From: Eunapius fragilis
Lineage: Eukaryota; Porifera; Demospongiae; Spongillida; Spongillidae
Direction: 5' to 3'
Assembly: GCA_963681505.1 (NCBI GenBank)
Contig: OY811982.1
Location: 7,325,272 to 7,389,271 of the forward strand
Length of the DNA: 64,000 nucleotides
In this document: piece after piece, positions 1 to 64,000 of the stretch
Layout: each line of letters begins with the position of its first letter
How positions within the stretch are numbered: the first letter of the stretch is position 1
The notes under the pieces: model-generated
Told to the model about the DNA's origin: nothing
Seen by the model: the letters and a program-made list of their open reading frames with translations, nothing else
Database searches by the model: none
Translations under genes and position numbers: made by a program

Positions 1-46
<46 letters not shown>
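1..46. repeat. (AC)n microsatellite
   Basis: An uninterrupted AC dinucleotide run opens the window and probably continues beyond its left edge. It passes into a short duplicated GCTGCCAAGGTCTGGGGG stretch near 72-135. Confidence 0.95.
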
Positions 47-48
<2 letters not shown>

Positions 49-379
49 ACACACACATGCACACACACCTAGAGCTGCCAAGGTCTGGGGGGTCAGATGC
101 TGGAGCTGCCAAGGTCTGGGGGTGGGGGGGGGGGGGGGGTCAGATGCTGGAGGTTGGATACAAGACCCTCAAATTCAAATTCCATGGAACCAAACAAATC
201 AACACTATTAGTAATACACGCTCGTACCCGTTCCTAACCCAGTGCCCAGATATATATATATACTGCATGCGCATGTGTATAAACAAATGCTGGAGATTCT
301 AGCAAGTGTGCGTGTGAGCTGAAGAATCAGAGCAAATGCGTGTGTCTCCAGCCTAATGCGTGAGACTTGGCAGCTCTGC

Positions 380-1040
380 ACACCTGCACTGTTCAGTTCA
401 CACACACACACTCACACCACACAATCTATTCAGCCCGTACACACCCATGCACTGTTGAGCCACACACTCACTATTCAATCCACACACACCACACCATACA
501 TCACACTGTTCACTCCTGACCACACACACACCATCCACACACTTCACTGCACACATCCACACACACAGTTCAGTCCACATATATATGCAACCATCTACAC
601 ACTATGCACACAGATTTCAGTTCACGCATTGTTCAGGTGTAGCGTGTAGGTACTGTATGTTCCTGGTGAGTAGGTGTGACTCTGATGTGTAGGTGTGTCC
701 CTGTGTGGTGTGTAGATGTGCCCTTTGGTGTGTAGGTGGTGTGTCTCTGGTATGTAGGCGTGTGTCCCTGTGTACTTGGCATGTAGGTGGGTCCCTGTAT
801 GTGGGTGTGTCTCTGGTCCCTGGTGTGTAGGTGTGTCCCTGTGTTAAGGTATGGCCTTGTTGTGTAGGTGGTGTATCTCAGTGTCCCTGTGTGTAGGTAT
901 GTTCCTATGTTTCTAGTATGCATGCATGTAGGAGGGTCCCTATGTGTGGGTGTATCCCTGGTGGGTAGGTGTGTCCCTGGTGTGTAGGTGTTGTAGTCCT
1001 GGTGTGTAGGTGCATCGCTATGTTCCTGCATGTAGGTATG
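380..1040. repeat. CA-rich tract and GTGTAGGTGTGTCCCTGG minisatellite
   Basis: CACACA-rich degenerate sequence (about 390-600) is followed by a 17-19 bp minisatellite built on GTGTAGGTGTGTCCCTGG (about 640-1,035). Open frames over it on both strands are low-complexity translations of the repeat, not genes. The same unit recurs at 1,822-2,105. GT-rich degenerate sequence continues to about 1,490. Confidence 0.85.
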
Positions 1041-1489
1041 TGTCTAGTATGCATGTGTGTGCGTGTGTGCGTAGACTATGGTGAGTGTATTGAAAAGTGG
1101 TGGACTTCACAGTGCATGTGTGTAGTGCGTGGACTGATCATGAAAAGTGTTTTGTGTTGTGCATGTATGTGTCTAAGGAGGATTGAACAATGTGCATGTT
1201 AGTTGGAATAAAAACTGTGCGCTGTTGTGTGTGCAGTGCATGTGTGGACAGAACAGTGTGTGTTTAGTGTGGGATGGGTACATGTGTGCAGTGAAGTGTG
1301 CGTGCCTGATGAGGACTGAACATGTACAGTGTGTGTGTGTGTGTGTGTGTGTGTAGACTAAAATGGTGTGGTTAATGTGGAATGAACAGTGTGTGTATGG
1401 TGTGTGTGGACTGAAATGTTTGTGTGGTGTGTGTACTGAACATTGTGTGTGTGTTTTTGTGTGTGGATTTAACAGTGTGTGTGGTTCTC

Positions 1490-1820
1490 ATTTTGCGTAC
1501 GGTGAAGCCAAGGACAAGTAGGAATTTTAATAAGTACTAACCTTTGTTGTAGTTGTAAAGAAATTTCCACGTGACCACAGAAAGCAGACATAGAACTGAA
1601 TCTTTAATCTTTGAATTTTGATGACATACTAGTGTTTGTATCAGTCTTCCAGGTTGAGCCGACTATACAGCTCTGATAGCACAGCTGTCTTTGTTTTGCC
1701 CTGTATTTATATGCATGGCAAGATGGGAGGCGGGTATTATAACATGGCTTTCTTTTCCCCAAGCACCAAGCGACCACTAGTGGTATAAAGCACACTACAC
1801 ACTCTGTTCAATTCACACAC
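1490..1820. other. unique sequence, no gene recognised
   Basis: This is the only clearly non-repetitive stretch in the first 2.6 kb. I looked for upstream exons of the downstream palmitoyltransferase gene, such as ankyrin repeats, and saw none. Confidence 0.5.
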
Positions 1821-1821
1821 A

Positions 1822-2105
1822 TTGTTTAGGTGTGGTGTGTTGGTGTGTCCCTGGTGTGTAGGTGTGGCCCTGGTGTGTAGGTGTGGCCCTGGTGTGTAGG
1901 TGTGTCCTTAATGTGTAGGTGTGGCCCTGGTGTGTTGGTGTGTCCCTGGTGTGTAGGTGTGTCTTGGTGTGAAGGTGTGTCCTGGTGTGTAGGTGTGTCC
2001 TGGTGTGTAGGTGTGTCCTGGTGTGTAGGTGTGTCCTGGTGTGTAGGTGTGGCCCTGGTGTCTAGGCGTGCCCCTTGTGCGGTGTATTCCTGTGTGTAGG
2101 TGTGT
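1822..2105. repeat. 17-bp minisatellite, GTGTAGGTGTGTCCTGG unit
   Basis: Tandem copies of a 17-18 bp unit, most regular at about 1,960-2,045. It is the same family as the array at 640-1,035, so the two arrays flank the unique 1,490-1,820 block. Confidence 0.9.
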
Positions 2106-2171
2106 TCCCATGGCAACACCCCTCTGGGTTAGGTACCAACCCAAGGTAGGCCCATCACTGGTTTTTATGTG

Positions 2172-2612
2172 GGCATGGTTGTAGAGGGTGAGGGAGAGGA
2201 GTGATTGTGGAGGGTGAGGGAGAGGAGTGACTGGTGGTGAGAGAGAGGAGTGGCTGTGTAGGGTGGGAAGAGGAGTGACTGGAGGGTGAGGAAGAGGTGT
2301 GACTGGTGGTGAGGGAGAGGAGTGGCTGTGTAGGGTGGGAAGAGGAGTGACTGGAGGGTGAGGAAGAGGTGTGACTGGTGGTGAGGGAGAGGAGTGGCTG
2401 TGGAGGGTGAGGGAGAGGAGTGACTGGTGGTGAGGGAGAGGAGTGACCGGTGGTGAGAGTATGGAGTGACTGTGAAGGTTGAGGGAGAGGAGTGACTGGA
2501 GGGTGAAGGGGAGGGGTGACTGGAGGGTGAGGGAGAGTAGTGACTGGTGGTGTGGGAGAGGAGTGGCTGTGGAAGGTGAGGGTGAGGGAGAGGAGTGACT
2601 GGTGGAGTACTG
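2172..2612. repeat. purine-rich minisatellite, GAGGGAGAGGAGTGACTGG unit
   Basis: Degenerate tandem copies of an about 19-40 bp purine-rich unit with GTGACTGGTGGTGAGGGAGA variants. The Ser/Pro/His-rich minus-strand frame across it is a translation of the repeat. Confidence 0.9.
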
Positions 2613-2930
2613 TATAGAGTGTTGTGTTTAATTATGTGTGTAAGTTTTTGTGATGCTAGAAGAACAAGAATACAGTAGTCTGAAACTACAGTGTACATGT
2701 ATATTTGTTATTCTTAGTATGAATTTAACATTGCATTTAACATCACATTGGTGACCTATGGGTCTGTGGTATGACTATTGTCATGTTGGCTTTGTGTTGT
2801 TATTAAATTAAGCATTATTAATAATCACCCTACTTCTGATCATCCCATCCATCCTCCCCTCCCCTAATCTTCCTTCTCCTCTCCCTCCCTCCCTCTTTGC
2901 CACATCCCTCTCGATCCCCTCCTTCAACAG

Positions 2931-5900
2931 GCATCGCGATGTAACCAAGCTGCTCAGAAGGGCCAGTCCTAACTACCTCCGCTGGTCTCCGTGGTTTTCC
3001 TGGCTCCTCCCCTTCCTGCTTCCAGACTCCTCCCTCCTTGCGGCCATGCTCTCGTTCTGTCACCTCTACGCTCCAATCGGCTTTGTGCTGGCTCTGATCA
3101 TTGCATACTTTGGCTTCTTTGGGCCCATGGCCGCCCACAGGATCAGCCATGACTCCAACTGGCCAAGCCCCGCCCTCTTTGGGGCCTGCATATCTGGAGT
3201 CACCCACACACTGGTGTGCTTCCTTGCTGTGGTCTATCCTCATATCCTTCAGGCATCATTATTCATCTATTTACCAAGTGCACAAATGGATGTCAGCATT
3301 TCCCTCCCCTACTCTCATCCATACATGGCCTGATCCTCTCATCTATACATGGCCTGCTCCTCTCTTCCATACATGGCCTGATCCTCTCATCCATACATGG
3401 CCTCTTCCATACATGGCCTGCTCCTCTCTTCCATACATGGCCTCTTCCATACATGGACTTCCAATGCACAGACATTTGCAATGTGTGCAGGTGTTAAACA
3501 TACATGTACCAGCGTATTAGTATACTCCATATGTACACGTACGTGTATGTAATTTATATGCATGTGGTTCAATACCTGCCATAGACATGTAGATGACAAC
3601 TCTTTTGCCTTAACCTGATCAAGCATGGACAATGGGACCAGTTGGCTTGTGGTCACTTCCATCACCATGGTGGGGATGCTTGGTGCACTTTGGTAAGTGT
3701 GGGTGTGGCAGTGGGGAGTAATCATAGTAAATTAACACTGGGTGTGGCCATGCTCTGTAGATTTTTCGTAGTGGGGGTGGCCTAAGTTCTCTTGTTGGTA
3801 GCATTAGGTGCAGTCAGTTGAGATGTGTGCACATGTGATGGTGGATGTCCTACAGGAGCATTCTGTTATAAATTATTTGGGTGACAATAACTGAGAGGAA
3901 TTTAATCAAGGTGATGTGGATAGTTAGTGAAGGTGATGTAGATGTATGTGGTAGGTTCAACATGTTTGATGTGGCTATACGTGTGGCTCCTTCTGTGAAA
4001 GGTATCTGGTATGTGTGTACATTTGTGTGGGTGTGGGTGGTGATAATTGTTGCATTCCCATTTCATCCTGCCAGCAAACTTAAGTTGTCTGATCCAGGAG
4101 TAGAAAGGATGGACAAGCAGGAACCAGATGGCACTCCCATGGTGGGTGGATGGGAAGTACTGTTCATGTAGGATTCACCTCTCCGCACTCTCTCTCTTCC
4201 TCTTCCTCCCCTCCCTTCCTCTTCCTCCCCTCCCTTCTCACTCCCAATTCTCTTCCTCACCCTCCCCTCCCCCCTCTTCCCTCCCCTCCTCCTCCTCCTC
4301 CCCATACCTTCCTTTCCTTAGAGCATTGTGACTGTTGCCAAGCAAGAGAGAAGCCAACTAACAGCCAGAGCAGAATGTAGCTTCTGTGTACATTGTGAGG
4401 TGAGGCTGTGTGGGTGTACGTGTAGGTGTATGGGTGGGTGTACATGAACATGAGAGTTGGGTACGGGTGTAAGTGTAGATGTACATGTACATGTACATGT
4501 ATGTGTAGATGTGGGTATAAGTGTAGGTCCTAATTCCCAAGTGACACACCTCCCTCTCCTTCCCACTCAAAATAATGTTTGTTGCCGCTTGATGTAATCA
4601 TTAACCGCACAGTAGTCACCATGGTCACCATGGTTTTCTCCATGGCAGTTCCAAACTCTCAAGTCATCCCTTGCTTGGATTCTTCCTGCAGATTGTTGTA
4701 GGTGACAGGACGAAACACTGCAAACTGTGTGAGAAGTGCATTGGCAGATTTGACCACCACTGTATGTGGTTGATGCAGTGTGTGGGCTCCAGAAATCATA
4801 GGTTAGGGCCAAGCCGTCAGAGGATGGAGGGGGGGAGGGGGGTGGGGGGGGGGATGGATCATCGTAATGAACCACTGCTCTCTAACATGGTGTGTCCATT
4901 GCTCCTCTCTTACTGCAGGCTGTTTGTCCTTTTTATCATAACTCTTGTTGTCACAAACTTTATGTTTATCGGAGCAGCCTTGTCATGTATGTTACCGCCA
5001 AGTTGGGCTTAAGGTGGTACCTTTGCAGTATCCGATATCTGTACACATGTGTGTATTTGTGCTATACATGTGTTAATGTATTCATTCCTTTTCCTTTGCC
5101 ATCTCCTCCCCATCCCTTCCTTATACTTGTATCCTTCTGTATCCTCTTCCCCATCCTCTTTTATATCCTCCTACTCATCCCCTCCCATCTCCTCCTCCCC
5201 ATCCCTTCTCTATACTCCTCACCATCACCATCCTGTGCTGCCATATGCTTTACACATTTGTAACCCCTCTCTACTTAAGAGGCCACACCCATATTCATAA
5301 CACCAAACGTTGGGTTTATAAACTACTAGGTAGTGTTTCTTATGCAGTTCGCAGTCTTTCAATTGTGCACTCGTGATCTTTGTACAGGTTTGTCTTCAGT
5401 ATACAATTCCACTGACCCTCTGAAAATCTTATATGTAAGCTACATGTATAAGCAGTTGACTGTATATTTGTAGACATCCTTAATGTCCAATACACACCCA
5501 CACCCTCACTGTGCACACCCAAACCCTCACAGTACACACCCACACCCTCACTGTACACACCCAATCCCTCACACCCACACCATCACTGTACACACCCACA
5601 CCATCACTGTACACACCCACACCCTCGTAGTATACATCCACACCCTCACTGTACAAACCCAAACCCTCACAGTATACATCCACACCCTCACAGTACACAC
5701 CCACACCTTCACAGCACTCATCCTCACAGCACACATCCACAGCACTCACCCTCACAGCACACATCCACACCCTCACAGTTCATTCAATGATCGCCAGTTT
5801 AGTAGATTCCGTTCATTCTGGTACCCTGGTTGCATGACATGCATGTATGTTGGTATTTAAACACACACACAACACAGAACACACACGTGCACACACACAC

Positions 5901-7031
5901 AGAACACACACGTGCACACACGTGCACATACATTGTACACTGTACATTCTATTCTCCATGCCACTGTGTACACCGTTGCTTGCTAACAACATGTGTCCTT
6001 TATCACTGCATGTCATTTCACCTGTCCTCACTTCTATCGTCATATTGGAACAGGATGCTGTGAAGGGTGAACACTGGATTCTGTTTTTGTTGTTCTGCAA
6101 TTTGTGCACAGGAGTGTATGGAGTTTTGGTAAGAGAGCTTACATCAATGCTTCCAAGCAAATCACTCCCTTTTGACCGATGGCTTCACATTATTTAAATA
6201 ACAAAAGTTAATATACACTGTACATGTACATGTATGCAGTGAATGTTACATAACCTCGTATGTATCCTTGTGTACATGGTTAACATCAGATTGATATAAG
6301 TAAAGTACACACGCATATTACATGTAGGCATAGCATTGCATCTGTGTGGACAAAGATAAGGGTTATGCACATGTACATTTACAGTAAATTTACAGATACA
6401 TGTTGAATAACAGATTCCTTCTGCAAAGAGTGTCCATTGCACTCCAGCAGGGCAATGCTGCCTCTGTAATGGGCACCACAAGTAGTGTGTAATTTATATA
6501 GAGTGTGTAATTAATATAGTGCATGCCTCTGTAATGTTTGGAAGTAGCGTTGTACCTTATTAATGCTGTAATGTTTTTTGCTGAAAAAAAAAAAATTAAC
6601 AGAATGGATGTAGTTGTTGGTTCCTCCTTGCCGAACCCTGTGTGTGTGTATCTGATTTGTTCCTTCTCCTCATATTATGTAGAATATCGTGCAACAGCTG
6701 CTAAATGTATCTGCTAGGGAAACCACATATTTTGATTCCACTGGTGCTCCCGCATACAACAGAAAAAGGTATTTATGTGTGTTTGTGTGTACTATGGTAT
6801 ATTGACATGTACATGTATGTGTGCCTGTTGCATGTATGGAAAACTTTTTTTTAACATTTGTCTCTAAGGTCTACTTCACCAACCAACAATTTCTCTCCAC
6901 ATTTGGTACTTAGGAATAGGGAAAGGCTGTCACTGATCCAAAGGTGCAGAAATATCCAATTGTTCTTTACAAACTACCCAAAGTGGTGCAGACTGACAGA
7001 TCCATCTCAGACATGTGTCCGCCATGTGTAG
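2931..7031 (+). CDS. DHHC-type protein S-palmitoyltransferase, 3' exons (partial gene with introns)
   Basis: DHHC enzymes are multispanning membrane proteins that transfer palmitate to cysteines. Exons supported by splice sites and phase: 2931-~3252 (two hydrophobic segments; 3' end uncertain), 3624-3692, 4075-4141 (ends in the LSDPG motif before the cysteine-rich domain), 4322-4399 (first CxxC), 4692-4801 (KHCKLC and DHHC, then C-x4-N), 4919-4986 (transmembrane segment), 6054-6128 (transmembrane segment), 6683-6768 and 6914-7031 ending in TAG. Acceptors end in AG, donors are GTAAGT, GTGGGT, GTGAGG, GTTAGG, GTATGT, GTAAGA and GTATTT. The codon phase does not join between 4986 and 6054, so at least one exon there is unidentified. 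The membrane segments before LSDPG resemble the HIP14/ZDHHC13-17 class, whose ankyrin repeats would lie upstream; none is visible. Family assignment is secure, subclass tentative. Confidence 0.82.
3305..3470. repeat. intronic minisatellite with CCATACATGGCCT unit
   Basis: Tandem units of about 24 bp containing CATACATGGCCTG and CTCCTCTCTT or ATCCTCTCAT, inside the intron after the first visible palmitoyltransferase exon. Short frames on both strands translate the repeat only. Confidence 0.9.
5488..5785. repeat. intronic minisatellite, CACACCCACACCCTCACTGTA type
   Basis: Degenerate 15-18 bp units alternating CACACCCACACC, CTCACAGTA and CATCACTGTA. It lies in the long intron between the 4,986 and 6,054 splice sites and may have pushed the missing exon apart. 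Confidence 0.9.
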
Positions 7032-8157
7032 CCCATGCAGTCATCTTTGGAGCCCTCTGTTTTCACATTTCCTCCTTGTGGATCTCGATATTTATACCTG
7101 TGAACACTTACGTGCTGTTGCTTGCTGCATCATGAGAGGGAATGGAGAAATGATTTGGGCTTTTAAAATGCATCATGTACATCATGTACAGTGTCTTTGC
7201 ATGAATGCAGGTTTTCTTATACATGCTCATGTTGGTAGCACTAAAAGAGTCAGTTATATATTTTAATCACCTCAGAAAAGCGTACCGCCTACTCAGCAAC
7301 ATGTTAATCACTTGCCATACCCCCCATATTGCCATCAAAAATGGTGGAAGGCATACGGCACTTTTCAGTATAACCGTTAACACTTAACGAGCGGATACTG
7401 TATATGTATGTCCAATCAATATTTGTAATGCCTAATTGAAGGAAAAACAAACGCAGGCCAGGCATTAGCTAAATTGCCTAATTGCTGCTAGAGTCGTTCG
7501 GACCAGGCTTAGGTTGCGAATGTTGGCATGCATGGGCTGAAACACATGTAACACTTGCGATTTATTTTAATTTTTTCTGTATATTAAAACCCCCACTGAC
7601 CTCCGTTTTTCATTCATCTGCATAGGTGGCACACCCACCTGCTGCTAATTACACACGCGCACACATACACTGTACACACGTTTACTCACGCTTTCCACCA
7701 TAAGACAGTTTTCTTTTCCAGGCCCTTGCTGTATACCCAGTAAATTGTTATGTTGTGTGCATGCTACATCAGTACAGTAAAACCACCCTTTGTACGCCAC
7801 ACATTGTTCACGGCCACTGGCGGATACAGAGGGGGGGTTGAGATCATATTCACGATCAATTTTCACCATATATGGTTTTGTTGAGTCCATATATGGTTAA
7901 AATTGATTGTGAATATCATCTCAACCCCCCCTCTGTATCCGCCAGTGTCACCACAGCGCGAGGGCCACCGTACCGCAATCCACCCACGTTTTGCATCCTA
8001 ATCGAATCATTGGTCGTTAGATTTTTTTTAACAAAAACGATGTCATTTAGGTCCGCCGTGTATTAGTACAAGCCTTTATCAAGCTAGGAGTAAAGTCGCT
8101 TGGACTTTACCAAGTTTAACTCGTTATCGTGGCCGCGACAACATATTGATCGTCAAT
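7032..8157. other. intergenic interval and 5' flank of copy A
   Basis: No gene is recognised apart from the hairpin element at 7,812-7,945. The last about 70 bases before 8,158 align with the sequence before the copy B start (GGAGTAAAGTCGC versus GGATTAAAGTCAC; TCGTTATCGT versus ACGATATCGT), marking the left edge of the duplicated block. Confidence 0.6.
7812..7945. mobile_element. hairpin MITE with GGCGGATACAGAGGGGGG termini
   Basis: A near-perfect inverted repeat: ACTGGCGGATACAGAGGGGG at the left is mirrored by CCCCCTCTGTATCCGCCAGT at the right, and the inner arms CATATTCACGATCAATTTT and AAAATTGATTGTGAATATC also pair. Both arms contain the ATATATGG core. No coding capacity. A relative with the same termini and core lies at 55,065-55,206. 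Confidence 0.8.
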
Positions 8158-10167
8158 ATGGCTGCAAGTGCTCATGACGACGAAGATGACGATGTCTGTG
8201 TACAAAGTACCTACGAAAGCAAAGTCGCCACTTACCTATCCCTCAGGAAGCAGAAACGGAAACAGCTGAACAAGGATCTGAATTCAGCAGCTTCTCAAGC
8301 AGAGAAGGAGGAATTGTTTCGCAAGTATCTTGTTAGCATTTCCCTCGAGAAGATAGATGAATTTATATTCAGTTCTGAAGGAGAGTGTAATGAGAAGTGG
8401 GTCGCTTCCCGAAACAAAGATGATGTGGTGCTGTCCACTTTAGCGAGCAAGCATGGGTGCAAGCACATCGTGGAGGAATACTGTCAGTCACTGGAGGACA
8501 AGATGCAGCCAGGCTCAGGGATTCGGATGCAACCACTCGATGAAATCATGTGTGCCAATTGCACTCCGAAGATCGGGTCACCAACCAGGTACGGTGTTGC
8601 TATGTGTGAGAAGCGAGGGATGATGGACTGTTCTAAAGGGTGCCGCCTGGTGAAATATTGCTCCCAGAGATGCCAGAAAGAGCATTCACCAGCACATAAG
8701 GTTGATTGCAAGTCGTGGTATGCTGAGACAGCATGGCTGAAGGGCAGTAAGTATGATATGACTGCAGAGGATGCCAGTGGGGAGCCCCAGATTGTGGATC
8801 GAAGATTTCATTCAAAGGCAATCCGGTTTCCATCCAGTGCCACGAGCCTCCCAACACCATGCAGTGCATGCCTGGCTGAGAGTGGGGACCTGAGTGACAT
8901 GGTGCATACGATCCTGAGTGTTCCAGATGGATATGAGGGTGAGATCACCCTGCATCTCAACCATGCATCACCTAACGTGGCTTTCTGCAACCTGCTATCA
9001 CTGCTAGCCATGGGCAGTCTTGGAGAGCTGCGTTTTGACGTGGTGATACAATTGTGGTATTCTGTCGCAATGACTGACAAACAATTGGGGAGCATCACTA
9101 ACATGCTGGGAAAGCTAGTGCAGAACTCTGAGGAAATGGTGCTAAAAGGTCCATATTGTGCATCATTGCCAAAACTGCCACAAGTCACGCTCACAGTAGA
9201 CCTTGATCAGAAACATTGGCATTTGTGTTTCACCGAGAATACATTGAAATCACTACGACACATTGGAAAGTGCATGGTAGATCGGGATAAGCACATTTTG
9301 AGCCCTCAAGGCAAACGATATGCTGCTGAGATGCTCACCACACTGTCCCCTCACCAGAGAGTATCGTGGGACAACTTTGCTGAGCAGGGCTTGCTGCTCC
9401 CTCTAGGAGCATTCAATGCACACCACAATGTGCAGAACCCATTCCTGTTCGATGTTGATAATCACTGGAGGCCAGAAAGTCAGCTTGATCCTCTACAGTG
9501 CTGGCCAAGGGCTGAGATAATTGCAGCAGGGGAGAAGTGTAATGTACCCAGCAATGACATTTATGGTGCATTGTTCTTCCTTATTCGGCAGAAGCTCTCT
9601 GAGTGCATCCAGACGCTAAGCAAGCACTGGTTTCACATCGTAGTCACCTGCTGTGAGCCAAGTGCCCTCGTGCATCAACTCCAACAATCCAAGACAGCAA
9701 TACACTATATCTCAGGGGTGGATGCTAGACAGCTGCAGTATGCACATTCAGACGATCAGGAACTCTCAGCCCTCAGTGTTAGGGCTCTGAAGGAGATCAT
9801 TCAGGGTGCAGGCCTATCAACAGAAGGATGCCTGGAGAAGAGTGATCTCGTGGATCGTGCTGCCTTGATTCTTGGACGTGCTGCACCATCCGATGGTAAA
9901 TATTCCGCTGCAGCAGACACAACATTGCCACCCACACAACAACAACCCGACGAGGCAAGTGAGAAGAGAAGGTTCATAGAGACTCGAGCAAGCCTTGATT
10001 CTCCTGATTTCCTTGCTGTCTGCTATCTTGCCCAGCATGGCGACATAACGTGGATGGAGAAAGGTGCTGAGAAGTCAATTCCTGAATGCCTTGCCCTCTA
10101 TGGCTGGCATCAACTATGCTGGTTTACACCTGAGAATGCACTAAGTGCCTTATCACATCTGCAGTGA
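8158..10167 (+). CDS. copy A 5' ORF: MYND finger, DUF4470-like region and SAP-like motif
   Basis: This 669-codon frame matches the N-terminal quarter of copy B. The start at 8158 is chosen because similarity to B begins there (MAA in both) and only a non-ATG codon extends it upstream. Residues about 132-184 form a MYND-type zinc finger (CANC, then C-x6-DC, KYCSQRC, H and HKVDC). Residues about 250-500 resemble the DUF4470 and following conserved region of MYND-DUF4470 proteins, with the LHLNHASP, LWYSVAM, DPLQCWP and NDIYGALFFLIRQKL motifs. Near residues 540-575 is a SAP-like helix pair ending in GCLEKSDLVDRA. It stops at the TGA that replaces an Arg codon of copy B. It could yield a stand-alone MYND protein. 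Confidence 0.7.
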   Translation: MAASAHDDEDDDVCVQSTYESKVATYLSLRKQKRKQLNKDLNSAASQAEKEELFRKYLVSISLEKIDEFIFSSEGECNEKWVASRNKDDVVLSTLASKHGCKHIVEEYCQSLEDKMQPGSGIRMQPLDEIMCANCTPKIGSPTRYGVAMCEKRGMMDCSKGCRLVKYCSQRCQKEHSPAHKVDCKSWYAETAWLKGSKYDMTAEDASGEPQIVDRRFHSKAIRFPSSATSLPTPCSACLAESGDLSDMVHTILSVPDGYEGEITLHLNHASPNVAFCNLLSLLAMGSLGELRFDVVIQLWYSVAMTDKQLGSITNMLGKLVQNSEEMVLKGPYCASLPKLPQVTLTVDLDQKHWHLCFTENTLKSLRHIGKCMVDRDKHILSPQGKRYAAEMLTTLSPHQRVSWDNFAEQGLLLPLGAFNAHHNVQNPFLFDVDNHWRPESQLDPLQCWPRAEIIAAGEKCNVPSNDIYGALFFLIRQKLSECIQTLSKHWFHIVVTCCEPSALVHQLQQSKTAIHYISGVDARQLQYAHSDDQELSALSVRALKEIIQGAGLSTEGCLEKSDLVDRAALILGRAAPSDGKYSAAADTTLPPTQQQPDEASEKRRFIETRASLDSPDFLAVCYLAQHGDITWMEKGAEKSIPECLALYGWHQLCWFTPENALSALSHLQ

Positions 10168-10273
10168 GCGAAAGACATGAAGAATGCTTATGGACTACTT
10201 TACTGGGGTTTAGTCATGGATAGTGCATACGGAGATACTGCTGATTCTTGCTCCGTTGCATGGACCAGCTACC

Positions 10274-13200
10274 ATGAGTCTGCATGCCTCGGAAATGAGG
10301 TTGGAATGTTTAATGTTGCACATGTCTTGGCACCATGTAGCCACTCTACTTGAAGACCTCAAGGTGGATTTGAAGAATAAGCCACTGGCTGTTTCTTTCA
10401 CGTACAAGCATGTGGGGATTGATGTGGTACTAGCCAGCCCTAACATTGAGCCCCTTTCACAGTGTTACCTTCCACCACGTCCACGTTTCTTTCGCAGGCC
10501 CTCGTTATCTGTTCAAGAGTGCGCCTTCCTTCGTGCACAGCCCCCTCTGTTCGGTGCTGTTGTACGACTATTGAAGAAGTGGCGAGCAAGTGCAGAGAAC
10601 TGGCCTCGTCATAGCAAGCCACGTTCCTATTTACTGGAACTCATTGCATTAGCAGCAGTTCAGAAAGTCAATGCCTCGCAGTTATCTGAAGAAAATGTCC
10701 GCAGTGGCTTCGTCACTTCACTGGAGTTGCTGCTGCAAGTAATCAGTGGCAACCTGAAGCTGTACTGGGTTGACAACTACCCTGAATATAGCATCCAGTT
10801 TGAGAACCATGATGGGCCAATCGTGATGGATCCCTTCGATCCCACTAACAACTTGGCTGGGCTTCTTCAGATCCAGGATTGGCGTCCCCTCAGCCAGCTG
10901 GCTGAGCAGACCCTCATTGCCATAAGAGATCACAACCTCGTGCAGAGAGTCATCCATATTACACCAACTGCTGAGCAAAGTGTGTCTGCTATCTCTCCCA
11001 AGTACAGGTTTTCGTGCCTCATTCTCAGAGCAGAGCAGTTTATAATCTCTGGCAATCTGGAGGAAGCACTGGATGCCCTGGCAGCTGCATCACAGATTGA
11101 CACCTCAAACATAAAACTGCAAGGCATGTGGTATTTTTGCATCACACAGCTGTTTGCCGAAGAATGTGCTGACGCAAAACAATCATTGACGGAAGCTGAG
11201 TTGCTTTTGAGATTGAAGGATGCTGTTGTGGACACACTACAAGTGTCAAAATTTGGGAAGGAAGTGAAGAAAGTGATTGCCCAACCAGTGAAAGCACCTG
11301 ATTACATCACCAAGAACATTGGTGCATGCGAGGAGATGGACATTCCATTCTCAACTTACATGAGTTCACGTGATGAGGCTGATAGCGACTCCTCAGAAAT
11401 GGATGACATCCCGCGGATGGTGAAGCTGTTCCCTGAGCCCAGTGAGGACGAGCTCTACACTCCACAAATCACCAGTGTAGTCTGGAAATCAGCTCTTAAG
11501 GATGGAAACTACACTGCATGGCTAATGTTGAAGCAACTGACCGATCAGATGCCTTCAAAAGAGCAGCGAGATATGTACACAAGGGCTAGTCTGCAGTGTG
11601 TGTTGGCACATGATGCACTTTGTGTGGGTAAGGATGTTATTGGCCTTGACCGTATGACAGATTCCATCCTGGCAATAGCTCAAACTGCTCAGCTTCATGC
11701 GTTACATGCCCTCGCCCTTGCTGCTGCTAAACGTGTGTTGAGAGAAGTTTCATCAGAGATGCAGGTCTTACCTCACTGTGGCCTCAGTCTTCAAGTGGCA
11801 GCCAGCATTGTCCAAGTGCACGTGTATGTGATGATGAAGGCATGGGCCAAGGTTAGGGAAGCTCTGAAGCCTCTATTGAAGCAAGATGACTTGTGTAATC
11901 GAGCTGATGTTTGTTACCTAATTGGGGGTAGCTTGATTTGGACAGGTGATCTAGATGCAGCTATGTTGTGGCACGAACGAGGCATCACAGCCGACCCCAC
12001 TTTCTGTTTTAATCTGTTTACACTGGGGTTTGCAATGATTCACTCAAAGTCGACAAACAAAGCTGACCCAGAGCAAAAGTTGCTTATCATGAAGACTGCA
12101 GAGAAGCACTTATGGCAGTACATCAAGCAAGGGGTGCCAGAAGACAAAAAGCGCTGTGATGCAATGTATGAGCTGGTCTACGTGGCTGTGTTTTCATCAC
12201 AATTTCAGGAGGCTCACCGCATATTGGAGATGGCAATTGAGGCAGATATCAGGCGCACTCAGATCTACAACCAACCCAGCAACAATGGTACTAAGAAGGA
12301 TCTGCTGGTGGCTGCAATCCAAATGGAGCAGTTAGCAATGGTGAATGGAGCTACATGTATGCAAAATGATTATCAAGGGATAAATCTATTTTATGACACT
12401 GTACGAACAAAACTGGGTGGAAATCCACTCCTGATTGATGTCGATATTGCGACGCACCTGAAGAATGTGTCGATTTTAGGCCTGGATACTGCGAGGGATA
12501 ACGTTTCTCAGATAATGGCCACATCTTTTTGGAATGGTGACAAATCTAATTCTGAATTAGCTGCTAAAATACTAAAGAAACTGACACAATGTAAAGACAG
12601 TGGTGATAGTGTTTGCAGGGAAGATGATGTGAATGAAGAGCAGGGGGAGAAGAAGAAGGGCATGCAATATATTGTGGTGGACTGCGAAGGGTCTGGTGAA
12701 TTCCTTTCATTGGGGGAAGCACTCAGGAGTGATTGCATTGCCACTGGCACAGTGATTACAATGAAAGGAGGCACGTACAAGGAAAAGGTAGGCCTTTGCA
12801 TTAAGCACGAACACCTCACCATAAGAGCAGCGAACAGTAAAGAGAAGGTCATTATAAAGTCGTATTCTGGAATCCTAGTGGAGGCCAACCATGTGACTCT
12901 GTCAGGGTTATCAGTGGACCTTTTGAGTCCCAAGGGTTACGATGGTGTTGGAGAATTGGATGGTCACGCCATCCATGTACGAGCAGGCACAGCTGTGGTG
13001 CTGGAAAACTGCAGTGCTAATAGTGCAATAAGTGCAGCAATCGGTATAGGGGACGTAGTGCAGTCTACTGAGATCGAGGTCACAATGGTGATGTGTAACG
13101 CAAAATCAAGTGTTGGCAATGCAATTATTTGTGCGGGTTCCCACACCAAGGTGCAGCTGCAGCAGTGCAATGGCACTCACTCCAATAACGGGCTTGAGGT

Positions 13201-14743
13201 GCGAATGGGTGCCACAGCTCATGTGAGAAGATCAAACTTTTCTAGCAACAGGAATTCTGGCATGCTTGTATGGCAACATGCAAGTCCAGAAACAGTTGTT
13301 GGACCAGATAACATCATCCAGGACAATAAAGGTTCAGGAGCCCTGTTGGCATCACGGGGCATCATCTTTCATCATAACAAGGTCACTGGGAATAAGCTTT
13401 TTGGGGTCTCTGTCCAGCCTGATCCCGCCCTAGGTTTCAAAGATGTCGAGGTCAAGGTAGAAGACTGTGAACTCTTTCAGAATGGCTTAGGCGGAGTCCA
13501 GTTTTACGGGGAAACGTGTGGTGTCATCTCTGGTTGCCATATAAAAGAGAACAATCACTGTGGCATCATGGTGGGCATGGGTGTGGAGAAGTTGAGCATT
13601 GCAGGAAACCGAATACAAGGTAATTACTCCCTGCAAGAAACTGGCATTATGATGCTGGGCAGGGCAAAAGTGGGAGACGATAACAAGTTCAGCAACAATA
13701 GGATGACTCCTCAAAAGGCAGAAGAGTATATGAAGACAATGCAGAAATTAGGGTTAATCGATGCAAAAACAGAAATGGCAAATGAGTTCATCAAGTTGAA
13801 TCAACACCATCAAGGAAGACATGCAGGTCAGAGGCGACGTGAGATTTTAGTGTGTAAACAGATGGCTCCTCACCTGTTTGGACGACTTCAGTGTGCCAAG
13901 TGTGGTGCTGAAGGTGGGCCTCACAAGAAGATGGTGCCTTGTGTCAAATGCAATGAAGTGGTGTACTGCTCCACAAAATGCCTCGAAGCAGATGCCAATC
14001 GGCATCAAGAGTCTTGTGATCCAGTGCTGTTCTATGAGACTGCAGATGGAAAGGAGATAAGCATTGATGCAGAACACCTGCAGCATATGCAAGCACAGCG
14101 AGAGAATGCAGGCATGGTGTGTGCTTACTGCAAAGCCATCGCAATCAGAGAGTATTTCAAGAAGTGTGCCAAATGCAGACATGCTGCCTACTGTTCAAAA
14201 GAATGTCAGATAAAGCATTGGCCTGTCCACAAAACTGTGTGCAAGAGTGCAGCCAAGGAATCTTGTAGCCAGAAGACGAAGGCTGGAGCTTCCTCTATTG
14301 TCACCGTGAAAGCCACCACTCAGAATCCATTCAAAGCCGAGTGCACATCCATGAGTGGCACAGTCCTGAGCATTAATAAATATATGGGTCCTGATGGCAG
14401 TGTGGTGAACAGGATTGGGGACCCAGTGGGCGTGTTTCAGTTGTCAAGTGATGCAGTGCCAATGGTCATCAAGATACAAGGGAGCGAGGATGGCCTCATC
14501 AAGAAAAATACCCACCTAATGTTTTATAACGAGAATAGGAGTGTGAGTGGGTGGATTCAAGCTGCCATGAACACCACAGGGGAGTTTAAGGATGCTTACA
14601 CCCTTATATGTGACACAATCATGCAGCGTGGGGATGCAGGTCGGTTGGGTGGCAAGAAGGGCTATTTCCAGGCACTGGTTCAGAGGAACATGGAGGTGAA
14701 GGTGAATTGTGGGAATCTGGTTGCTGAGAATATTGAGTGGTGA
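10274..14743 (+). CDS. copy A 3' ORF: OAS C-terminal remnant, TPR-like, beta-helix, two MYND fingers
   Basis: About 1,489 codons open from ATG 10274; a longer version would need a GTG start at 10223. The first about 20 residues come from the frame-shifted junction and have no counterpart in copy B. It keeps the third OAS aspartate (GIDVVLASP, Asp about 50) and the full OAS1 C-terminal domain (to about 10,920, DPFDPTNNLAG and DWRPLSQLAEQ), but lacks the GS and first two catalytic Asp residues, so it cannot be a conventional nucleotidyltransferase. Then follow TPR-like helices, a beta-helix (about 12,662-13,700), two MYND fingers (13,892-14,017 and 14,120-14,242) and the conserved C-terminus ending ENIEW. 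Whether it is translated is unknown. Confidence 0.65.
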   Translation: MSLHASEMRLECLMLHMSWHHVATLLEDLKVDLKNKPLAVSFTYKHVGIDVVLASPNIEPLSQCYLPPRPRFFRRPSLSVQECAFLRAQPPLFGAVVRLLKKWRASAENWPRHSKPRSYLLELIALAAVQKVNASQLSEENVRSGFVTSLELLLQVISGNLKLYWVDNYPEYSIQFENHDGPIVMDPFDPTNNLAGLLQIQDWRPLSQLAEQTLIAIRDHNLVQRVIHITPTAEQSVSAISPKYRFSCLILRAEQFIISGNLEEALDALAAASQIDTSNIKLQGMWYFCITQLFAEECADAKQSLTEAELLLRLKDAVVDTLQVSKFGKEVKKVIAQPVKAPDYITKNIGACEEMDIPFSTYMSSRDEADSDSSEMDDIPRMVKLFPEPSEDELYTPQITSVVWKSALKDGNYTAWLMLKQLTDQMPSKEQRDMYTRASLQCVLAHDALCVGKDVIGLDRMTDSILAIAQTAQLHALHALALAAAKRVLREVSSEMQVLPHCGLSLQVAASIVQVHVYVMMKAWAKVREALKPLLKQDDLCNRADVCYLIGGSLIWTGDLDAAMLWHERGITADPTFCFNLFTLGFAMIHSKSTNKADPEQKLLIMKTAEKHLWQYIKQGVPEDKKRCDAMYELVYVAVFSSQFQEAHRILEMAIEADIRRTQIYNQPSNNGTKKDLLVAAIQMEQLAMVNGATCMQNDYQGINLFYDTVRTKLGGNPLLIDVDIATHLKNVSILGLDTARDNVSQIMATSFWNGDKSNSELAAKILKKLTQCKDSGDSVCREDDVNEEQGEKKKGMQYIVVDCEGSGEFLSLGEALRSDCIATGTVITMKGGTYKEKVGLCIKHEHLTIRAANSKEKVIIKSYSGILVEANHVTLSGLSVDLLSPKGYDGVGELDGHAIHVRAGTAVVLENCSANSAISAAIGIGDVVQSTEIEVTMVMCNAKSSVGNAIICAGSHTKVQLQQCNGTHSNNGLEVRMGATAHVRRSNFSSNRNSGMLVWQHASPETVVGPDNIIQDNKGSGALLASRGIIFHHNKVTGNKLFGVSVQPDPALGFKDVEVKVEDCELFQNGLGGVQFYGETCGVISGCHIKENNHCGIMVGMGVEKLSIAGNRIQGNYSLQETGIMMLGRAKVGDDNKFSNNRMTPQKAEEYMKTMQKLGLIDAKTEMANEFIKLNQHHQGRHAGQRRREILVCKQMAPHLFGRLQCAKCGAEGGPHKKMVPCVKCNEVVYCSTKCLEADANRHQESCDPVLFYETADGKEISIDAEHLQHMQAQRENAGMVCAYCKAIAIREYFKKCAKCRHAAYCSKECQIKHWPVHKTVCKSAAKESCSQKTKAGASSIVTVKATTQNPFKAECTSMSGTVLSINKYMGPDGSVVNRIGDPVGVFQLSSDAVPMVIKIQGSEDGLIKKNTHLMFYNENRSVSGWIQAAMNTTGEFKDAYTLICDTIMQRGDAGRLGGKKGYFQALVQRNMEVKVNCGNLVAENIEW

Positions 14744-16850
14744 GAGCTCAGGTGAGATGGTGCTATGAGCATGGTAGTGTTATTAGCAAGCTGGTCCCCT
14801 AATGTCCAAATGCAGAAGTGTGCTATTTACAACTTGTGCACTTTGTTAAGGTCATGCATGTCCAGATGTGGCCCATATCTTGCTTTTTATTCAAATTGAA
14901 ATTTAAACAGTATAAAACTGTTCAGATTATAATATAATGATGCAAGCCATCCTATCACTATATTCAAGACACTTTTTAAATTTTACATGTACCATCATGC
15001 TCAATTTATTGCTCTAAATATTAAAATTATATGTAGCTGGTCAATATGTGCTCACGAACACGTGTTAAAGCCTATATGTAACAAAAGTAACACTGCAGTT
15101 CTCTACCCTTCCACTTTTTAGTTACATTTGCCCCCTGGAGGCAAATGAAACTAAAAGGTAGAAGGGTGTGAGGGTGCTGTTTCCCCCTGGGGGTACCTCA
15201 GTGTAACCAAAGTAACTAATTTCATAGCATTAATTGATGCCAAATGTGCTACTAGTTCAGTATACAATGTATTACACAACGCTATAGGGTACAGTTTGTT
15301 GGCCTTCGTAAGTAGTTTAGTCCTTCGGAAGTCAATTTTTGTTTAAAAAATTTTGATTTGTTGTACGGCACCAAAAGCTTCTGGTGGCCCCTCCCCCCCC
15401 TTGCCCCATCGAGAGAATGCCTTCCCCTCAATTAACGTGATATGGGGACATCATTCTATTAGTAATTCCAACTGTTGCTTGAAGATCCATAATAAACACC
15501 CATCTATAAATCAAATCATTTTTCCACCTTGGTACATGTATACAAAAATATGCATGTACATGAATATGCATGCTCTCTCAATCCTTTAGTATGCACTTAC
15601 ATGTATTGCATGTACACTATACTTGTATTTGCCTGTGAACATGTGCATCCTTATTAGTGAGGTGTCCAGCAAATTACCTCTCTCTTCTCCCGTACCTAAC
15701 ACCATAACTTTCTCACATCAGCAGTGATGGTAATGGGCTCCCTTGCAAAACTTCAAAGATCCTCTGGTTGAAAGTACATCAGCTAGTAGTGCTGTGTGTG
15801 CTAATTGTTTTTATGAACATGTATTGTGTGGAACATATTACTTTGGAATGATATTGACTAAGTTCGTACTTGCACGCACGCACGCACATGCACACACACA
15901 CACACACACACACATGTACACACACATACGTGCTGCCCTGCATGGGCGCCCCCAGCTTTTCTAGAAGGAGGGGGCCAGAGGTGAGGGGGAGGAAGCGCCA
16001 ATTATATGGAGGTGGGGGGGGGGGGGGGGGGGGGGGGGGAAGGGAAGGCGCACGTATGTTGAAATACTGGGACAGGCTTAAATAATTTAACATGCATTTA
16101 TTAATAGGGGGTCAGGGGTGTGATGCCACTGAGTCTCAAGGGGGCGGGGGGTGGGGCGCCATGGTCCTTTCTTATAGCTTGACCATTTGAAAAATTGTGT
16201 AACCTCTTCATCTGCCTCCCTTCACCATCCATCTCTTTCTCAATGCTTACCATGTTTTCTCCCTTAACCCTATCTCTGTGCAGTGAGCACAATTAATAGA
16301 TCATATTCCAAGGGCATTAAAATAGGACTGACTACTTTTATGCACATGCATGTACTGGACACAGTAATAATACATATTACATGCTGCACTGTAGACGTGG
16401 AAGCCATTCCAAAAGCGCATGCAGCTGTAATTGAATTAAAAATCACTTCAAAGTTAAAGAACTGCTTATGACTTTGCAATAACTGCACTGAGAATTGCAT
16501 ACAGGTTGTGAATAGACAAAGTTCAAGCAGAGAATGAGATGGAGGTGCAGAGGTGTCATGTCCACATAGGATTGGTCCTCATCATTTGCACAGCTTATAA
16601 ATTTATTGATAGTCAATGGGCTTTATCTGTGAAGGTATACACACTAACAAGAACACTCTGTTATTCTGCTTGTGGCATCAAAAGATTGTGGTGAGTGCTC
16701 CACCTACACCACCCTAGATATCCTCTGGACTGGGAATGAGTGAATGCCTAAATAACGTTTGAAGCAAACTAACACAGTTATCGAATCATGCTCCAATGCA
16801 CTTTGCACCACATGTAAGCAAGTTGCACATACGTGGCCCGGTAGGTCGCG
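14744..16850. other. copy A 3' flank, no further gene
   Basis: Homologous to the copy B 3' flank up to about 16,265. It contains a small hairpin at 15,103-15,168 (CCTTCCACTTTTTAGTTACA paired with CTAAAAGGTAGAAGGGTG around CCCCCTGGAGG), a CA microsatellite near 15,880-15,925 and a poly-G insertion-like stretch at 15,945-16,160 beginning GGGCGCCCCCAGC. The poly-G stretch is not matched in copy B and looks like a separate insertion. Confidence 0.6.
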
Positions 16851-16854
16851 GGTA

Positions 16855-17062
16855 CGAGCAGCGGTTTGAGGGCAAAAATGCATACGAGCAACGGTCTGAG
16901 AGCAAAATTGCGTACGGTCTGAGAGCAAAGTTGCGTACGGTCTGAGAGCAAAATTGCGTACGGTCTGAGAGCAAAATTGCGTACGGTCTGAGAGCAAAAT
17001 TGCGTACGGTCCGAGAGCAAAAACGCGCAGGAGCTGAGAGCGTATACGTACGAGCTGAGAGC
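16855..17062. repeat. 23-bp tandem repeat, GTACGGTCTGAGAGC unit
   Basis: About eight copies of a 23-bp unit made of GTACGGTCTGAGAGC and AAAATTGC, with the outermost copies degenerate (GTACGAGCTGAGAGC). The homogeneous central copies suggest recent expansion. The minus-strand frames across it are periodic translations and not genes. Confidence 0.9.
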
Positions 17063-17283
17063 AGTTGTTTACATACATATGGATTTAGGCATTACGCCTT
17101 TTTTTTTTCTTTAAAAAAAAGGCTTCCAGATGCATCGCTAGCGTCATCCGTTTGTAACTTTTCCAAGGGCTGTTAACGTGTCCAAGGCTAGGGCTGTTAA
17201 CATCTTGAGGCAGCGCAAGGCAGCTATTCTCGATCCCTGATTGCGCACCGGTGTGTAACTGTGTGTGGGCATGAGTGTCTTGT

Positions 17284-17284
<1 letters not shown>

Positions 17285-17344
<60 letters not shown>

Positions 17345-17345
17345 C
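17285..17345. repeat. (TG)n microsatellite
   Basis: An uninterrupted TG run ending in a GCGCGTGCGTGTG transition, between the 23-bp tandem array and the Mutator-like element. Confidence 0.95.
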
Positions 17346-17720
17346 GTGTGCGATTCCTTTTACATCGTGATGTGTATCTCTTTATTTGTCATACACTGGT
17401 AAAGTTAAGAGCAGTCTTGGGAGATTTACCAAAAGCACGGTGCGTTATGTAAATTAAGTTTTAACTTATCTTCAGAGCTGTGATCTCATCTTATTTGTGT
17501 ATGTTCTAGGCGCTAAAGAAGTAGTCTCGTCCCCAGACCCAGATTCCCAACAGCTGCGGGTGGATTGACATCACCGCTACGTGGAAAGTGGGTCTGGGAA
17601 ATAAGAACGACGCACTTGTTCCGAGCGTCCTTCAATGTTTATGTCCAAAAATAGTACGGCAATCTAAATTTAGAACTAATCTCGCACAATTAGACCGCAA
17701 TAAGCGCTATCATTTCCCCA

Positions 17721-18578
17721 TGATATTACCATAGATAGTTTAGAGATGGATTGGAAGCACGGTTAATTGTCACGAATTATCACCTACACTCCGTGATCTG
17801 CTGGTATGCTATGAGCATAGATAGTTGCGTGTACTTCAGATACTAAATCTATGGCTGAGGCAATGACAAAACCCGACGAAATACTGAAAAGAGCTAGCTC
17901 TGTTGATAATGTGTTAGCTGACGATGGCTTTATGATTCAGACTCCATCGTCGAGAAGCGCTGTTGAAAATTAAAAACCTCGTACATAAATCACAAAAATC
18001 CGCGTTGTTTGAGGCAGCGTATTAAGAAAACCAAGTATTATATTCAAAATACTAAAAAAGTCCCTCCTGGAGCTTTCACTGAACACTTAGGATTGGTTCG
18101 TAGAATTACAAAACCACTGAGGATGGCTCGTAAACAGGTACATGCACGAGGTATACTAATTTATGCCCTCAACTACTATATGACGGTGTTACACACGATC
18201 GGATGAAGATAAAACAAAACTAAAAAAAATCCCTCCTAGAGAAATGACCTCTATAAGCATAGAAAACATAATAAACCTTTGGAGACTCACCCGTTTCTCA
18301 CAAAAGGTACATAGGCACACAACAGTGGTGAAATTATCGGTACGAAGCGCGCGTAGTACGAACAGTGGCTATTTTAAGGTCAATACCTTACAGAACACTT
18401 AACGTTCAAATAGGCGATGAGGAATGTCCACCAAAAATCAGTATGGCACAGTTTGACGACTTTTGCCTCGATTTGCCCTCTAGAAAGGTGTGATTCGCGC
18501 GATCACGGAGTGCGCGCGTAGTCTTAATGGCTCACGTGATGCGCTTCCAATCCATCTCTAAACTATCTATGATATTAC
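17721..18578. mobile_element. nested inverted-repeat element
   Basis: The arm 17721-17760 (containing AGATAGTTTAGAGATGGATT) is mirrored at 18,539-18,578 (AATCCATCTCTAAACTATCT), and a second paired patch (ACTCCGTGATC and GATCACGGAGT) lies just inside. Short frames such as the one at 18,009-18,206 and the broken frame from about 17,852 (MAEAMTKPDEI then DDGF) may be transposase debris, but I cannot assign a family. Confidence 0.6.
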
Positions 18579-18939
18579 TATGCGTGTTATCTATCGTTGC
18601 AACTTGCAAGATATGCTTTTGGCCGTGCTGCTTCGGAGGACTGGGTGTGCTCTTCTCTCCCTTTTTCAGGCAGGGTATTACAGAACTAGCTTGTAAGCAA
18701 GGCCGATGAAGTGAAAGAGTTCTCGGAAGGTTACGCCTGTATTAGCTGTTTTCGAGCAGTCAGCAGATATGTAATGCAAATATCAGCTTGTGAACAAGCT
18801 TTCTGTATCACAGCCCGTGGAAGTGTTTGGAGAAGACAGCTGAAACAGTGTGTTACTTTAACCCTTTCCAACTCCTCCAAGTGCAATAACGAACAGCTCC
18901 ATGACAACATTTTATTACCTCTATGCATAACCCACACAT

Positions 18940-18946
18940 TCACACA

Positions 18947-19010
<64 letters not shown>
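18940..19010. repeat. (CA)n microsatellite
   Basis: A CACACA run of about 70 bases inside the Mutator-like element. Confidence 0.95.
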
Positions 19011-19013
<3 letters not shown>

Positions 19014-19227
19014 AGGCTGCACACATATTGTGCCTACACACAACATTTTCCTCCCTCTGATGCAGTCTGGGGATGTGATTCCTTAAATCCATATCAGGCT
19101 CAGGGACTGGTGTTATCTCTTCATGTGAAGCGGCCGACTAAATAGGATTACAGGATGGCACACTAAGCTTATAACCATAGCAGCACAACACACACTACCA
19201 TCTCGCTTAATACACCTTTCTCTCATA

Positions 19228-19490
19228 GGTTCAGGGGCAGATACAGGTTTTCCAAAAGGGGGGGTTGAGACCCGCGATACGAAATGCGGGGGGGGGGGGG
19301 GGGTGCTGTCCGCTTCAGGCCCGATACGAAAAGCGGGGGGGGGAGGGGTCAGCGCTTCAGGCCCGATACAAAAAGCGGGGAAGGGGGAGGGGCTGTTTAG
19401 CAGAAGAGGGGGCGTTACCATATATGAAAGGGGGGGTTGCAACCCCCAAAACCCCCCCCCCCCCCCCCCCCCCTGGATCCGCCTCTGAGG
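19228..19490. mobile_element. poly-G MITE with GGGGCAGATACAG and CTGGATCCGCCTC ends
   Basis: The left end GGGGCAGATACAGG with a poly-G run and the right end of poly-C plus CTGGATCCGCCTC are imperfect inverted repeats. Between them are three copies of a unit containing CAGGCCCGATACGAAAAGCGG. It belongs to the poly-G MITE family also at 20,530-20,905, 7,812 and 55,065. Confidence 0.65.
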
Positions 19491-19737
19491 TTCCATCTGC
19501 TTCACTGCTCGCTTGGAAAGCTGTGAACATTTCTTAATTCATTCCATAGAGGGTTGTGATAGGCAGGGTGAATTCCTTGGGTGTGGCCAGTCCATAGGTC
19601 TGCTGAGATCACTCCAGTTCCGGGCATTCCTCAGGGGAGAAAATGGCCATGTATCGTATTAACCAGTCACATGGGTGCAAACCACTGACATGTGACCATT
19701 TATATGGTGCAAAGTATGGCACCGAAGGCACCCTTCT

Positions 19738-19900
19738 CCACGTTGTGCGCCCACAATGGCATCCTTGTCCACGTTGTGCGCCCACAATGGCTGTCCACGT
19801 TGTGCGCCCACAATGGCATCCTTGTCCACGTTTTGCGCCCACAATGGCTGTCCACGTTGTGCGCCCACAATGGCGCCCTTGTCCACGTTGTGCGCCAGCC
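19738..19900. repeat. tandem repeat, CCACGTTGTGCGCCCACAAT unit
   Basis: Six copies of CCACGTTGTGCGCCCACAATGG-type units separated alternately by CATCCTTGT and CTGT, giving a higher-order period of about 57 bp. Frames on both strands (CAPTMAVHVVRPQW and similar) are repeat translations. Confidence 0.9.
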
Positions 19901-20529
19901 TAGCTCATCCTAGCCTTTGAACCGCACGCAAAAAAAACCTCCTCAATATGTGTATCTTGCTCGCACATTCCCACTTCGATGTCTAATTGAACCACACCTT
20001 CCACTTGAAATGCATGTATTGTTTAGGTTACGTCAGCGTCATTACGTATATACACATCCGTCTCAATGTTTTGGGACGCTCGGAACAAGTGCGTCGTTCT
20101 TATTTCCCAGACCCACTTTCCACGTAGCGGTGATGTAATCCACCCGCAGCTGTTGGGAATCTGGGTCTGGGGACGAGACTACTAAAGAAGGGAAATTTTA
20201 CTTTTAAATCAAGCATACTTTCATTTATTGTTTTGTCCCACTATTGATTGGGCCGAGGATCTTGTAACACTCAAGATTGAGATAATCAGCTTCAACCCAG
20301 AGCTCTCCAAGTCATAGGCAGCGCTGACGCTACGGCAAGTACGGCGAACGCCTTAGCACTTTTTATGAACAGTGCGCGCCGCCGTACCACTTTTTCTAAA
20401 CAGTAGTGGGTGTGGAAAATTCATGTGTAAGATCATTTCCCTTGTTACACCCCTGCTCATATATTGAAGACCCTCTTTCCAACCCCCCCCCCCCCCGGTC
20501 CGCCGTATCACTTTTTTTATTGCTCCGCC

Positions 20530-20905
20530 GCCAGCCCCGGATCCAGGATTTCGCTAAGGGGGGGGGGGGGGGGGGGGGGCGGTTTTACTGGAGGGGCGGC
20601 ACATTGGCAATGAATGCATGCGATGCCAGGGGCGGATACGAAAAGCGGGGGGGGGGGGATGCTGTCCTCTTTAGGCCCGATCCAAAAGCGGGGGGGGGGG
20701 GGGGGTACAGTCTGCTTCAGGTCCGATACGAAAAGTGTGTGTGTGTGTGGGGGGGGAGTGGCTGCTTGCCGTACGATGATTTATATCTTGGTTTGTGCGC
20801 GCGTGCGTCATAGTGCGTGGGGAATGGAGGGGGGGGGGGGGGGGGGGGGGGGGGCGGCATTTCGTATGAATGGGGGGGGGCGGCCGCCCCCCCCCCGAGC
20901 CTAGA
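20530..20905. mobile_element. poly-G MITE, second copy
   Basis: It starts with CCGGATCCAGGATTT and poly-G, contains three GATACGAAAAGCGG-like or GATCCAAAAGCGG units alternating with poly-G, and ends with poly-C and CCTAGAATCCGGGGC. It is the same family as 19,228-19,490. The glycine-rich frames are poly-G translations. Confidence 0.6.
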
Positions 20906-21242
20906 ATCCGGGGCTGTCCGCCGCCACTGCAAGTTGCTGACATGTTGTCCCTCCCTCCCTCATGAATTGCGTTGTTGCAGCTTTGATTGCCTTGCTGTCA
21001 TTCTCAGGCTTGGGCAGTGCCGTTAACAGTAGGCGATGGCAGTGTTCAACACCGAGGTCTTCCTCTCCAATGCCATCTCTGCTCTGGACTCTCCCATTCC
21101 CCGGAGGGTCTTGTCAGGAATGATAATGATATAAGCTCAACATTTCCACATCTTGTTGGAGTCTTCCTCCCCCAGCCACCAGAGCTTACCTTCTGTCAGT
21201 AGCAGTTAGCTCCTCATGCTTCCTCTTGGCTACCGGTGGTCA

Positions 21243-21395
21243 CTTTCCCTTTTGGTGACCAAAAGGGTTGAGAGCAGTATTGGGGTACAATGCATGGGCA
21301 CATAGACTGATCGGAATTATCCAACTCAAGCGACCACCAATGGCCATCTGGTACTCATTGGAATCCAGGTACAAACCCATACCAGGGGAAGTGTA
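21243..21395 (-). pseudogene. non-LTR retrotransposon fragment (inverted piece)
   Basis: On the minus strand this stretch encodes a relic with SPGMGLYLDSNEYQMAI, then TALNPFGHQ. It corresponds to the SPGLDLHLDPNELQ segment of the related fragment at 22,520-23,630. It lies in opposite orientation to the adjacent relic, so an inversion or separate insertion occurred. Confidence 0.6.
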
Positions 21396-21524
21396 CTGGT
21401 GTTGACACTCCAGGTCATGCCTGGCATCAGGCTCAACTAAGTTTGCCCAGGGGTGGATTAGGGCTCCGTTCACTTGCACACCATTCTCAAGTTGCTTATA
21501 TAGTATCTCTGAGCAACTAAAATT

Positions 21525-22335
21525 ATGCAACATCAACTTACTGCCAGTGCACAATACAACACTTTTGTGCTGCCTTCTGATGCTCTCTCTGCTAATGATT
21601 TTGTGGATCATACTATTTATCAGAGACAACTTTCAGATAGGCTAGAAGATGTTCAGTTTAACAATCTCTTTGATGTTGCCTCCTGTGCTGATAAAGCACA
21701 GTTACTGTCACATCATCACCACATGCATCTGCCTGGGTAACTTTTGTACCATCAGATAGTCTAGGCCTTCACCTACAACCCAATGTGTTTCAAACTGCTA
21801 TCAGATGATGGTTAGGCATTAGCCACACAGCATCTAATTCCTTAGCTTGTCCTCTTTGCCCTGACAAAGCATTAGGTCATCACTGTACAACTTGCAAGTG
21901 TGGAGATGATGTAAAAAAAACAAGCACAACTTGCTTCAAAATGCATTGTTCAACACATTCCGTCAAGCATCTTTATCAGCTCACCTTGAGGTTGGATGTG
22001 GCTGGGGGCTGGATAAATCTAAAACTAGACCAGCTGACATCCTAGTCTTCAACTGAGATGGCAATGCCTCTGCAGCTTTTGATATCTGTGTGACATCCTC
22101 GCTAAATTTATCTTTAGTTGTGGAAGCAGGCATGTCATCTGGTATGGCTGCTAGAGCTGCAGAACAAAGGAAGCACTCAGGAGCTGAAGCCATTCATGTT
22201 TTTTTCTATAGTGGCATCACACCTGGCTGTGAGTACAAACTCAAGGGATCTGGCCACCTTATATGGCCGTCTGAGCTCGATTTTGGTACGGGCCAATGCT
22301 GGAGCTATCTTGATGAGATCCTTGCCATCATCTTT
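21525..22335 (+). pseudogene. non-LTR retrotransposon C-terminal relic 1
   Basis: Several frames separated by stops match the 22,520-23,630 relic: SCADKAQLLS, then CPDKALGHHCTTCKCGDDV, the PAD(I/V)LV-type nuclease region near 22,030-22,060, and near 22,280 VRANAGAILMRSL. The order matches the cysteine-rich finger and restriction-like endonuclease C-terminus of RLE-type retroelements. It has many stops and is inactive. Confidence 0.6.
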
Positions 22336-22519
22336 GATGACATCATTTTGGACTTATAGTAACATTAGTGTGTATAATCATTATTATATAACAACATTAC
22401 TTGAATAAATACAAAAACTCTATACTAGATGTAAATATGTATTTATGTATAATAATTAGCGAATAAATGTTATGTCCTTTTTTCATAAATTAATACTACC
22501 CTGCCAAGTTTAGTCTCAG

Positions 22520-23630
22520 AGGCACTTCAGCTGTTCGATGTTGAGGTTAGGCAGTGCTTCACACTGAGTATAGCTGTAGAAGTTACGGATCGTGCATGGC
22601 AGCAGGCCCAACTGAACCTAAGTCACGGAGGTCTTGGGCTTCGCTCAGTTTCCCACCACTCCTCAGCTGCCTATATTGCCTCCCTTTGTGCTTCTGGCTT
22701 TATTGAGGCACAGAATCCACACCTATCTCACACGGTTGATCTCTTCAACAAGCTTGTTTCCCCGTCTGAGTTAATCTCTGTGGATGCTATCACTATACCT
22801 CACTCCTCCACCACAGGGTACTGTCAAAGAAACTAGAGGACCACCAGTTCTCTTTGTTGTTGGAAGCATCATCACCTGCCGACAAGGCTCGGCTGCTCTC
22901 TGTGTCAGCACCTCATGCTGCATCCTGGCTACTGGTCACACCTTCTCCTGGCCTCGACCTGCACCTTGACCCTAATGAGCTGCAAATTTCCATCCAATGG
23001 TGGCTAGGGATAGACACAGCTAGAGGCTCCTCGTGCTCTCTGTCCTGGCTTAGCTCTTGACCACCTTGGCAACCACGCTACTACCTGTAAACGGGGTGGT
23101 GATGTCGTTATCCGCCATAACCATCTGCGTAACGTGATTGTTGAGTTTTGCAATCATGCCCATCTTGGAGTGAGAGTAGAGTCGGGCAGTGGCATTACAC
23201 CAGACTTAAGCCGCACCCGGCCAGCGGATGTACTTGTTCTCAATTGGGAGAGAGGGAAACATGCTGCCCTTGACACCACGGTGACCTCTCCCTTAATCCC
23301 TTCTATTCTAACAGCAGCAAGCTTGTCTGAAGGGGCTGCAGTGGAGGAGGAGGTCAGGAAGCACAGAGCAAATGACCCAAAGTATTCAGAGCTGGGTTGG
23401 GTGTGTATCCCACTTGCGGTAGACTAAGAGACTTATGGAAACGAGGGTAGGGAAGCCCAATCTACTTTCTCTCACCTAGCTTCTCACCTGGCCATCATCA
23501 CCTCTTCCCACAAAGGTAAGGTGCTCACAGAGCTATACAGCAGGCTGAACTTCACCCTGGTTAGGGCTGTGGCTAGAGCCTTGTTGGCAAGATGTGCTCC
23601 CTCCCTTGGCCTCCAGGATATCGTTTGAAT
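22520..23630 (+). pseudogene. non-LTR retrotransposon C-terminal relic 2 with restriction-like endonuclease domain
   Basis: A longer, better preserved relic. Near 22,540-22,800 are AWQQAQLNLSHGGLGLRS and HHSSAAYIASL, then DKARLLSVSAPHAASWL, SPGLDLHLDPNELQ, a CxxC-H finger region near 23,040-23,090 (LGNHATTCKRGGDVV), and the nuclease-like core RPADVLVLNWERGKHAALD near 23,218-23,275, which fits a PD-(D/E)xK arrangement. It ends near 23,626. At least two frameshifts separate the parts. Confidence 0.72.
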
Positions 23631-23869
23631 TTTTCTATGTAATGTGTTTTCCTAATTAAACAATATTATTAATAACTGTAAAAATGAGAAAATAAATAAA
23701 TATTTTTTATTATCAACCTATTGATTGGAAAGATGATGGCTTTGGCTGCAGTATCGATGTTGAGGATTTGTGCAGAGTAAATTAACTATGCTCTGGATTG
23801 TGAGGAGGAATCGAAGGCGCAGTTCACACCATAAGAGAGCTATATGATTAGCGTCATGAATGGGTGGAG

Positions 23870-25130
23870 TTTTATTAGTTGATGCCAAGAATGCCTATCT
23901 CCTCAATAGATCTGCAGCTTTATGGAATGTAAGAGTTCAATGGCCCTGATGCTCACGTTTCCTATTTAACACCTATAGGGGTTATGCATCACTCCTTTTA
24001 CAAGGCAGTTCTGAGGTAATTCCAAGGTGTTGCACAATCCATTGCAGCTCTAAGGCCACTTACATGTATTAAAAACTGTACTACAGACCAGTCCAAATGG
24101 ATCCAAAGTTGGTATGCCGACGATTCAGCCTGCACTGGCAAACTTTCAAACTTGGATATCTGGAGTGGGTACATTGGCCGGGGCAGCCAAATTATACCCC
24201 CAGGATGAAATTTGCAGCTCTTTCCAAATAATTGCAATTTCCATGGCCCTACCTGCAAAGAGTGGTACCATATTGTGAACCCTGCTTTGAAATCTTGCAC
24301 AATACATTGAACGACATCATTTATTCCAGGGGACTGTAAGTGACTCCAAAAAGAAACTGTTCTCACTTCCTGCTCGTCATGGTGGACTGGGAATTTGCGA
24401 TCCCTATCAACAGCAGTATCTTCCTTCAAAAATTCAAGAAAATGTACAGACCATATAGCTCATGCAATCTAGAGTAATTCAGTCTTCTCAGTATTCCTCT
24501 GTATTTCTCAGTATTTAACCATCTTTCCAAGCTACACTGTGAATGAAATAAAGAAAAATACCAGAACCAATGAAGTCAACCTTTGATGACAGCAAGAAGA
24601 GAGCTGTACAACATGGAATTGATGGGAAGACCTCAGCATGGTTGACAGTAATACCAGTGGCATACTATCATTTTGATTTATCTGCCACTGAAATTTGGGA
24701 CTCACTGGCACTCGACCATTACTATGATGCCAGTTATGTGTGATGGTTGTGGTATAGTAACTTCAACACTGGAGCCCTTGATTGTAGAAAAGATAGTTTA
24801 GTCATCCAAAAAACACAATTAGATTAGGGATGCCCTAGGTGACTTAGCTTTAATTGCCTTCAAAGAGGTTGTGAGAGAACCTGTCGTACGAGAACCCAAT
24901 GACCAAGGAAATGTCCCTGCTTTGGTTGCTGATCTCTTTGTTCATGGTGTATGGCAGCCTCAAGCTACTACCTTTTTTTGATGTTAAAGTAGTGGGCTCA
25001 GATGATAATTCCTATTTGCATTGTGATGTGGGTGCAGTTCTTTCATCGGTTGAACACACTAAGGGAAATAAAACAGATGTTGCACACGTGCCATATCATT
25101 TATTGAAAGACAATTTTAATTAAAAACAAA
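23870..25130 (+). pseudogene. non-LTR retrotransposon relic with reverse transcriptase YADD and nuclease C-terminus
   Basis: VDAKNAYLLNRSAALWNVR near 23,880-23,940 and [12 protein letters not shown] near 24,110-24,150 are RT palm motifs. From about 24,590 come KRAVQHGIDGKTSAWLTV, a CDGCG finger near 24,740, RDALGDLALIAFKEVVREP and ADLFVHGVW-FFDVKVV (about 24,820-25,000), the cysteine-rich and nuclease-like C-terminus. Stops are present throughout. It is a sister to the RLE-type relics just upstream but a separate insertion, because RT here follows their C-termini. Confidence 0.7.
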
Positions 25131-25988
25131 TTTGAATTTCCTTGCAAGATGTTCTAATTTTGGTGTACCGTGTTGGTGCAACAAGTACTGCTGATTGTTT
25201 TATATCTGTCACTGTGTCTCTGAGATTTACAGCTTCCGTACGGTTGGATTCATAGATTGCATGCTCGTTTACTTATGCAGTATCCTCATCCCTTTCATCA
25301 ACGCTCATCCTTCTTAACAGTACCCTGTTGCTGAGGTTCGTCCCTTCATGACGACTTGTGTGTGACGTGTGTGCATGTGCATGCATTTGTACGATTCCAT
25401 TAAAAGATGTACCAGTTGCTAGTTCTAGCTTTACCAGGGTGTGTGGTTTTAATGTGCAGTTTGTTGCTCCAAATAGGCGCACATGGTCAACAAGATGTGG
25501 TATGATTTCATCTTGCAGACTTCAACATACCTGCGACTGCTTTGTTGGAGGCAGCTCCTACTGTGGCGACATGTAGAAGGCTCTACACATGGTCTGCTGA
25601 GGCTCTGCTGGAGGAGGGAGGAGGGAGGGAGGGAGGGAGGGAGGGAGGGAGAGATAGAGTGTGTGTGTGTGCTGTACAAACACCATTAAGGTTATGAACT
25701 ACTGTTACTACTATTCAGAAGTTGGAAGTTGATGCGAAAGAGCATTTAGGCCACATAGTATTTTTAATATCTGTAGATCTGGAGCTCGGCTAGATTGGTC
25801 AAGGTGTGCATGTCGGTATGTGTGTGTTGTGTGCTGTGTGCATGATAGTGTTGCATGTGTGTCACTATGTGAGTGTGTGGATTGGGCTAGGGCGATAATT
25901 TTCTACAACATTTTATGTCTCATTAGGTATGTTCCTCCAAAAAAATGATGGGACCATGTAGTCTAGGCATACTCCAGCTGCTAGGTGT

Positions 25989-26029
<41 letters not shown>

Positions 26030-27785
26030 GTGTTGGTGTGGTTACATCATGTGAGCTAATATTTTTTGTAGTTCCTGACCTATTGTTCGACGCGAATGTC
26101 CGTTTTGCCCTGAGACTAGCAATTCACTTACAGCTCATCTCCCTCAGAGGGGGAGTGTCAAAGTGGGTGTGGTTGCATCATGTGAGCCAAAGTTTGAATT
26201 GAATCTAGAAGTTGGAAGGTGGTGTGACAGATCATTAGTTAAAGCTTGTATTTTTGTCAATAAAGTCAGTCAACCAAGAGAGCGCAATGGTATAATGTGC
26301 GTGTAAGTATCCGGTGCTCAACATGTGACATGTGGTGTGTGTGTGTGTGTGTGTGTGTGCGCATGTGCGTGTGTACATGTGTGTGATGTGTGACTGCATG
26401 AATGCCAGCTGTGTACTTTGTGTACATGTGTGGTGTATGTGTGCGAGCATGTGTGTAACTGTCAGGTGTGTCTGTGACAGTGGTGTATCCTTGAGTGTTG
26501 TGTGGGGGCTTGTGTGACTGAGTGCATGTGTGTGACTGCCAAGTGTAAGTGAATGTGTGTGTGCGTGTTAGTTTGCGTTAGCCTTCACATGAGTGTATGC
26601 TGAGCAAAGTACTATCTCATATCATATCAATGTACATGTATTTTAAAGAATTTTTATCATAGCTGTAATGGAGGGTGACGTAACTATGGAAAGCAGCAAA
26701 GTTGTCTGCAGTCTTGAGAGACAGCACCCAAGGGTTAGAGAATGGGTAACCATAACACCCACACCAGCCACTCCCCTCCAGTTGTATGATTTATAATAAA
26801 GTGTGAGGTGTGTTTTTGTGCATATGCGTCTGAATAACAGTGCGTCATGCAATTATGTGTAATTATGTGTGTTGCATGCATTGTGTTTTTATATACGGTC
26901 CAACCACTTCTTCTGCCCCCCCCCTACATTCTTTCCCCTTGCCCATATGCATCTCTATCTAAAGAACACTCTCATTTCTCCATTTACCATCCTAATCTGA
27001 GAGGGGGAGGGATTGTGTGTGAGTGTTTACATGTGCATGTGCTGCATACACTGTGCTTATGAAACCTATGGGATAAGTTATTTAAGTGAGGGGGAGGGGT
27101 CCCTGATCTAGCCTTTGCTTGTTTCCCCTCCTTAATGTTCCACTCTTCTCATTGATGTGGATGAGAGATGAGGGACAGCTTCATTCCACTCACGCTCATT
27201 GCATCCCTGTTCCCTCTCCGCATCTTTTTTGGTGGGGGCCAGGAATTGATATAAAAGGAAGTGTTTGTGCACTATTACACACACACCCACACGATGAGGT
27301 ATGTTAATAATGTTACTACATGTATATATGTGTGGTAATAAGTGTGACAGATGAATGAATGCAAGTTGTTTAGTCTGAATTCGTGTTTATCATTTTATAC
27401 CTATTTCTCAGACCACTTCGAGATCAACGCTGTTTTGGTGATTTCATCCTCCTCATTTTGTATAGAACAGAAAATTGGTACATTTTTTGGTGTCTTTTAT
27501 AAGTGATCCATTCAACAGTATTCGCATGAAGTCAATTTGCATGGTATATGAATAACAGACACTGACACACATTGACTCCCCAAACTGATATGCCTGCCTT
27601 GCCAACTCCCTCAGCTGATGCATAACAAACGACATGTACACAAGCCTGTTACAAGTCATGCACACATTCCAGAAGTCTTGCACTGCTGATGAATATGCAA
27701 TAGGGCAGATCCATACAAGGGTTCTTGTGATGTTGTTATCACTCAGCAGGATTCTGAGATAGTGGTTGTATAGTACATGATTCTT

Positions 27786-27818
<33 letters not shown>

Positions 27819-29170
27819 CAAAATGAGTAGGCCATATATATGTATGCACCACATCTACAATTCAAGATAGTTAATTTAATGTCCAGCCTTTTAGAAAAGT
27901 TTACCGTATTCTGCCACACTTGAAAATATAAGGTTCTCAGCTTTCACAAAATTTCCTGCTGTTATCTGTGGTCTTAATGAATGATGAAAAATCTCTGTAG
28001 GTATGAATTCATATCATTGTAAGATGTTGGTAATGAGGCATCAAGATGTGAAATTGCTTTGTTGGCAAATGTTTCCATAACACCTATGGTTATCACCAGT
28101 GAGAACACAAACCGTAGTGACATAAGCCTGAAGACAATATGAATTGTTCCATATTTTTTCTTCACTAAGAATGCTTACCTTTCTTAAGAACTATACATTC
28201 CTTTTTACACACATAAAAGCTGCAATTTAGAAAATATCTTAACAATCTATAAAGAAGTATAAAAACAACTGTGATTGATATATCTCATTAATCGGCATAG
28301 AAAACTTCATGTGTTCCATGGAAAAAGTTTTGAAGTACATGTACATAGTTCATTGTTTCAAATGGGAGCAGGACTGAGTCTACTGATGCAAACTCTAACT
28401 CCATCAGTATTTATGCCACAAATATGAAGATGTATATGCACGCAGCAGCTATAGGTTATTATACACATCCACAGAAGGAGCTGAGGGGCCAGTCACAGAT
28501 GCCCACGATGATGGCGTAATAGCAAAAGAGGTATAGTATATACTTGAACTTTTGATGACACAAGCACGTATGTTGGTCGCTTAGCTGGGTGCCGCCAGTC
28601 GTGCTTAAGATTCAAAAATAGGAGGTTCAGTCTGCCAAGAACTCGACATGAAGGTGCGCTCCATGTTGTAATAAAATTATAAGCTAGGCAGTTTCAATAT
28701 TTTTACACGATTAATATATACGCTAGGTAGTTACATCTCCCCAACCAGAGGCAGACTCGTCGACCCAACAGGATGGCATAATGACAAAAGTGGTATACTA
28801 TACATCACTTTTGATCACGCAAGCACGTATGCATGTTGGTTGCTATAGCTATGTGCCAGTGGCGGTACTAATTATAATTGGGCGAAAATAGCAGTTTTGG
28901 TCCCTAAAAAGTCAGCGTTAACAAAAGAAGCGGCCAAGAATTCATGAAGGTCAAAACTACTAATTTTATACGTTAGGTTTCAATTGTTTACATGCTTCAC
29001 ATAGAAAATTTCTCTGCTAAGTCCACAATGTGATGACAACGCAGATGCAAATTTCAGGACACACGTTCTGGAGGTACAACTATACACGCAATAATAATAA
29101 TTGTAGCATCAATATTTTTGGACTGTTTTGTTTGCCAGAATTTGAGTAGTATTGAGAAGTAGCGAACAAT
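25131..29170. other. gene-poor interval with microsatellites
   Basis: No gene is recognised. It contains (GGGA)n at 25,612-25,655, (TG)n at about 25,990-26,030 and 26,335-26,360, and (CA)n at 27,787-27,817. Two near-copies of GTGTGGTT-CATCATGTGAGC (26,036 and 26,165) surround a block at 26,070-26,160 that could be an exon, but no homology supports it. The minus-strand frames at 27,453-27,854 and 27,974-28,165 match nothing I know. Confidence 0.5.
28490..28985. repeat. direct repeat pair of about 230 bp
   Basis: Two diverged copies lie in tandem: 28,495-28,735 and 28,770-28,985. Each has GATGGC(G/A)TAATAGCAAAAG or equivalent, GGTATA, CTTTTGAT, CAAGCACGTATG and GTTGGT, then CCAAGAA and TATACG(C/T)TAGGT. 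No coding signal. Function unknown. Confidence 0.7.
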
Positions 29171-29214
29171 TCAAGCCCTGATGAATTGACTAGACTTACA
29201 TGTAGATGAGCATG

Positions 29215-29690
29215 GTATGGTGATCAAGGTGGTTTCGTGTAAGACAGACCAATTAAGAGAGGGTGCATCCTTAGTTATAGCAAGAACAAGTTCTGCCACA
29301 TCATGTCCAGTTAGTATGATGCAGAGGTATTTCAATATGGAAGGTTGTCTCATACAGCTGATAAGCTATTTAGAGGTACATGTACTGTGTCAACTAAGAA
29401 AGGTGAATGTTTGCGGAGTGGCGGTGGGTTAAGTTACACCCGCATGACAGAGAGTTGTTGTTGGCTAAAATTGAGCAGTTGGGTATGGACCCTAAGTAGT
29501 TTGGCATGCATAGTGGAGTCACAGCCACAGCTAATGCAGGGGTGCCAGATAGATTGTTTAAAACGCCATGGTCATTGGAGGTCCAAGACAGCCAAAGATG
29601 GCTACATAAAGGACTCTGTTGGGCGCAGGCTGACAGTGTACAAAGGCCTTGTCGTGCAGTTAGGGGTGTTGTGAGATTGTTAGATCACTA
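29215..29690 (+). pseudogene. tyrosine-recombinase (DIRS/Crypton-type) relic
   Basis: Fragments in alternating frames read KTDQLREGASLVIART, CPVSMMQRYFNMEG, GLSYTRM, ANAGVPDRLFK, HGHWRSKTAKDGY and DSVGRRL. This is the catalytic half of the tyrosine recombinases widespread in invertebrate genomes. The expected His-x-x-Arg stretch before ANAGV has lost residues (only MHSG remains) and at least three frameshifts occur, so the enzyme is dead. DIRS versus Crypton cannot be resolved here. Confidence 0.7.
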
Positions 29691-29711
29691 ATTTTTGCAC
29701 GTTCTTTGTGT

Positions 29712-30375
29712 GTTCTAGTTTATGTGCATGTGTGTTTGTGCTGTGTCGTGCACAATGGACGCTGAACAAGTTATGGTGTCATGTCAAGGAGAGTAATGTG
29801 GTTAAGGAGGGAGATGTATGTTTCCGTTGGTTGAACGCAGTGAATTAGACATAAACTATGCTCCCCTCCAGTAGTAAGGGCATGTGAGCCACCTCGTGGT
29901 GGGGGAGTACACAAGGGAGTGAACAAGGGGTTAAGGTCATTCTAAGCGTCTGTGCATAGTTGTGGCAGTTTGCTGTGATTTTTCACTGTATGTGTGGTAT
30001 CACTGTTAATAGTTTTTTTTTGGCGATGAGGTCTCTTTCTCGTGACAATCAGATGCAGATGTCTCCTTGACAAGGTTCCCAAAAGTGCAACATTGAAGTG
30101 AAATGGAGCTGGAGCATGGAAGAGAGCCAAACGAATGTTTACGTCATGTTGTGTGTGGCAGGGTATTTTGTCCCCCATGCAAGTTTTTTTTCCCATGTGG
30201 GTTTTTTCCCCCTGAGGGTGGCACCCTGCTCATAATAAAGTTATTTGTGTTGTATGCTATCGTTCTAGTTTGTGTACATGATGTGTGTTTGTGCTGCATC
30301 ATGCACAATGGACTCAGAACAAGTTATGGCGTCATGTCAAGGGTGGTAGTGTGGTTAAGGAGAGAGACCTGAAAA
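29712..30375. repeat. direct repeat pair flanking 450 bp
   Basis: 29,712-29,822 and 30,265-30,372 are diverged direct repeats (CTAGTTTATGTGCATG, GCACAATGGAC, GAACAAGTTATGG, GTCATGTCAAGG, GTGGTTAAGGAG). The right copy runs straight into BEL/Pao gag sequence, so the repeat is probably leader or LTR-adjacent sequence of that element. Confidence 0.6.
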
Positions 30376-30890
30376 GATTTAGTGGAGAGCTTACATCTTG
30401 GTCTGCTTTCTGGGATTCATTTAAGTCCTCAATACACCTCAGCCATAAACTGTCTTCCATTGACAAGTTTAATTACCACCATTCATTAAAATTCTGCGGC
30501 TGACTCTGGACTGACTCTGACTTTCGACAAGTACGATGAAGCAAAAAGGAAAGATTTGGTAACAAGCAACAGCTAATCACCACACACATGGGCGTGCTTC
30601 TACACCTTCAACTAGTGACATCATCCCCAGAACATTAAATGTTTGCGGCAATTATACAACAAGATGGAGTCGCAAGTGTCTCAAGTCTCTTGGGATAAAT
30701 TCCACATCCTATGGTACCTTGTTAACACCCATCCGGACAAGATCCCTCACGATTTGTCACTAATCATCACCCATGAAGTATTGCAAGATGAATGGAACTT
30801 TGAAACCATATTGAAGGTGATAGAGGTAGAAGCAAGGGAGAGAACAGTTGAATCATATGTGCCTAACAAACTTTTATGGCATGTTATGTA
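30360..30890 (+). pseudogene. BEL/Pao retrotransposon gag relic
   Basis: LKRFSGELTSWSAFWDSFKS followed by IHLSHKLSSIDKFNY matches the DUF1759 region of Pao gag. From about 30,640 (KFHILWYLVNTHP, then ETILKVIEVEAREREREN-like helices) the next gag segment follows in another frame. Only the gag part is present. The integrase part of a Pao element lies 12 kb downstream at 42,205-43,440; whether they are one dismembered copy is unknown. Confidence 0.65.
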
Positions 30891-31044
30891 ATGTGTGGAC
30901 ATTGTTAATTAATAAGGATGGTCTCTGATTATAGAACTAGCAACACGTGTCCAATCATTTGAAGTATCATTTTTCCTTGTGATTTTCTAATGCTATTTGC
31001 GATATCAAGCACGTGCGCTAAAGAGAACATGACAGGTTTTTGCA

Positions 31045-31302
31045 TTGGCTGTAGGATACAGAATGTCAGAAGCTGCACAACTCATCAAACTACAGCTAAA
31101 GACACAACAAAAACAAACGGAGGCTCTGGTCGCTGCCGATGTAGATCTGCATGCTGTTGAACAAGAGATACAGCGTATTAGGAAGTCACTTAGCAAGTAT
31201 CCTCTTGATAATATCTTTAACATGGACAAAGCAGTGCTAATTTTTAGAGCGATACCCAATCAATCCTATTTGATGCCTGATGAAGGCGATCCTTGGCTGT
31301 AA
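31045..31302 (+). pseudogene. Tigger/pogo-type DDE transposase fragment (plus strand)
   Basis: The fragment ends in RKSLSKYPLDNIFNMDKAV and IFRAIPNQSYLMPDEGD, matching the start of the DDE_1 domain, where the first catalytic Asp lies in the NMDE-type motif (here NMDK). It terminates at TAA 31,300. Confidence 0.65.
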
Positions 31303-31975
31303 AACAATGTCATGTGTGACTACTTAAACGATGGTGGTTAATGAACAAAGTCTGTAAAGCACACACATCTACATGTTGGAAAATGCTTTGCAGCGACAGG
31401 GTATTCACATCAGAGAGAGCATGTGCACAGTGAGTTATGAAATAGGTGTTCATAGAACCATTCTGACAGCTTTGGTTCAGCATACACATATGTACTAAGG
31501 CAATCACAGACACGATATCAAGGAATAAAATAGAATATAAGCAAGTTGTGTTATTACTTAGTATTTTTTAATTTCTTTTCATCCCCTCCCCCCCCCCCTC
31601 AATTGTATGTGTTCTGGTGTCACTGAACCTGAACCACTGCAATATCAATAACCAAGTGAAAAAAGACATTCCTCAGCTCTAGAACAAACTGCCTTGTAAC
31701 ATCCATAAGCTGGGCATTGTGATGTTTTGCAGAAAATCCATGCAAGTCTTGTAAAAGGAGTAATGTCTGCTTACTACAGTAGGTTAGGATCTATTCTTTC
31801 ATCATCATCATCTTGTTCATCTACATCTTCTTCAACAGGAATTGCACCAATATCCTCCAATTGCAACCATTCTAGAAGCATACTCGAGGCAGTGCTGGGC
31901 TGACTATGTGCTGCTTTCAGTACAACATCAAGGCCTGTGCTTTTGAAGTCATCAGTGGTACCTACATATGTATGG

Positions 31976-32665
31976 TTAATCTAGTAACATTTCACACATG
32001 ATTTGGACAGTGTCTGACCACACAGTCTTGCAATAGTCTCTGAATTCCATTGCTGCCTCAATAGCAGACAAACAGTGAGCATGATCCCAACAAGCAGCTA
32101 TAGTTGAAGATGAAATAGCATCCCAGGACTCCTTCACCAGAATAATTGCATCCCCAACATGAGGGGGGCAGCCATATGACAAACCAGAAGTTCCAGAAGG
32201 CAGCTGCTTAGCTAAGGCTTGCAATTCATTATTACCAGCAGTCTGAACTAAATGTGACAGTAGTCTGTTCTTGTACCCGGTCTTGAGAGTGGCTATTATT
32301 CCCTGATCCATAGGCTGATACACAGAGGTTACATTAGGTGGGTATACAAACATAGTTACTTGGCCATTAGGGTCCTTCACATTTCTATCGTGTCCTGCAA
32401 AGCCATCCATCAAAAATGCAACAAGGTCCTTAGTATATACACGAATATCAGGTAAAAAAGTGTTCATCCCACCACTTGCCAAAATTTTTCATATCACTCC
32501 AAGCATTTTTCTGATGAAAATAAGGGATACAGGGTTGCTTGTATTGAAAGTAGCAAGCATTTTTTGTCCATCCTATCAGGTACTATTTTCCGACCACCAG
32601 TTGCGTTTGTACACAAAGTAAGAGTAGGAAAACCTGACAGACATTACCTGAGCAAGATAGTGGAG
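31976..32665 (-). pseudogene. Tigger/pogo-type DDE transposase fragment (minus strand)
   Basis: The minus-strand frame 32,482-31,976 contains LMDGFAGHD, PPNVTSVYQPMDQGIIATLK and SSSTIAACWDHA, the C-terminal two thirds of a DDE_1 transposase. Upstream on the same strand, 32,660-32,480, a frame-shifted part (LCTNATGGRKIV then NAW-MKNF) continues it. Its orientation is opposite to the fragment at 31,045-31,302. Confidence 0.75.
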
Positions 32666-33011
32666 ATGGTTGTTTTCTGCATTCAGTGAGTGTTGGTAAG
32701 GTGATTTTTTTCTCTAAGAAAACTGTCAATTGCTAATATTGAATTGTATACACAGGTATACCGACCGTGTGGTGCAGTGGAATCAAATGACTCAACTAAA
32801 CTAACCGGCTCATGTAGTACAAATGAGCAAGTGAAAAGGTAACCAGAGTAGATGCATCACCGTGCATGCATGTTTACAACTACCAACCCAAGGTAAACTG
32901 GCAGGGTTCTCCACACCACCAAGGGGGGTAAGGGCATGGTCACAGCCAGTATGGGGATAAGTAAGCAACAGCACTCGTGACTTTTAATCGTAGGTTTGAA
33001 TGTCATGCATG

Positions 33012-33197
33012 TGTAATAGTCTGTCACTGCGCATGTCATCCACCTCTGAACTCTGGTCATGGGATGTGCAGACTGTCTGTCCATTAATGTGTCTGTAATG
33101 TCACTATAAATAGGGACCAGTGATTTGTATTGGGTGTGCTTATTATTCGAGTGTGTCGCTTGCTGTCAGTGCCACCGGGTTGCGAGCGTTCTTTACA
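33012..33197 (+). repeat. 5' LTR of the Ty3/gypsy element
   Basis: 186 bp, TGTAATAGTCTG to TTCTTTACA, with TG...CA ends. It contains a TATAAATA promoter-like box near 33,106-33,113. The sequence just after it (CTGGCGTAGTCAGCAGG) is the presumed primer-binding region. Confidence 0.93.
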
Positions 33198-33214
33198 CTG
33201 GCGTAGTCAGCAGG

Positions 33215-33985
33215 ATGGCAAACAAGCCATTCCTACTGCCAGTAACTTTCAGCGGAGAGTCTGGGACGAAATGGGACGAATGGATAAACTATTTCGAAAG
33301 CTGCGCGGATGTGAACAACTGGACTAAGGATGAAGATAGATTGAAATGGGTACACGTGCGCCTGGTTGCTAAGGCTCAGATGGCTTTTCAGAGGCTGGGA
33401 GAGGATGAGCGAACAGATTACAGTAAGTGTATATGTGCATTGAAACGCCGCTTTGATCCAGATAGCAAGCGAACGCTTAAGATGGTTGAACTACAGCACA
33501 GAAAGAAAGAGAAAGGCGAAGATTGGGCATCATTTGGGGATGCGCTACGGTTGCTAGCCAATAGTGCTTACCCTGATTGGAGGAGAAGGCACGAGAGTGT
33601 TTGGCTTTAAACCAGTTTCTTTCCCAATTGGACAACCCACAGATTGCCTTCGGCATTAACAGAAACGACCACAGACGGTTGACGAAGCAGCGCTGGTGGC
33701 TACGGAGCTGGAGTCATACTAACCTTCATCCTTGTAAGCCTATGATGGTGGGGTTTTTGCCCATGTCACAGAACACAGCGCCAGCAACTACCGACGAGGA
33801 TGATGGCACAGCTTGTAGCATTGCTTCCGTGCAGACTAGGACGAATCCCGCTCGGGAAGCGATAAAAGAACTCGTTGAACGGCTGAACCGCTTGGAAGGA
33901 CTTGTGAGCTCTAAAGCAGGAGGCAAAAAATCTGAACCAAAGAAATGGAATGCACGTAAGCAGGATTCAATAATTTGTTAGAACT
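33215..33985 (+). pseudogene. retrotransposon gag with broken reading frame
   Basis: Gag begins at ATG 33215 (MANKPFLLPVTF). A one-base loss near 33,578 and another shift near 33,660 split it. Matrix/capsid-like sequence continues to about 33,960, and a CCHC zinc knuckle (about 33,976-34,017) carries a TAG at 33,979-33,981 between its first two cysteines plus a shift in its poly-G run. Confidence 0.8.
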
Positions 33986-34119
33986 GTGGGGGGGAAAGGG
34001 CATGTTGCTTGTGAATGTGCAACTTCTAAGCAACACGAATAGCAGGAACACTTCCTCCCCTCCGTGCAAAGGGCCAAGCACGAGAGGGGGCCAAGTGGGC
34101 CCCAGAATTAACAGTCCCA

Positions 34120-37100
34120 GCATTGTCCATTGTTTCCGAAATAAGTTACCGTTTGAAAGGATACATAGCATCAATCGCAGTTCAGTTCGTAGTAGATACA
34201 GGGGCGTCTGTTTCACTCCTTAGTACAGATGTTTGGCACAGGGTATCAGCTAATAAACACATGGAGCTGAAAGAATGGGGTGGTAGCAATAGGCTGGTTG
34301 GTGTGAATCGATCGCCTCTGCATGTACAGGGCATTGTGTTGGTCCACCTGTCATTGTTGTGGTGTTTGAAAACAAGTTTCTGGTTGTGGAGGGAATGACT
34401 GTCGAGGCAATATTAGGGCTGGACTTTTTGGAAACATTCAAATGCATGATAGATAGTGGGGAAAGGAAAATCAGCTTTCCAAAGGAGAAACTAGTTCTCC
34501 CACTGTTAGATGTGAACCAGAAAGTGAGCAAAACTGTGGGTTTGGTATTACAAAGGAAACTACATGTAACCATCCCAGCAGAAAGTGAGGCAGAAGTCAT
34601 GGTAGAGATTGCATCAGGTGGGGTAGGGGACACTCCTATAGTAGGCACGCGGTTAGTTGAAAGGGGTCAGACAGGACGCTGTGATGTTCTGGTGGCCCGT
34701 GCTATGGTTTGTCCAACAGGATCTACTGTCCCCCTTCGTGTATTCAACCCACATAAGGAAGCAGTGAGACTAGGGAAAGGTTTGAAAATCGCACAGATGG
34801 AACCTTTGGACAAAGACCCACCCATTACCAGCAATACTCACCTCTTAACAATATCAGCAGTGACTGAGGTATCTCCAAGTGAGCACAAGGTATTGTGGGA
34901 CATTGTTTCCAATAGTACTCATCTCAGTAATTCAGAAAAGGAATTGCTGTTTGTGTTACTTATGGAATATGCCGATGTGTTTAGTTTTCACTCTGATTTG
35001 GGACGCAAAAACCTCACAAAACATCACATTGACATAGGTGACTCTCAACCCATCCATAAACTGCCCCGTCGTGTCTCCCCAGCCCACCGCCAGGAAGTGA
35101 GGCAGCTTCTAAATGAGATGCTGAAAAATGACATCATACAACCTTCTAACAATCCATGGTCATCACCTATTATATTGGTACGTAAAAGGGACGGATCCAC
35201 ATGGTTCTGTATAGATTACAGAAAAGTTAATTCTGTGACTAGAAAGGATGCCTACCCACTTCCTCGGGTGGATGACATTTTGGATACATTAGGGGGTTCT
35301 AAGTGGTTCAGCACCATAGATCTTAAAAGTGGGTACCGGCAGGTTGAAGTAGATAGCAGCAGTAGGGAGAAAACAGTATTTGCCACATCAGAAGGTCTAT
35401 ACAAGTTTAAATTGATGCCTTTTGGGCTCTGTAATGCGCCTGCCACATTTCGAAGATTGATGAATCGGGTTTTGTGTGATGTGAACTGGGTTGAATGTTT
35501 GTTATATATTGACGATACTGTGGTGATAGGCCGGACCTTTGAACAACACTTATCCAATCTGGGTACTGTTTTGTCTTGACTTAGACAGGCAGGCCTTAAA
35601 CTGCAACCAGCAAAGTGCAAGCTGTGCCAAAAAGAAGTACGCTTTTTAGGGCATGTCATTTCTGAAAACGGTATTGCAACTGATCCTGAAAAGACTGCAG
35701 TAATTGCAACGTGGCCTGTTCCTGAAAGTAAGAAGAATATCCAACAGTTCCTGGGGCTCGCTAACTATTACAGAAGATTTATTAAGGATTTTGGAACTAC
35801 AGCAAAACCATTGCAGCGACTGTTGGAAAAGAACATCGCATTTGAGTGGACCCAGCAGTGTCAGGCTGCTTTTGATCACTTGCGTAAGTGTTTAATGACA
35901 ACCCCAATCTTTACTTTTCCTGATCACTCTAGGCACTTCGTGTTGGACACTGATGCAAGTGATATGGGTATCGGTGCAATTTTGTCCCAAGTACAGGATG
36001 ATGGGGTGAGGTTGTAATAGCCTATGCAAGTAGATCTCTGAGTCAGCAAGAGCAAAGATATTGTGTTACTCGCCGCGAGTTACTAGCAATTGTTGAGTTC
36101 ATTCACCATTTTCGACACTACCTTTTAGGTGTTCACTTTACTCTCCGAACAGACCATGGTTCCTTGGTGTGGATCCAAAACTTCAAAGAACCAGAGGGGC
36201 AGCTAGCTCGCTGGCTTGAGTGGCTACAGGAGTACACATTTACAGTGGTCTACAGACCTGGTAACCAGCACAAGAATGTAGATGCCCTATCCAGGGTGCC
36301 ATGTAATCAATGTGGCAGAGTTACACATGTGTACAGTCTTGCCCATCTCGCTGCTCAAATTGGCATTATCTCTCAAGGCCATTCTGCAGCTGATGTTCAT
36401 GACCAGCAGCTCAATGATCCATCAATTGGTCTGGTACTGAAGGCAAAGGAAAGTGGTGCTACTCCTAGCCTGGATGAAGTAAAAACATGGAGTCGGGAGA
36501 GTTATCAACTTGTGCAGATGTGGTCATCCTTGAAAGTAGACAATAGTGCCTTCTGTGCTCAGAGAAAGTGTGCTCCAGGACCTCCACAGCGGTTCCATGG
36601 GGGGGCCATGTAGGTGAAAGTAAGATGATACATCTGGTTCGTGAGCGATACTACTGGCCTGGCTGGAAATAGAGTGTGAAGGAGTGGTGTAAGAAATGCA
36701 GAACATGCAGCACAAAAAAAATGGCACCACCTAGTAAAGGGGCACCCCGTCAGACCCTGCAGGCTGGATACCCTTTACAGATTGTAGCAGTGGACATACT
36801 TGGTCCCCTTCCGGTGACAGCTCAAGGCAATAAGTATGTACTGGTAGCATGTGATTGTTTTACTAGGTGGGTTGAGGTTTATGCCATTCAGAACCAGGAG
36901 GCAGTAACTGTGGCCAAAAACGTTGGTGGATGAAATGTTTTGTCGCTTTTCTACACCTGAGCAGTTGCACTCTGATCACGGAAGGCAATTTGAGGCAGAT
37001 TTGTTAAAGGAAGTCTGCACCCTGCTCCAGATACACAAAACCCGTACAACGGCCTACCATCCTCATTGTAATGGGTTAGTAGAGAGGTTCAATAGAACAT

Positions 37101-37859
37101 TGTTAGACATGCTATCTACAGTGGTTAAGGATCATAAGATGGATTGGGGCCAGTGTATACGGAGGGTGCGTTTAGCATACAATTCGAGTATTCATGCATC
37201 CATCCACAGGGTACTCCCCCTTTTATTTGATGTATGGTCGTCAAGTAAACCTACCAGTTGACCTGATGTATGGCTCAACCCCACACGAAGCCTGCACCTT
37301 GGGTGATTATGCATATACATTGCGGAACAATCTCACAGAGGCATATGCGTTGGCTCGAAAAAAGGGTATTACTGAGCACCACCGACAAAAGGCTTTGTAC
37401 GATGTCAAAGTACATGGTGCTTCGTATCAAGTAGGTGACTGGGTATGGCTACATTCACCAGCTGTGCCCCGGGGTCAATGTAGGAAATTACATCACCCCT
37501 GGACTGGGCCTTTTAAAGTGGTTGAGTGCATTGGGGAATGTGACTATAAGATTAAAAGCAAGAATGGAAAAATAATTAGAGTGGTGCACTTTGACCGTCT
37601 TAAGCCATTTGTACCAGGTACAAGAACTGAGACATTCCAGGGACCACCACCAGAAAATCCGGACGAAAATGAGGCACCTTTGGAGTTTGCACCTGTGGGA
37701 AGCAACATAAAAGTCCTTGATGGAATAGAGGAGCAGGAACCTCAGGAGTTAGTACCACACAAAGAACCTGCCGAAGTTGAGGCTGCCCATGCTGACCAAC
37801 CTGCAGAAGTACAGCACAGATATCCCCAACGAATACGAAGACCAGCTGATAGATACTGA
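34120..37859 (+). pseudogene. retrotransposon pol: protease, RT, RNase H, integrase, interrupted
   Basis: Protease has DTGAS near 34,196. After a frame change near 34,350 the RT frame runs to a TGA at 35,577-35,579, with SGYRQVEV, FGLCNAPATF and YIDD present. RT and RNase H continue in the same frame to 36,015 (TDASDMGIGA), then shift (TDHGSLVWIQ). Integrase has its zinc-binding region near 36,640-36,720 with a TAG at about 36,670, DD-type core (VDILGP, HSDHGRQF, NGLVERFNRT) with shifts near 36,600, 36,930 and 37,205, and a GPF-type C-terminus near 37,500. Inactive. Confidence 0.88.
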
Positions 37860-37879
37860 CCTTCTGGAAGAGGGAGTGG

Positions 37880-38060
37880 TGTAATAGTCTGTCACTGCGC
37901 ATGTCATCAACCTCTGAACTCTGGTCATGGATGTGCAGACTGTCCATTAATGTGTCTGTAATGTCACTATAAATAGGGACCAGTGATTTGTATTGGGTGT
38001 GCTTATTATTAGAGTGTGTCGCTTGCTGTCAGTGCCAACGGGTTGCGAGCGTTCTTTACA
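37880..38060 (+). repeat. 3' LTR of the Ty3/gypsy element
   Basis: 181 bp with the same ends as the 5' LTR. Differences are three substitutions, a one-base loss in CATGG(G)ATG and a four-base loss in GACTGTC(TGTC)C. Confidence 0.93.
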
Positions 38061-38064
38061 CATG

Positions 38065-41000
38065 CATACAATATGGACATGGCTAAATGTATGCACATGT
38101 ACTGTACGGTTTTAGGTTAGCTGATGTACATGTAGAGCTATGCCCAAGTGTGTATGGTTCCTACACATACACAAAAGCAGCATTACATGTAGCTTAATCC
38201 TATGCAGTGGCAGCCAGCCTAACCTGATCATGCTCCACAGACATTAGAACATCCATCTGCCTATAAGAGCAGAGACCTTAACGCAATTGATCCGTGTTCT
38301 CTGTATGATCAGTTGGCAGGGTGTCCTAATATATAAAGCAGTTTCTGATGTCTCATTTTTGACATGTAATGCTGCAGCTGGTACCGTACACATTTGGTCA
38401 TGCCAAATCACCATATCCATCTACATATAACAAATGCATGATGGTGTGAGCATCACTCCACACACTGTACCTGTATCTTGTATCGTGCTTTTCATTATTG
38501 CACAGAAGAAACTGGTGTGCTCATTGCCAAAACTAAGATGAGTTATTGTGTTATGGTGGGATTAGGATAACTGTAATCCTCCCTTCCCTTACTGCACCAA
38601 ATTTATATGATTGACAATGTTCTGAACGAGTCTGATATTCCAGGTACATCCTTATTAATGTATACCTACTCCAGTCCCCTCAGCTGGAGGTGTTACATGG
38701 GTCAGATGCAAACAAAGTGCATAACCAAGAGGACACAAGTGCATGTGTATATCATCTAGCGAACACGTGAGGTAAAATTGAAGTAACAATGTACTGTATA
38801 GTGAACGTTTTCTTCTTTGGTTGGACACTCAGGTTGCGTCCATCCTCCACCAAGGTAAAATAGCAAGATTGAAGCTCTTATTCTGACAATGAAGTGAGTG
38901 TGCAGGTATTACTTACATATACGGTAGCTGTCTTACACAAATGAAGTACAGGTAGGCAGGGTGTGTGGAGAAGGAAACGAAATACTAGAAAAAGGGAGGA
39001 TTACATAGTGCTACAGAAAACTATCACTTGAGAAAATCTTAGGACAGAAACCAGCAGGTTGACACATCGGGGCTAATTACGTCCTTAGCGACAACCTATT
39101 CAGAGAACGAAGCCTTTTTGGCAAAAGGTGTTTTGTCTTTTAGTCTGGGCTATTGAGTGTTTGTTTCTACTGACCTTCACGCACTGAACTACTTGAAAGA
39201 CAGGCACTACCGTTCTACTGGAAGCATGCTATTAGCTCGCTAATACGGTGGGTGTTTTTGGAGTGGGGGAGATAAACCGTGCTCTACTAAAGTTTCCGCC
39301 CTTATAAGGTCCACTGAAATTTTTATAATATGACCGGGGTAGGTATTCCAGTTAGTTTTTATTTGGAGCTCGTGGTGCCGCGATTTTTAACGGAATATTT
39401 TAGTCTTTGGAATATTGCTTATTATCACTGTTCTGACGCCATTTTATTATTCAAGTCTGTTGTGACTCGCATACGTTTCTGCCTCTGACAGTCGCAAAAG
39501 GTTTCAGCGTCCACCCAAACCACTTTGGGCTTGGTGAGGGGCTAAAGGGGCCTTAGGAGGGTATGGGTGAGAGCTGTAAGCTTCAGAAGCTGTTACAAGT
39601 TACACAATAACATGTACTACCAAAGTCATGGCCTTGGTTGTGGACCTGCAAGCGTCCATATCTTGATCATGAGCTTGCACAGTGATAAGATAACTGTGTT
39701 ATAAGAATAGTTCTGGTGTTGAAAAATGATGGTAAGGCCCCCCCCCCCCACACACACACACACACACCCCAAATGCAAAAAAAAAGTGTATTGAGATTAT
39801 GGTTATCCAGCAATGCCTACTGTAGGAATAAGGAGATAGAATTATTATACTGGCATGTCCACATAGTGGTCAGTATAAAAATACACATGACTGGTATAAA
39901 TGAGTGCACTGGCATTTTGATAGATAGTAATGTACATAGACTGAATGGTTATGCTGGCATGTCTGTGCTTGGAATAAATAGGGAGAGTTCTTTACAGGCA
40001 TGCCTAAGAGTGGTATGAAGAGTTAGAGAGAACATGCTACATGGCATGTCTGTGATAGGAATAACATAGGCAGCAAACCTGACCTGGTGAGTGGTATAAA
40101 TACGAAGAGTGCTTATAAAGGCATGCCTAAGAATGGGCAGAATGGTTTGCGTACGATTGCACGAAAGGATGCTTATACGGGATGGCCTATAAGGCTAGTG
40201 TTACATGGATCAAGTATGTGCTGTGCATCATACACTTCTATTGGCTGCATGCATGTTGTAGCAGGTTCAAGCAAAATAGGACAATGGCACAAAGAAACCT
40301 CCAATGATGAAGGTACTGGTTAGACAAAAGTGGAGCTGTCCTTATATTATGGTATGATATCTTGGGAGGGGAACAATATGTTAGACACATCAAGAGTTCA
40401 CACTGACTCATACTAACACTAGGTATGCATGCACCATTTTACAACTGCCTATGGCATACAAAACTGTTGTAAGAGGATCTCTTTTAACAAGTTATCAAAC
40501 AAGCAGCAGTTGTATAGAGCTTGAATTCCTTTTTTTGTAACCCCACATATGATTCCAAAGCCTCTGAATTATGTGCGCGGAGCGAATTATTCATGATTTA
40601 GGTCATATGTTATTTTTATTTATACCAGCGGACAGGAGACGCGGCACCACAGGATAACGATATGGACTTACGAGAATAGGATGATACTACTTGATTCTTT
40701 TGTTTTGAAGAGGACTTATAAGGGCGGAAAAAGAATTACAAAGCCTCGACTGAAAGGATTATTTCGCGCCAATTTGGAACCTTCGTATGCGCGTAAGAAA
40801 AAACAGCCCAGTAGCAGATGTTACAGCATGCGTAGAACTAAAGTTAAATAGAAGGATAGTTATAGCAATATTCAGTTCCTTTTTCAAATGCACATGCCAT
40901 ACGATGGCTGTAGAAATGTTATCGTCGAAATTTTAATGAGTTTTCCAAGAGTAGCCATGTTGGATGAACCGTAAATATCATAGTGTGTTCTAATTATATA

Positions 41001-42200
41001 CTTAATGCCCATGCAAAATAGCCGTGTCAGAAGTCATCTGCCCCACATACATGTAAAGGGTAGTGATCAACAGGATAGGCTAAGAACACTAACAGTTTCT
41101 TTTTATTCATTTTTCCTACTCTACATGACATGCTCCTTAGATGGCTGTATGGTGAATGTGATACAGCCAGCATGACAAAAAGCTTCAGCAACAACTCAAA
41201 TAGAAGGGACATTGCAGGTTTTGTGTGTCTACAAGGCTCTGCAGATTTCATGTGATGGCATGCATGTAGATTTTGGCATTTTTATTTGGTGATGTATGAC
41301 CTGTGCATGTGAATGTAGATAGTTACAGAAGGTGCTGCTGGTATGGAATGGTGGACTTGCTGGAAGCAGATACAATGTAGGAGGCTTGGTATTTTAGATA
41401 AGAACTATGTATATGATTAGTTGTTGGCATTTATATAAACTTTCCTTCCCTCTTAATAAACTAAACCTTTTGAGTGTGTAGCAATGCAGCTGCCTGTACA
41501 TGTAATAATATAACATAGCCATTGTTGGTCTGTGTACATGTGATGGTGTGTAGGTATGGTAGCCAGTTGGTTACACTCTTGTCTGATGTGTTTCAAGTGG
41601 TTATTGTGTTGTGCTCTAGACATTATTGCACCTCTCAAAGCAATGACGCAATTAGTGTTTTGACCATAAGCAAGAAGAGTGTATACACTATGAAGGATGA
41701 TGAGTACTGGTCAGAGGGAATTAAAACTGAAAAGCAACAAAGAAATGCAACACACTCAAGATGTCACAGCTATGCTGGACACGGCTGACTGACGATATAT
41801 GGAACGTGATGACCGTGGTTATGCAACTTGTATGTGGGGTGTATCTCACTAACCATTCATCAGAAGTGCGATTTGAAGGTCCTAAGCTCTGAAAAAAAGT
41901 ATACTGACTACTCTCATATAATCCGTGAGCACCTAAGGTAAATATCATTTGGTTGGGAAACTATTGATGACTGATTGAATAACGAAATGAGATAAAATGA
42001 ATGGACATTGGTAATGTGGAAGTGTGGATATAATTAGTACCTAAGGTGCAAAAAACTGCCAAATAGTCCCCACAATGCAAATCCGAGAGCACCTAGTCAA
42101 TATTTGGTTTTGTTCTGCACTTTTCTGAATGCATCAATACATTTTCAATGGACACTGAATTACGCAATGACCTGAATACCACATAATCTTTGTGACTGCC
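38065..42200. other. gene-poor interval with one inverted-repeat pair
   Basis: No coding region is recognised. TTTCCGCCCTTATAAG at 39,293-39,308 is mirrored by CTTATAAGGGCGGAAA at 40,716-40,731, and GTGGTGCCGCG near 39,372 is mirrored by CGCGGCACCAC near 40,642, so about 90-bp imperfect TIRs bound a 1.44-kb segment that may be a non-autonomous DNA transposon. A CA run lies at 39,750. Confidence 0.5.
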
Positions 42201-42204
42201 AATT

Positions 42205-43440
42205 TCTCGATATAGGAAGGTGCAGTTTGGACTCTACTTGGATGATGCCAAGTTGTGGAGATGTAAAGGTCACTGTTAATAGGCAAGACACACCCAATAT
42301 TCCTTAACACTTTACAACATTACTAACATTGGACTGTCACCTACGCATAGTGGCATCAAAAACGGAATTCAGAGTGCGATTTTGGATTGTCAAGGGGGGC
42401 ACAGTGTCATTGTGGTGTTGTCAGTGTGTGATGTGTACACAATACAATGAATGACCATGCTATGCTCCAAGTTCACCTCCACTACCGTAGTTCCGTGTAA
42501 AGGAAGGTCCACCATTATCATGCATCGGAGTTGACTATGCTGGGCCCTTGTGCAGCAAAGGAACAGGGGACAAGATCTGGATTGTTTTGTTTACATGCTG
42601 TGCCACCCGGGGGTATTCATCTGGAATTAGTGCCAGATATGACAACGAACTCGTTTATCGGATATTTCAGGTGCTTCACTTGTCGATGAGGAACCCCCAA
42701 AAAGACCGTGTCATAATAGCAAAACATTCAAAGGAGGCAGGAAGGAGCCGATGCAATTTTTTTAGACTACTATGCTCAGTTACGTGTTTGTTGGTCATTC
42801 AATGTTGATAAAGCTCCATGGTGGAATGGCTTCTGTGAAAGGTTAGTTGGGCGCATCAAAAGGTGTCTGAAGGTTCTGGGCAACGTCAAACTGACACTTG
42901 ATGAGCTCCTGACTGATATAGTAGAAATGGAGATGACACTAAATTCTAAACCCCCTTAACTACGTGGCCACTGATGATGTTCAGGAACCTCTCACCCCAG
43001 CACACCACCTGCTTATGGGATATCGTCTACTTGGCCTACCACACCCACATACAGTGTTGGAGCAAGATGCAGACTTTGTGTCGTCTGGGAATCATTCAAG
43101 TGTCAGTACGCGGATCGAACACACACAACGTCTTATGAGACACTTTTGGAGGTGCTGGAGGAGTAAATACCTTATTAATTTAAGAGACACCCACAGGTAC
43201 ACTGCCATTGCAGGTAAAGGGAAGAGAAATGCAGCAACAGGGGACATTGTATTAGTGCATGATGATACACACCCCAGAACATTTTGGAAGCTTGGAAAGG
43301 TGGAAAACCTCATAGAAGGGGCATGATGGGCATGTTAGAGCTGCAATGGTCCATGTTGCACCAGAATCTGGGACCATGACACTATAATGACTTGTACAGT
43401 TGCTATACCCTCTAGCGGTGAATGGTTTTACCGTCATGGA
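42205..43440 (+). pseudogene. BEL/Pao retrotransposon integrase and DUF5641 relic
   Basis: FGLYLDDAKLWRC at 42,210-42,260 starts the zinc-binding region, GVDYAGPLCSKGTGDKIWI near 42,530 begins the catalytic core, CWSFNVDKAPWWNGF near 42,790 and ERLVGRIKRCLKVLGNVKL carry the last core helix, and TPAHHLLMGYRLL, RHFWRCWRSKYLINLR and GDIVLVHDD (42,990-43,265) belong to the Pao-specific DUF5641 C-terminus, ending at VQLLYPLAV near 43,394-43,420. Several frameshifts are visible. RT is absent. Confidence 0.75.
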
Positions 43441-43615
43441 AGCTGGAAATACTGAGAAGAGAGAGATTTAACAAAGAATCATCTTCAGCCTAGCCAGTTT
43501 AGCCATGTTCCTTCAAGGTCAATTTAAAGTTTGTTCAATCTCCCAAGACCATGCATTCACCTCTAGAGGGTATAGCAACTGTACAGGTTTGTTAAGTGCT
43601 GTGGTCCTGGACCAC
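43385..43615. repeat. inverted repeat of the Pao 3' end
   Basis: CTTGTACAGTTGCTATACCC at 43,391-43,410 recurs in reverse complement at about 43,567-43,585, so the PVQLLYPLxVN end of the Pao protein is present once per strand. A tail-to-tail pair of Pao 3' fragments is the simplest reading. Confidence 0.65.
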
Positions 43616-45790
43616 AACAAGGATGACAGGCTCCTCTCTATTGTCAAAGAGCACAGCATATTATATACACCCCTGATTATGGGAGCAATTCCACCCCTCC
43701 AAATAAACAAACTAAATCATACATGGAGATTGACATTTTCATACCATCATGTCAATATGTACATGTACATACTAGTTAACACGGCTCAAACCACACCATA
43801 CTTACATGCGTATTCCACCGCCAAACATACAAACTAAATTGTAGATAGACATTTTATCTCTATTTTCATACTATCATGTCAATACGTACACAAACCACAA
43901 TATATTTCACGTGCGTATACCATCACGAAGAAAAAGTGTGGCTACAGTTCCATACAATACGTTGTATATACCTTCTGTCTCCTTTTTTGTGCACTTCCAA
44001 CTGGGGAGTAGAATTTGTCTGCATGGACCTGAAAGTATGTTAGAAGTTGATGTGAAAAATGGCCGCTTGTAAGAAGCAGTGGAGAGAAAACTATGCCATG
44101 TGACTTTGGCTACAAATAGAACAAAGATACTTCATTCATTGTATGGCTTTTAAATGGCGACAAGTTCAAGCATAGATAGTATAGTAAGTAATCTATGGTT
44201 CAAGCGTGTTAACATGTAGTGCAAGGTGGCTTATCAGGTTGTCAAGGGTGATTGCTAAGGCATTAAGGGGTATGCCAAAATGTATGGCTGCACAGGCTGT
44301 GGTCATCACCAGCTCTTGTATTGCTATGTCATCCATTGGTGGGCTTTTAATCACAGTGAGCTAAAACTGATATACATGTTATGATTTCAATATAGTGAAG
44401 CATAAGAATTTAAGAATAATGAATGAAACAAGTGATAAAAAATATTTCTACGAGAAAGATGGTGATATATTGGAATGAAAAGCTATAGTGGTGTAAAAAG
44501 CAAGGAAACAAGGTAAACTGACAGAGAAAGAAAAATGAAATTCCCCTATATTAGCACATAGTTACATTCACCTGCTAAAATAGGTCTATTTCATTTTTCC
44601 TTCCATGTCAGTTATAACCATGTTTCCTTGCCTTCTACACCACTATGGCTTTTGATTCCTATATACCACCAACTTTCTCATAGAGATATTTTTATATGCA
44701 AAAACTCGAACACACACAGACAAAGCAAATAGACAAGAGCATGTATGTTTAGTGGAGTGGAGGAGATGAAATACAATGCAATGCAAGCATGTAGCAATGG
44801 CCAATTCAGGATTTGGGAGGTGGGAGGGGGGGGGGGGGCACAAAGTGTGGCAGGGGTCCAACCCACTGCAGCTATGTGGTAATGCTGTAAGCTCCCCCAT
44901 CAGGTGAGGCTCCACCCCATACGCCCTGCAATTGTTGTGTTTTGGAATGACAAATCTCATAGCAAACCTGCAATGGATACTATTTATTTTAAGGGGTGGG
45001 AGGGTGCCACCCATTGCCCCCTTGCCCCCTTGCTCTACTGTTTCAACGCACTGAACACCACCTACAGTTAAATCAGAAACAAAGAAAAGAGGCTAGTAGA
45101 CATGGTTATGTTGGGGAGGATATGAGACATGTAGTGGAAACTATGATAGTACATCATCATAACCATCAAATGCCAATGTGCCAATAGCAATTTGAACTCT
45201 AAAGCTAATCTATGTTACCATGAATATGAGCAAAAGTTGTGCCTTCTGAAGTTGTGCCACCAAGTGCCCCCAGAGTCGGTGAGAGCCAGAACATCATGGA
45301 TCTATGAATGAGGAGCAGGATGGAACCCACCTATACAAATGCATACACAATACATTTTCACTTCCAAACCATGGAGCGATCGCAACACACAACGATAGAC
45401 CAGGTTGCATCTTCAGCTCATACTGCCAACATGCAACGATAATGTTGTACTTGCATCCCAGTGAAACGTACCTTCATCATCACTGCATGAACTAGTGCGA
45501 GTGGGGCACAAACACTCGTCAGCCCGAGAAGAGCACGTTCGCCTACGCGGTGCTCTGTGAACAACGCTAACTATACGCAACAGTGAGCGTCATTACCCGA
45601 CAGCCACGTGGTGCGCTAATCTTCAAGTAGACAGGTACACAATAGCAGTTGTCTTGTGCTGTCTCCAATACCTCACCATCAGCCCTGCGTTGAAAAGGTA
45701 AAATCATGGTAATATACTCATGTGGCGACGCATCGCACTGACTACTGCAGGGACACCACAAAGTATATAGCCACTACACCCACTTGACAT
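43616..45790. other. interval without recognised genes before copy B
   Basis: It contains a short MITE (44,481-44,650) and a poly-G stretch at 44,800-44,845 with TTCAGGATTTGGGAGG, similar to the poly-G MITE ends. Short open frames have no family resemblance. Confidence 0.5.
44481..44650. mobile_element. 170-bp MITE with about 60-bp terminal inverted repeats
   Basis: AGCTATAGTGGTGTAAAAAG onward pairs with the complement ending in CTTCTACACCACTATGGCT; the pairing continues through GCAAGGAAACA and GAAAAATGAAAT. No coding capacity. Ends near TATAG/CTATG would fit TA-target elements, but the exact duplication is not certain. Confidence 0.75.
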
Positions 45791-45973
45791 TCAACAATCA
45801 GCAAGGGAAAAAAAAAATTACGTACATATGGCAAATCCGAACCATGAGCAGCAGCAAAAGAGCTCGACAGTACAGGAAACATAAACCGACGTATGTACGT
45901 GTCGTCACCATTTCGCATAGTGCACGACAGCGCGACCAACGGCCACCGCTGGCGATGTACACATTTTCCCGGA

Positions 45974-45980
45974 TATATAA
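45974..45980 (+). promoter_or_regulatory. TATA-like box upstream of copy B
   Basis: A TATATAA match lies 171 bases before the chosen start codon at 46151. No transcription start evidence is available and no clear equivalent was seen in copy A. Confidence 0.25.
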
Positions 45981-46150
45981 TATTATTACGAAACTACAAT
46001 AATGTTTATGGTCGTTATTTTGGCGGGTCATTATTTTTAATTGGAACAACCTTAGCTTTGTGGGAATGCTTCCATTCTATAGCCCGCCGTGTAGGGATTA
46101 AAGTCACTCGTTCACTTAGCGGTTCACGATATCGTATGTTAACCGTCGAT

Positions 46151-49100
46151 ATGGCTGCATGCGTGGTAAATGCAAGTGATGAAGATAGCAACGACTGTGT
46201 ACGAAGTACCTACGAAAGCGAAGTCGCCATCTACCTATCCCTCAGGGAGCAGAAATTGAAGCAGCTGGACAAGGCTCTGAATGCAGCAGTTTCTCAAGCA
46301 CAGAAGGAGGATGTGTTTCGCGAGTATCTTGTTAGCTGTAACAACGAGAAGAAAAGCGATTTTATATTCGATTTTAAAGGAGGGTGTAATGAGAAGTGGG
46401 AAGCTTCCCTTAACCAGTATTTAGTGGTACGGTCCACTATAGCGAACAAGCATGGATGCATCCACATCTTGGATGGGTACTGTCAGTCATTTAAAGACCA
46501 GATGCAGCCAGGCTCAGGGCTCCGGATGCAACCACTGGATGAAATCATGTGTGCCAATTGCACTCCAAAGATCGGGTCACCAACCAGGTACGGTGTTGCT
46601 AGGTGTGAGAAGCCAGGGATGATAGACTGTTCTGAAGGGTGCCGCCTGGTGAAATATTGCTCCCGGAGATGCCAGAAGAAGCATTCACCAGCACATAAGG
46701 TTGATTGCAAGTCAAGGTATGCTGAGACAGCATGGCTGAAGGGCAGTAAGTATGATATGACTGCAGAGGATGCCAGTGGGGAGCCCCAGATTGTGGATCG
46801 ACGATTTCATTCAAAGGCAATCCAGTTTCCGTCCAGTGCCACGAGCCTCCCAACACCATGCAGTGCATGCCTGGCTGAGAGTGGGGACCTGAGTGACATG
46901 GTGTATTCGATCCTGAGTGTTCCAGATGGATATGAGGGCGAGGTCACCCTGCATCTCAACCATGCATCACCTAACATAGCTTTCCGCAACCTGCTATCAC
47001 TGCTAGCCATGGGCACTCTTGGAGAGTTGATTTGCGACATGCTTATACAATTATGGTATTCAGTCGCAATGACTTGCGATCAAATTGAGATCATCACTAA
47101 AATGCTGGAAGAGCTAGTGCAAGGCTCTGACGGAAAGGTGACAAACAGTCCGTACAGTGCATCTTTGCCAAAACTGCCACATGTCATGCTCACAGTAGAC
47201 CTTGATCAGAAACATTGGTTTGTGATGCTCACCGAGAATAGATTGGAATCATCACGACATATTGGAAAGTGCATGGAAGATCGGAATAAGTATTTGTTCA
47301 GCTCTCAAGGCAAAAAATACGCCGTTGAAATGCTCACTGCACTGTCCCCTCACCAGAGAGTCTCGTGGGACAAATTCGCAAAGCATGGTATGTTGCTCCC
47401 TCTAGGAGCATTCAATGCTCACCACAATGTGCAGAACCCATTGCTGTTCGATGTTGATAATCGCTGGAGGCCAGAAAGTCAGCTTGATCCTCTACAGTGC
47501 TGGCCGAGGGCTGAGATAATTGCAGCAGGGGAGAAGTGTCACGTACCCAGCAATGACATTTATGGTGCATTGTTCTTCCTTATTCGGCAGAAGCTCTCTG
47601 AGTGCACCCAGAAGCTAAGCAAGCACAGGTTTCACATCATAGTCACCTGCTATGAGCCAGGTGCCCTTGTGCATCGACTTCAACAATCCAAGACAGCAAT
47701 ACACTATATCTCAGGGGTGGATGCTACACAACTGCAGTATGCACATTCAGACGACCAGGAACTCTCAGCCCTCAGTGTTAGGGCTCTGAAGGAGATCATT
47801 CAGGATGCAGGGCTATCATTAGAAGGATGCCTGGAGAAGAGTGATCTCGTGGATCGTGCTGCCTTGATTCTTGGACGTGCTGCACCATCCGATGGTAAAT
47901 ATTCCGCTGCAGCAGACACAACATTGCCACCCACACAACAACAACCCAACGAGACATGCGAGCAGAGAAGGTTCATAGAGGCTCGAGCAAGCCTTCATCC
48001 TCCTGATATCCTTGCTGTCTGGTACCTTGCCCAGCATGGTGATACAACATGGATGAAGAAAGGTGCTGAGAAGTCGATTCCTGAATGCCTTGCCCTCTAT
48101 GGCTGGTATCAACTATGCTATTGTACATCTGAGAATGCACTAAGTGCCTTATCACATCTGCAGCGAGCAAATGACATGAAGAATGCGTATGGACTACTTT
48201 ACTGGGGTTTGGTCATGGATTGTGCGTACGGTGACACCTCTGATGCTTGCACTGTGGCGTGGACCTGCTACCATGAGTCTGCATGCCTCGGAAATGAGGA
48301 TGGAATGTTTAATGTCGCACATGTCTTGGCAGCTCGTGGAGATCACAAACAGGCAGTTGTGTGGTGGAAAAAAGCGCAGCAGCATGGGCCTTCATTGTTC
48401 GAGCTGTATCGCTGTTACCATCATGGGTATGGCTGCACACAAGATGATCTGGAAGCGAGGAAGTACTTGCAGCAGGCTGCTGATGAAGGCTATGGCCCTG
48501 CATGTGCTACCTTGAGTGAGTGGTATTGTTCTGGCTGGGATAATGTACTCCGTAAGAACCCAGAGAAACAAGCGTATTGGTGCAAGCAGGCCACCATCTC
48601 ATCAGAGAAGCATATCTATATAGACCCCTTGCGGAGCTTACTTGGGACAAATGCCACTCCAGCCTGGTGGAAGTCCCTAAGAACAGTGGTGGAGTTGATG
48701 GAACCAAGTGGTGGAGAAACCAAGTCTGAGAGCAAAGCAAGTGCTGAAGCAGAAGACACATTTGACACATGGAAGTTTGAAGCAGTGAAATTCATCATGC
48801 AAATGAATCCTACACTGCCCAATTGTAATGGCATGGGTGACTTCAGTTCAACTCCACCGCATCATTCATTCCTTCTGAGAGCAGAGAGGCTGGCCCTAAC
48901 ATCAGATGAACGGCTGCATCTGCAGGGCATCGTGCAGGAGATCACAGACCTTCTGACCCGCAGCAGAGTGATCAGCTCGGTGGAAATATGTGGATCGTTT
49001 GGAAAAGGCACTGCTGTAAGTGGTTGTGCTGATCTTGACATGGTGGCAATAACTGCGAAATGCTTTGAGAGCAATATGTACCTGTCCCTGCAGCACCATA

Positions 49101-52100
49101 TAGCCACTCTGCTCAAAGACCTCAAGGTGGATATAAAGCATAAGCCACTTGCTGTATCCTTCACATACAAGAATGTGGGGATTGATGTGGTACTAGCTAG
49201 CCCTAACATTGAACCCCTTTCACAGTGTTACCTTCCACCACGACCACGCTTCTTTCGTAGGCCCTCGTTATCTGTTCAAGAGTGCGCCTTCCTTCGTGCA
49301 CAGCCCCCTCTGTTTGGTGCTGTTGTACGACTATTGAAGAACTGGCGAGCAAGTGCAGAGAACTGGCCTCATCATAGCAAGCCACGTTCCTATTTACTGG
49401 AACTCATTGCACTAGCAGCGGTTCAGAAAGTCAATGCCTCGCAGTTATCTGAAGAAAATGTTCGCGGTGGCTTTGTTACTTCACTTGAGTTGCTGCTGCA
49501 GGTAATCAGTGGCAATCTGACGCTATACTGGGTTGACAACTACCCTGAATATAGCATCCAGTTTGAGAACCATGATGGTCCAATCGTGGTGGATCCCTTT
49601 GATCCTACAAACAACTTGGCTGGGCTGCCTCAGATCCAGGATTGGCGTCCCCTGAGCCAGCTGGCTGAGCAGACCCTCATTGCTATAAGAGATCACAACC
49701 TCGTGCAGAGAGTCATCCATATTACACCAACTGCTGAGCAAAGTGTGTCTGCTATCTCTCCCCAGTATAGGTTTTCTTGCTTCGTTCTCAGGGCAGAGCA
49801 GTTTATAAGAGCTGGCAATCTGGAGGAAGCACTGGAAGCTTTGAGAGCTGCATCACAGATTGACACCTCAAACATGAAACTGCAAAGCATGTGGTATGAG
49901 TGCATCACACAGCTGTTTGACGAAGAATGTGGCGCAAAGCAATCATCATTGACAGAAGCTGAGTTGCTTTTGAGATTGAAGGATGCTGTTGTGGATGCCG
50001 AACCAGTGTCCCGATTTGGGAAGGAAGTGAAGAAAGTGTTTGCCCAACCAGCGAAAGCACCTGATTACATCACTAAGGACACGGGTGCATGCGAGGAGAT
50101 GGACATCCCATTCTCAACTTACATGCGTTCGCGTGATGAGGTTGATAGTGACTTGTCGGAAGAGGAAGACATCCCGCGAATGGCGAAGCTTTTCCCAGAG
50201 CCCAGTGAAAACAATCTCTACACTCCACTAATCACCAGTGTAGTCTGGAAATCAGCTTGTAAGGATGGAAAGTACAAAGCGTGGTTGATTTTGAGGCGAA
50301 AAACCGACAAGATGCCTTCAAAAGAGCAACGAGATATGTACACGAGGGCTAGTCTGCAGTATGTGTTGGCACATGATGCACTTTGTGTGGGTAAGGATGT
50401 TATTGGCCTTGACCGTTTGACAGCTTCCATCCTGGCAATAGCTCAAACTGTACTGTATCCTGAGTTACCTGCCCTCGCCCTCGCTGCTGCTAAAGGAGTG
50501 TTGAAAGAAGTTTCTTCAGAGATGCAGGTCTTACCTCACTGTGGCCTCAGTCTACAAGTAGCAGCCAGCATTGTCCAAGTTCGGATGCATGTGATGATGC
50601 AGGCATGGCCCAAGGCTAGGGAAGCTCTGAAGCCTCTATTGAAACGAGATGACTTGTGTAGTCGAGCTGATGTTTGTCATTATGTTGGTGGTAGCCTTAT
50701 CTGGACAGGTGATCTCGATGCTGCAATATTATGGCTTGAACGAGGGATTGCAGCAGACCCCACTTTCCATATCAATTTCTATGCACTTGGGTATGCAATT
50801 ATTCACTCGAAGTCGACAAATGAAGCCGACCCAGAGCGAAAGTCACTCATCATGAAGACTGCAGAGAAGCATTTGTGGCAGTACATCAAGCAAGGGGTGC
50901 CAGAAGACAAAAAGCGCTGTGATGTGATGTACTTACTGGTCAATGTGTCTTTACTTTCTTTGAAATTTCAGGAGGCTCACCACATATTGGAGATGGCTAT
51001 TGAGGCAGATATCAGGCGCACTCAGATATACAATGAACCGAGCAACTGTGGTGCTAAGATGTCTCTGCTGATGATTGCAACCGAAATGGAGCACTTAGCG
51101 AAGGTAAATGGAGCTATGCAAAATGATGATCCTGAGATAAATCTTTTTTATGACACTCTGAAAACAAAACTGTGTGGAAATCCACTCCTGATTGATCTCA
51201 ATATTGCAAAACAACTAAAGAATGTGTCGAGTGTAGGCCTGCATACCATGAGGGATAACGTTTCTCAGAGAATGACCACATCTTTTTGGAGTGGTGACAA
51301 ATCGGAGTCTGAATTAGCTGCTAGCATTCTGAAGAAACTGACACAAAGTAAAGACAGTGATGATAGTGTTGGCAGGAAAGATGATGTGAATGAAGAGCAG
51401 GGGGAGAAGAAGAAGGGCATGCAACATATTGTGGTGGACTGCGAAGGGTCTGGTGAATTCCTTTCATTGGGGGAAGCACTCAGGAGTGGTTGCATTACCA
51501 CTGGCACAGTGATTACAATGAAAGGAGGCACATACAAGGAGACCATAGGCCTTTGCGTTGTGCATGAACACCTCACCATAAGAGCAGATTGCAGTAAAGA
51601 GAAGGTCGTTATCAAGTCATATGCTGGAATCCTAGTGGAGGCCAGTCATGTGACCCTGTCAGGGTTATCGGTGGACCTTTTGAGTCCCAAGAGTTACGAT
51701 GGTGTTGAAGAACTGGGTGGTCACGCCATCCATGTACGAGCAGGCACAGCCGTGGTGCTGGAAAACTGCGATGCTATTAGTGCGACAGGTGCGGCAATGG
51801 TTGTAGGGGACATAGTGCAGTCTAATGAGATCGAGGTCACAATGGTGATGTGCAACGCAAGATCAAGTGTTGGCAATGCGATTATTTGTGAGGGTTCCCA
51901 CACCAAGGTGCAGCTGCAGCAGTGCAATGGCACTCACTCCAAAAACGGGCTTGAGGTGCGAATGGGTGCCACAGCTCATGTGAGAAGCTCACACTTTTCT
52001 TGTAACAAGAATTCTGGCGTGCTCATATGGCAACATGCAAGTCCAGAAACAGTTGTTGGACCAGATAACATCGTCCAGGACAATCAAGGTTCAGGAGCCC

Positions 52101-53476
52101 TGCTGGCAGCACAGGGCATTCATTTTCATCATAACAAGGTCACTGGGAATAAGCTTTATGGGGTAACTGTCCAGGCTGATCCCTCCCCTGGTTTCAAAGA
52201 TGTCGAGGTGAAGATAGAAGGCTGTGAACTCTTTCATAACGGCTTGGGTGGAGTCCAATTTTGTGAGGGAACGTGTGGTGTCATCTCTGGTTGCCACATA
52301 AAGAAGAACAATCAATGTGGCATCATGGTGGGCATGGGTGTGGAGAAGTTGGCCATTGCAGGAAACCGAATCCAAGGCAATTACTCCCATCAAGAAACCG
52401 GCATTGTGATGAGGGGCAGGGCAAAAGTGGCAGACAATAACAAGTTCAGCAACAATAAACTGACTCCTGAAAAGACTGAAGAGTATTTGAAGACAATGCA
52501 GGAAGTAAACTTCATGCAAGCAATAAAAGAAAAAGATTTCATTGTGGTGAATGATCATCAAAAAAGGCATGTAGGTCAGAGGCGACGTGACATTTTAATG
52601 GGCAAACAGATGGCTCCTCATCTATTTGGACGACTTCAGTGTGCCAAGTGTGGTGCTGAAGGCGGGCCTCGCAAGAAGATGGTGCCTTGTGTCAAATGCT
52701 ATGAAGTGGTGTACTGCTCCACGCAATGTCTTAAAGCAGATGCCAATCAACATCAAGAGTCTTGTGATCCAGTCCTGTTCTATGAGTCCCTTGATGGAAA
52801 GGAGATAAGCATTGATACAGAACACCTGCAGCGTATGCAAGCAGAGCGAGAGAATGCAGGCATGGTGTGTGCCTACTGCAACGCCATCGCAAACAAAGAG
52901 CCTTTCAAGAAGTGTGCCAAATGCAGACATGCTGCCTACTGTTCAAAAGAATGTCAGATAAAGCATTGGCCTGTCCACAAAGCTGTGTGCAGCCAGAAGA
53001 CACAGACGAAGTCGGTGGTATCGCTGTCTTCCTCAGTTGTCACCGTGAAAGCCACCACTCAGAATCCAAACGAAACCAATTGTACGTCCAAGAGAGGCAC
53101 AGTCCTGCGATTTAATTCATATATGGGTCCAGATGGCAGTGTAAGGATTGAGGACCCAGTGGGCGTGTTTCAGTTGTCGAGTGATGCAGTGCCAATGGTT
53201 ATCAAGATACAAGGGAGCGAGGATGGCCTCATCAAGAAAAATACCCACCTAATGTTTTATAACGAGAATAGGAGTGTGAGTGGGTGGATTCAAGCTGCCA
53301 TGAACACCACAGGGGAATTTAAAGATGCTTACACCCTTATATGTGACACAATCATGCAGCGTGGGGATACAGGTCGGTGGGGTGGCAAGAAGGGCTACTT
53401 CCAGGCGGTGGTTCAGAGGGACATGGAGGTGAAGGTGAATTGTGGGGATCTGGTTGCTGAGAATATTGAGTGGTGA
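46151..53476 (+). CDS. giant MYND-Sel1-OAS nucleotidyltransferase-TPR-beta-helix-MYND2 protein (copy B, intact)
   Basis: A 2,441-codon frame with no intron. I chose ATG 46151 because similarity to copy A starts there; the frame stays open 86 codons further to ATG 45893, but copy A has no such extension. Domains, by residue: MYND 134-186; DUF4470-like 250-510 (LHLNHASPN, LWYSVAM, NDIYGALFF); SAP-like 537-575 (GCLEKSDLVDR); Sel1/TPR-type repeats 617-817; OAS nucleotidyltransferase about 905-1020 and OAS1_C 1039-1180; TPR-like helices about 1,215-1,660; parallel beta-helix 1757-2103; MYND 2164-2205 and 2240-2280; conserved C-terminus to ENIEW. OAS enzymes make 2'-5'-linked oligoadenylates when bound to dsRNA; MYND fingers bind peptides; beta-helices of the FBXO11/SHCBP1 type bind ligands or proteins. 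A cytosolic or nuclear sensor is inferred; no signal peptide or membrane segment is seen after 46151. Confidence 0.9.
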   Translation: MAACVVNASDEDSNDCVRSTYESEVAIYLSLREQKLKQLDKALNAAVSQAQKEDVFREYLVSCNNEKKSDFIFDFKGGCNEKWEASLNQYLVVRSTIANKHGCIHILDGYCQSFKDQMQPGSGLRMQPLDEIMCANCTPKIGSPTRYGVARCEKPGMIDCSEGCRLVKYCSRRCQKKHSPAHKVDCKSRYAETAWLKGSKYDMTAEDASGEPQIVDRRFHSKAIQFPSSATSLPTPCSACLAESGDLSDMVYSILSVPDGYEGEVTLHLNHASPNIAFRNLLSLLAMGTLGELICDMLIQLWYSVAMTCDQIEIITKMLEELVQGSDGKVTNSPYSASLPKLPHVMLTVDLDQKHWFVMLTENRLESSRHIGKCMEDRNKYLFSSQGKKYAVEMLTALSPHQRVSWDKFAKHGMLLPLGAFNAHHNVQNPLLFDVDNRWRPESQLDPLQCWPRAEIIAAGEKCHVPSNDIYGALFFLIRQKLSECTQKLSKHRFHIIVTCYEPGALVHRLQQSKTAIHYISGVDATQLQYAHSDDQELSALSVRALKEIIQDAGLSLEGCLEKSDLVDRAALILGRAAPSDGKYSAAADTTLPPTQQQPNETCEQRRFIEARASLHPPDILAVWYLAQHGDTTWMKKGAEKSIPECLALYGWYQLCYCTSENALSALSHLQRANDMKNAYGLLYWGLVMDCAYGDTSDACTVAWTCYHESACLGNEDGMFNVAHVLAARGDHKQAVVWWKKAQQHGPSLFELYRCYHHGYGCTQDDLEARKYLQQAADEGYGPACATLSEWYCSGWDNVLRKNPEKQAYWCKQATISSEKHIYIDPLRSLLGTNATPAWWKSLRTVVELMEPSGGETKSESKASAEAEDTFDTWKFEAVKFIMQMNPTLPNCNGMGDFSSTPPHHSFLLRAERLALTSDERLHLQGIVQEITDLLTRSRVISSVEICGSFGKGTAVSGCADLDMVAITAKCFESNMYLSLQHHIATLLKDLKVDIKHKPLAVSFTYKNVGIDVVLASPNIEPLSQCYLPPRPRFFRRPSLSVQECAFLRAQPPLFGAVVRLLKNWRASAENWPHHSKPRSYLLELIALAAVQKVNASQLSEENVRGGFVTSLELLLQVISGNLTLYWVDNYPEYSIQFENHDGPIVVDPFDPTNNLAGLPQIQDWRPLSQLAEQTLIAIRDHNLVQRVIHITPTAEQSVSAISPQYRFSCFVLRAEQFIRAGNLEEALEALRAASQIDTSNMKLQSMWYECITQLFDEECGAKQSSLTEAELLLRLKDAVVDAEPVSRFGKEVKKVFAQPAKAPDYITKDTGACEEMDIPFSTYMRSRDEVDSDLSEEEDIPRMAKLFPEPSENNLYTPLITSVVWKSACKDGKYKAWLILRRKTDKMPSKEQRDMYTRASLQYVLAHDALCVGKDVIGLDRLTASILAIAQTVLYPELPALALAAAKGVLKEVSSEMQVLPHCGLSLQVAASIVQVRMHVMMQAWPKAREALKPLLKRDDLCSRADVCHYVGGSLIWTGDLDAAILWLERGIAADPTFHINFYALGYAIIHSKSTNEADPERKSLIMKTAEKHLWQYIKQGVPEDKKRCDVMYLLVNVSLLSLKFQEAHHILEMAIEADIRRTQIYNEPSNCGAKMSLLMIATEMEHLAKVNGAMQNDDPEINLFYDTLKTKLCGNPLLIDLNIAKQLKNVSSVGLHTMRDNVSQRMTTSFWSGDKSESELAASILKKLTQSKDSDDSVGRKDDVNEEQGEKKKGMQHIVVDCEGSGEFLSLGEALRSGCITTGTVITMKGGTYKETIGLCVVHEHLTIRADCSKEKVVIKSYAGILVEASHVTLSGLSVDLLSPKSYDGVEELGGHAIHVRAGTAVVLENCDAISATGAAMVVGDIVQSNEIEVTMVMCNARSSVGNAIICEGSHTKVQLQQCNGTHSKNGLEVRMGATAHVRSSHFSCNKNSGVLIWQHASPETVVGPDNIVQDNQGSGALLAAQGIHFHHNKVTGNKLYGVTVQADPSPGFKDVEVKIEGCELFHNGLGGVQFCEGTCGVISGCHIKKNNQCGIMVGMGVEKLAIAGNRIQGNYSHQETGIVMRGRAKVADNNKFSNNKLTPEKTEEYLKTMQEVNFMQAIKEKDFIVVNDHQKRHVGQRRRDILMGKQMAPHLFGRLQCAKCGAEGGPRKKMVPCVKCYEVVYCSTQCLKADANQHQESCDPVLFYESLDGKEISIDTEHLQRMQAERENAGMVCAYCNAIANKEPFKKCAKCRHAAYCSKECQIKHWPVHKAVCSQKTQTKSVVSLSSSVVTVKATTQNPNETNCTSKRGTVLRFNSYMGPDGSVRIEDPVGVFQLSSDAVPMVIKIQGSEDGLIKKNTHLMFYNENRSVSGWIQAAMNTTGEFKDAYTLICDTIMQRGDTGRWGGKKGYFQAVVQRDMEVKVNCGDLVAENIEW
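46550..46708 (+). other. MYND-type zinc finger 1 of copy B
   Basis: Residues 134-186: CANC, then cysteines in VARC, MIDC and EGC, KYCSRRC, H in KKHSPAH and a last C in KVDC. The spacing between the second and third cysteine pair is longer than in canonical MYND fingers because of the inserted IGSPTRYG stretch. Confidence 0.8.
48040..48600 (+). other. Sel1/TPR-type repeats of copy B
   Basis: Residues about 631-817. Alternating helices with AAxxG-type turns: NEDGMFNVAHVLAARGD, AVVWWKKAQQHG, LEARKYLQQAADEGYGPA and KQAYWCKQA. Sel1-like repeats usually scaffold protein complexes. All of this from residue 728 on is absent from copy A. Confidence 0.7.
48860..49690 (+). other. OAS-family nucleotidyltransferase core and OAS1_C domain of copy B
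   Basis: The GS motif lies at residues 948-949 (CGSFGKGTAVSGCADLDM), the paired aspartates at 961 and 963, and the third aspartate at 1012 (GIDVVLASP). The OAS-specific C-terminal domain follows: RLLKNWRASAENW, SYLLELIALAA, GFVTSLELLLQV, LTLYWVDNY, DPFDPTNNLAG and DWRPLSQLAEQ, each with a counterpart in vertebrate OAS1. With all three metal-binding residues in place, catalysis is plausible. I could not judge the RNA-binding residues or product linkage. Confidence 0.88.
51419..52460 (+). other. right-handed parallel beta-helix of copy B
   Basis: Residues 1757-2103. Starts VVDCEGSGEFLSLGEAL, a pectin-lyase-like first coil, then repeated short-strand coils with Asn/Gly ladders (GTAVVLENCDA, HSKNGLEVRMG, NNQCGIMVGMG, GNRIQGN). 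The pattern is that of the Beta_helix/FBXO11-SHCBP1 family. No catalytic residue set of a polysaccharide lyase is evident. Confidence 0.8.
52640..52990 (+). other. MYND-type zinc fingers 2 and 3 of copy B
   Basis: Finger 2, residues 2164-2205: CAKCG, PCVKC, VYCSTQC, H and ESC. Finger 3, residues 2240-2280: CAYC, KKCAKC, AYCSKECQIKHWPVHKAVC. Both are complete, and finger 3 is a textbook MYND sequence. Copy A keeps both. Confidence 0.92.
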
Positions 53477-56022
53477 GAGCGCAGGTGAGATGGTGCTATG
53501 AGCATGGGAGTGTTATTAGCAAGCTAGTCCCTTAAGGTCCAACTGTGTGCACTTTCTTAAGGTAATGCATGTCCAGATGTGGCCCATATCTTGATTTTTA
53601 TTCAAATTGAATTCTAAACAGATTAAAAGTGTAAATTGTCCTGATTTCAACGTGTCTTTCATCATACCAGTCAACATTAATCATCCTAAACCTAAATTCT
53701 ACCAAGCATAAATTAATTCATACATCATTGCTTTAATCATTTTTAAATTTATGGCTCCATCTGTAGCAGTAATTTAACTCAAGCTCACTTGTACTTGGAC
53801 ATATGCTCATGATACACATGTAAAGCTGGTATGTAACATGACCTGTATAAGTGCTAATAGCACACTCAGGTTCGCTGGGGGTAAATGTAACTAAAAGGTG
53901 GAAGGGTGTGCACCGGAAGCTATTGGTACCATAAACAATTTATGCATGAAATCACAGGATTTCAACAGTTTCAAGCAAAATCAATACCACACATCTACTT
54001 CCAATTGAAAATCAATTCTGTTCTTTCTAAAGGACTGCACTACTGATGGCATTGTAATGTACTGGACTAGTAGCACATTTAGCGTAAATGAATGCTATGA
54101 AATTAATTAGTTGGTATGATGGGTGAGGGGAGTAAATGTACCCCCTGTGCGCCATCAAGCAGACACCGATGTATATCCCCCTCAGTCCACTTTTTAGTTA
54201 CATTTGCCTCCCTGGGGGCAAATTGAACTAAAAGGTGTTGTGTGTGGGACCCTCCCACTGGAAACTCTATGTGCCCTAATCAATTTATGCATGCAATCTC
54301 AGGTTTTCAACAAATTGACTCAAAGGACTGAGCACTCCTTATAAAGGACGAAGGGGGGGGGGGGGGGGGGGGTGGCATTGCATTCCCCTGGAGCGGAAAT
54401 CTGATCATTATATGGGGACTCCAGTATATTAGGAGGGGAACCATTGGACTCCAGAGTCTACCAACATTTCCAACTGTTGCTGGAGATCCATTATAAACAC
54501 ACATCATTACTACTAATATAGGTACATGTATAAGTTTATAAATAGCATCTACAAGAATGCACGCTCTCTGCATCCTGTAGTATGCACTTAGATGTATTGC
54601 ATGTACACTATACATGTAGTTACCTGTGAATGCCTATTAATTAGTGAGGTGTCCAGCAAGTCATTTATTGCATTGCTAAATTAATGTCAAAGTTATTTGA
54701 AATAACTACATCTCTTCCTCCCTTTCGTATCTCACCTAACACCATGTTAACCTTCTCACACCTATACAGCAGTAGTGGTAATGGCCTCCCTTGCAAAATT
54801 TCAAAGATCCTCTTATTGAAAGGACATCAGCTAGTAGTGAACATCAGTTGTGTGTACTGGTTGTTTTTATTAACATGTATTGTATGAAACATATTACTTT
54901 GGAATGATATCGACTATGTTAGTCCTGCACACACAACACACAATGTTTACAGATATGCATGCATGTTTATGTGTTAGTGTGTTTTTGGCCTTTCACATTA
55001 TGGCGGAAGCTAACATCTTATCTATCACTTTGTGCATGTGGAGCATCACTTGGATGGATGTCAGTAACGGATCCGGGGGGGGGGGGGGGGGGGGGGGCGG
55101 GGACAAATCATATTCACAATTGATATGGCATAGGTAATACCATATATGGTGGAATATTATTGTGAACATGATTTGTGCCCCCTGCCCCCTGAATCCGCCA
55201 CTGAATGTGACCTACACTCACTGTCAGATGAAACACGAAGGTCGGGCTACGTCCAACTACATGTGTGTGGTATTATATGTGAGTGTCTTAGAAGCACACA
55301 TTTGACACACACTATGTGCAAGGATAGTTCATTTGGTGTTGGTCGTTGAACAACTGTGCATGACTGTAACTACGCGTGAATGCAGTGTGTATATGGTTAT
55401 TAAGTAATGGTAATGCCTGTAGTTATCTTATCATGCTGTCCTTTCTCATAACTTGACAATTGATAAATTGTGTGACTTCCTCTCTGCTCTAATTTGCCCC
55501 TCCACAATCCATATTTCAAGTCCACTCTATCTCAATACTTACCATCAAAGTAATTCCAATGTCCTGCCGTGGCCGTAATGTCATGTTAATTAATTTGTAA
55601 CCATAATGTAATGTATTACATTGACATCAGGCTTACGCCTGCTTGTGTACCCGCGTTCGGACCAATTACTCAAGGAATTGAATGACAGGCCGTAATATTC
55701 ATCTGTGTGAGTACGCGAGCAATACTGTGATTTAGATTTTTTGTACCATGATTTTCATCCTCATCCTGTCCCTATGTCGGATATCGATTAATTACTCGTT
55801 TCCACAGCAGTTGTAACAGAAATAATTATAATAAATTTCATCGTCTCGCATCTTTAATGGCGTTTGGTCAGACCAGCCATAAGTCAGGCCTTCTGTTGGA
55901 GATATATACTTGTCAGGTCTATTGCCAGTGTGGTGTAATGTATTGTCACGTGCAGTGCGCGTGGGAAAGGGAGATGTGGTGTAATGTATTGTATTGTCAC
56001 GTGCGGTGCGCGTGAGAACAAT
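53477..56022. other. copy B 3' flank and interval before the palindrome
   Basis: Homologous to the copy A 3' flank to about 55,560. It contains a direct repeat pair (53,880-54,000 and 54,195-54,320, AACTAAAAGGTG with AATTTATGCATG), a poly-G run near 54,350, the MITE at 55,065-55,206, and a direct repeat (GTGGTGTAATGTATTGTCACGTGC) at about 55,930 and 55,977 abutting the palindrome. No gene recognised. Confidence 0.6.
55065..55206. mobile_element. hairpin MITE with GGATCCGGGGGG termini
   Basis: ACGGATCCGGGGGG at the left and CCCCCTGAATCCGCCACTGA at the right are inverted; inner arms ACAAATCATATTCACAA and GTGAACATGATTTGT also pair around ACCATATATGG. It shares this core with the element at 7,812-7,945. 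It is absent from the copy A flank, so it inserted after the duplication. Confidence 0.75.
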
Positions 56023-59000
56023 TACACAGCCAATTCTCAACATATCTGTAACATATATGTCATATGCTACAATCTGGTATAGATTGATGACAACGTATGT
56101 ACCATGGATGTATCATACACTTATTTATTACATCCTGCTACATACCTGATACTACACTATGATACATATTGTTGCTATCATTCTGTTCCAATATTAACAA
56201 TATGTACCAGACCTTTAATATCATAGCTGTTCCTTTATGACTCATACATGTATCATTTTAAAAATGTAATGCTTTTGATGTGGACGGAGTGCCTGATGGT
56301 CCAGAAGCACGAATTCTTAGAGCTCCTTGCATTGAGATATCTGGTGTTGCTGATCAGTTCGAGATACCTCATGTAATGATCGTATTCAGTTTACCAAATA
56401 ATATCTCACCATCCCTGATTTACTTCATTGAACACAGCAGGATATTATATGAGAGGCTTAAGCTTGCGTGCATGTGAGGCTAACCAAATGCGCCTATAAT
56501 TGTATCGTGAGACAACCCGCCCTCGCACCATTAGGCGATCGGGTTGACGGAGTAATAGCGTGAACTGAGTGAAGCCATTTCAATGAGCACGTGTATTATT
56601 CCAATTAATTCTCCTCGGCATAAACATACGGTCATGTCAAGCGCACCGGTAAGTATATGTTTGGGGTATTTAAGTAGTATGACAAGTTGTGCATTGTGTT
56701 TGATCTTTGCCAAATAGCTTCCACCATGCAATCAGACGTTTCCCTACCCCTCAAAGTACAGACAGCACATCGCTGGGCGTCCTCACAAGTTATTCTTTTG
56801 AAGCCTTACAATTCACACATCTACCAGTACACCGAATGCAAATGAAGAGGTTGAACTTCCGATTCTGAGAGATGTACGAGACGGCAACGCGTGATTCTGA
56901 CATCGACAACGATACTGATGACACGTCTGATCTTGAAGACCTTAAATTTCGAGGAGATGAATGATAAGGCTGGGCAAACCAATGGAAGTTATTTTCCTTT
57001 TCCTTCGAAGATCTTTGCTCAGTTGTACTTGCTGCTAAACAGTCCGCATCCCATGGTATGATTTTTAAATTAATATTGCTAATTTTTAGTGGCACCTTTC
57101 CCCTCCAGAGAGTTCATTTGTGCTGTTTATTCTTAAACACATTGGAATTCAAACACCAAGTCTATCTGATATTAAGACCTTTAAGCTACCTGGCAGACAG
57201 ATTCCTGCAAGGGTAAGGGATAAAAATATAACTTACAATTAGTAAATATATTTTTCAACTAGCATGCTAATGATCATGGAGTTCCATTTTATTCTGTGCC
57301 ATTGGATGCTGTTATACGTCAGTGTCTTGATCGACCTGACATAGCGAGCAGCCTAGTGAGGTATCCTGTACACGTTGAGGGCACATATCGGTAAGTTATA
57401 CAGTTTAATGTAACTGTAAACCCATTTTATCTTGCCTGCCCAGGGAGATGTTTCATGCGAATCGTTGGCATTCAGATGCCAGGTTTTTTGTGCCAATGGT
57501 AACTTTACTTGAATATTTGTGAGGGATTGTGACTCCTTTCAACATTCCAAACTTGGTGTCCTGAAAGGAACTGTAGTGAAGTACCACCATCAGGTATTGT
57601 GATGGACGAGTATGTTGCAATAGGTGATGCATATTTTGCTGCAATAGACCAAACACTGTCTAACAGTTTTAAAGTGTGACGGAGCCGTACTGCAAATTGA
57701 AACATGAGTGAAAGTGGGAAGGTACATTTGGTACTAGCTGTGCAGTTGGGTTGTAAATCCTTTTCCTTTCCACACTGGTAAGCAGGGTGCCTACACCATC
57801 TATGGCTGTAAGGTCAGCGTACACGCCAGCAAGAAATCTGAAGGAGCTGGTAGTAACAAGGTGGACATTGATGCTTATGTGTTGGGCACACTCTACCTTT
57901 GTCCAGCTATTATATAAATGTCTGTGTTAACATGTCTCTCTTTTCCCTCCCCTATCTTTTGTCTCTCTTCATCTCCTGCTCTTTGGATCCTTTTCCTTCT
58001 CTTTCCCCCGCCACCACTCACCCAAGCCACTACTCTCACTCCCGCTACCACTCTACCCCACCACCACTCTCCCCACCACCACTCTACCCCACCATCACTC
58101 TACCCCACCACCACTCTCCCACCATCACTCTCCCCCACCACCACTCCCCCCCACCACCACTCTCACCCACCACCACTCCCCCACCACCACTCTCACCCAC
58201 CAACACTCCCCCACCACCACTCTCCTTCACCACCACTCTCCACCACCACCACTCTCCCCCACCTCCACTCTACCCCACCACCACTCTCCCCCACCACCAC
58301 TCTCCCACCATCACTCTCCCCCACCACCACTCCCCCCACCACCACTCTCACCCACCACCACTCCCCCACCACCACTCCCCCACCACCACTCTCACCCACC
58401 AACACTCTCCCCCACCTCCACTCTCCCCCACCATCACTCTCCTTCACCACCACTCTCCCACCACCACCACTCCCCCACCACCACTCTCCCCCACCACCAC
58501 TCTCCCCCCACCAACACTCCCCCACCACCACTCTCCCCCACCATCACTCTCCCCCACCTCCACTCTCCACCACCACCACTCTCCACCACCACCACTCTCC
58601 CTGCCACCACGCTCCCCACCACCACTCCCCCCACCACCACTCTCACCCACCAACACTCTCCCCCACCACCACTCTCCCCCACCATCACTCTCCCCCACCT
58701 CCACTCTCCCCCACCACCACTCTCCACCACCACCACTCTCCACCACCACCACTCTCCACCACCACCACTCTCCCCCACCACCACTCTCCCCCACCATCAC
58801 TCCCCCCACCACCACTCTCCCCCACCAACACTCTCCCCCACCAACACTCTCCCCCACCACCACTCTCCCCCACCATCACTCTCCCCCACCTCCACTCTCC
58901 ACCACCACCACTCTCCCCCACCACCACTCTCCCCCACCATCACTCCCCCACCACCACTCTCACCCACCAACACTCTCCCCCACCACCACTCTCCCCCACC

Positions 59001-59840
59001 TCCACTCTCCCCCACCACCACTCTCCACCACCACCACTCTCCCTGCGACCACTCTCCCCACCACCACTCTCCCCCACCATCACTCCCTCCCACCACCACT
59101 CTCACCCACCAACACTCTCCCCCACCACCACTCTCCCCCACCTCCACTCTCCCCCACCATCACTCCCCCCACCACCACTCTCACCCACCAACACTCTTCC
59201 CCACCTCCACTCTCCACCACCACCACTCTCCGTGCCACCACTCTCCCCCACCACCACTCTCCCCCACCATCACTCCCTCCCACCACCACTCTCCCCCACT
59301 ACCACTCTCTGGCTATAGTGCAGTTGTAACTTGAGACTTTTCTACTAAATACTGTCAGCTGGAGGGCAACCCTTGCTAAATGAATACGACTGTCCCCTTG
59401 TCCAGCTCAGCAATGTTGTCTTCACCACCTCCAGCGACAGCATCCAAAAAACCTGTGTCAAATCATCCACGAATGTAGCAACACATGTGTATTCCAAGAA
59501 GGTGCTTCAGTGCAGACCATGGAGAGAGAAGAAACTGTGTTCATCATGCTAGAATATCATCATGACTGGACAAATAGATTGTATTGCTATAATGTGTATT
59601 GCAAACTACTGTTTTTAAAATACCTTAATGGCCTAGAATAATTATCAATGTAATCCTGAAATACATATGTTTCATACATGACGCATATTGATATTATTTA
59701 TCTGTATCAGATTGTTTTAACAACCTGTACCAGATGACTGCTGAACATACATGTATATGTATCAATATGTGATAACATAGTTTGGTACAGATATGATTAC
59801 ATTCTGACCCAATCATTAATCAGATATGTTCCGTATCTAC
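56023..59840 (+). mobile_element. palindrome left arm: probable DNA-transposon unit with exon-like coding pieces
   Basis: Both ends of the arm carry AACATATCTG facing inward (near 56,039 and, inverted, near 59,822) and repeated TGATACA/TGTACCA motifs (56,060-56,260 and 59,700-59,800), as expected for subterminal transposase-binding sites. Inside, plus-strand exon-like blocks with splice-like borders encode FILKHIGIQTPSLSDIKTF (about 57,125), HANDHGVPFYSVPLDAVIRQ (about 57,263-57,390) and EMFHANRWHSDARFFVPMV (about 57,440-57,500), plus TIYGCKVSVHASKKSEGAG (about 57,797). The family is not recognised; a KDZ/Plavaka-type transposase upstream region is one guess. Confidence 0.4.
58008..59315. repeat. 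CCACCACCACTCTCC minisatellite, left arm
   Basis: About 1.3 kb of variable 12-18 bp units: CCACCACCACTCTCC, CCACCATCACTCTCC, CCACCTCCACTCTCC and CACCCACCAACACTC. The lack of TAA, TAG and TGA in the units leaves several frames open for over 460 codons (Pro/His/Ser/Thr on plus, Gly/Val/Trp/Glu on minus). These are not credible genes. Confidence 0.93.
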
Positions 59841-59852
59841 ACAGCCAATAAT

Positions 59853-62800
59853 GTAGATACGGAACATATCTGATTAATGATTGGGTCAGAATGAAATCAT
59901 ATCTGTACCAAACTATGTTATCACATATTGATACATATATGTTCAGCAGTCATCTGGTACAGGTTGTTAAAACAATCTGATACAGATAAATAATATCAAT
60001 ATGTGTCATGTATGAAACATATGTATTTCAGGATTACATTGATAATTATTCTAGGCCATTAAGGTATTTTAAAAACAGTAGTTTAATTAATGCAATACAC
60101 ATTATAGCAATACAATCTATTTGTCCAGTCATGATGATATTCTAGCATGATGAACACAGTTTCTTCTCTCTCCATGGTCTGCACTGAAGCACCTTCTTGG
60201 AATACACATGTGTTGCTACATTCGTGGATGATTTGACACAGGTTTTTTGGATGCTGTCGCTGGAGGTGGTGAAGACAACATTGCTGAGCTGGACAAGGGA
60301 ACAGTCGTATTCATTTAGCAAGGGTTGCCCTCCAGCTGACAGTATTTAGTAGAAAAGTCTCAAGTTACAACTGCACTATAGCCAGAGAGTGGTAGTGGGG
60401 GAGAGTGGTGGTGGGAGGGAGTGATGGTGGGGGAGAGTGGTGGTGGGGGAGAGTGGTGGCACGGAGAGTGGTGGTGGTGGAGAGTGGAGGTGGGGGAGAG
60501 TGTTGGTGGGTGAGAGTGGTGGTGGGGGGAGTGATGGTGGGGGAGAGTGGAGGTGGGGGAGAGTGGTGGTGGGGGAGAGTGTTGGTGGGTGAGAGTGGTG
60601 GTGGGAGGGAGTGATGGTGGGGGAGAGTGGTGGTGGGGAGAGTGGTCGCAGGGAGAGTGGTGGTGGTGGAGAGTGGTGGTGGGGGAGAGTGGAGGTGGGG
60701 GAGAGTGGTGGTGGGGGAGAGTGTTGGTGGGTGAGAGTGGTGGTGGGGGGAGTGATGGTGGGGGAGAGTGGTGGTGGGGGAGAGTGGTGGTGGTGGAGAG
60801 TGGAGGTGGGGGAGAGTGATGGTGGGGGAGAGTGGTGGTGGGGGAGAGTGTTGGTGGGGGAGAGTGTTGGTGGGGGAGAGTGGTGGTGGGGGGAGTGATG
60901 GTGGGGGAGAGTGGTGGTGGGGGAGAGTGGTGGTGGTGGAGAGTGGTGGTGGTGGAGAGTGGTGGTGGTGGAGAGTGGTGGTGGGGGAGAGTGGAGGTGG
61001 GGGAGAGTGATGGTGGGGGAGAGTGGTGGTGGGGGAGAGTGTTGGTGGGTGAGAGTGGTGGTGGGGGGAGTGGTGGTGGGGAGCGTGGTGGCAGGGAGAG
61101 TGGTGGTGGTGGAGAGTGGTGGTGGTGGAGAGTGGAGGTGGGGGAGAGTGATGGTGGGGGAGAGTGGTGGTGGGGGAGTGTTGGTGGGGGGAGAGTGGTG
61201 GTGGGGAAGAGTGGTGGTGGGGGAGTGGTGGTGAAGGAGAGTGGTGGTGGGGTAGAGTGATGGTGGGGTAGAGTGGTGGTGGGGAGAGTGGTGGTGGGGT
61301 AGAGTGGTAGCGGGAGTGAGAGTAGTGGCTTGGGTGAGTGGTGGCGGGGGAAAGAGAAGGAAAAGGATCCAAAGAGCAGGAGATGAAGAGAGACAAAAGA
61401 TAGGGGAGGGAAAAGAGAGACATGTTAACACAGACATTTATATAATAGCTGGACAAAGGTAGAGTGTGCCCAACACATAAGCATCAATGTCCACCTTGTT
61501 ACTACCAGCTCCTTCAGATTTCTTGCTGGCGTGTACGCTGACCTTACAGCCATAGATGGTGTAGGCACCCTGCTTACCAGTGTGGAAAGGAAAAGGATTT
61601 ACAACCCAACTGCACAGCTAGTACCAAATGTACCTTCCCACTTTCACTCATGTTTCAATTTGCAGTACGGCTCCGTCACACTTTAAAACTGTTAGACAGT
61701 GTTTGGTCTATTGCAGCAAAATATGCATCACCTATTGCAACATACTCGTCCATCACAATACCTGATGGTGGTACTTCACTACAGTTCCTTTCAGGACACC
61801 AAGTTTGGAATGTTGAAAGGAGTCACAATCCCTCACAAATATTCAAGTAAAGTTACCATTGGCACAAAAAACCTGGCATCTGAATGCCAACGATTCGCAT
61901 GAAACATCTCCCTGGGCAGGCAAGATAAAATGGGTTTACAGTTACATTAAACTGTATAACTTACCGATATGTGCCCTCAACGTGTACAGGATACCTCACT
62001 AGGCTGCTCGCTATGTCAGGTCGATCAAGACACTGACGTATAACAGCATCCAATGGCACAGAATAAAATGGAACTCCATGATCATTAGCATGCTAGTTGA
62101 AAAATATATTTACTAATTGTAAGTTATATTTTTATCCCTTACCCTTGCAGGAATCTGTCTGCCAGGTAGCTTAAAGGTCTTAATATCAGATAGACTTGGT
62201 GTTTGAATTCCAATGTGTTTAAGAATAAACAGCACAAATGAACTCTCTGGAGGGGAAAGGTGCCACTAAAAATTAGCAATATTAATTTAAAAATCATACC
62301 ATGGGATGCGGACTGTTTAGCAGCAAGTACAACTGAGCAAAGATCTTCGAAGGAAAAGGAAAATAACTTCCATTGGTTTGCCCAGCCTTATCATTCATCT
62401 CCTCGAAATTTAAGGTCTTCAAGATCAGACGTGTCATCAGTATCGTTGTCGATGTCAGAATCACGCGTTGCCGTCTCGTACATCTCTCAGAATCGGAAGT
62501 TCAACCTCTTCATTTGCATTCGGTGTACTGGTAGATGTGTGAATTGTAAGGCTTCAAAAGAATAACTTGTGAGGACGCCCAGCGATGTGCTGTCTGTACT
62601 TTGAGGGGTAGGGAAACGTCTGATTGCATGGTGGAAGCTATTTGGCAAAGATCAAACACAATGCACAACTTGTCATACTACTTAAATACCCCAAACATAT
62701 ACTTACCGGTGCGCTTGACATGACCGTATGTTTATGCCGAGGAGAATTAATTGGAATAATACACGTGCTCATTGAAATGGCTTCACTCAGTTCACGCTCT

Positions 62801-63332
62801 TACTCCGTCAACCCGATCGCCTAATGGTGCGAGGGCGGGTTGTCTCACGATACAATTATAGGCGCATTTGGTTAGCCTCACATGCACGCAAGATTAAGCC
62901 TCTCATATAATACCCTGCTGTGTTCAATGAAGTAAATCAGGGATGGTGAGATTTTATTTGGTAAACTGAATACGATCATTACATGAGGTATCTCGAACTG
63001 ATCGGCAACACCAGATATCTCAATGCAAGGAGCTCTAAGAATTCGTGCTTCTGGACCATCAGGCACTCCGTCCACATCAAAAGCATTACATTTTTAAAAT
63101 GATACATGTATGAGTCATAAAGGAACAGCTATGATAATAAAGGTCTGGTACATATTGTTAATATTGGAACAGAATGATAGCAACAATATGTATCATAGTG
63201 TAGTATCAGGTATGTAGCAGGATGTAATAAATAAGTGTATGATACATCCATGGTACATACGTTGTCATCAATCTATACCAGATTGTAGCATATGACATAT
63301 ATGTTACAGATATGTTGAGAATTGGCTGTGTA
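59853..63332 (-). mobile_element. palindrome right arm: inverted copy of the same unit
   Basis: Reverse complement of the left arm; every block noted there recurs on the minus strand, for example the HANDHG exon-like block at about 61,970-62,095 and the short open frame 62,878-63,075 matching 56,280-56,477 with few changes. Confidence 0.4.
60380..61345. repeat. CCACCACCACTCTCC minisatellite, right arm (inverted, shorter)
   Basis: The same array as in the left arm, on the opposite strand and about 338 bp shorter. The internal order of variant units agrees over long stretches, so the difference is a block expansion or contraction. Confidence 0.93.
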
Positions 63333-63655
63333 CTTTATTGGCTGTGTAGTCAAGACCTAATCCTACATGGTGGCAGCGGTGTAGCGCGTGGCGGGTCCTT
63401 CAACCTCGAAAGAGGAGGAAAGGAGGAGAAGGAGGTGAAGGTACCTACCACCGCCACCCTGACCAAGCCATCGCTACCAGGATTAACCATCGAAATGAAG
63501 TAGCAGCCGAGAATGGGCGAGGACGCCAGGAGAAGGGGACAGAGGTGAAGGCAAGAGCCAGTGTTAGGGCCAGAGCTGGAACCGAGGGTGAGTGCCAGAG
63601 CCGCAGAGTTGCGAGTAGAAGGCCAGAACCAGAATAAGGCTGAGAGTGAGCAAGG
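63333..63655. other. sequence outside the palindrome, no gene
   Basis: It begins with a second inverted copy of CTACACAGCCAATAA (63,335-63,349 as its complement), also found at the palindrome centre. Purine-rich GC-rich sequence follows with short open frames only. Confidence 0.6.
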
Positions 63656-63905
63656 AAAAGTCCTGCCGCCGGGGAGGTGAGAGTCCTGCCGTCGGGGGAG
63701 GTGAGAGTCCTGCCGCCGGGGAGGTGAGAGTCCTGCCGCCGGGGAGGTGAGAGTCCTGCCGCCGGGGAGGTGATAGTCCTGCCGCCGGGGAGGTGAGAGT
63801 CCTGCCGCCGGGGAAGTGAGAGTCCTGCCGCCGGGGAGGTGAGAGTCCTGCCGCCGGGGAGGTGAGAGTCCTCCCGCCGGGGAGGAAAGAGTCCTGCTGC
63901 CGGCG
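63656..63905. repeat. 23-bp GC-rich tandem array (GTCCTGCCGCCGGGG unit)
   Basis: About eleven copies of a 23-bp unit, GTCCTGCCGCCGGGG followed by AGGTGAGA, with few point variants. The period is not a multiple of three, so it is not a protein repeat in one frame. Confidence 0.95.
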
Positions 63906-63915
63906 AGAAGAAAAG

Positions 63916-64000
63916 GAGCGAGAGCCGCCCTACAAGAGGGAAAGAGCGAGAGACGCCCTACAAGAGGGAAAGAGCGAGAGCCGCCCTACAAGAGGGAAAG
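63916..64000. repeat. 27-28 bp tandem array (GCCGCCCTACAAGAGGGAAA unit), truncated by window end
   Basis: Three copies of a unit of GAGAGCCGCCCTACAAGAGG followed by GAAAGAGC, running off the right edge. Confidence 0.93.

Follow-up and report, generated by a model that had tools for sequence, protein, structure and literature searches.

An expanded family of single-exon genes encoding putative multidomain OAS-type nucleotide synthases in the freshwater sponge Eunapius fragilis

We identified a gene of Eunapius fragilis predicted to encode an intracellular multidomain OAS of 2,441 residues, as 1 of about two dozen tandem and dispersed single-exon duplicates. The gene lies in a 64-kb window (C12:7325272-7389271), by which we mean the whole stretch of DNA analyzed; positions given without a contig are those of the window, on the + strand unless stated otherwise. 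In our preferred reading, which we hold with a probability of roughly 0.6 together with this view of the family, the protein is a working nucleotide synthase gated by its flanking modules and acting without RNase L. By sequence, N-terminal MYND, DUF4470, and Sel1 modules and C-terminal TPR, beta-helix, and MYND modules flank an OAS-superfamily nucleotidyltransferase with complete catalytic residues. Like the OAS reported from other sponges, this central domain would make oligonucleotides with 2'-5' and/or 3'-5' linkages from ATP and possibly further NTPs. The modules on either side, and not a vertebrate-type dsRNA groove, would localize or switch the enzyme through protein partners of the MYND, TPR, and Sel1 parts, a ligand may be bound along the beta-helix, and the product would act via an effector other than RNase L. 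OAS enzymes are usually viewed as small proteins that sense dsRNA and whose output goes to RNase L. In the E. fragilis assembly searched, every recognizable OAS, about 25 in number, formed the core of a giant modular protein, and RNase L was not found. What inputs and outputs OAS have in animals that lack interferon and RNase L thereby becomes testable, as does the question whether such proteins make the type of 2'-5' oligonucleotides that has been reported in marine sponges. As far as searched, the gene family, its expansion, its selection pattern, and the absence of any other recognizable OAS are new.

Translation of the window gave a single stop-free open frame at 46151..53476, with 1 exon encoding 2,441 amino acids followed by a stop codon, as the preliminary description had claimed. 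The enclosing stop-to-stop frame (45848-53476, +) spans 2,542 codons and has a Met at 46151. The 1.5 kb upstream of this Met did not align with 4 of the 7 other full copies (L003-L006), was alignable over only 30-41 bases in L007 and L008, and could be aligned in its entirety in just 1 copy, L002, which is a recent duplicate; other family copies have a first Met similar to that at 46151; translation therefore likely starts at 46151, or at 46136 as in the window's own database protein (P0002), rather than at the in-frame ATG at 45893. The existence of at least 24 genome matches at 19 or more places and at least 34 database proteins, together with a pooled dN/dS of 0.43, indicates that the frame is not a product of chance.

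The N-terminal part begins with MYND finger 1 at residues 151-186 (46601..46708), for which zf-MYND scored 22.5 bits in the N-terminal fragment (cut-off 22.7) and which was 1 of 3 stretches matched by zf-MYND in the whole protein (E 6e-20). It is followed by DUF4470 (PF14737) at residues 234-306 (46850..47068; 34.2 bits, cut-off 25, E 3e-8) and by a helix pair at residues 537-569 (47759..47857), which we take to be SAP-like and which matched ARMET_C with 24.9 bits in the fragment (cut-off 23.5) and, under the cut-off, with 22.2 bits in the whole protein. A Sel1-like repeat region at about residues 626-830 (48026..48640) was recognized through Sel1-repeat proteins of the PDB (8sxq, E 2.3e-8), with Pfam Sel1 remaining under its cut-off. 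Beyond the OAS region, we identified a TPR at residues 1212-1241 (49784..49873; TPR_2 and TPR_14) and a weak second TPR-like stretch at residues 1486-1537 (50606..50761; TPR_16, E 0.01, under the cut-off). A right-handed beta-helix occupies about residues 1759-2079 (51425..52387), with Beta_helix at E 6e-18 and NosD at E 7e-12 in the fragment and Beta_helix at E 5e-16 over residues 1859-2007 in the whole protein; its start is pectinesterase-like (Pectinesterase, E 0.001 in the fragment, under the cut-off). MYND finger 2, delimited by its Cys/His pattern at residues 2164-2205 (52640..52765), is the second of 2 zf-MYND stretches in the C-terminal fragment, and MYND finger 3 at residues 2240-2280 (52868..52990) is the best Pfam MYND stretch and also matched SMYD2 chains (E 1e-6). 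The protein ends in a conserved domain at residues 2331-2441 (53141..53473), with 36 of 111 positions invariant among the 27 rows longer than 2,150 residues (gaps ignored) and no Pfam match over the cut-off in either the whole protein or the fragment.

The nucleotidyltransferase core at about residues 906-1040 (48866..49270) was recognized by alignment with OAS; alone, it had no Pfam match over the cut-off, with SMODS scoring 14.2 bits (cut-off 26.5) and Polbeta 13.6 bits (cut-off 26.9). Directly behind it, OAS1_C (PF10421) at residues 1046-1176 (49286..49678), which includes K1063, Y1081, and a DPxDPT motif, reached 45.2 bits in the whole protein and 48.5 bits (E 1e-12) in the fragment, against a cut-off of 19.9. 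A profile of the OAS region, in which 22 rows were combined (19 from E. fragilis places, the window among them, and 3 from the proteins P0036, P0037, and P0043), matched OAS2 best among PDB chains (E 1.7e-26), followed by OAS1 1px5 and 4rwn (both E ~9e-16), human OAS1 4ig8 (E 7.6e-15), OASL (1.9e-12), and OAS3 (1.1e-4); 4rwn is porcine OAS1 according to the available text of PMC6307210. Bacterial CD-NTases such as CdnC (6p80, E 2.9e-5) and SMODS bear a weak likeness to the profile and are farther away than animal OAS by E-value. Profile positions 67-294 corresponded to residues 57-324 of 1px5 (E 9e-16), with D1012 (49184-49186) placed against the Asp of the EVEFDVLPA motif. In the alignment with human OAS1, GS (residues 948-949, 48992-48997), D961 (49031-49033), and D963 (49037-49039) matched the GS and DxD of OAS1; the 3 Asp residues are catalytic by alignment. 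The preliminary description had placed GS and these Asp residues at exactly these positions, followed by an OAS1 C-terminal domain and embedded among repeats, a beta-helix, and MYND fingers, all of which was borne out by OAS1_C (E 1e-11), by 3 zf-MYND stretches, TPR_2, and Beta_helix in Pfam, and by the Sel1 matches in the PDB.

Across 41 database rows (P0002, the window's own protein, to P0042), GS and DxD were retained in 39, the other 2 being gapped there; the third Asp was present in 38, and the remaining 3 had a gap at its position. All 19 aligned E. fragilis places had GS and all 3 Asp. At the position aligned with K213 of OAS1, 39 of the 41 rows carried K and the other 2 were gapped; at the one aligned with Y230, 33 carried Y, 5 carried F, and 3 were gapped. 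We take K213 and Y230 to be functional residues of OAS1. The central domain is thus, by sequence comparison, an OAS-superfamily nucleotidyltransferase with complete catalytic residues. AlphaFold models had low confidence (mean pLDDT 42.4 for residues 860-1240 from 30 rows, with no Foldseek match at E <= 0.001, and 47.5 for residues 1-610 from 26 rows), and the fold was therefore judged from sequence; around GS, DxD, and D1012, 2 strands, a helix, and 2 more strands were predicted in succession, a nucleotidyltransferase-like order to which we gave no evidential weight. Mab-21 (PF03281) was absent among whole-protein matches at E <= 1 and OAS-fragment matches at E <= 10. Genome searches for Mab-21 and STING gave no match, but neither did their positive controls.

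We analyzed selection by pooled Nei-Gojobori estimates over 8 full copies (28 pairs), including 2 copies with 1 stop each. Against a pooled dN/dS of 0.43 for the whole protein, the nucleotidyltransferase core had 0.25, OAS1_C 0.21, the Sel1 region 0.24, almost equal to the OAS part, and the beta-helix 0.40. Residues 906-1190 had a dN/dS of 0.23 (bootstrap 0.16-0.33) versus 0.45 (0.40-0.50) elsewhere, the intervals being indicative because pairs share history, and in 319 equally long, non-overlapping stretches the value was never as low, the minimum being 0.27. With dS similar in the 2 parts (0.17 and 0.19, respectively), gene conversion does not explain the low value of the OAS part. Protein entropy among the 27 rows longer than 2,150 residues was likewise lowest in the OAS part, at 0.30-0.33 bits, versus at least 0.45 bits in every other segment. 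Pooled dN/dS exceeded 1 only at residues 2101-2170 (1.23), and the beta-helix did not evolve faster than average, so that its rate offers no hint of an arms race at a surface that binds a ligand.

On these estimates constraint is strongest on the enzyme part, and this, together with the retention of the catalytic residues wherever family rows cover them, favors a functional enzyme. These results bear on a different reading, a pseudoenzyme scaffold whose OAS part would have lost nucleotide synthesis and would function in binding, as in vertebrate OASL. OASL also has its OAS unit fused to protein-interaction modules, and the available text of PMC4446440 describes a protein with a ubiquitin-like tail that keeps the fold and dsRNA binding without catalysis, its third carboxylate being lost and its catalytic triad incomplete. 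The OAS part is embedded in interaction modules in the sponge protein too, but its triad is intact, GS, the 3 Asp, and the residue aligned with K213 are invariant wherever covered, and constraint peaks in exactly this part; we consider a scaffold without catalysis unlikely.

A classical dsRNA sensor, activated directly by dsRNA with the other modules only as scaffold, would fit membership in the same superfamily as OAS1-3. We compared 4 positions of the OAS1 groove (K60, K66, R195, and K199), whose numbering and roles we presume to be those of OAS1. The Lys of GKGT (K66; K952 here) was K in all 39 covered rows, and the position of K199 (R1049 here) was R in 32 of 41 rows, whereas the position of K60 was V or I in 39 of 39 covered rows and that of R195 was C in 37 of 41. 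Two of the 4 positions thus keep a basic residue in most rows and 2 do not, which makes classical dsRNA activation doubtful on sequence comparison. Groove mutants of OASL (R45E/K66E/R196E/K200E and K63E) appear in the available text of PMC4446440. For sponges, the accessible part of PMC6307210 reports OAS with fewer basic groove residues and dsRNA-independent action, and a work that it cites has, by its title, a Geodia OAS without need of dsRNA; we regard direct sensing of dsRNA by the giant protein as improbable.

The same part of PMC6307210 reports that sponge OAS synthesized both 2-5A and 3-5A and that RNase L was not found in 4 sponges. Vertebrate OAS combine a dsRNA groove with RNase L. 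In our exon-wise search of 1 E. fragilis assembly, RNase L was not found; the sole Ribonuc_2-5A gene, with 3 exon matches at 1 genome place, matched IRE1 chains with its longest piece (55 aa). IRE1 served as a working positive, and the control genomes had no match. From the sponge OAS literature, the lost groove residues, and this IRE1-only match, we infer an OAS core that would be gated by its own flanking modules and act on another effector, as in our preferred reading.

The protein matched the E. fragilis genome (218,937,333 bases, 24 contigs) at least 24 times at at least 19 gene places, 16 of which had no internal stop and 3 of which did, these being lower bounds with 19 of 62 first-look candidates scored. 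A separate search with OAS1_C, in which all 28 candidates were scored, gave 25 places over the cut-off, with 17 on contig C12, 6 on C3, and the rest on C11 and C5, along with 3 further places under the cut-off with stops inside; control genomes had no match, and the sponge genome itself was positive. All 25 places lie within open frames of 980-2542 codons. Each of the 20 places that were fetched belonged to the giant OAS family, and among the 5 others, 3 lay inside full-length protein matches and 2 (on C5 and at C3:2690964) had DUF4470 and beta-helix matches close by. The generic SMODS profile (E <= 1) gave 15 places, all under the cut-off, with 14 adjoining OAS1_C places of the family and the last, on C22, lying between DUF4470 and beta-helix matches as an apparent broken copy. 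No OAS outside the giant family was found in the E. fragilis assembly by the OAS1_C and SMODS profile searches, which could overlook an OAS that has diverged strongly or is split into many pieces; the exon-wise search copes with split domains, having recovered IRE1 in 3 pieces.

The copies vary in their completeness. At 4 or more of the 19 places, the match ends near residue 2117 and resumes at MYND finger 3, defining a shorter subfamily without MYND finger 2 and the C-terminal domain. The 3 MYND fingers of the preliminary description thus hold for the window copy and not for these shorter members. Internal deletions were found in L022 and in the window's second copy (L011), which is broken into open frames 8032-10167 and 10214-14743 (8032..14743, +) and lacks the equivalent of residues 728-981, including the end of Sel1, GS, and DxD, while D1012 and OAS1_C remain. 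L002 (C12:7143877-7153876) is a recent duplicate of the window gene, with 97% protein identity and a 99% identical downstream flank, and is an early pseudogene with 1 TAG at codon 1718.

Among protein databases, the whole protein matched at least 34 proteins, and residues 935-1185 at E <= 10 returned the same 34 only, among 1,453 candidates sharing 5-residue words and 0.55-1.75 times as long as 2,441 residues, a scope from which distant multidomain relatives may escape. Eleven of the 34 were 100% identical to fetched E. fragilis loci (for 6 of these, the comparison covered just 1,131 residues). The rest, apart from P0010 and P0011, had best identities of 70-94% to the fetched loci, so that sequences from further freshwater sponge species, or from different haplotypes, are among the 34. 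P0010 is named Ephydatia muelleri and P0011 has the same gene-name prefix, and both are near the window gene's length. A search with a 361-aa piece returned at least 8 proteins, namely 7 pieces of the giant OAS family and P0043, a metagenome protein of 522 aa on a 6.7-kb contig with OAS1_C and 25-31% identity over the OAS region. Lacking GS and the first and third Asp, the divergent P0043 is a possible inactive OAS relative.

The preliminary description had held that no OAS with MYND fingers or a beta-helix was known. This does not stand, as the available text of Hall et al. (2021) describes an Oas1-like gene of E. muelleri, also a freshwater sponge, with NT, OAS1, TPR, 3 MYND, pectinesterase-like, and parallel beta-helix parts (PMC7882143). 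The same domain mix is thus found in another sponge, where the similar-length models P0010 and P0011 also belong. In that text the gene takes up a few sentences as 1 differentially expressed gene; copy number, catalytic residues, selection, and OAS repertoire are added here. The available main text of the E. muelleri genome paper reports tandem duplication and does not contain "oligoadenylate" or "MYND" (PMC7385117), and no further report of the giant architecture was found in the open-licence literature, among the matches listed. Compared with known systems, the family shares a common core of GS, 3 Asp, and OAS1_C with OAS1/2/3 and the sponge OAS of Geodia and Lubomirskia. Solved OAS1 chains have about 350 residues and no MYND, Sel1, TPR, or beta-helix, whereas the sponge giant OAS has all of these. 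Lubomirskia is a freshwater sponge too.

The E. muelleri report and gene models also bear on whether the long frame consists of adjacent units that are spliced or cleaved apart, an arrangement that the shorter subfamily without the C-terminal part might suggest. Against it, no stop interrupts the match in 16 of the 19 genome copies scored, P0010 and P0011 are modeled at nearly equal length, and the available text of Hall et al. describes 1 gene with all domains (PMC7882143), and we think separate proteins very unlikely.

Hall et al. further report, in the text available, that the E. muelleri gene is expressed, at a lower level 24 h after algal infection, and ask if symbiont pectin is the target (PMC7882143). 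A role in handling symbiont or surface glycans, with the beta-helix recognizing pectin-like glycans and the OAS part reporting their binding, would fit this lower expression and the weak pectinesterase-like start of the beta-helix. However, the expression basis is 1 gene at 1 time point in that text, and no signal peptide was evident at the frame start on inspection, so that glycans would need to reach the cytosol; we judge glycan handling an unlikely function. An immune or symbiosis role in general is plausible for the preferred gated synthase, given the multigene expansion and, by analogy, the lower expression with algae in the related sponge. Far more tentatively, freshwater sponges may hold essentially their whole recognizable OAS/SMODS-type repertoire in expanded intron-free receptor-synthases, in which MYND, Sel1/TPR, and beta-helix modules might gate oligonucleotide messengers acting on an RNase L-independent effector, as a nucleotide-signaling system for immunity or symbiosis that differs from both OAS-RNase L and cGAS-STING; we consider this broader proposal possible and rather doubtful.

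Some of the modules also occur elsewhere in the genome. Among 3 DUF4470 genes outside the OAS family (L032-L034), 2 end in MYND fingers, and these DUF4470-MYND genes hint at a source of the N-terminal part; BLASTP matched little besides MYND, and the hhalign probability was 0.3%. PF13229 had at least 128 matches (133 of 311 candidates scored), most of them outside the giant OAS family, and we therefore considered a larger superfamily. Long beta-helix frames, L035-L038 among them and often of 1,300-1,860 codons, are clustered on C5 (10.7-11.4 Mb), C1 (0.03-0.27 Mb), and C6 (7.0 Mb). The 4 regions looked at resemble secreted or membrane proteins: in 1, an intact frame of 1,251 aa looks like a membrane protein, and in the other 3, the longest frame, read over its first 700 residues, has a hydrophobic start and secreted-looking beta-helix repeats, with no MYND or OAS seen by eye. 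These 4 regions were set aside as unrelated, as members of a separate expanded family.

In the rest of the window, inspection revealed a frame with a DHHC palmitoyltransferase-like motif at 4605-5012 (+) and an open frame resembling a DDE transposase fragment at 31976-32488 (-). An LTR retrotransposon-like element spans 33011-38061, with direct repeats at 33011-33198 and 37879-38061 (96%) and frames that on inspection resemble reverse transcriptase, RNase H, and integrase. Downstream of the OAS gene, a large imperfect palindrome extends over 56020-63335; its arms (56020-58993 and 60385-63335), inverted relative to each other, share 96% identity, and a low-complexity repeat lies towards its center.
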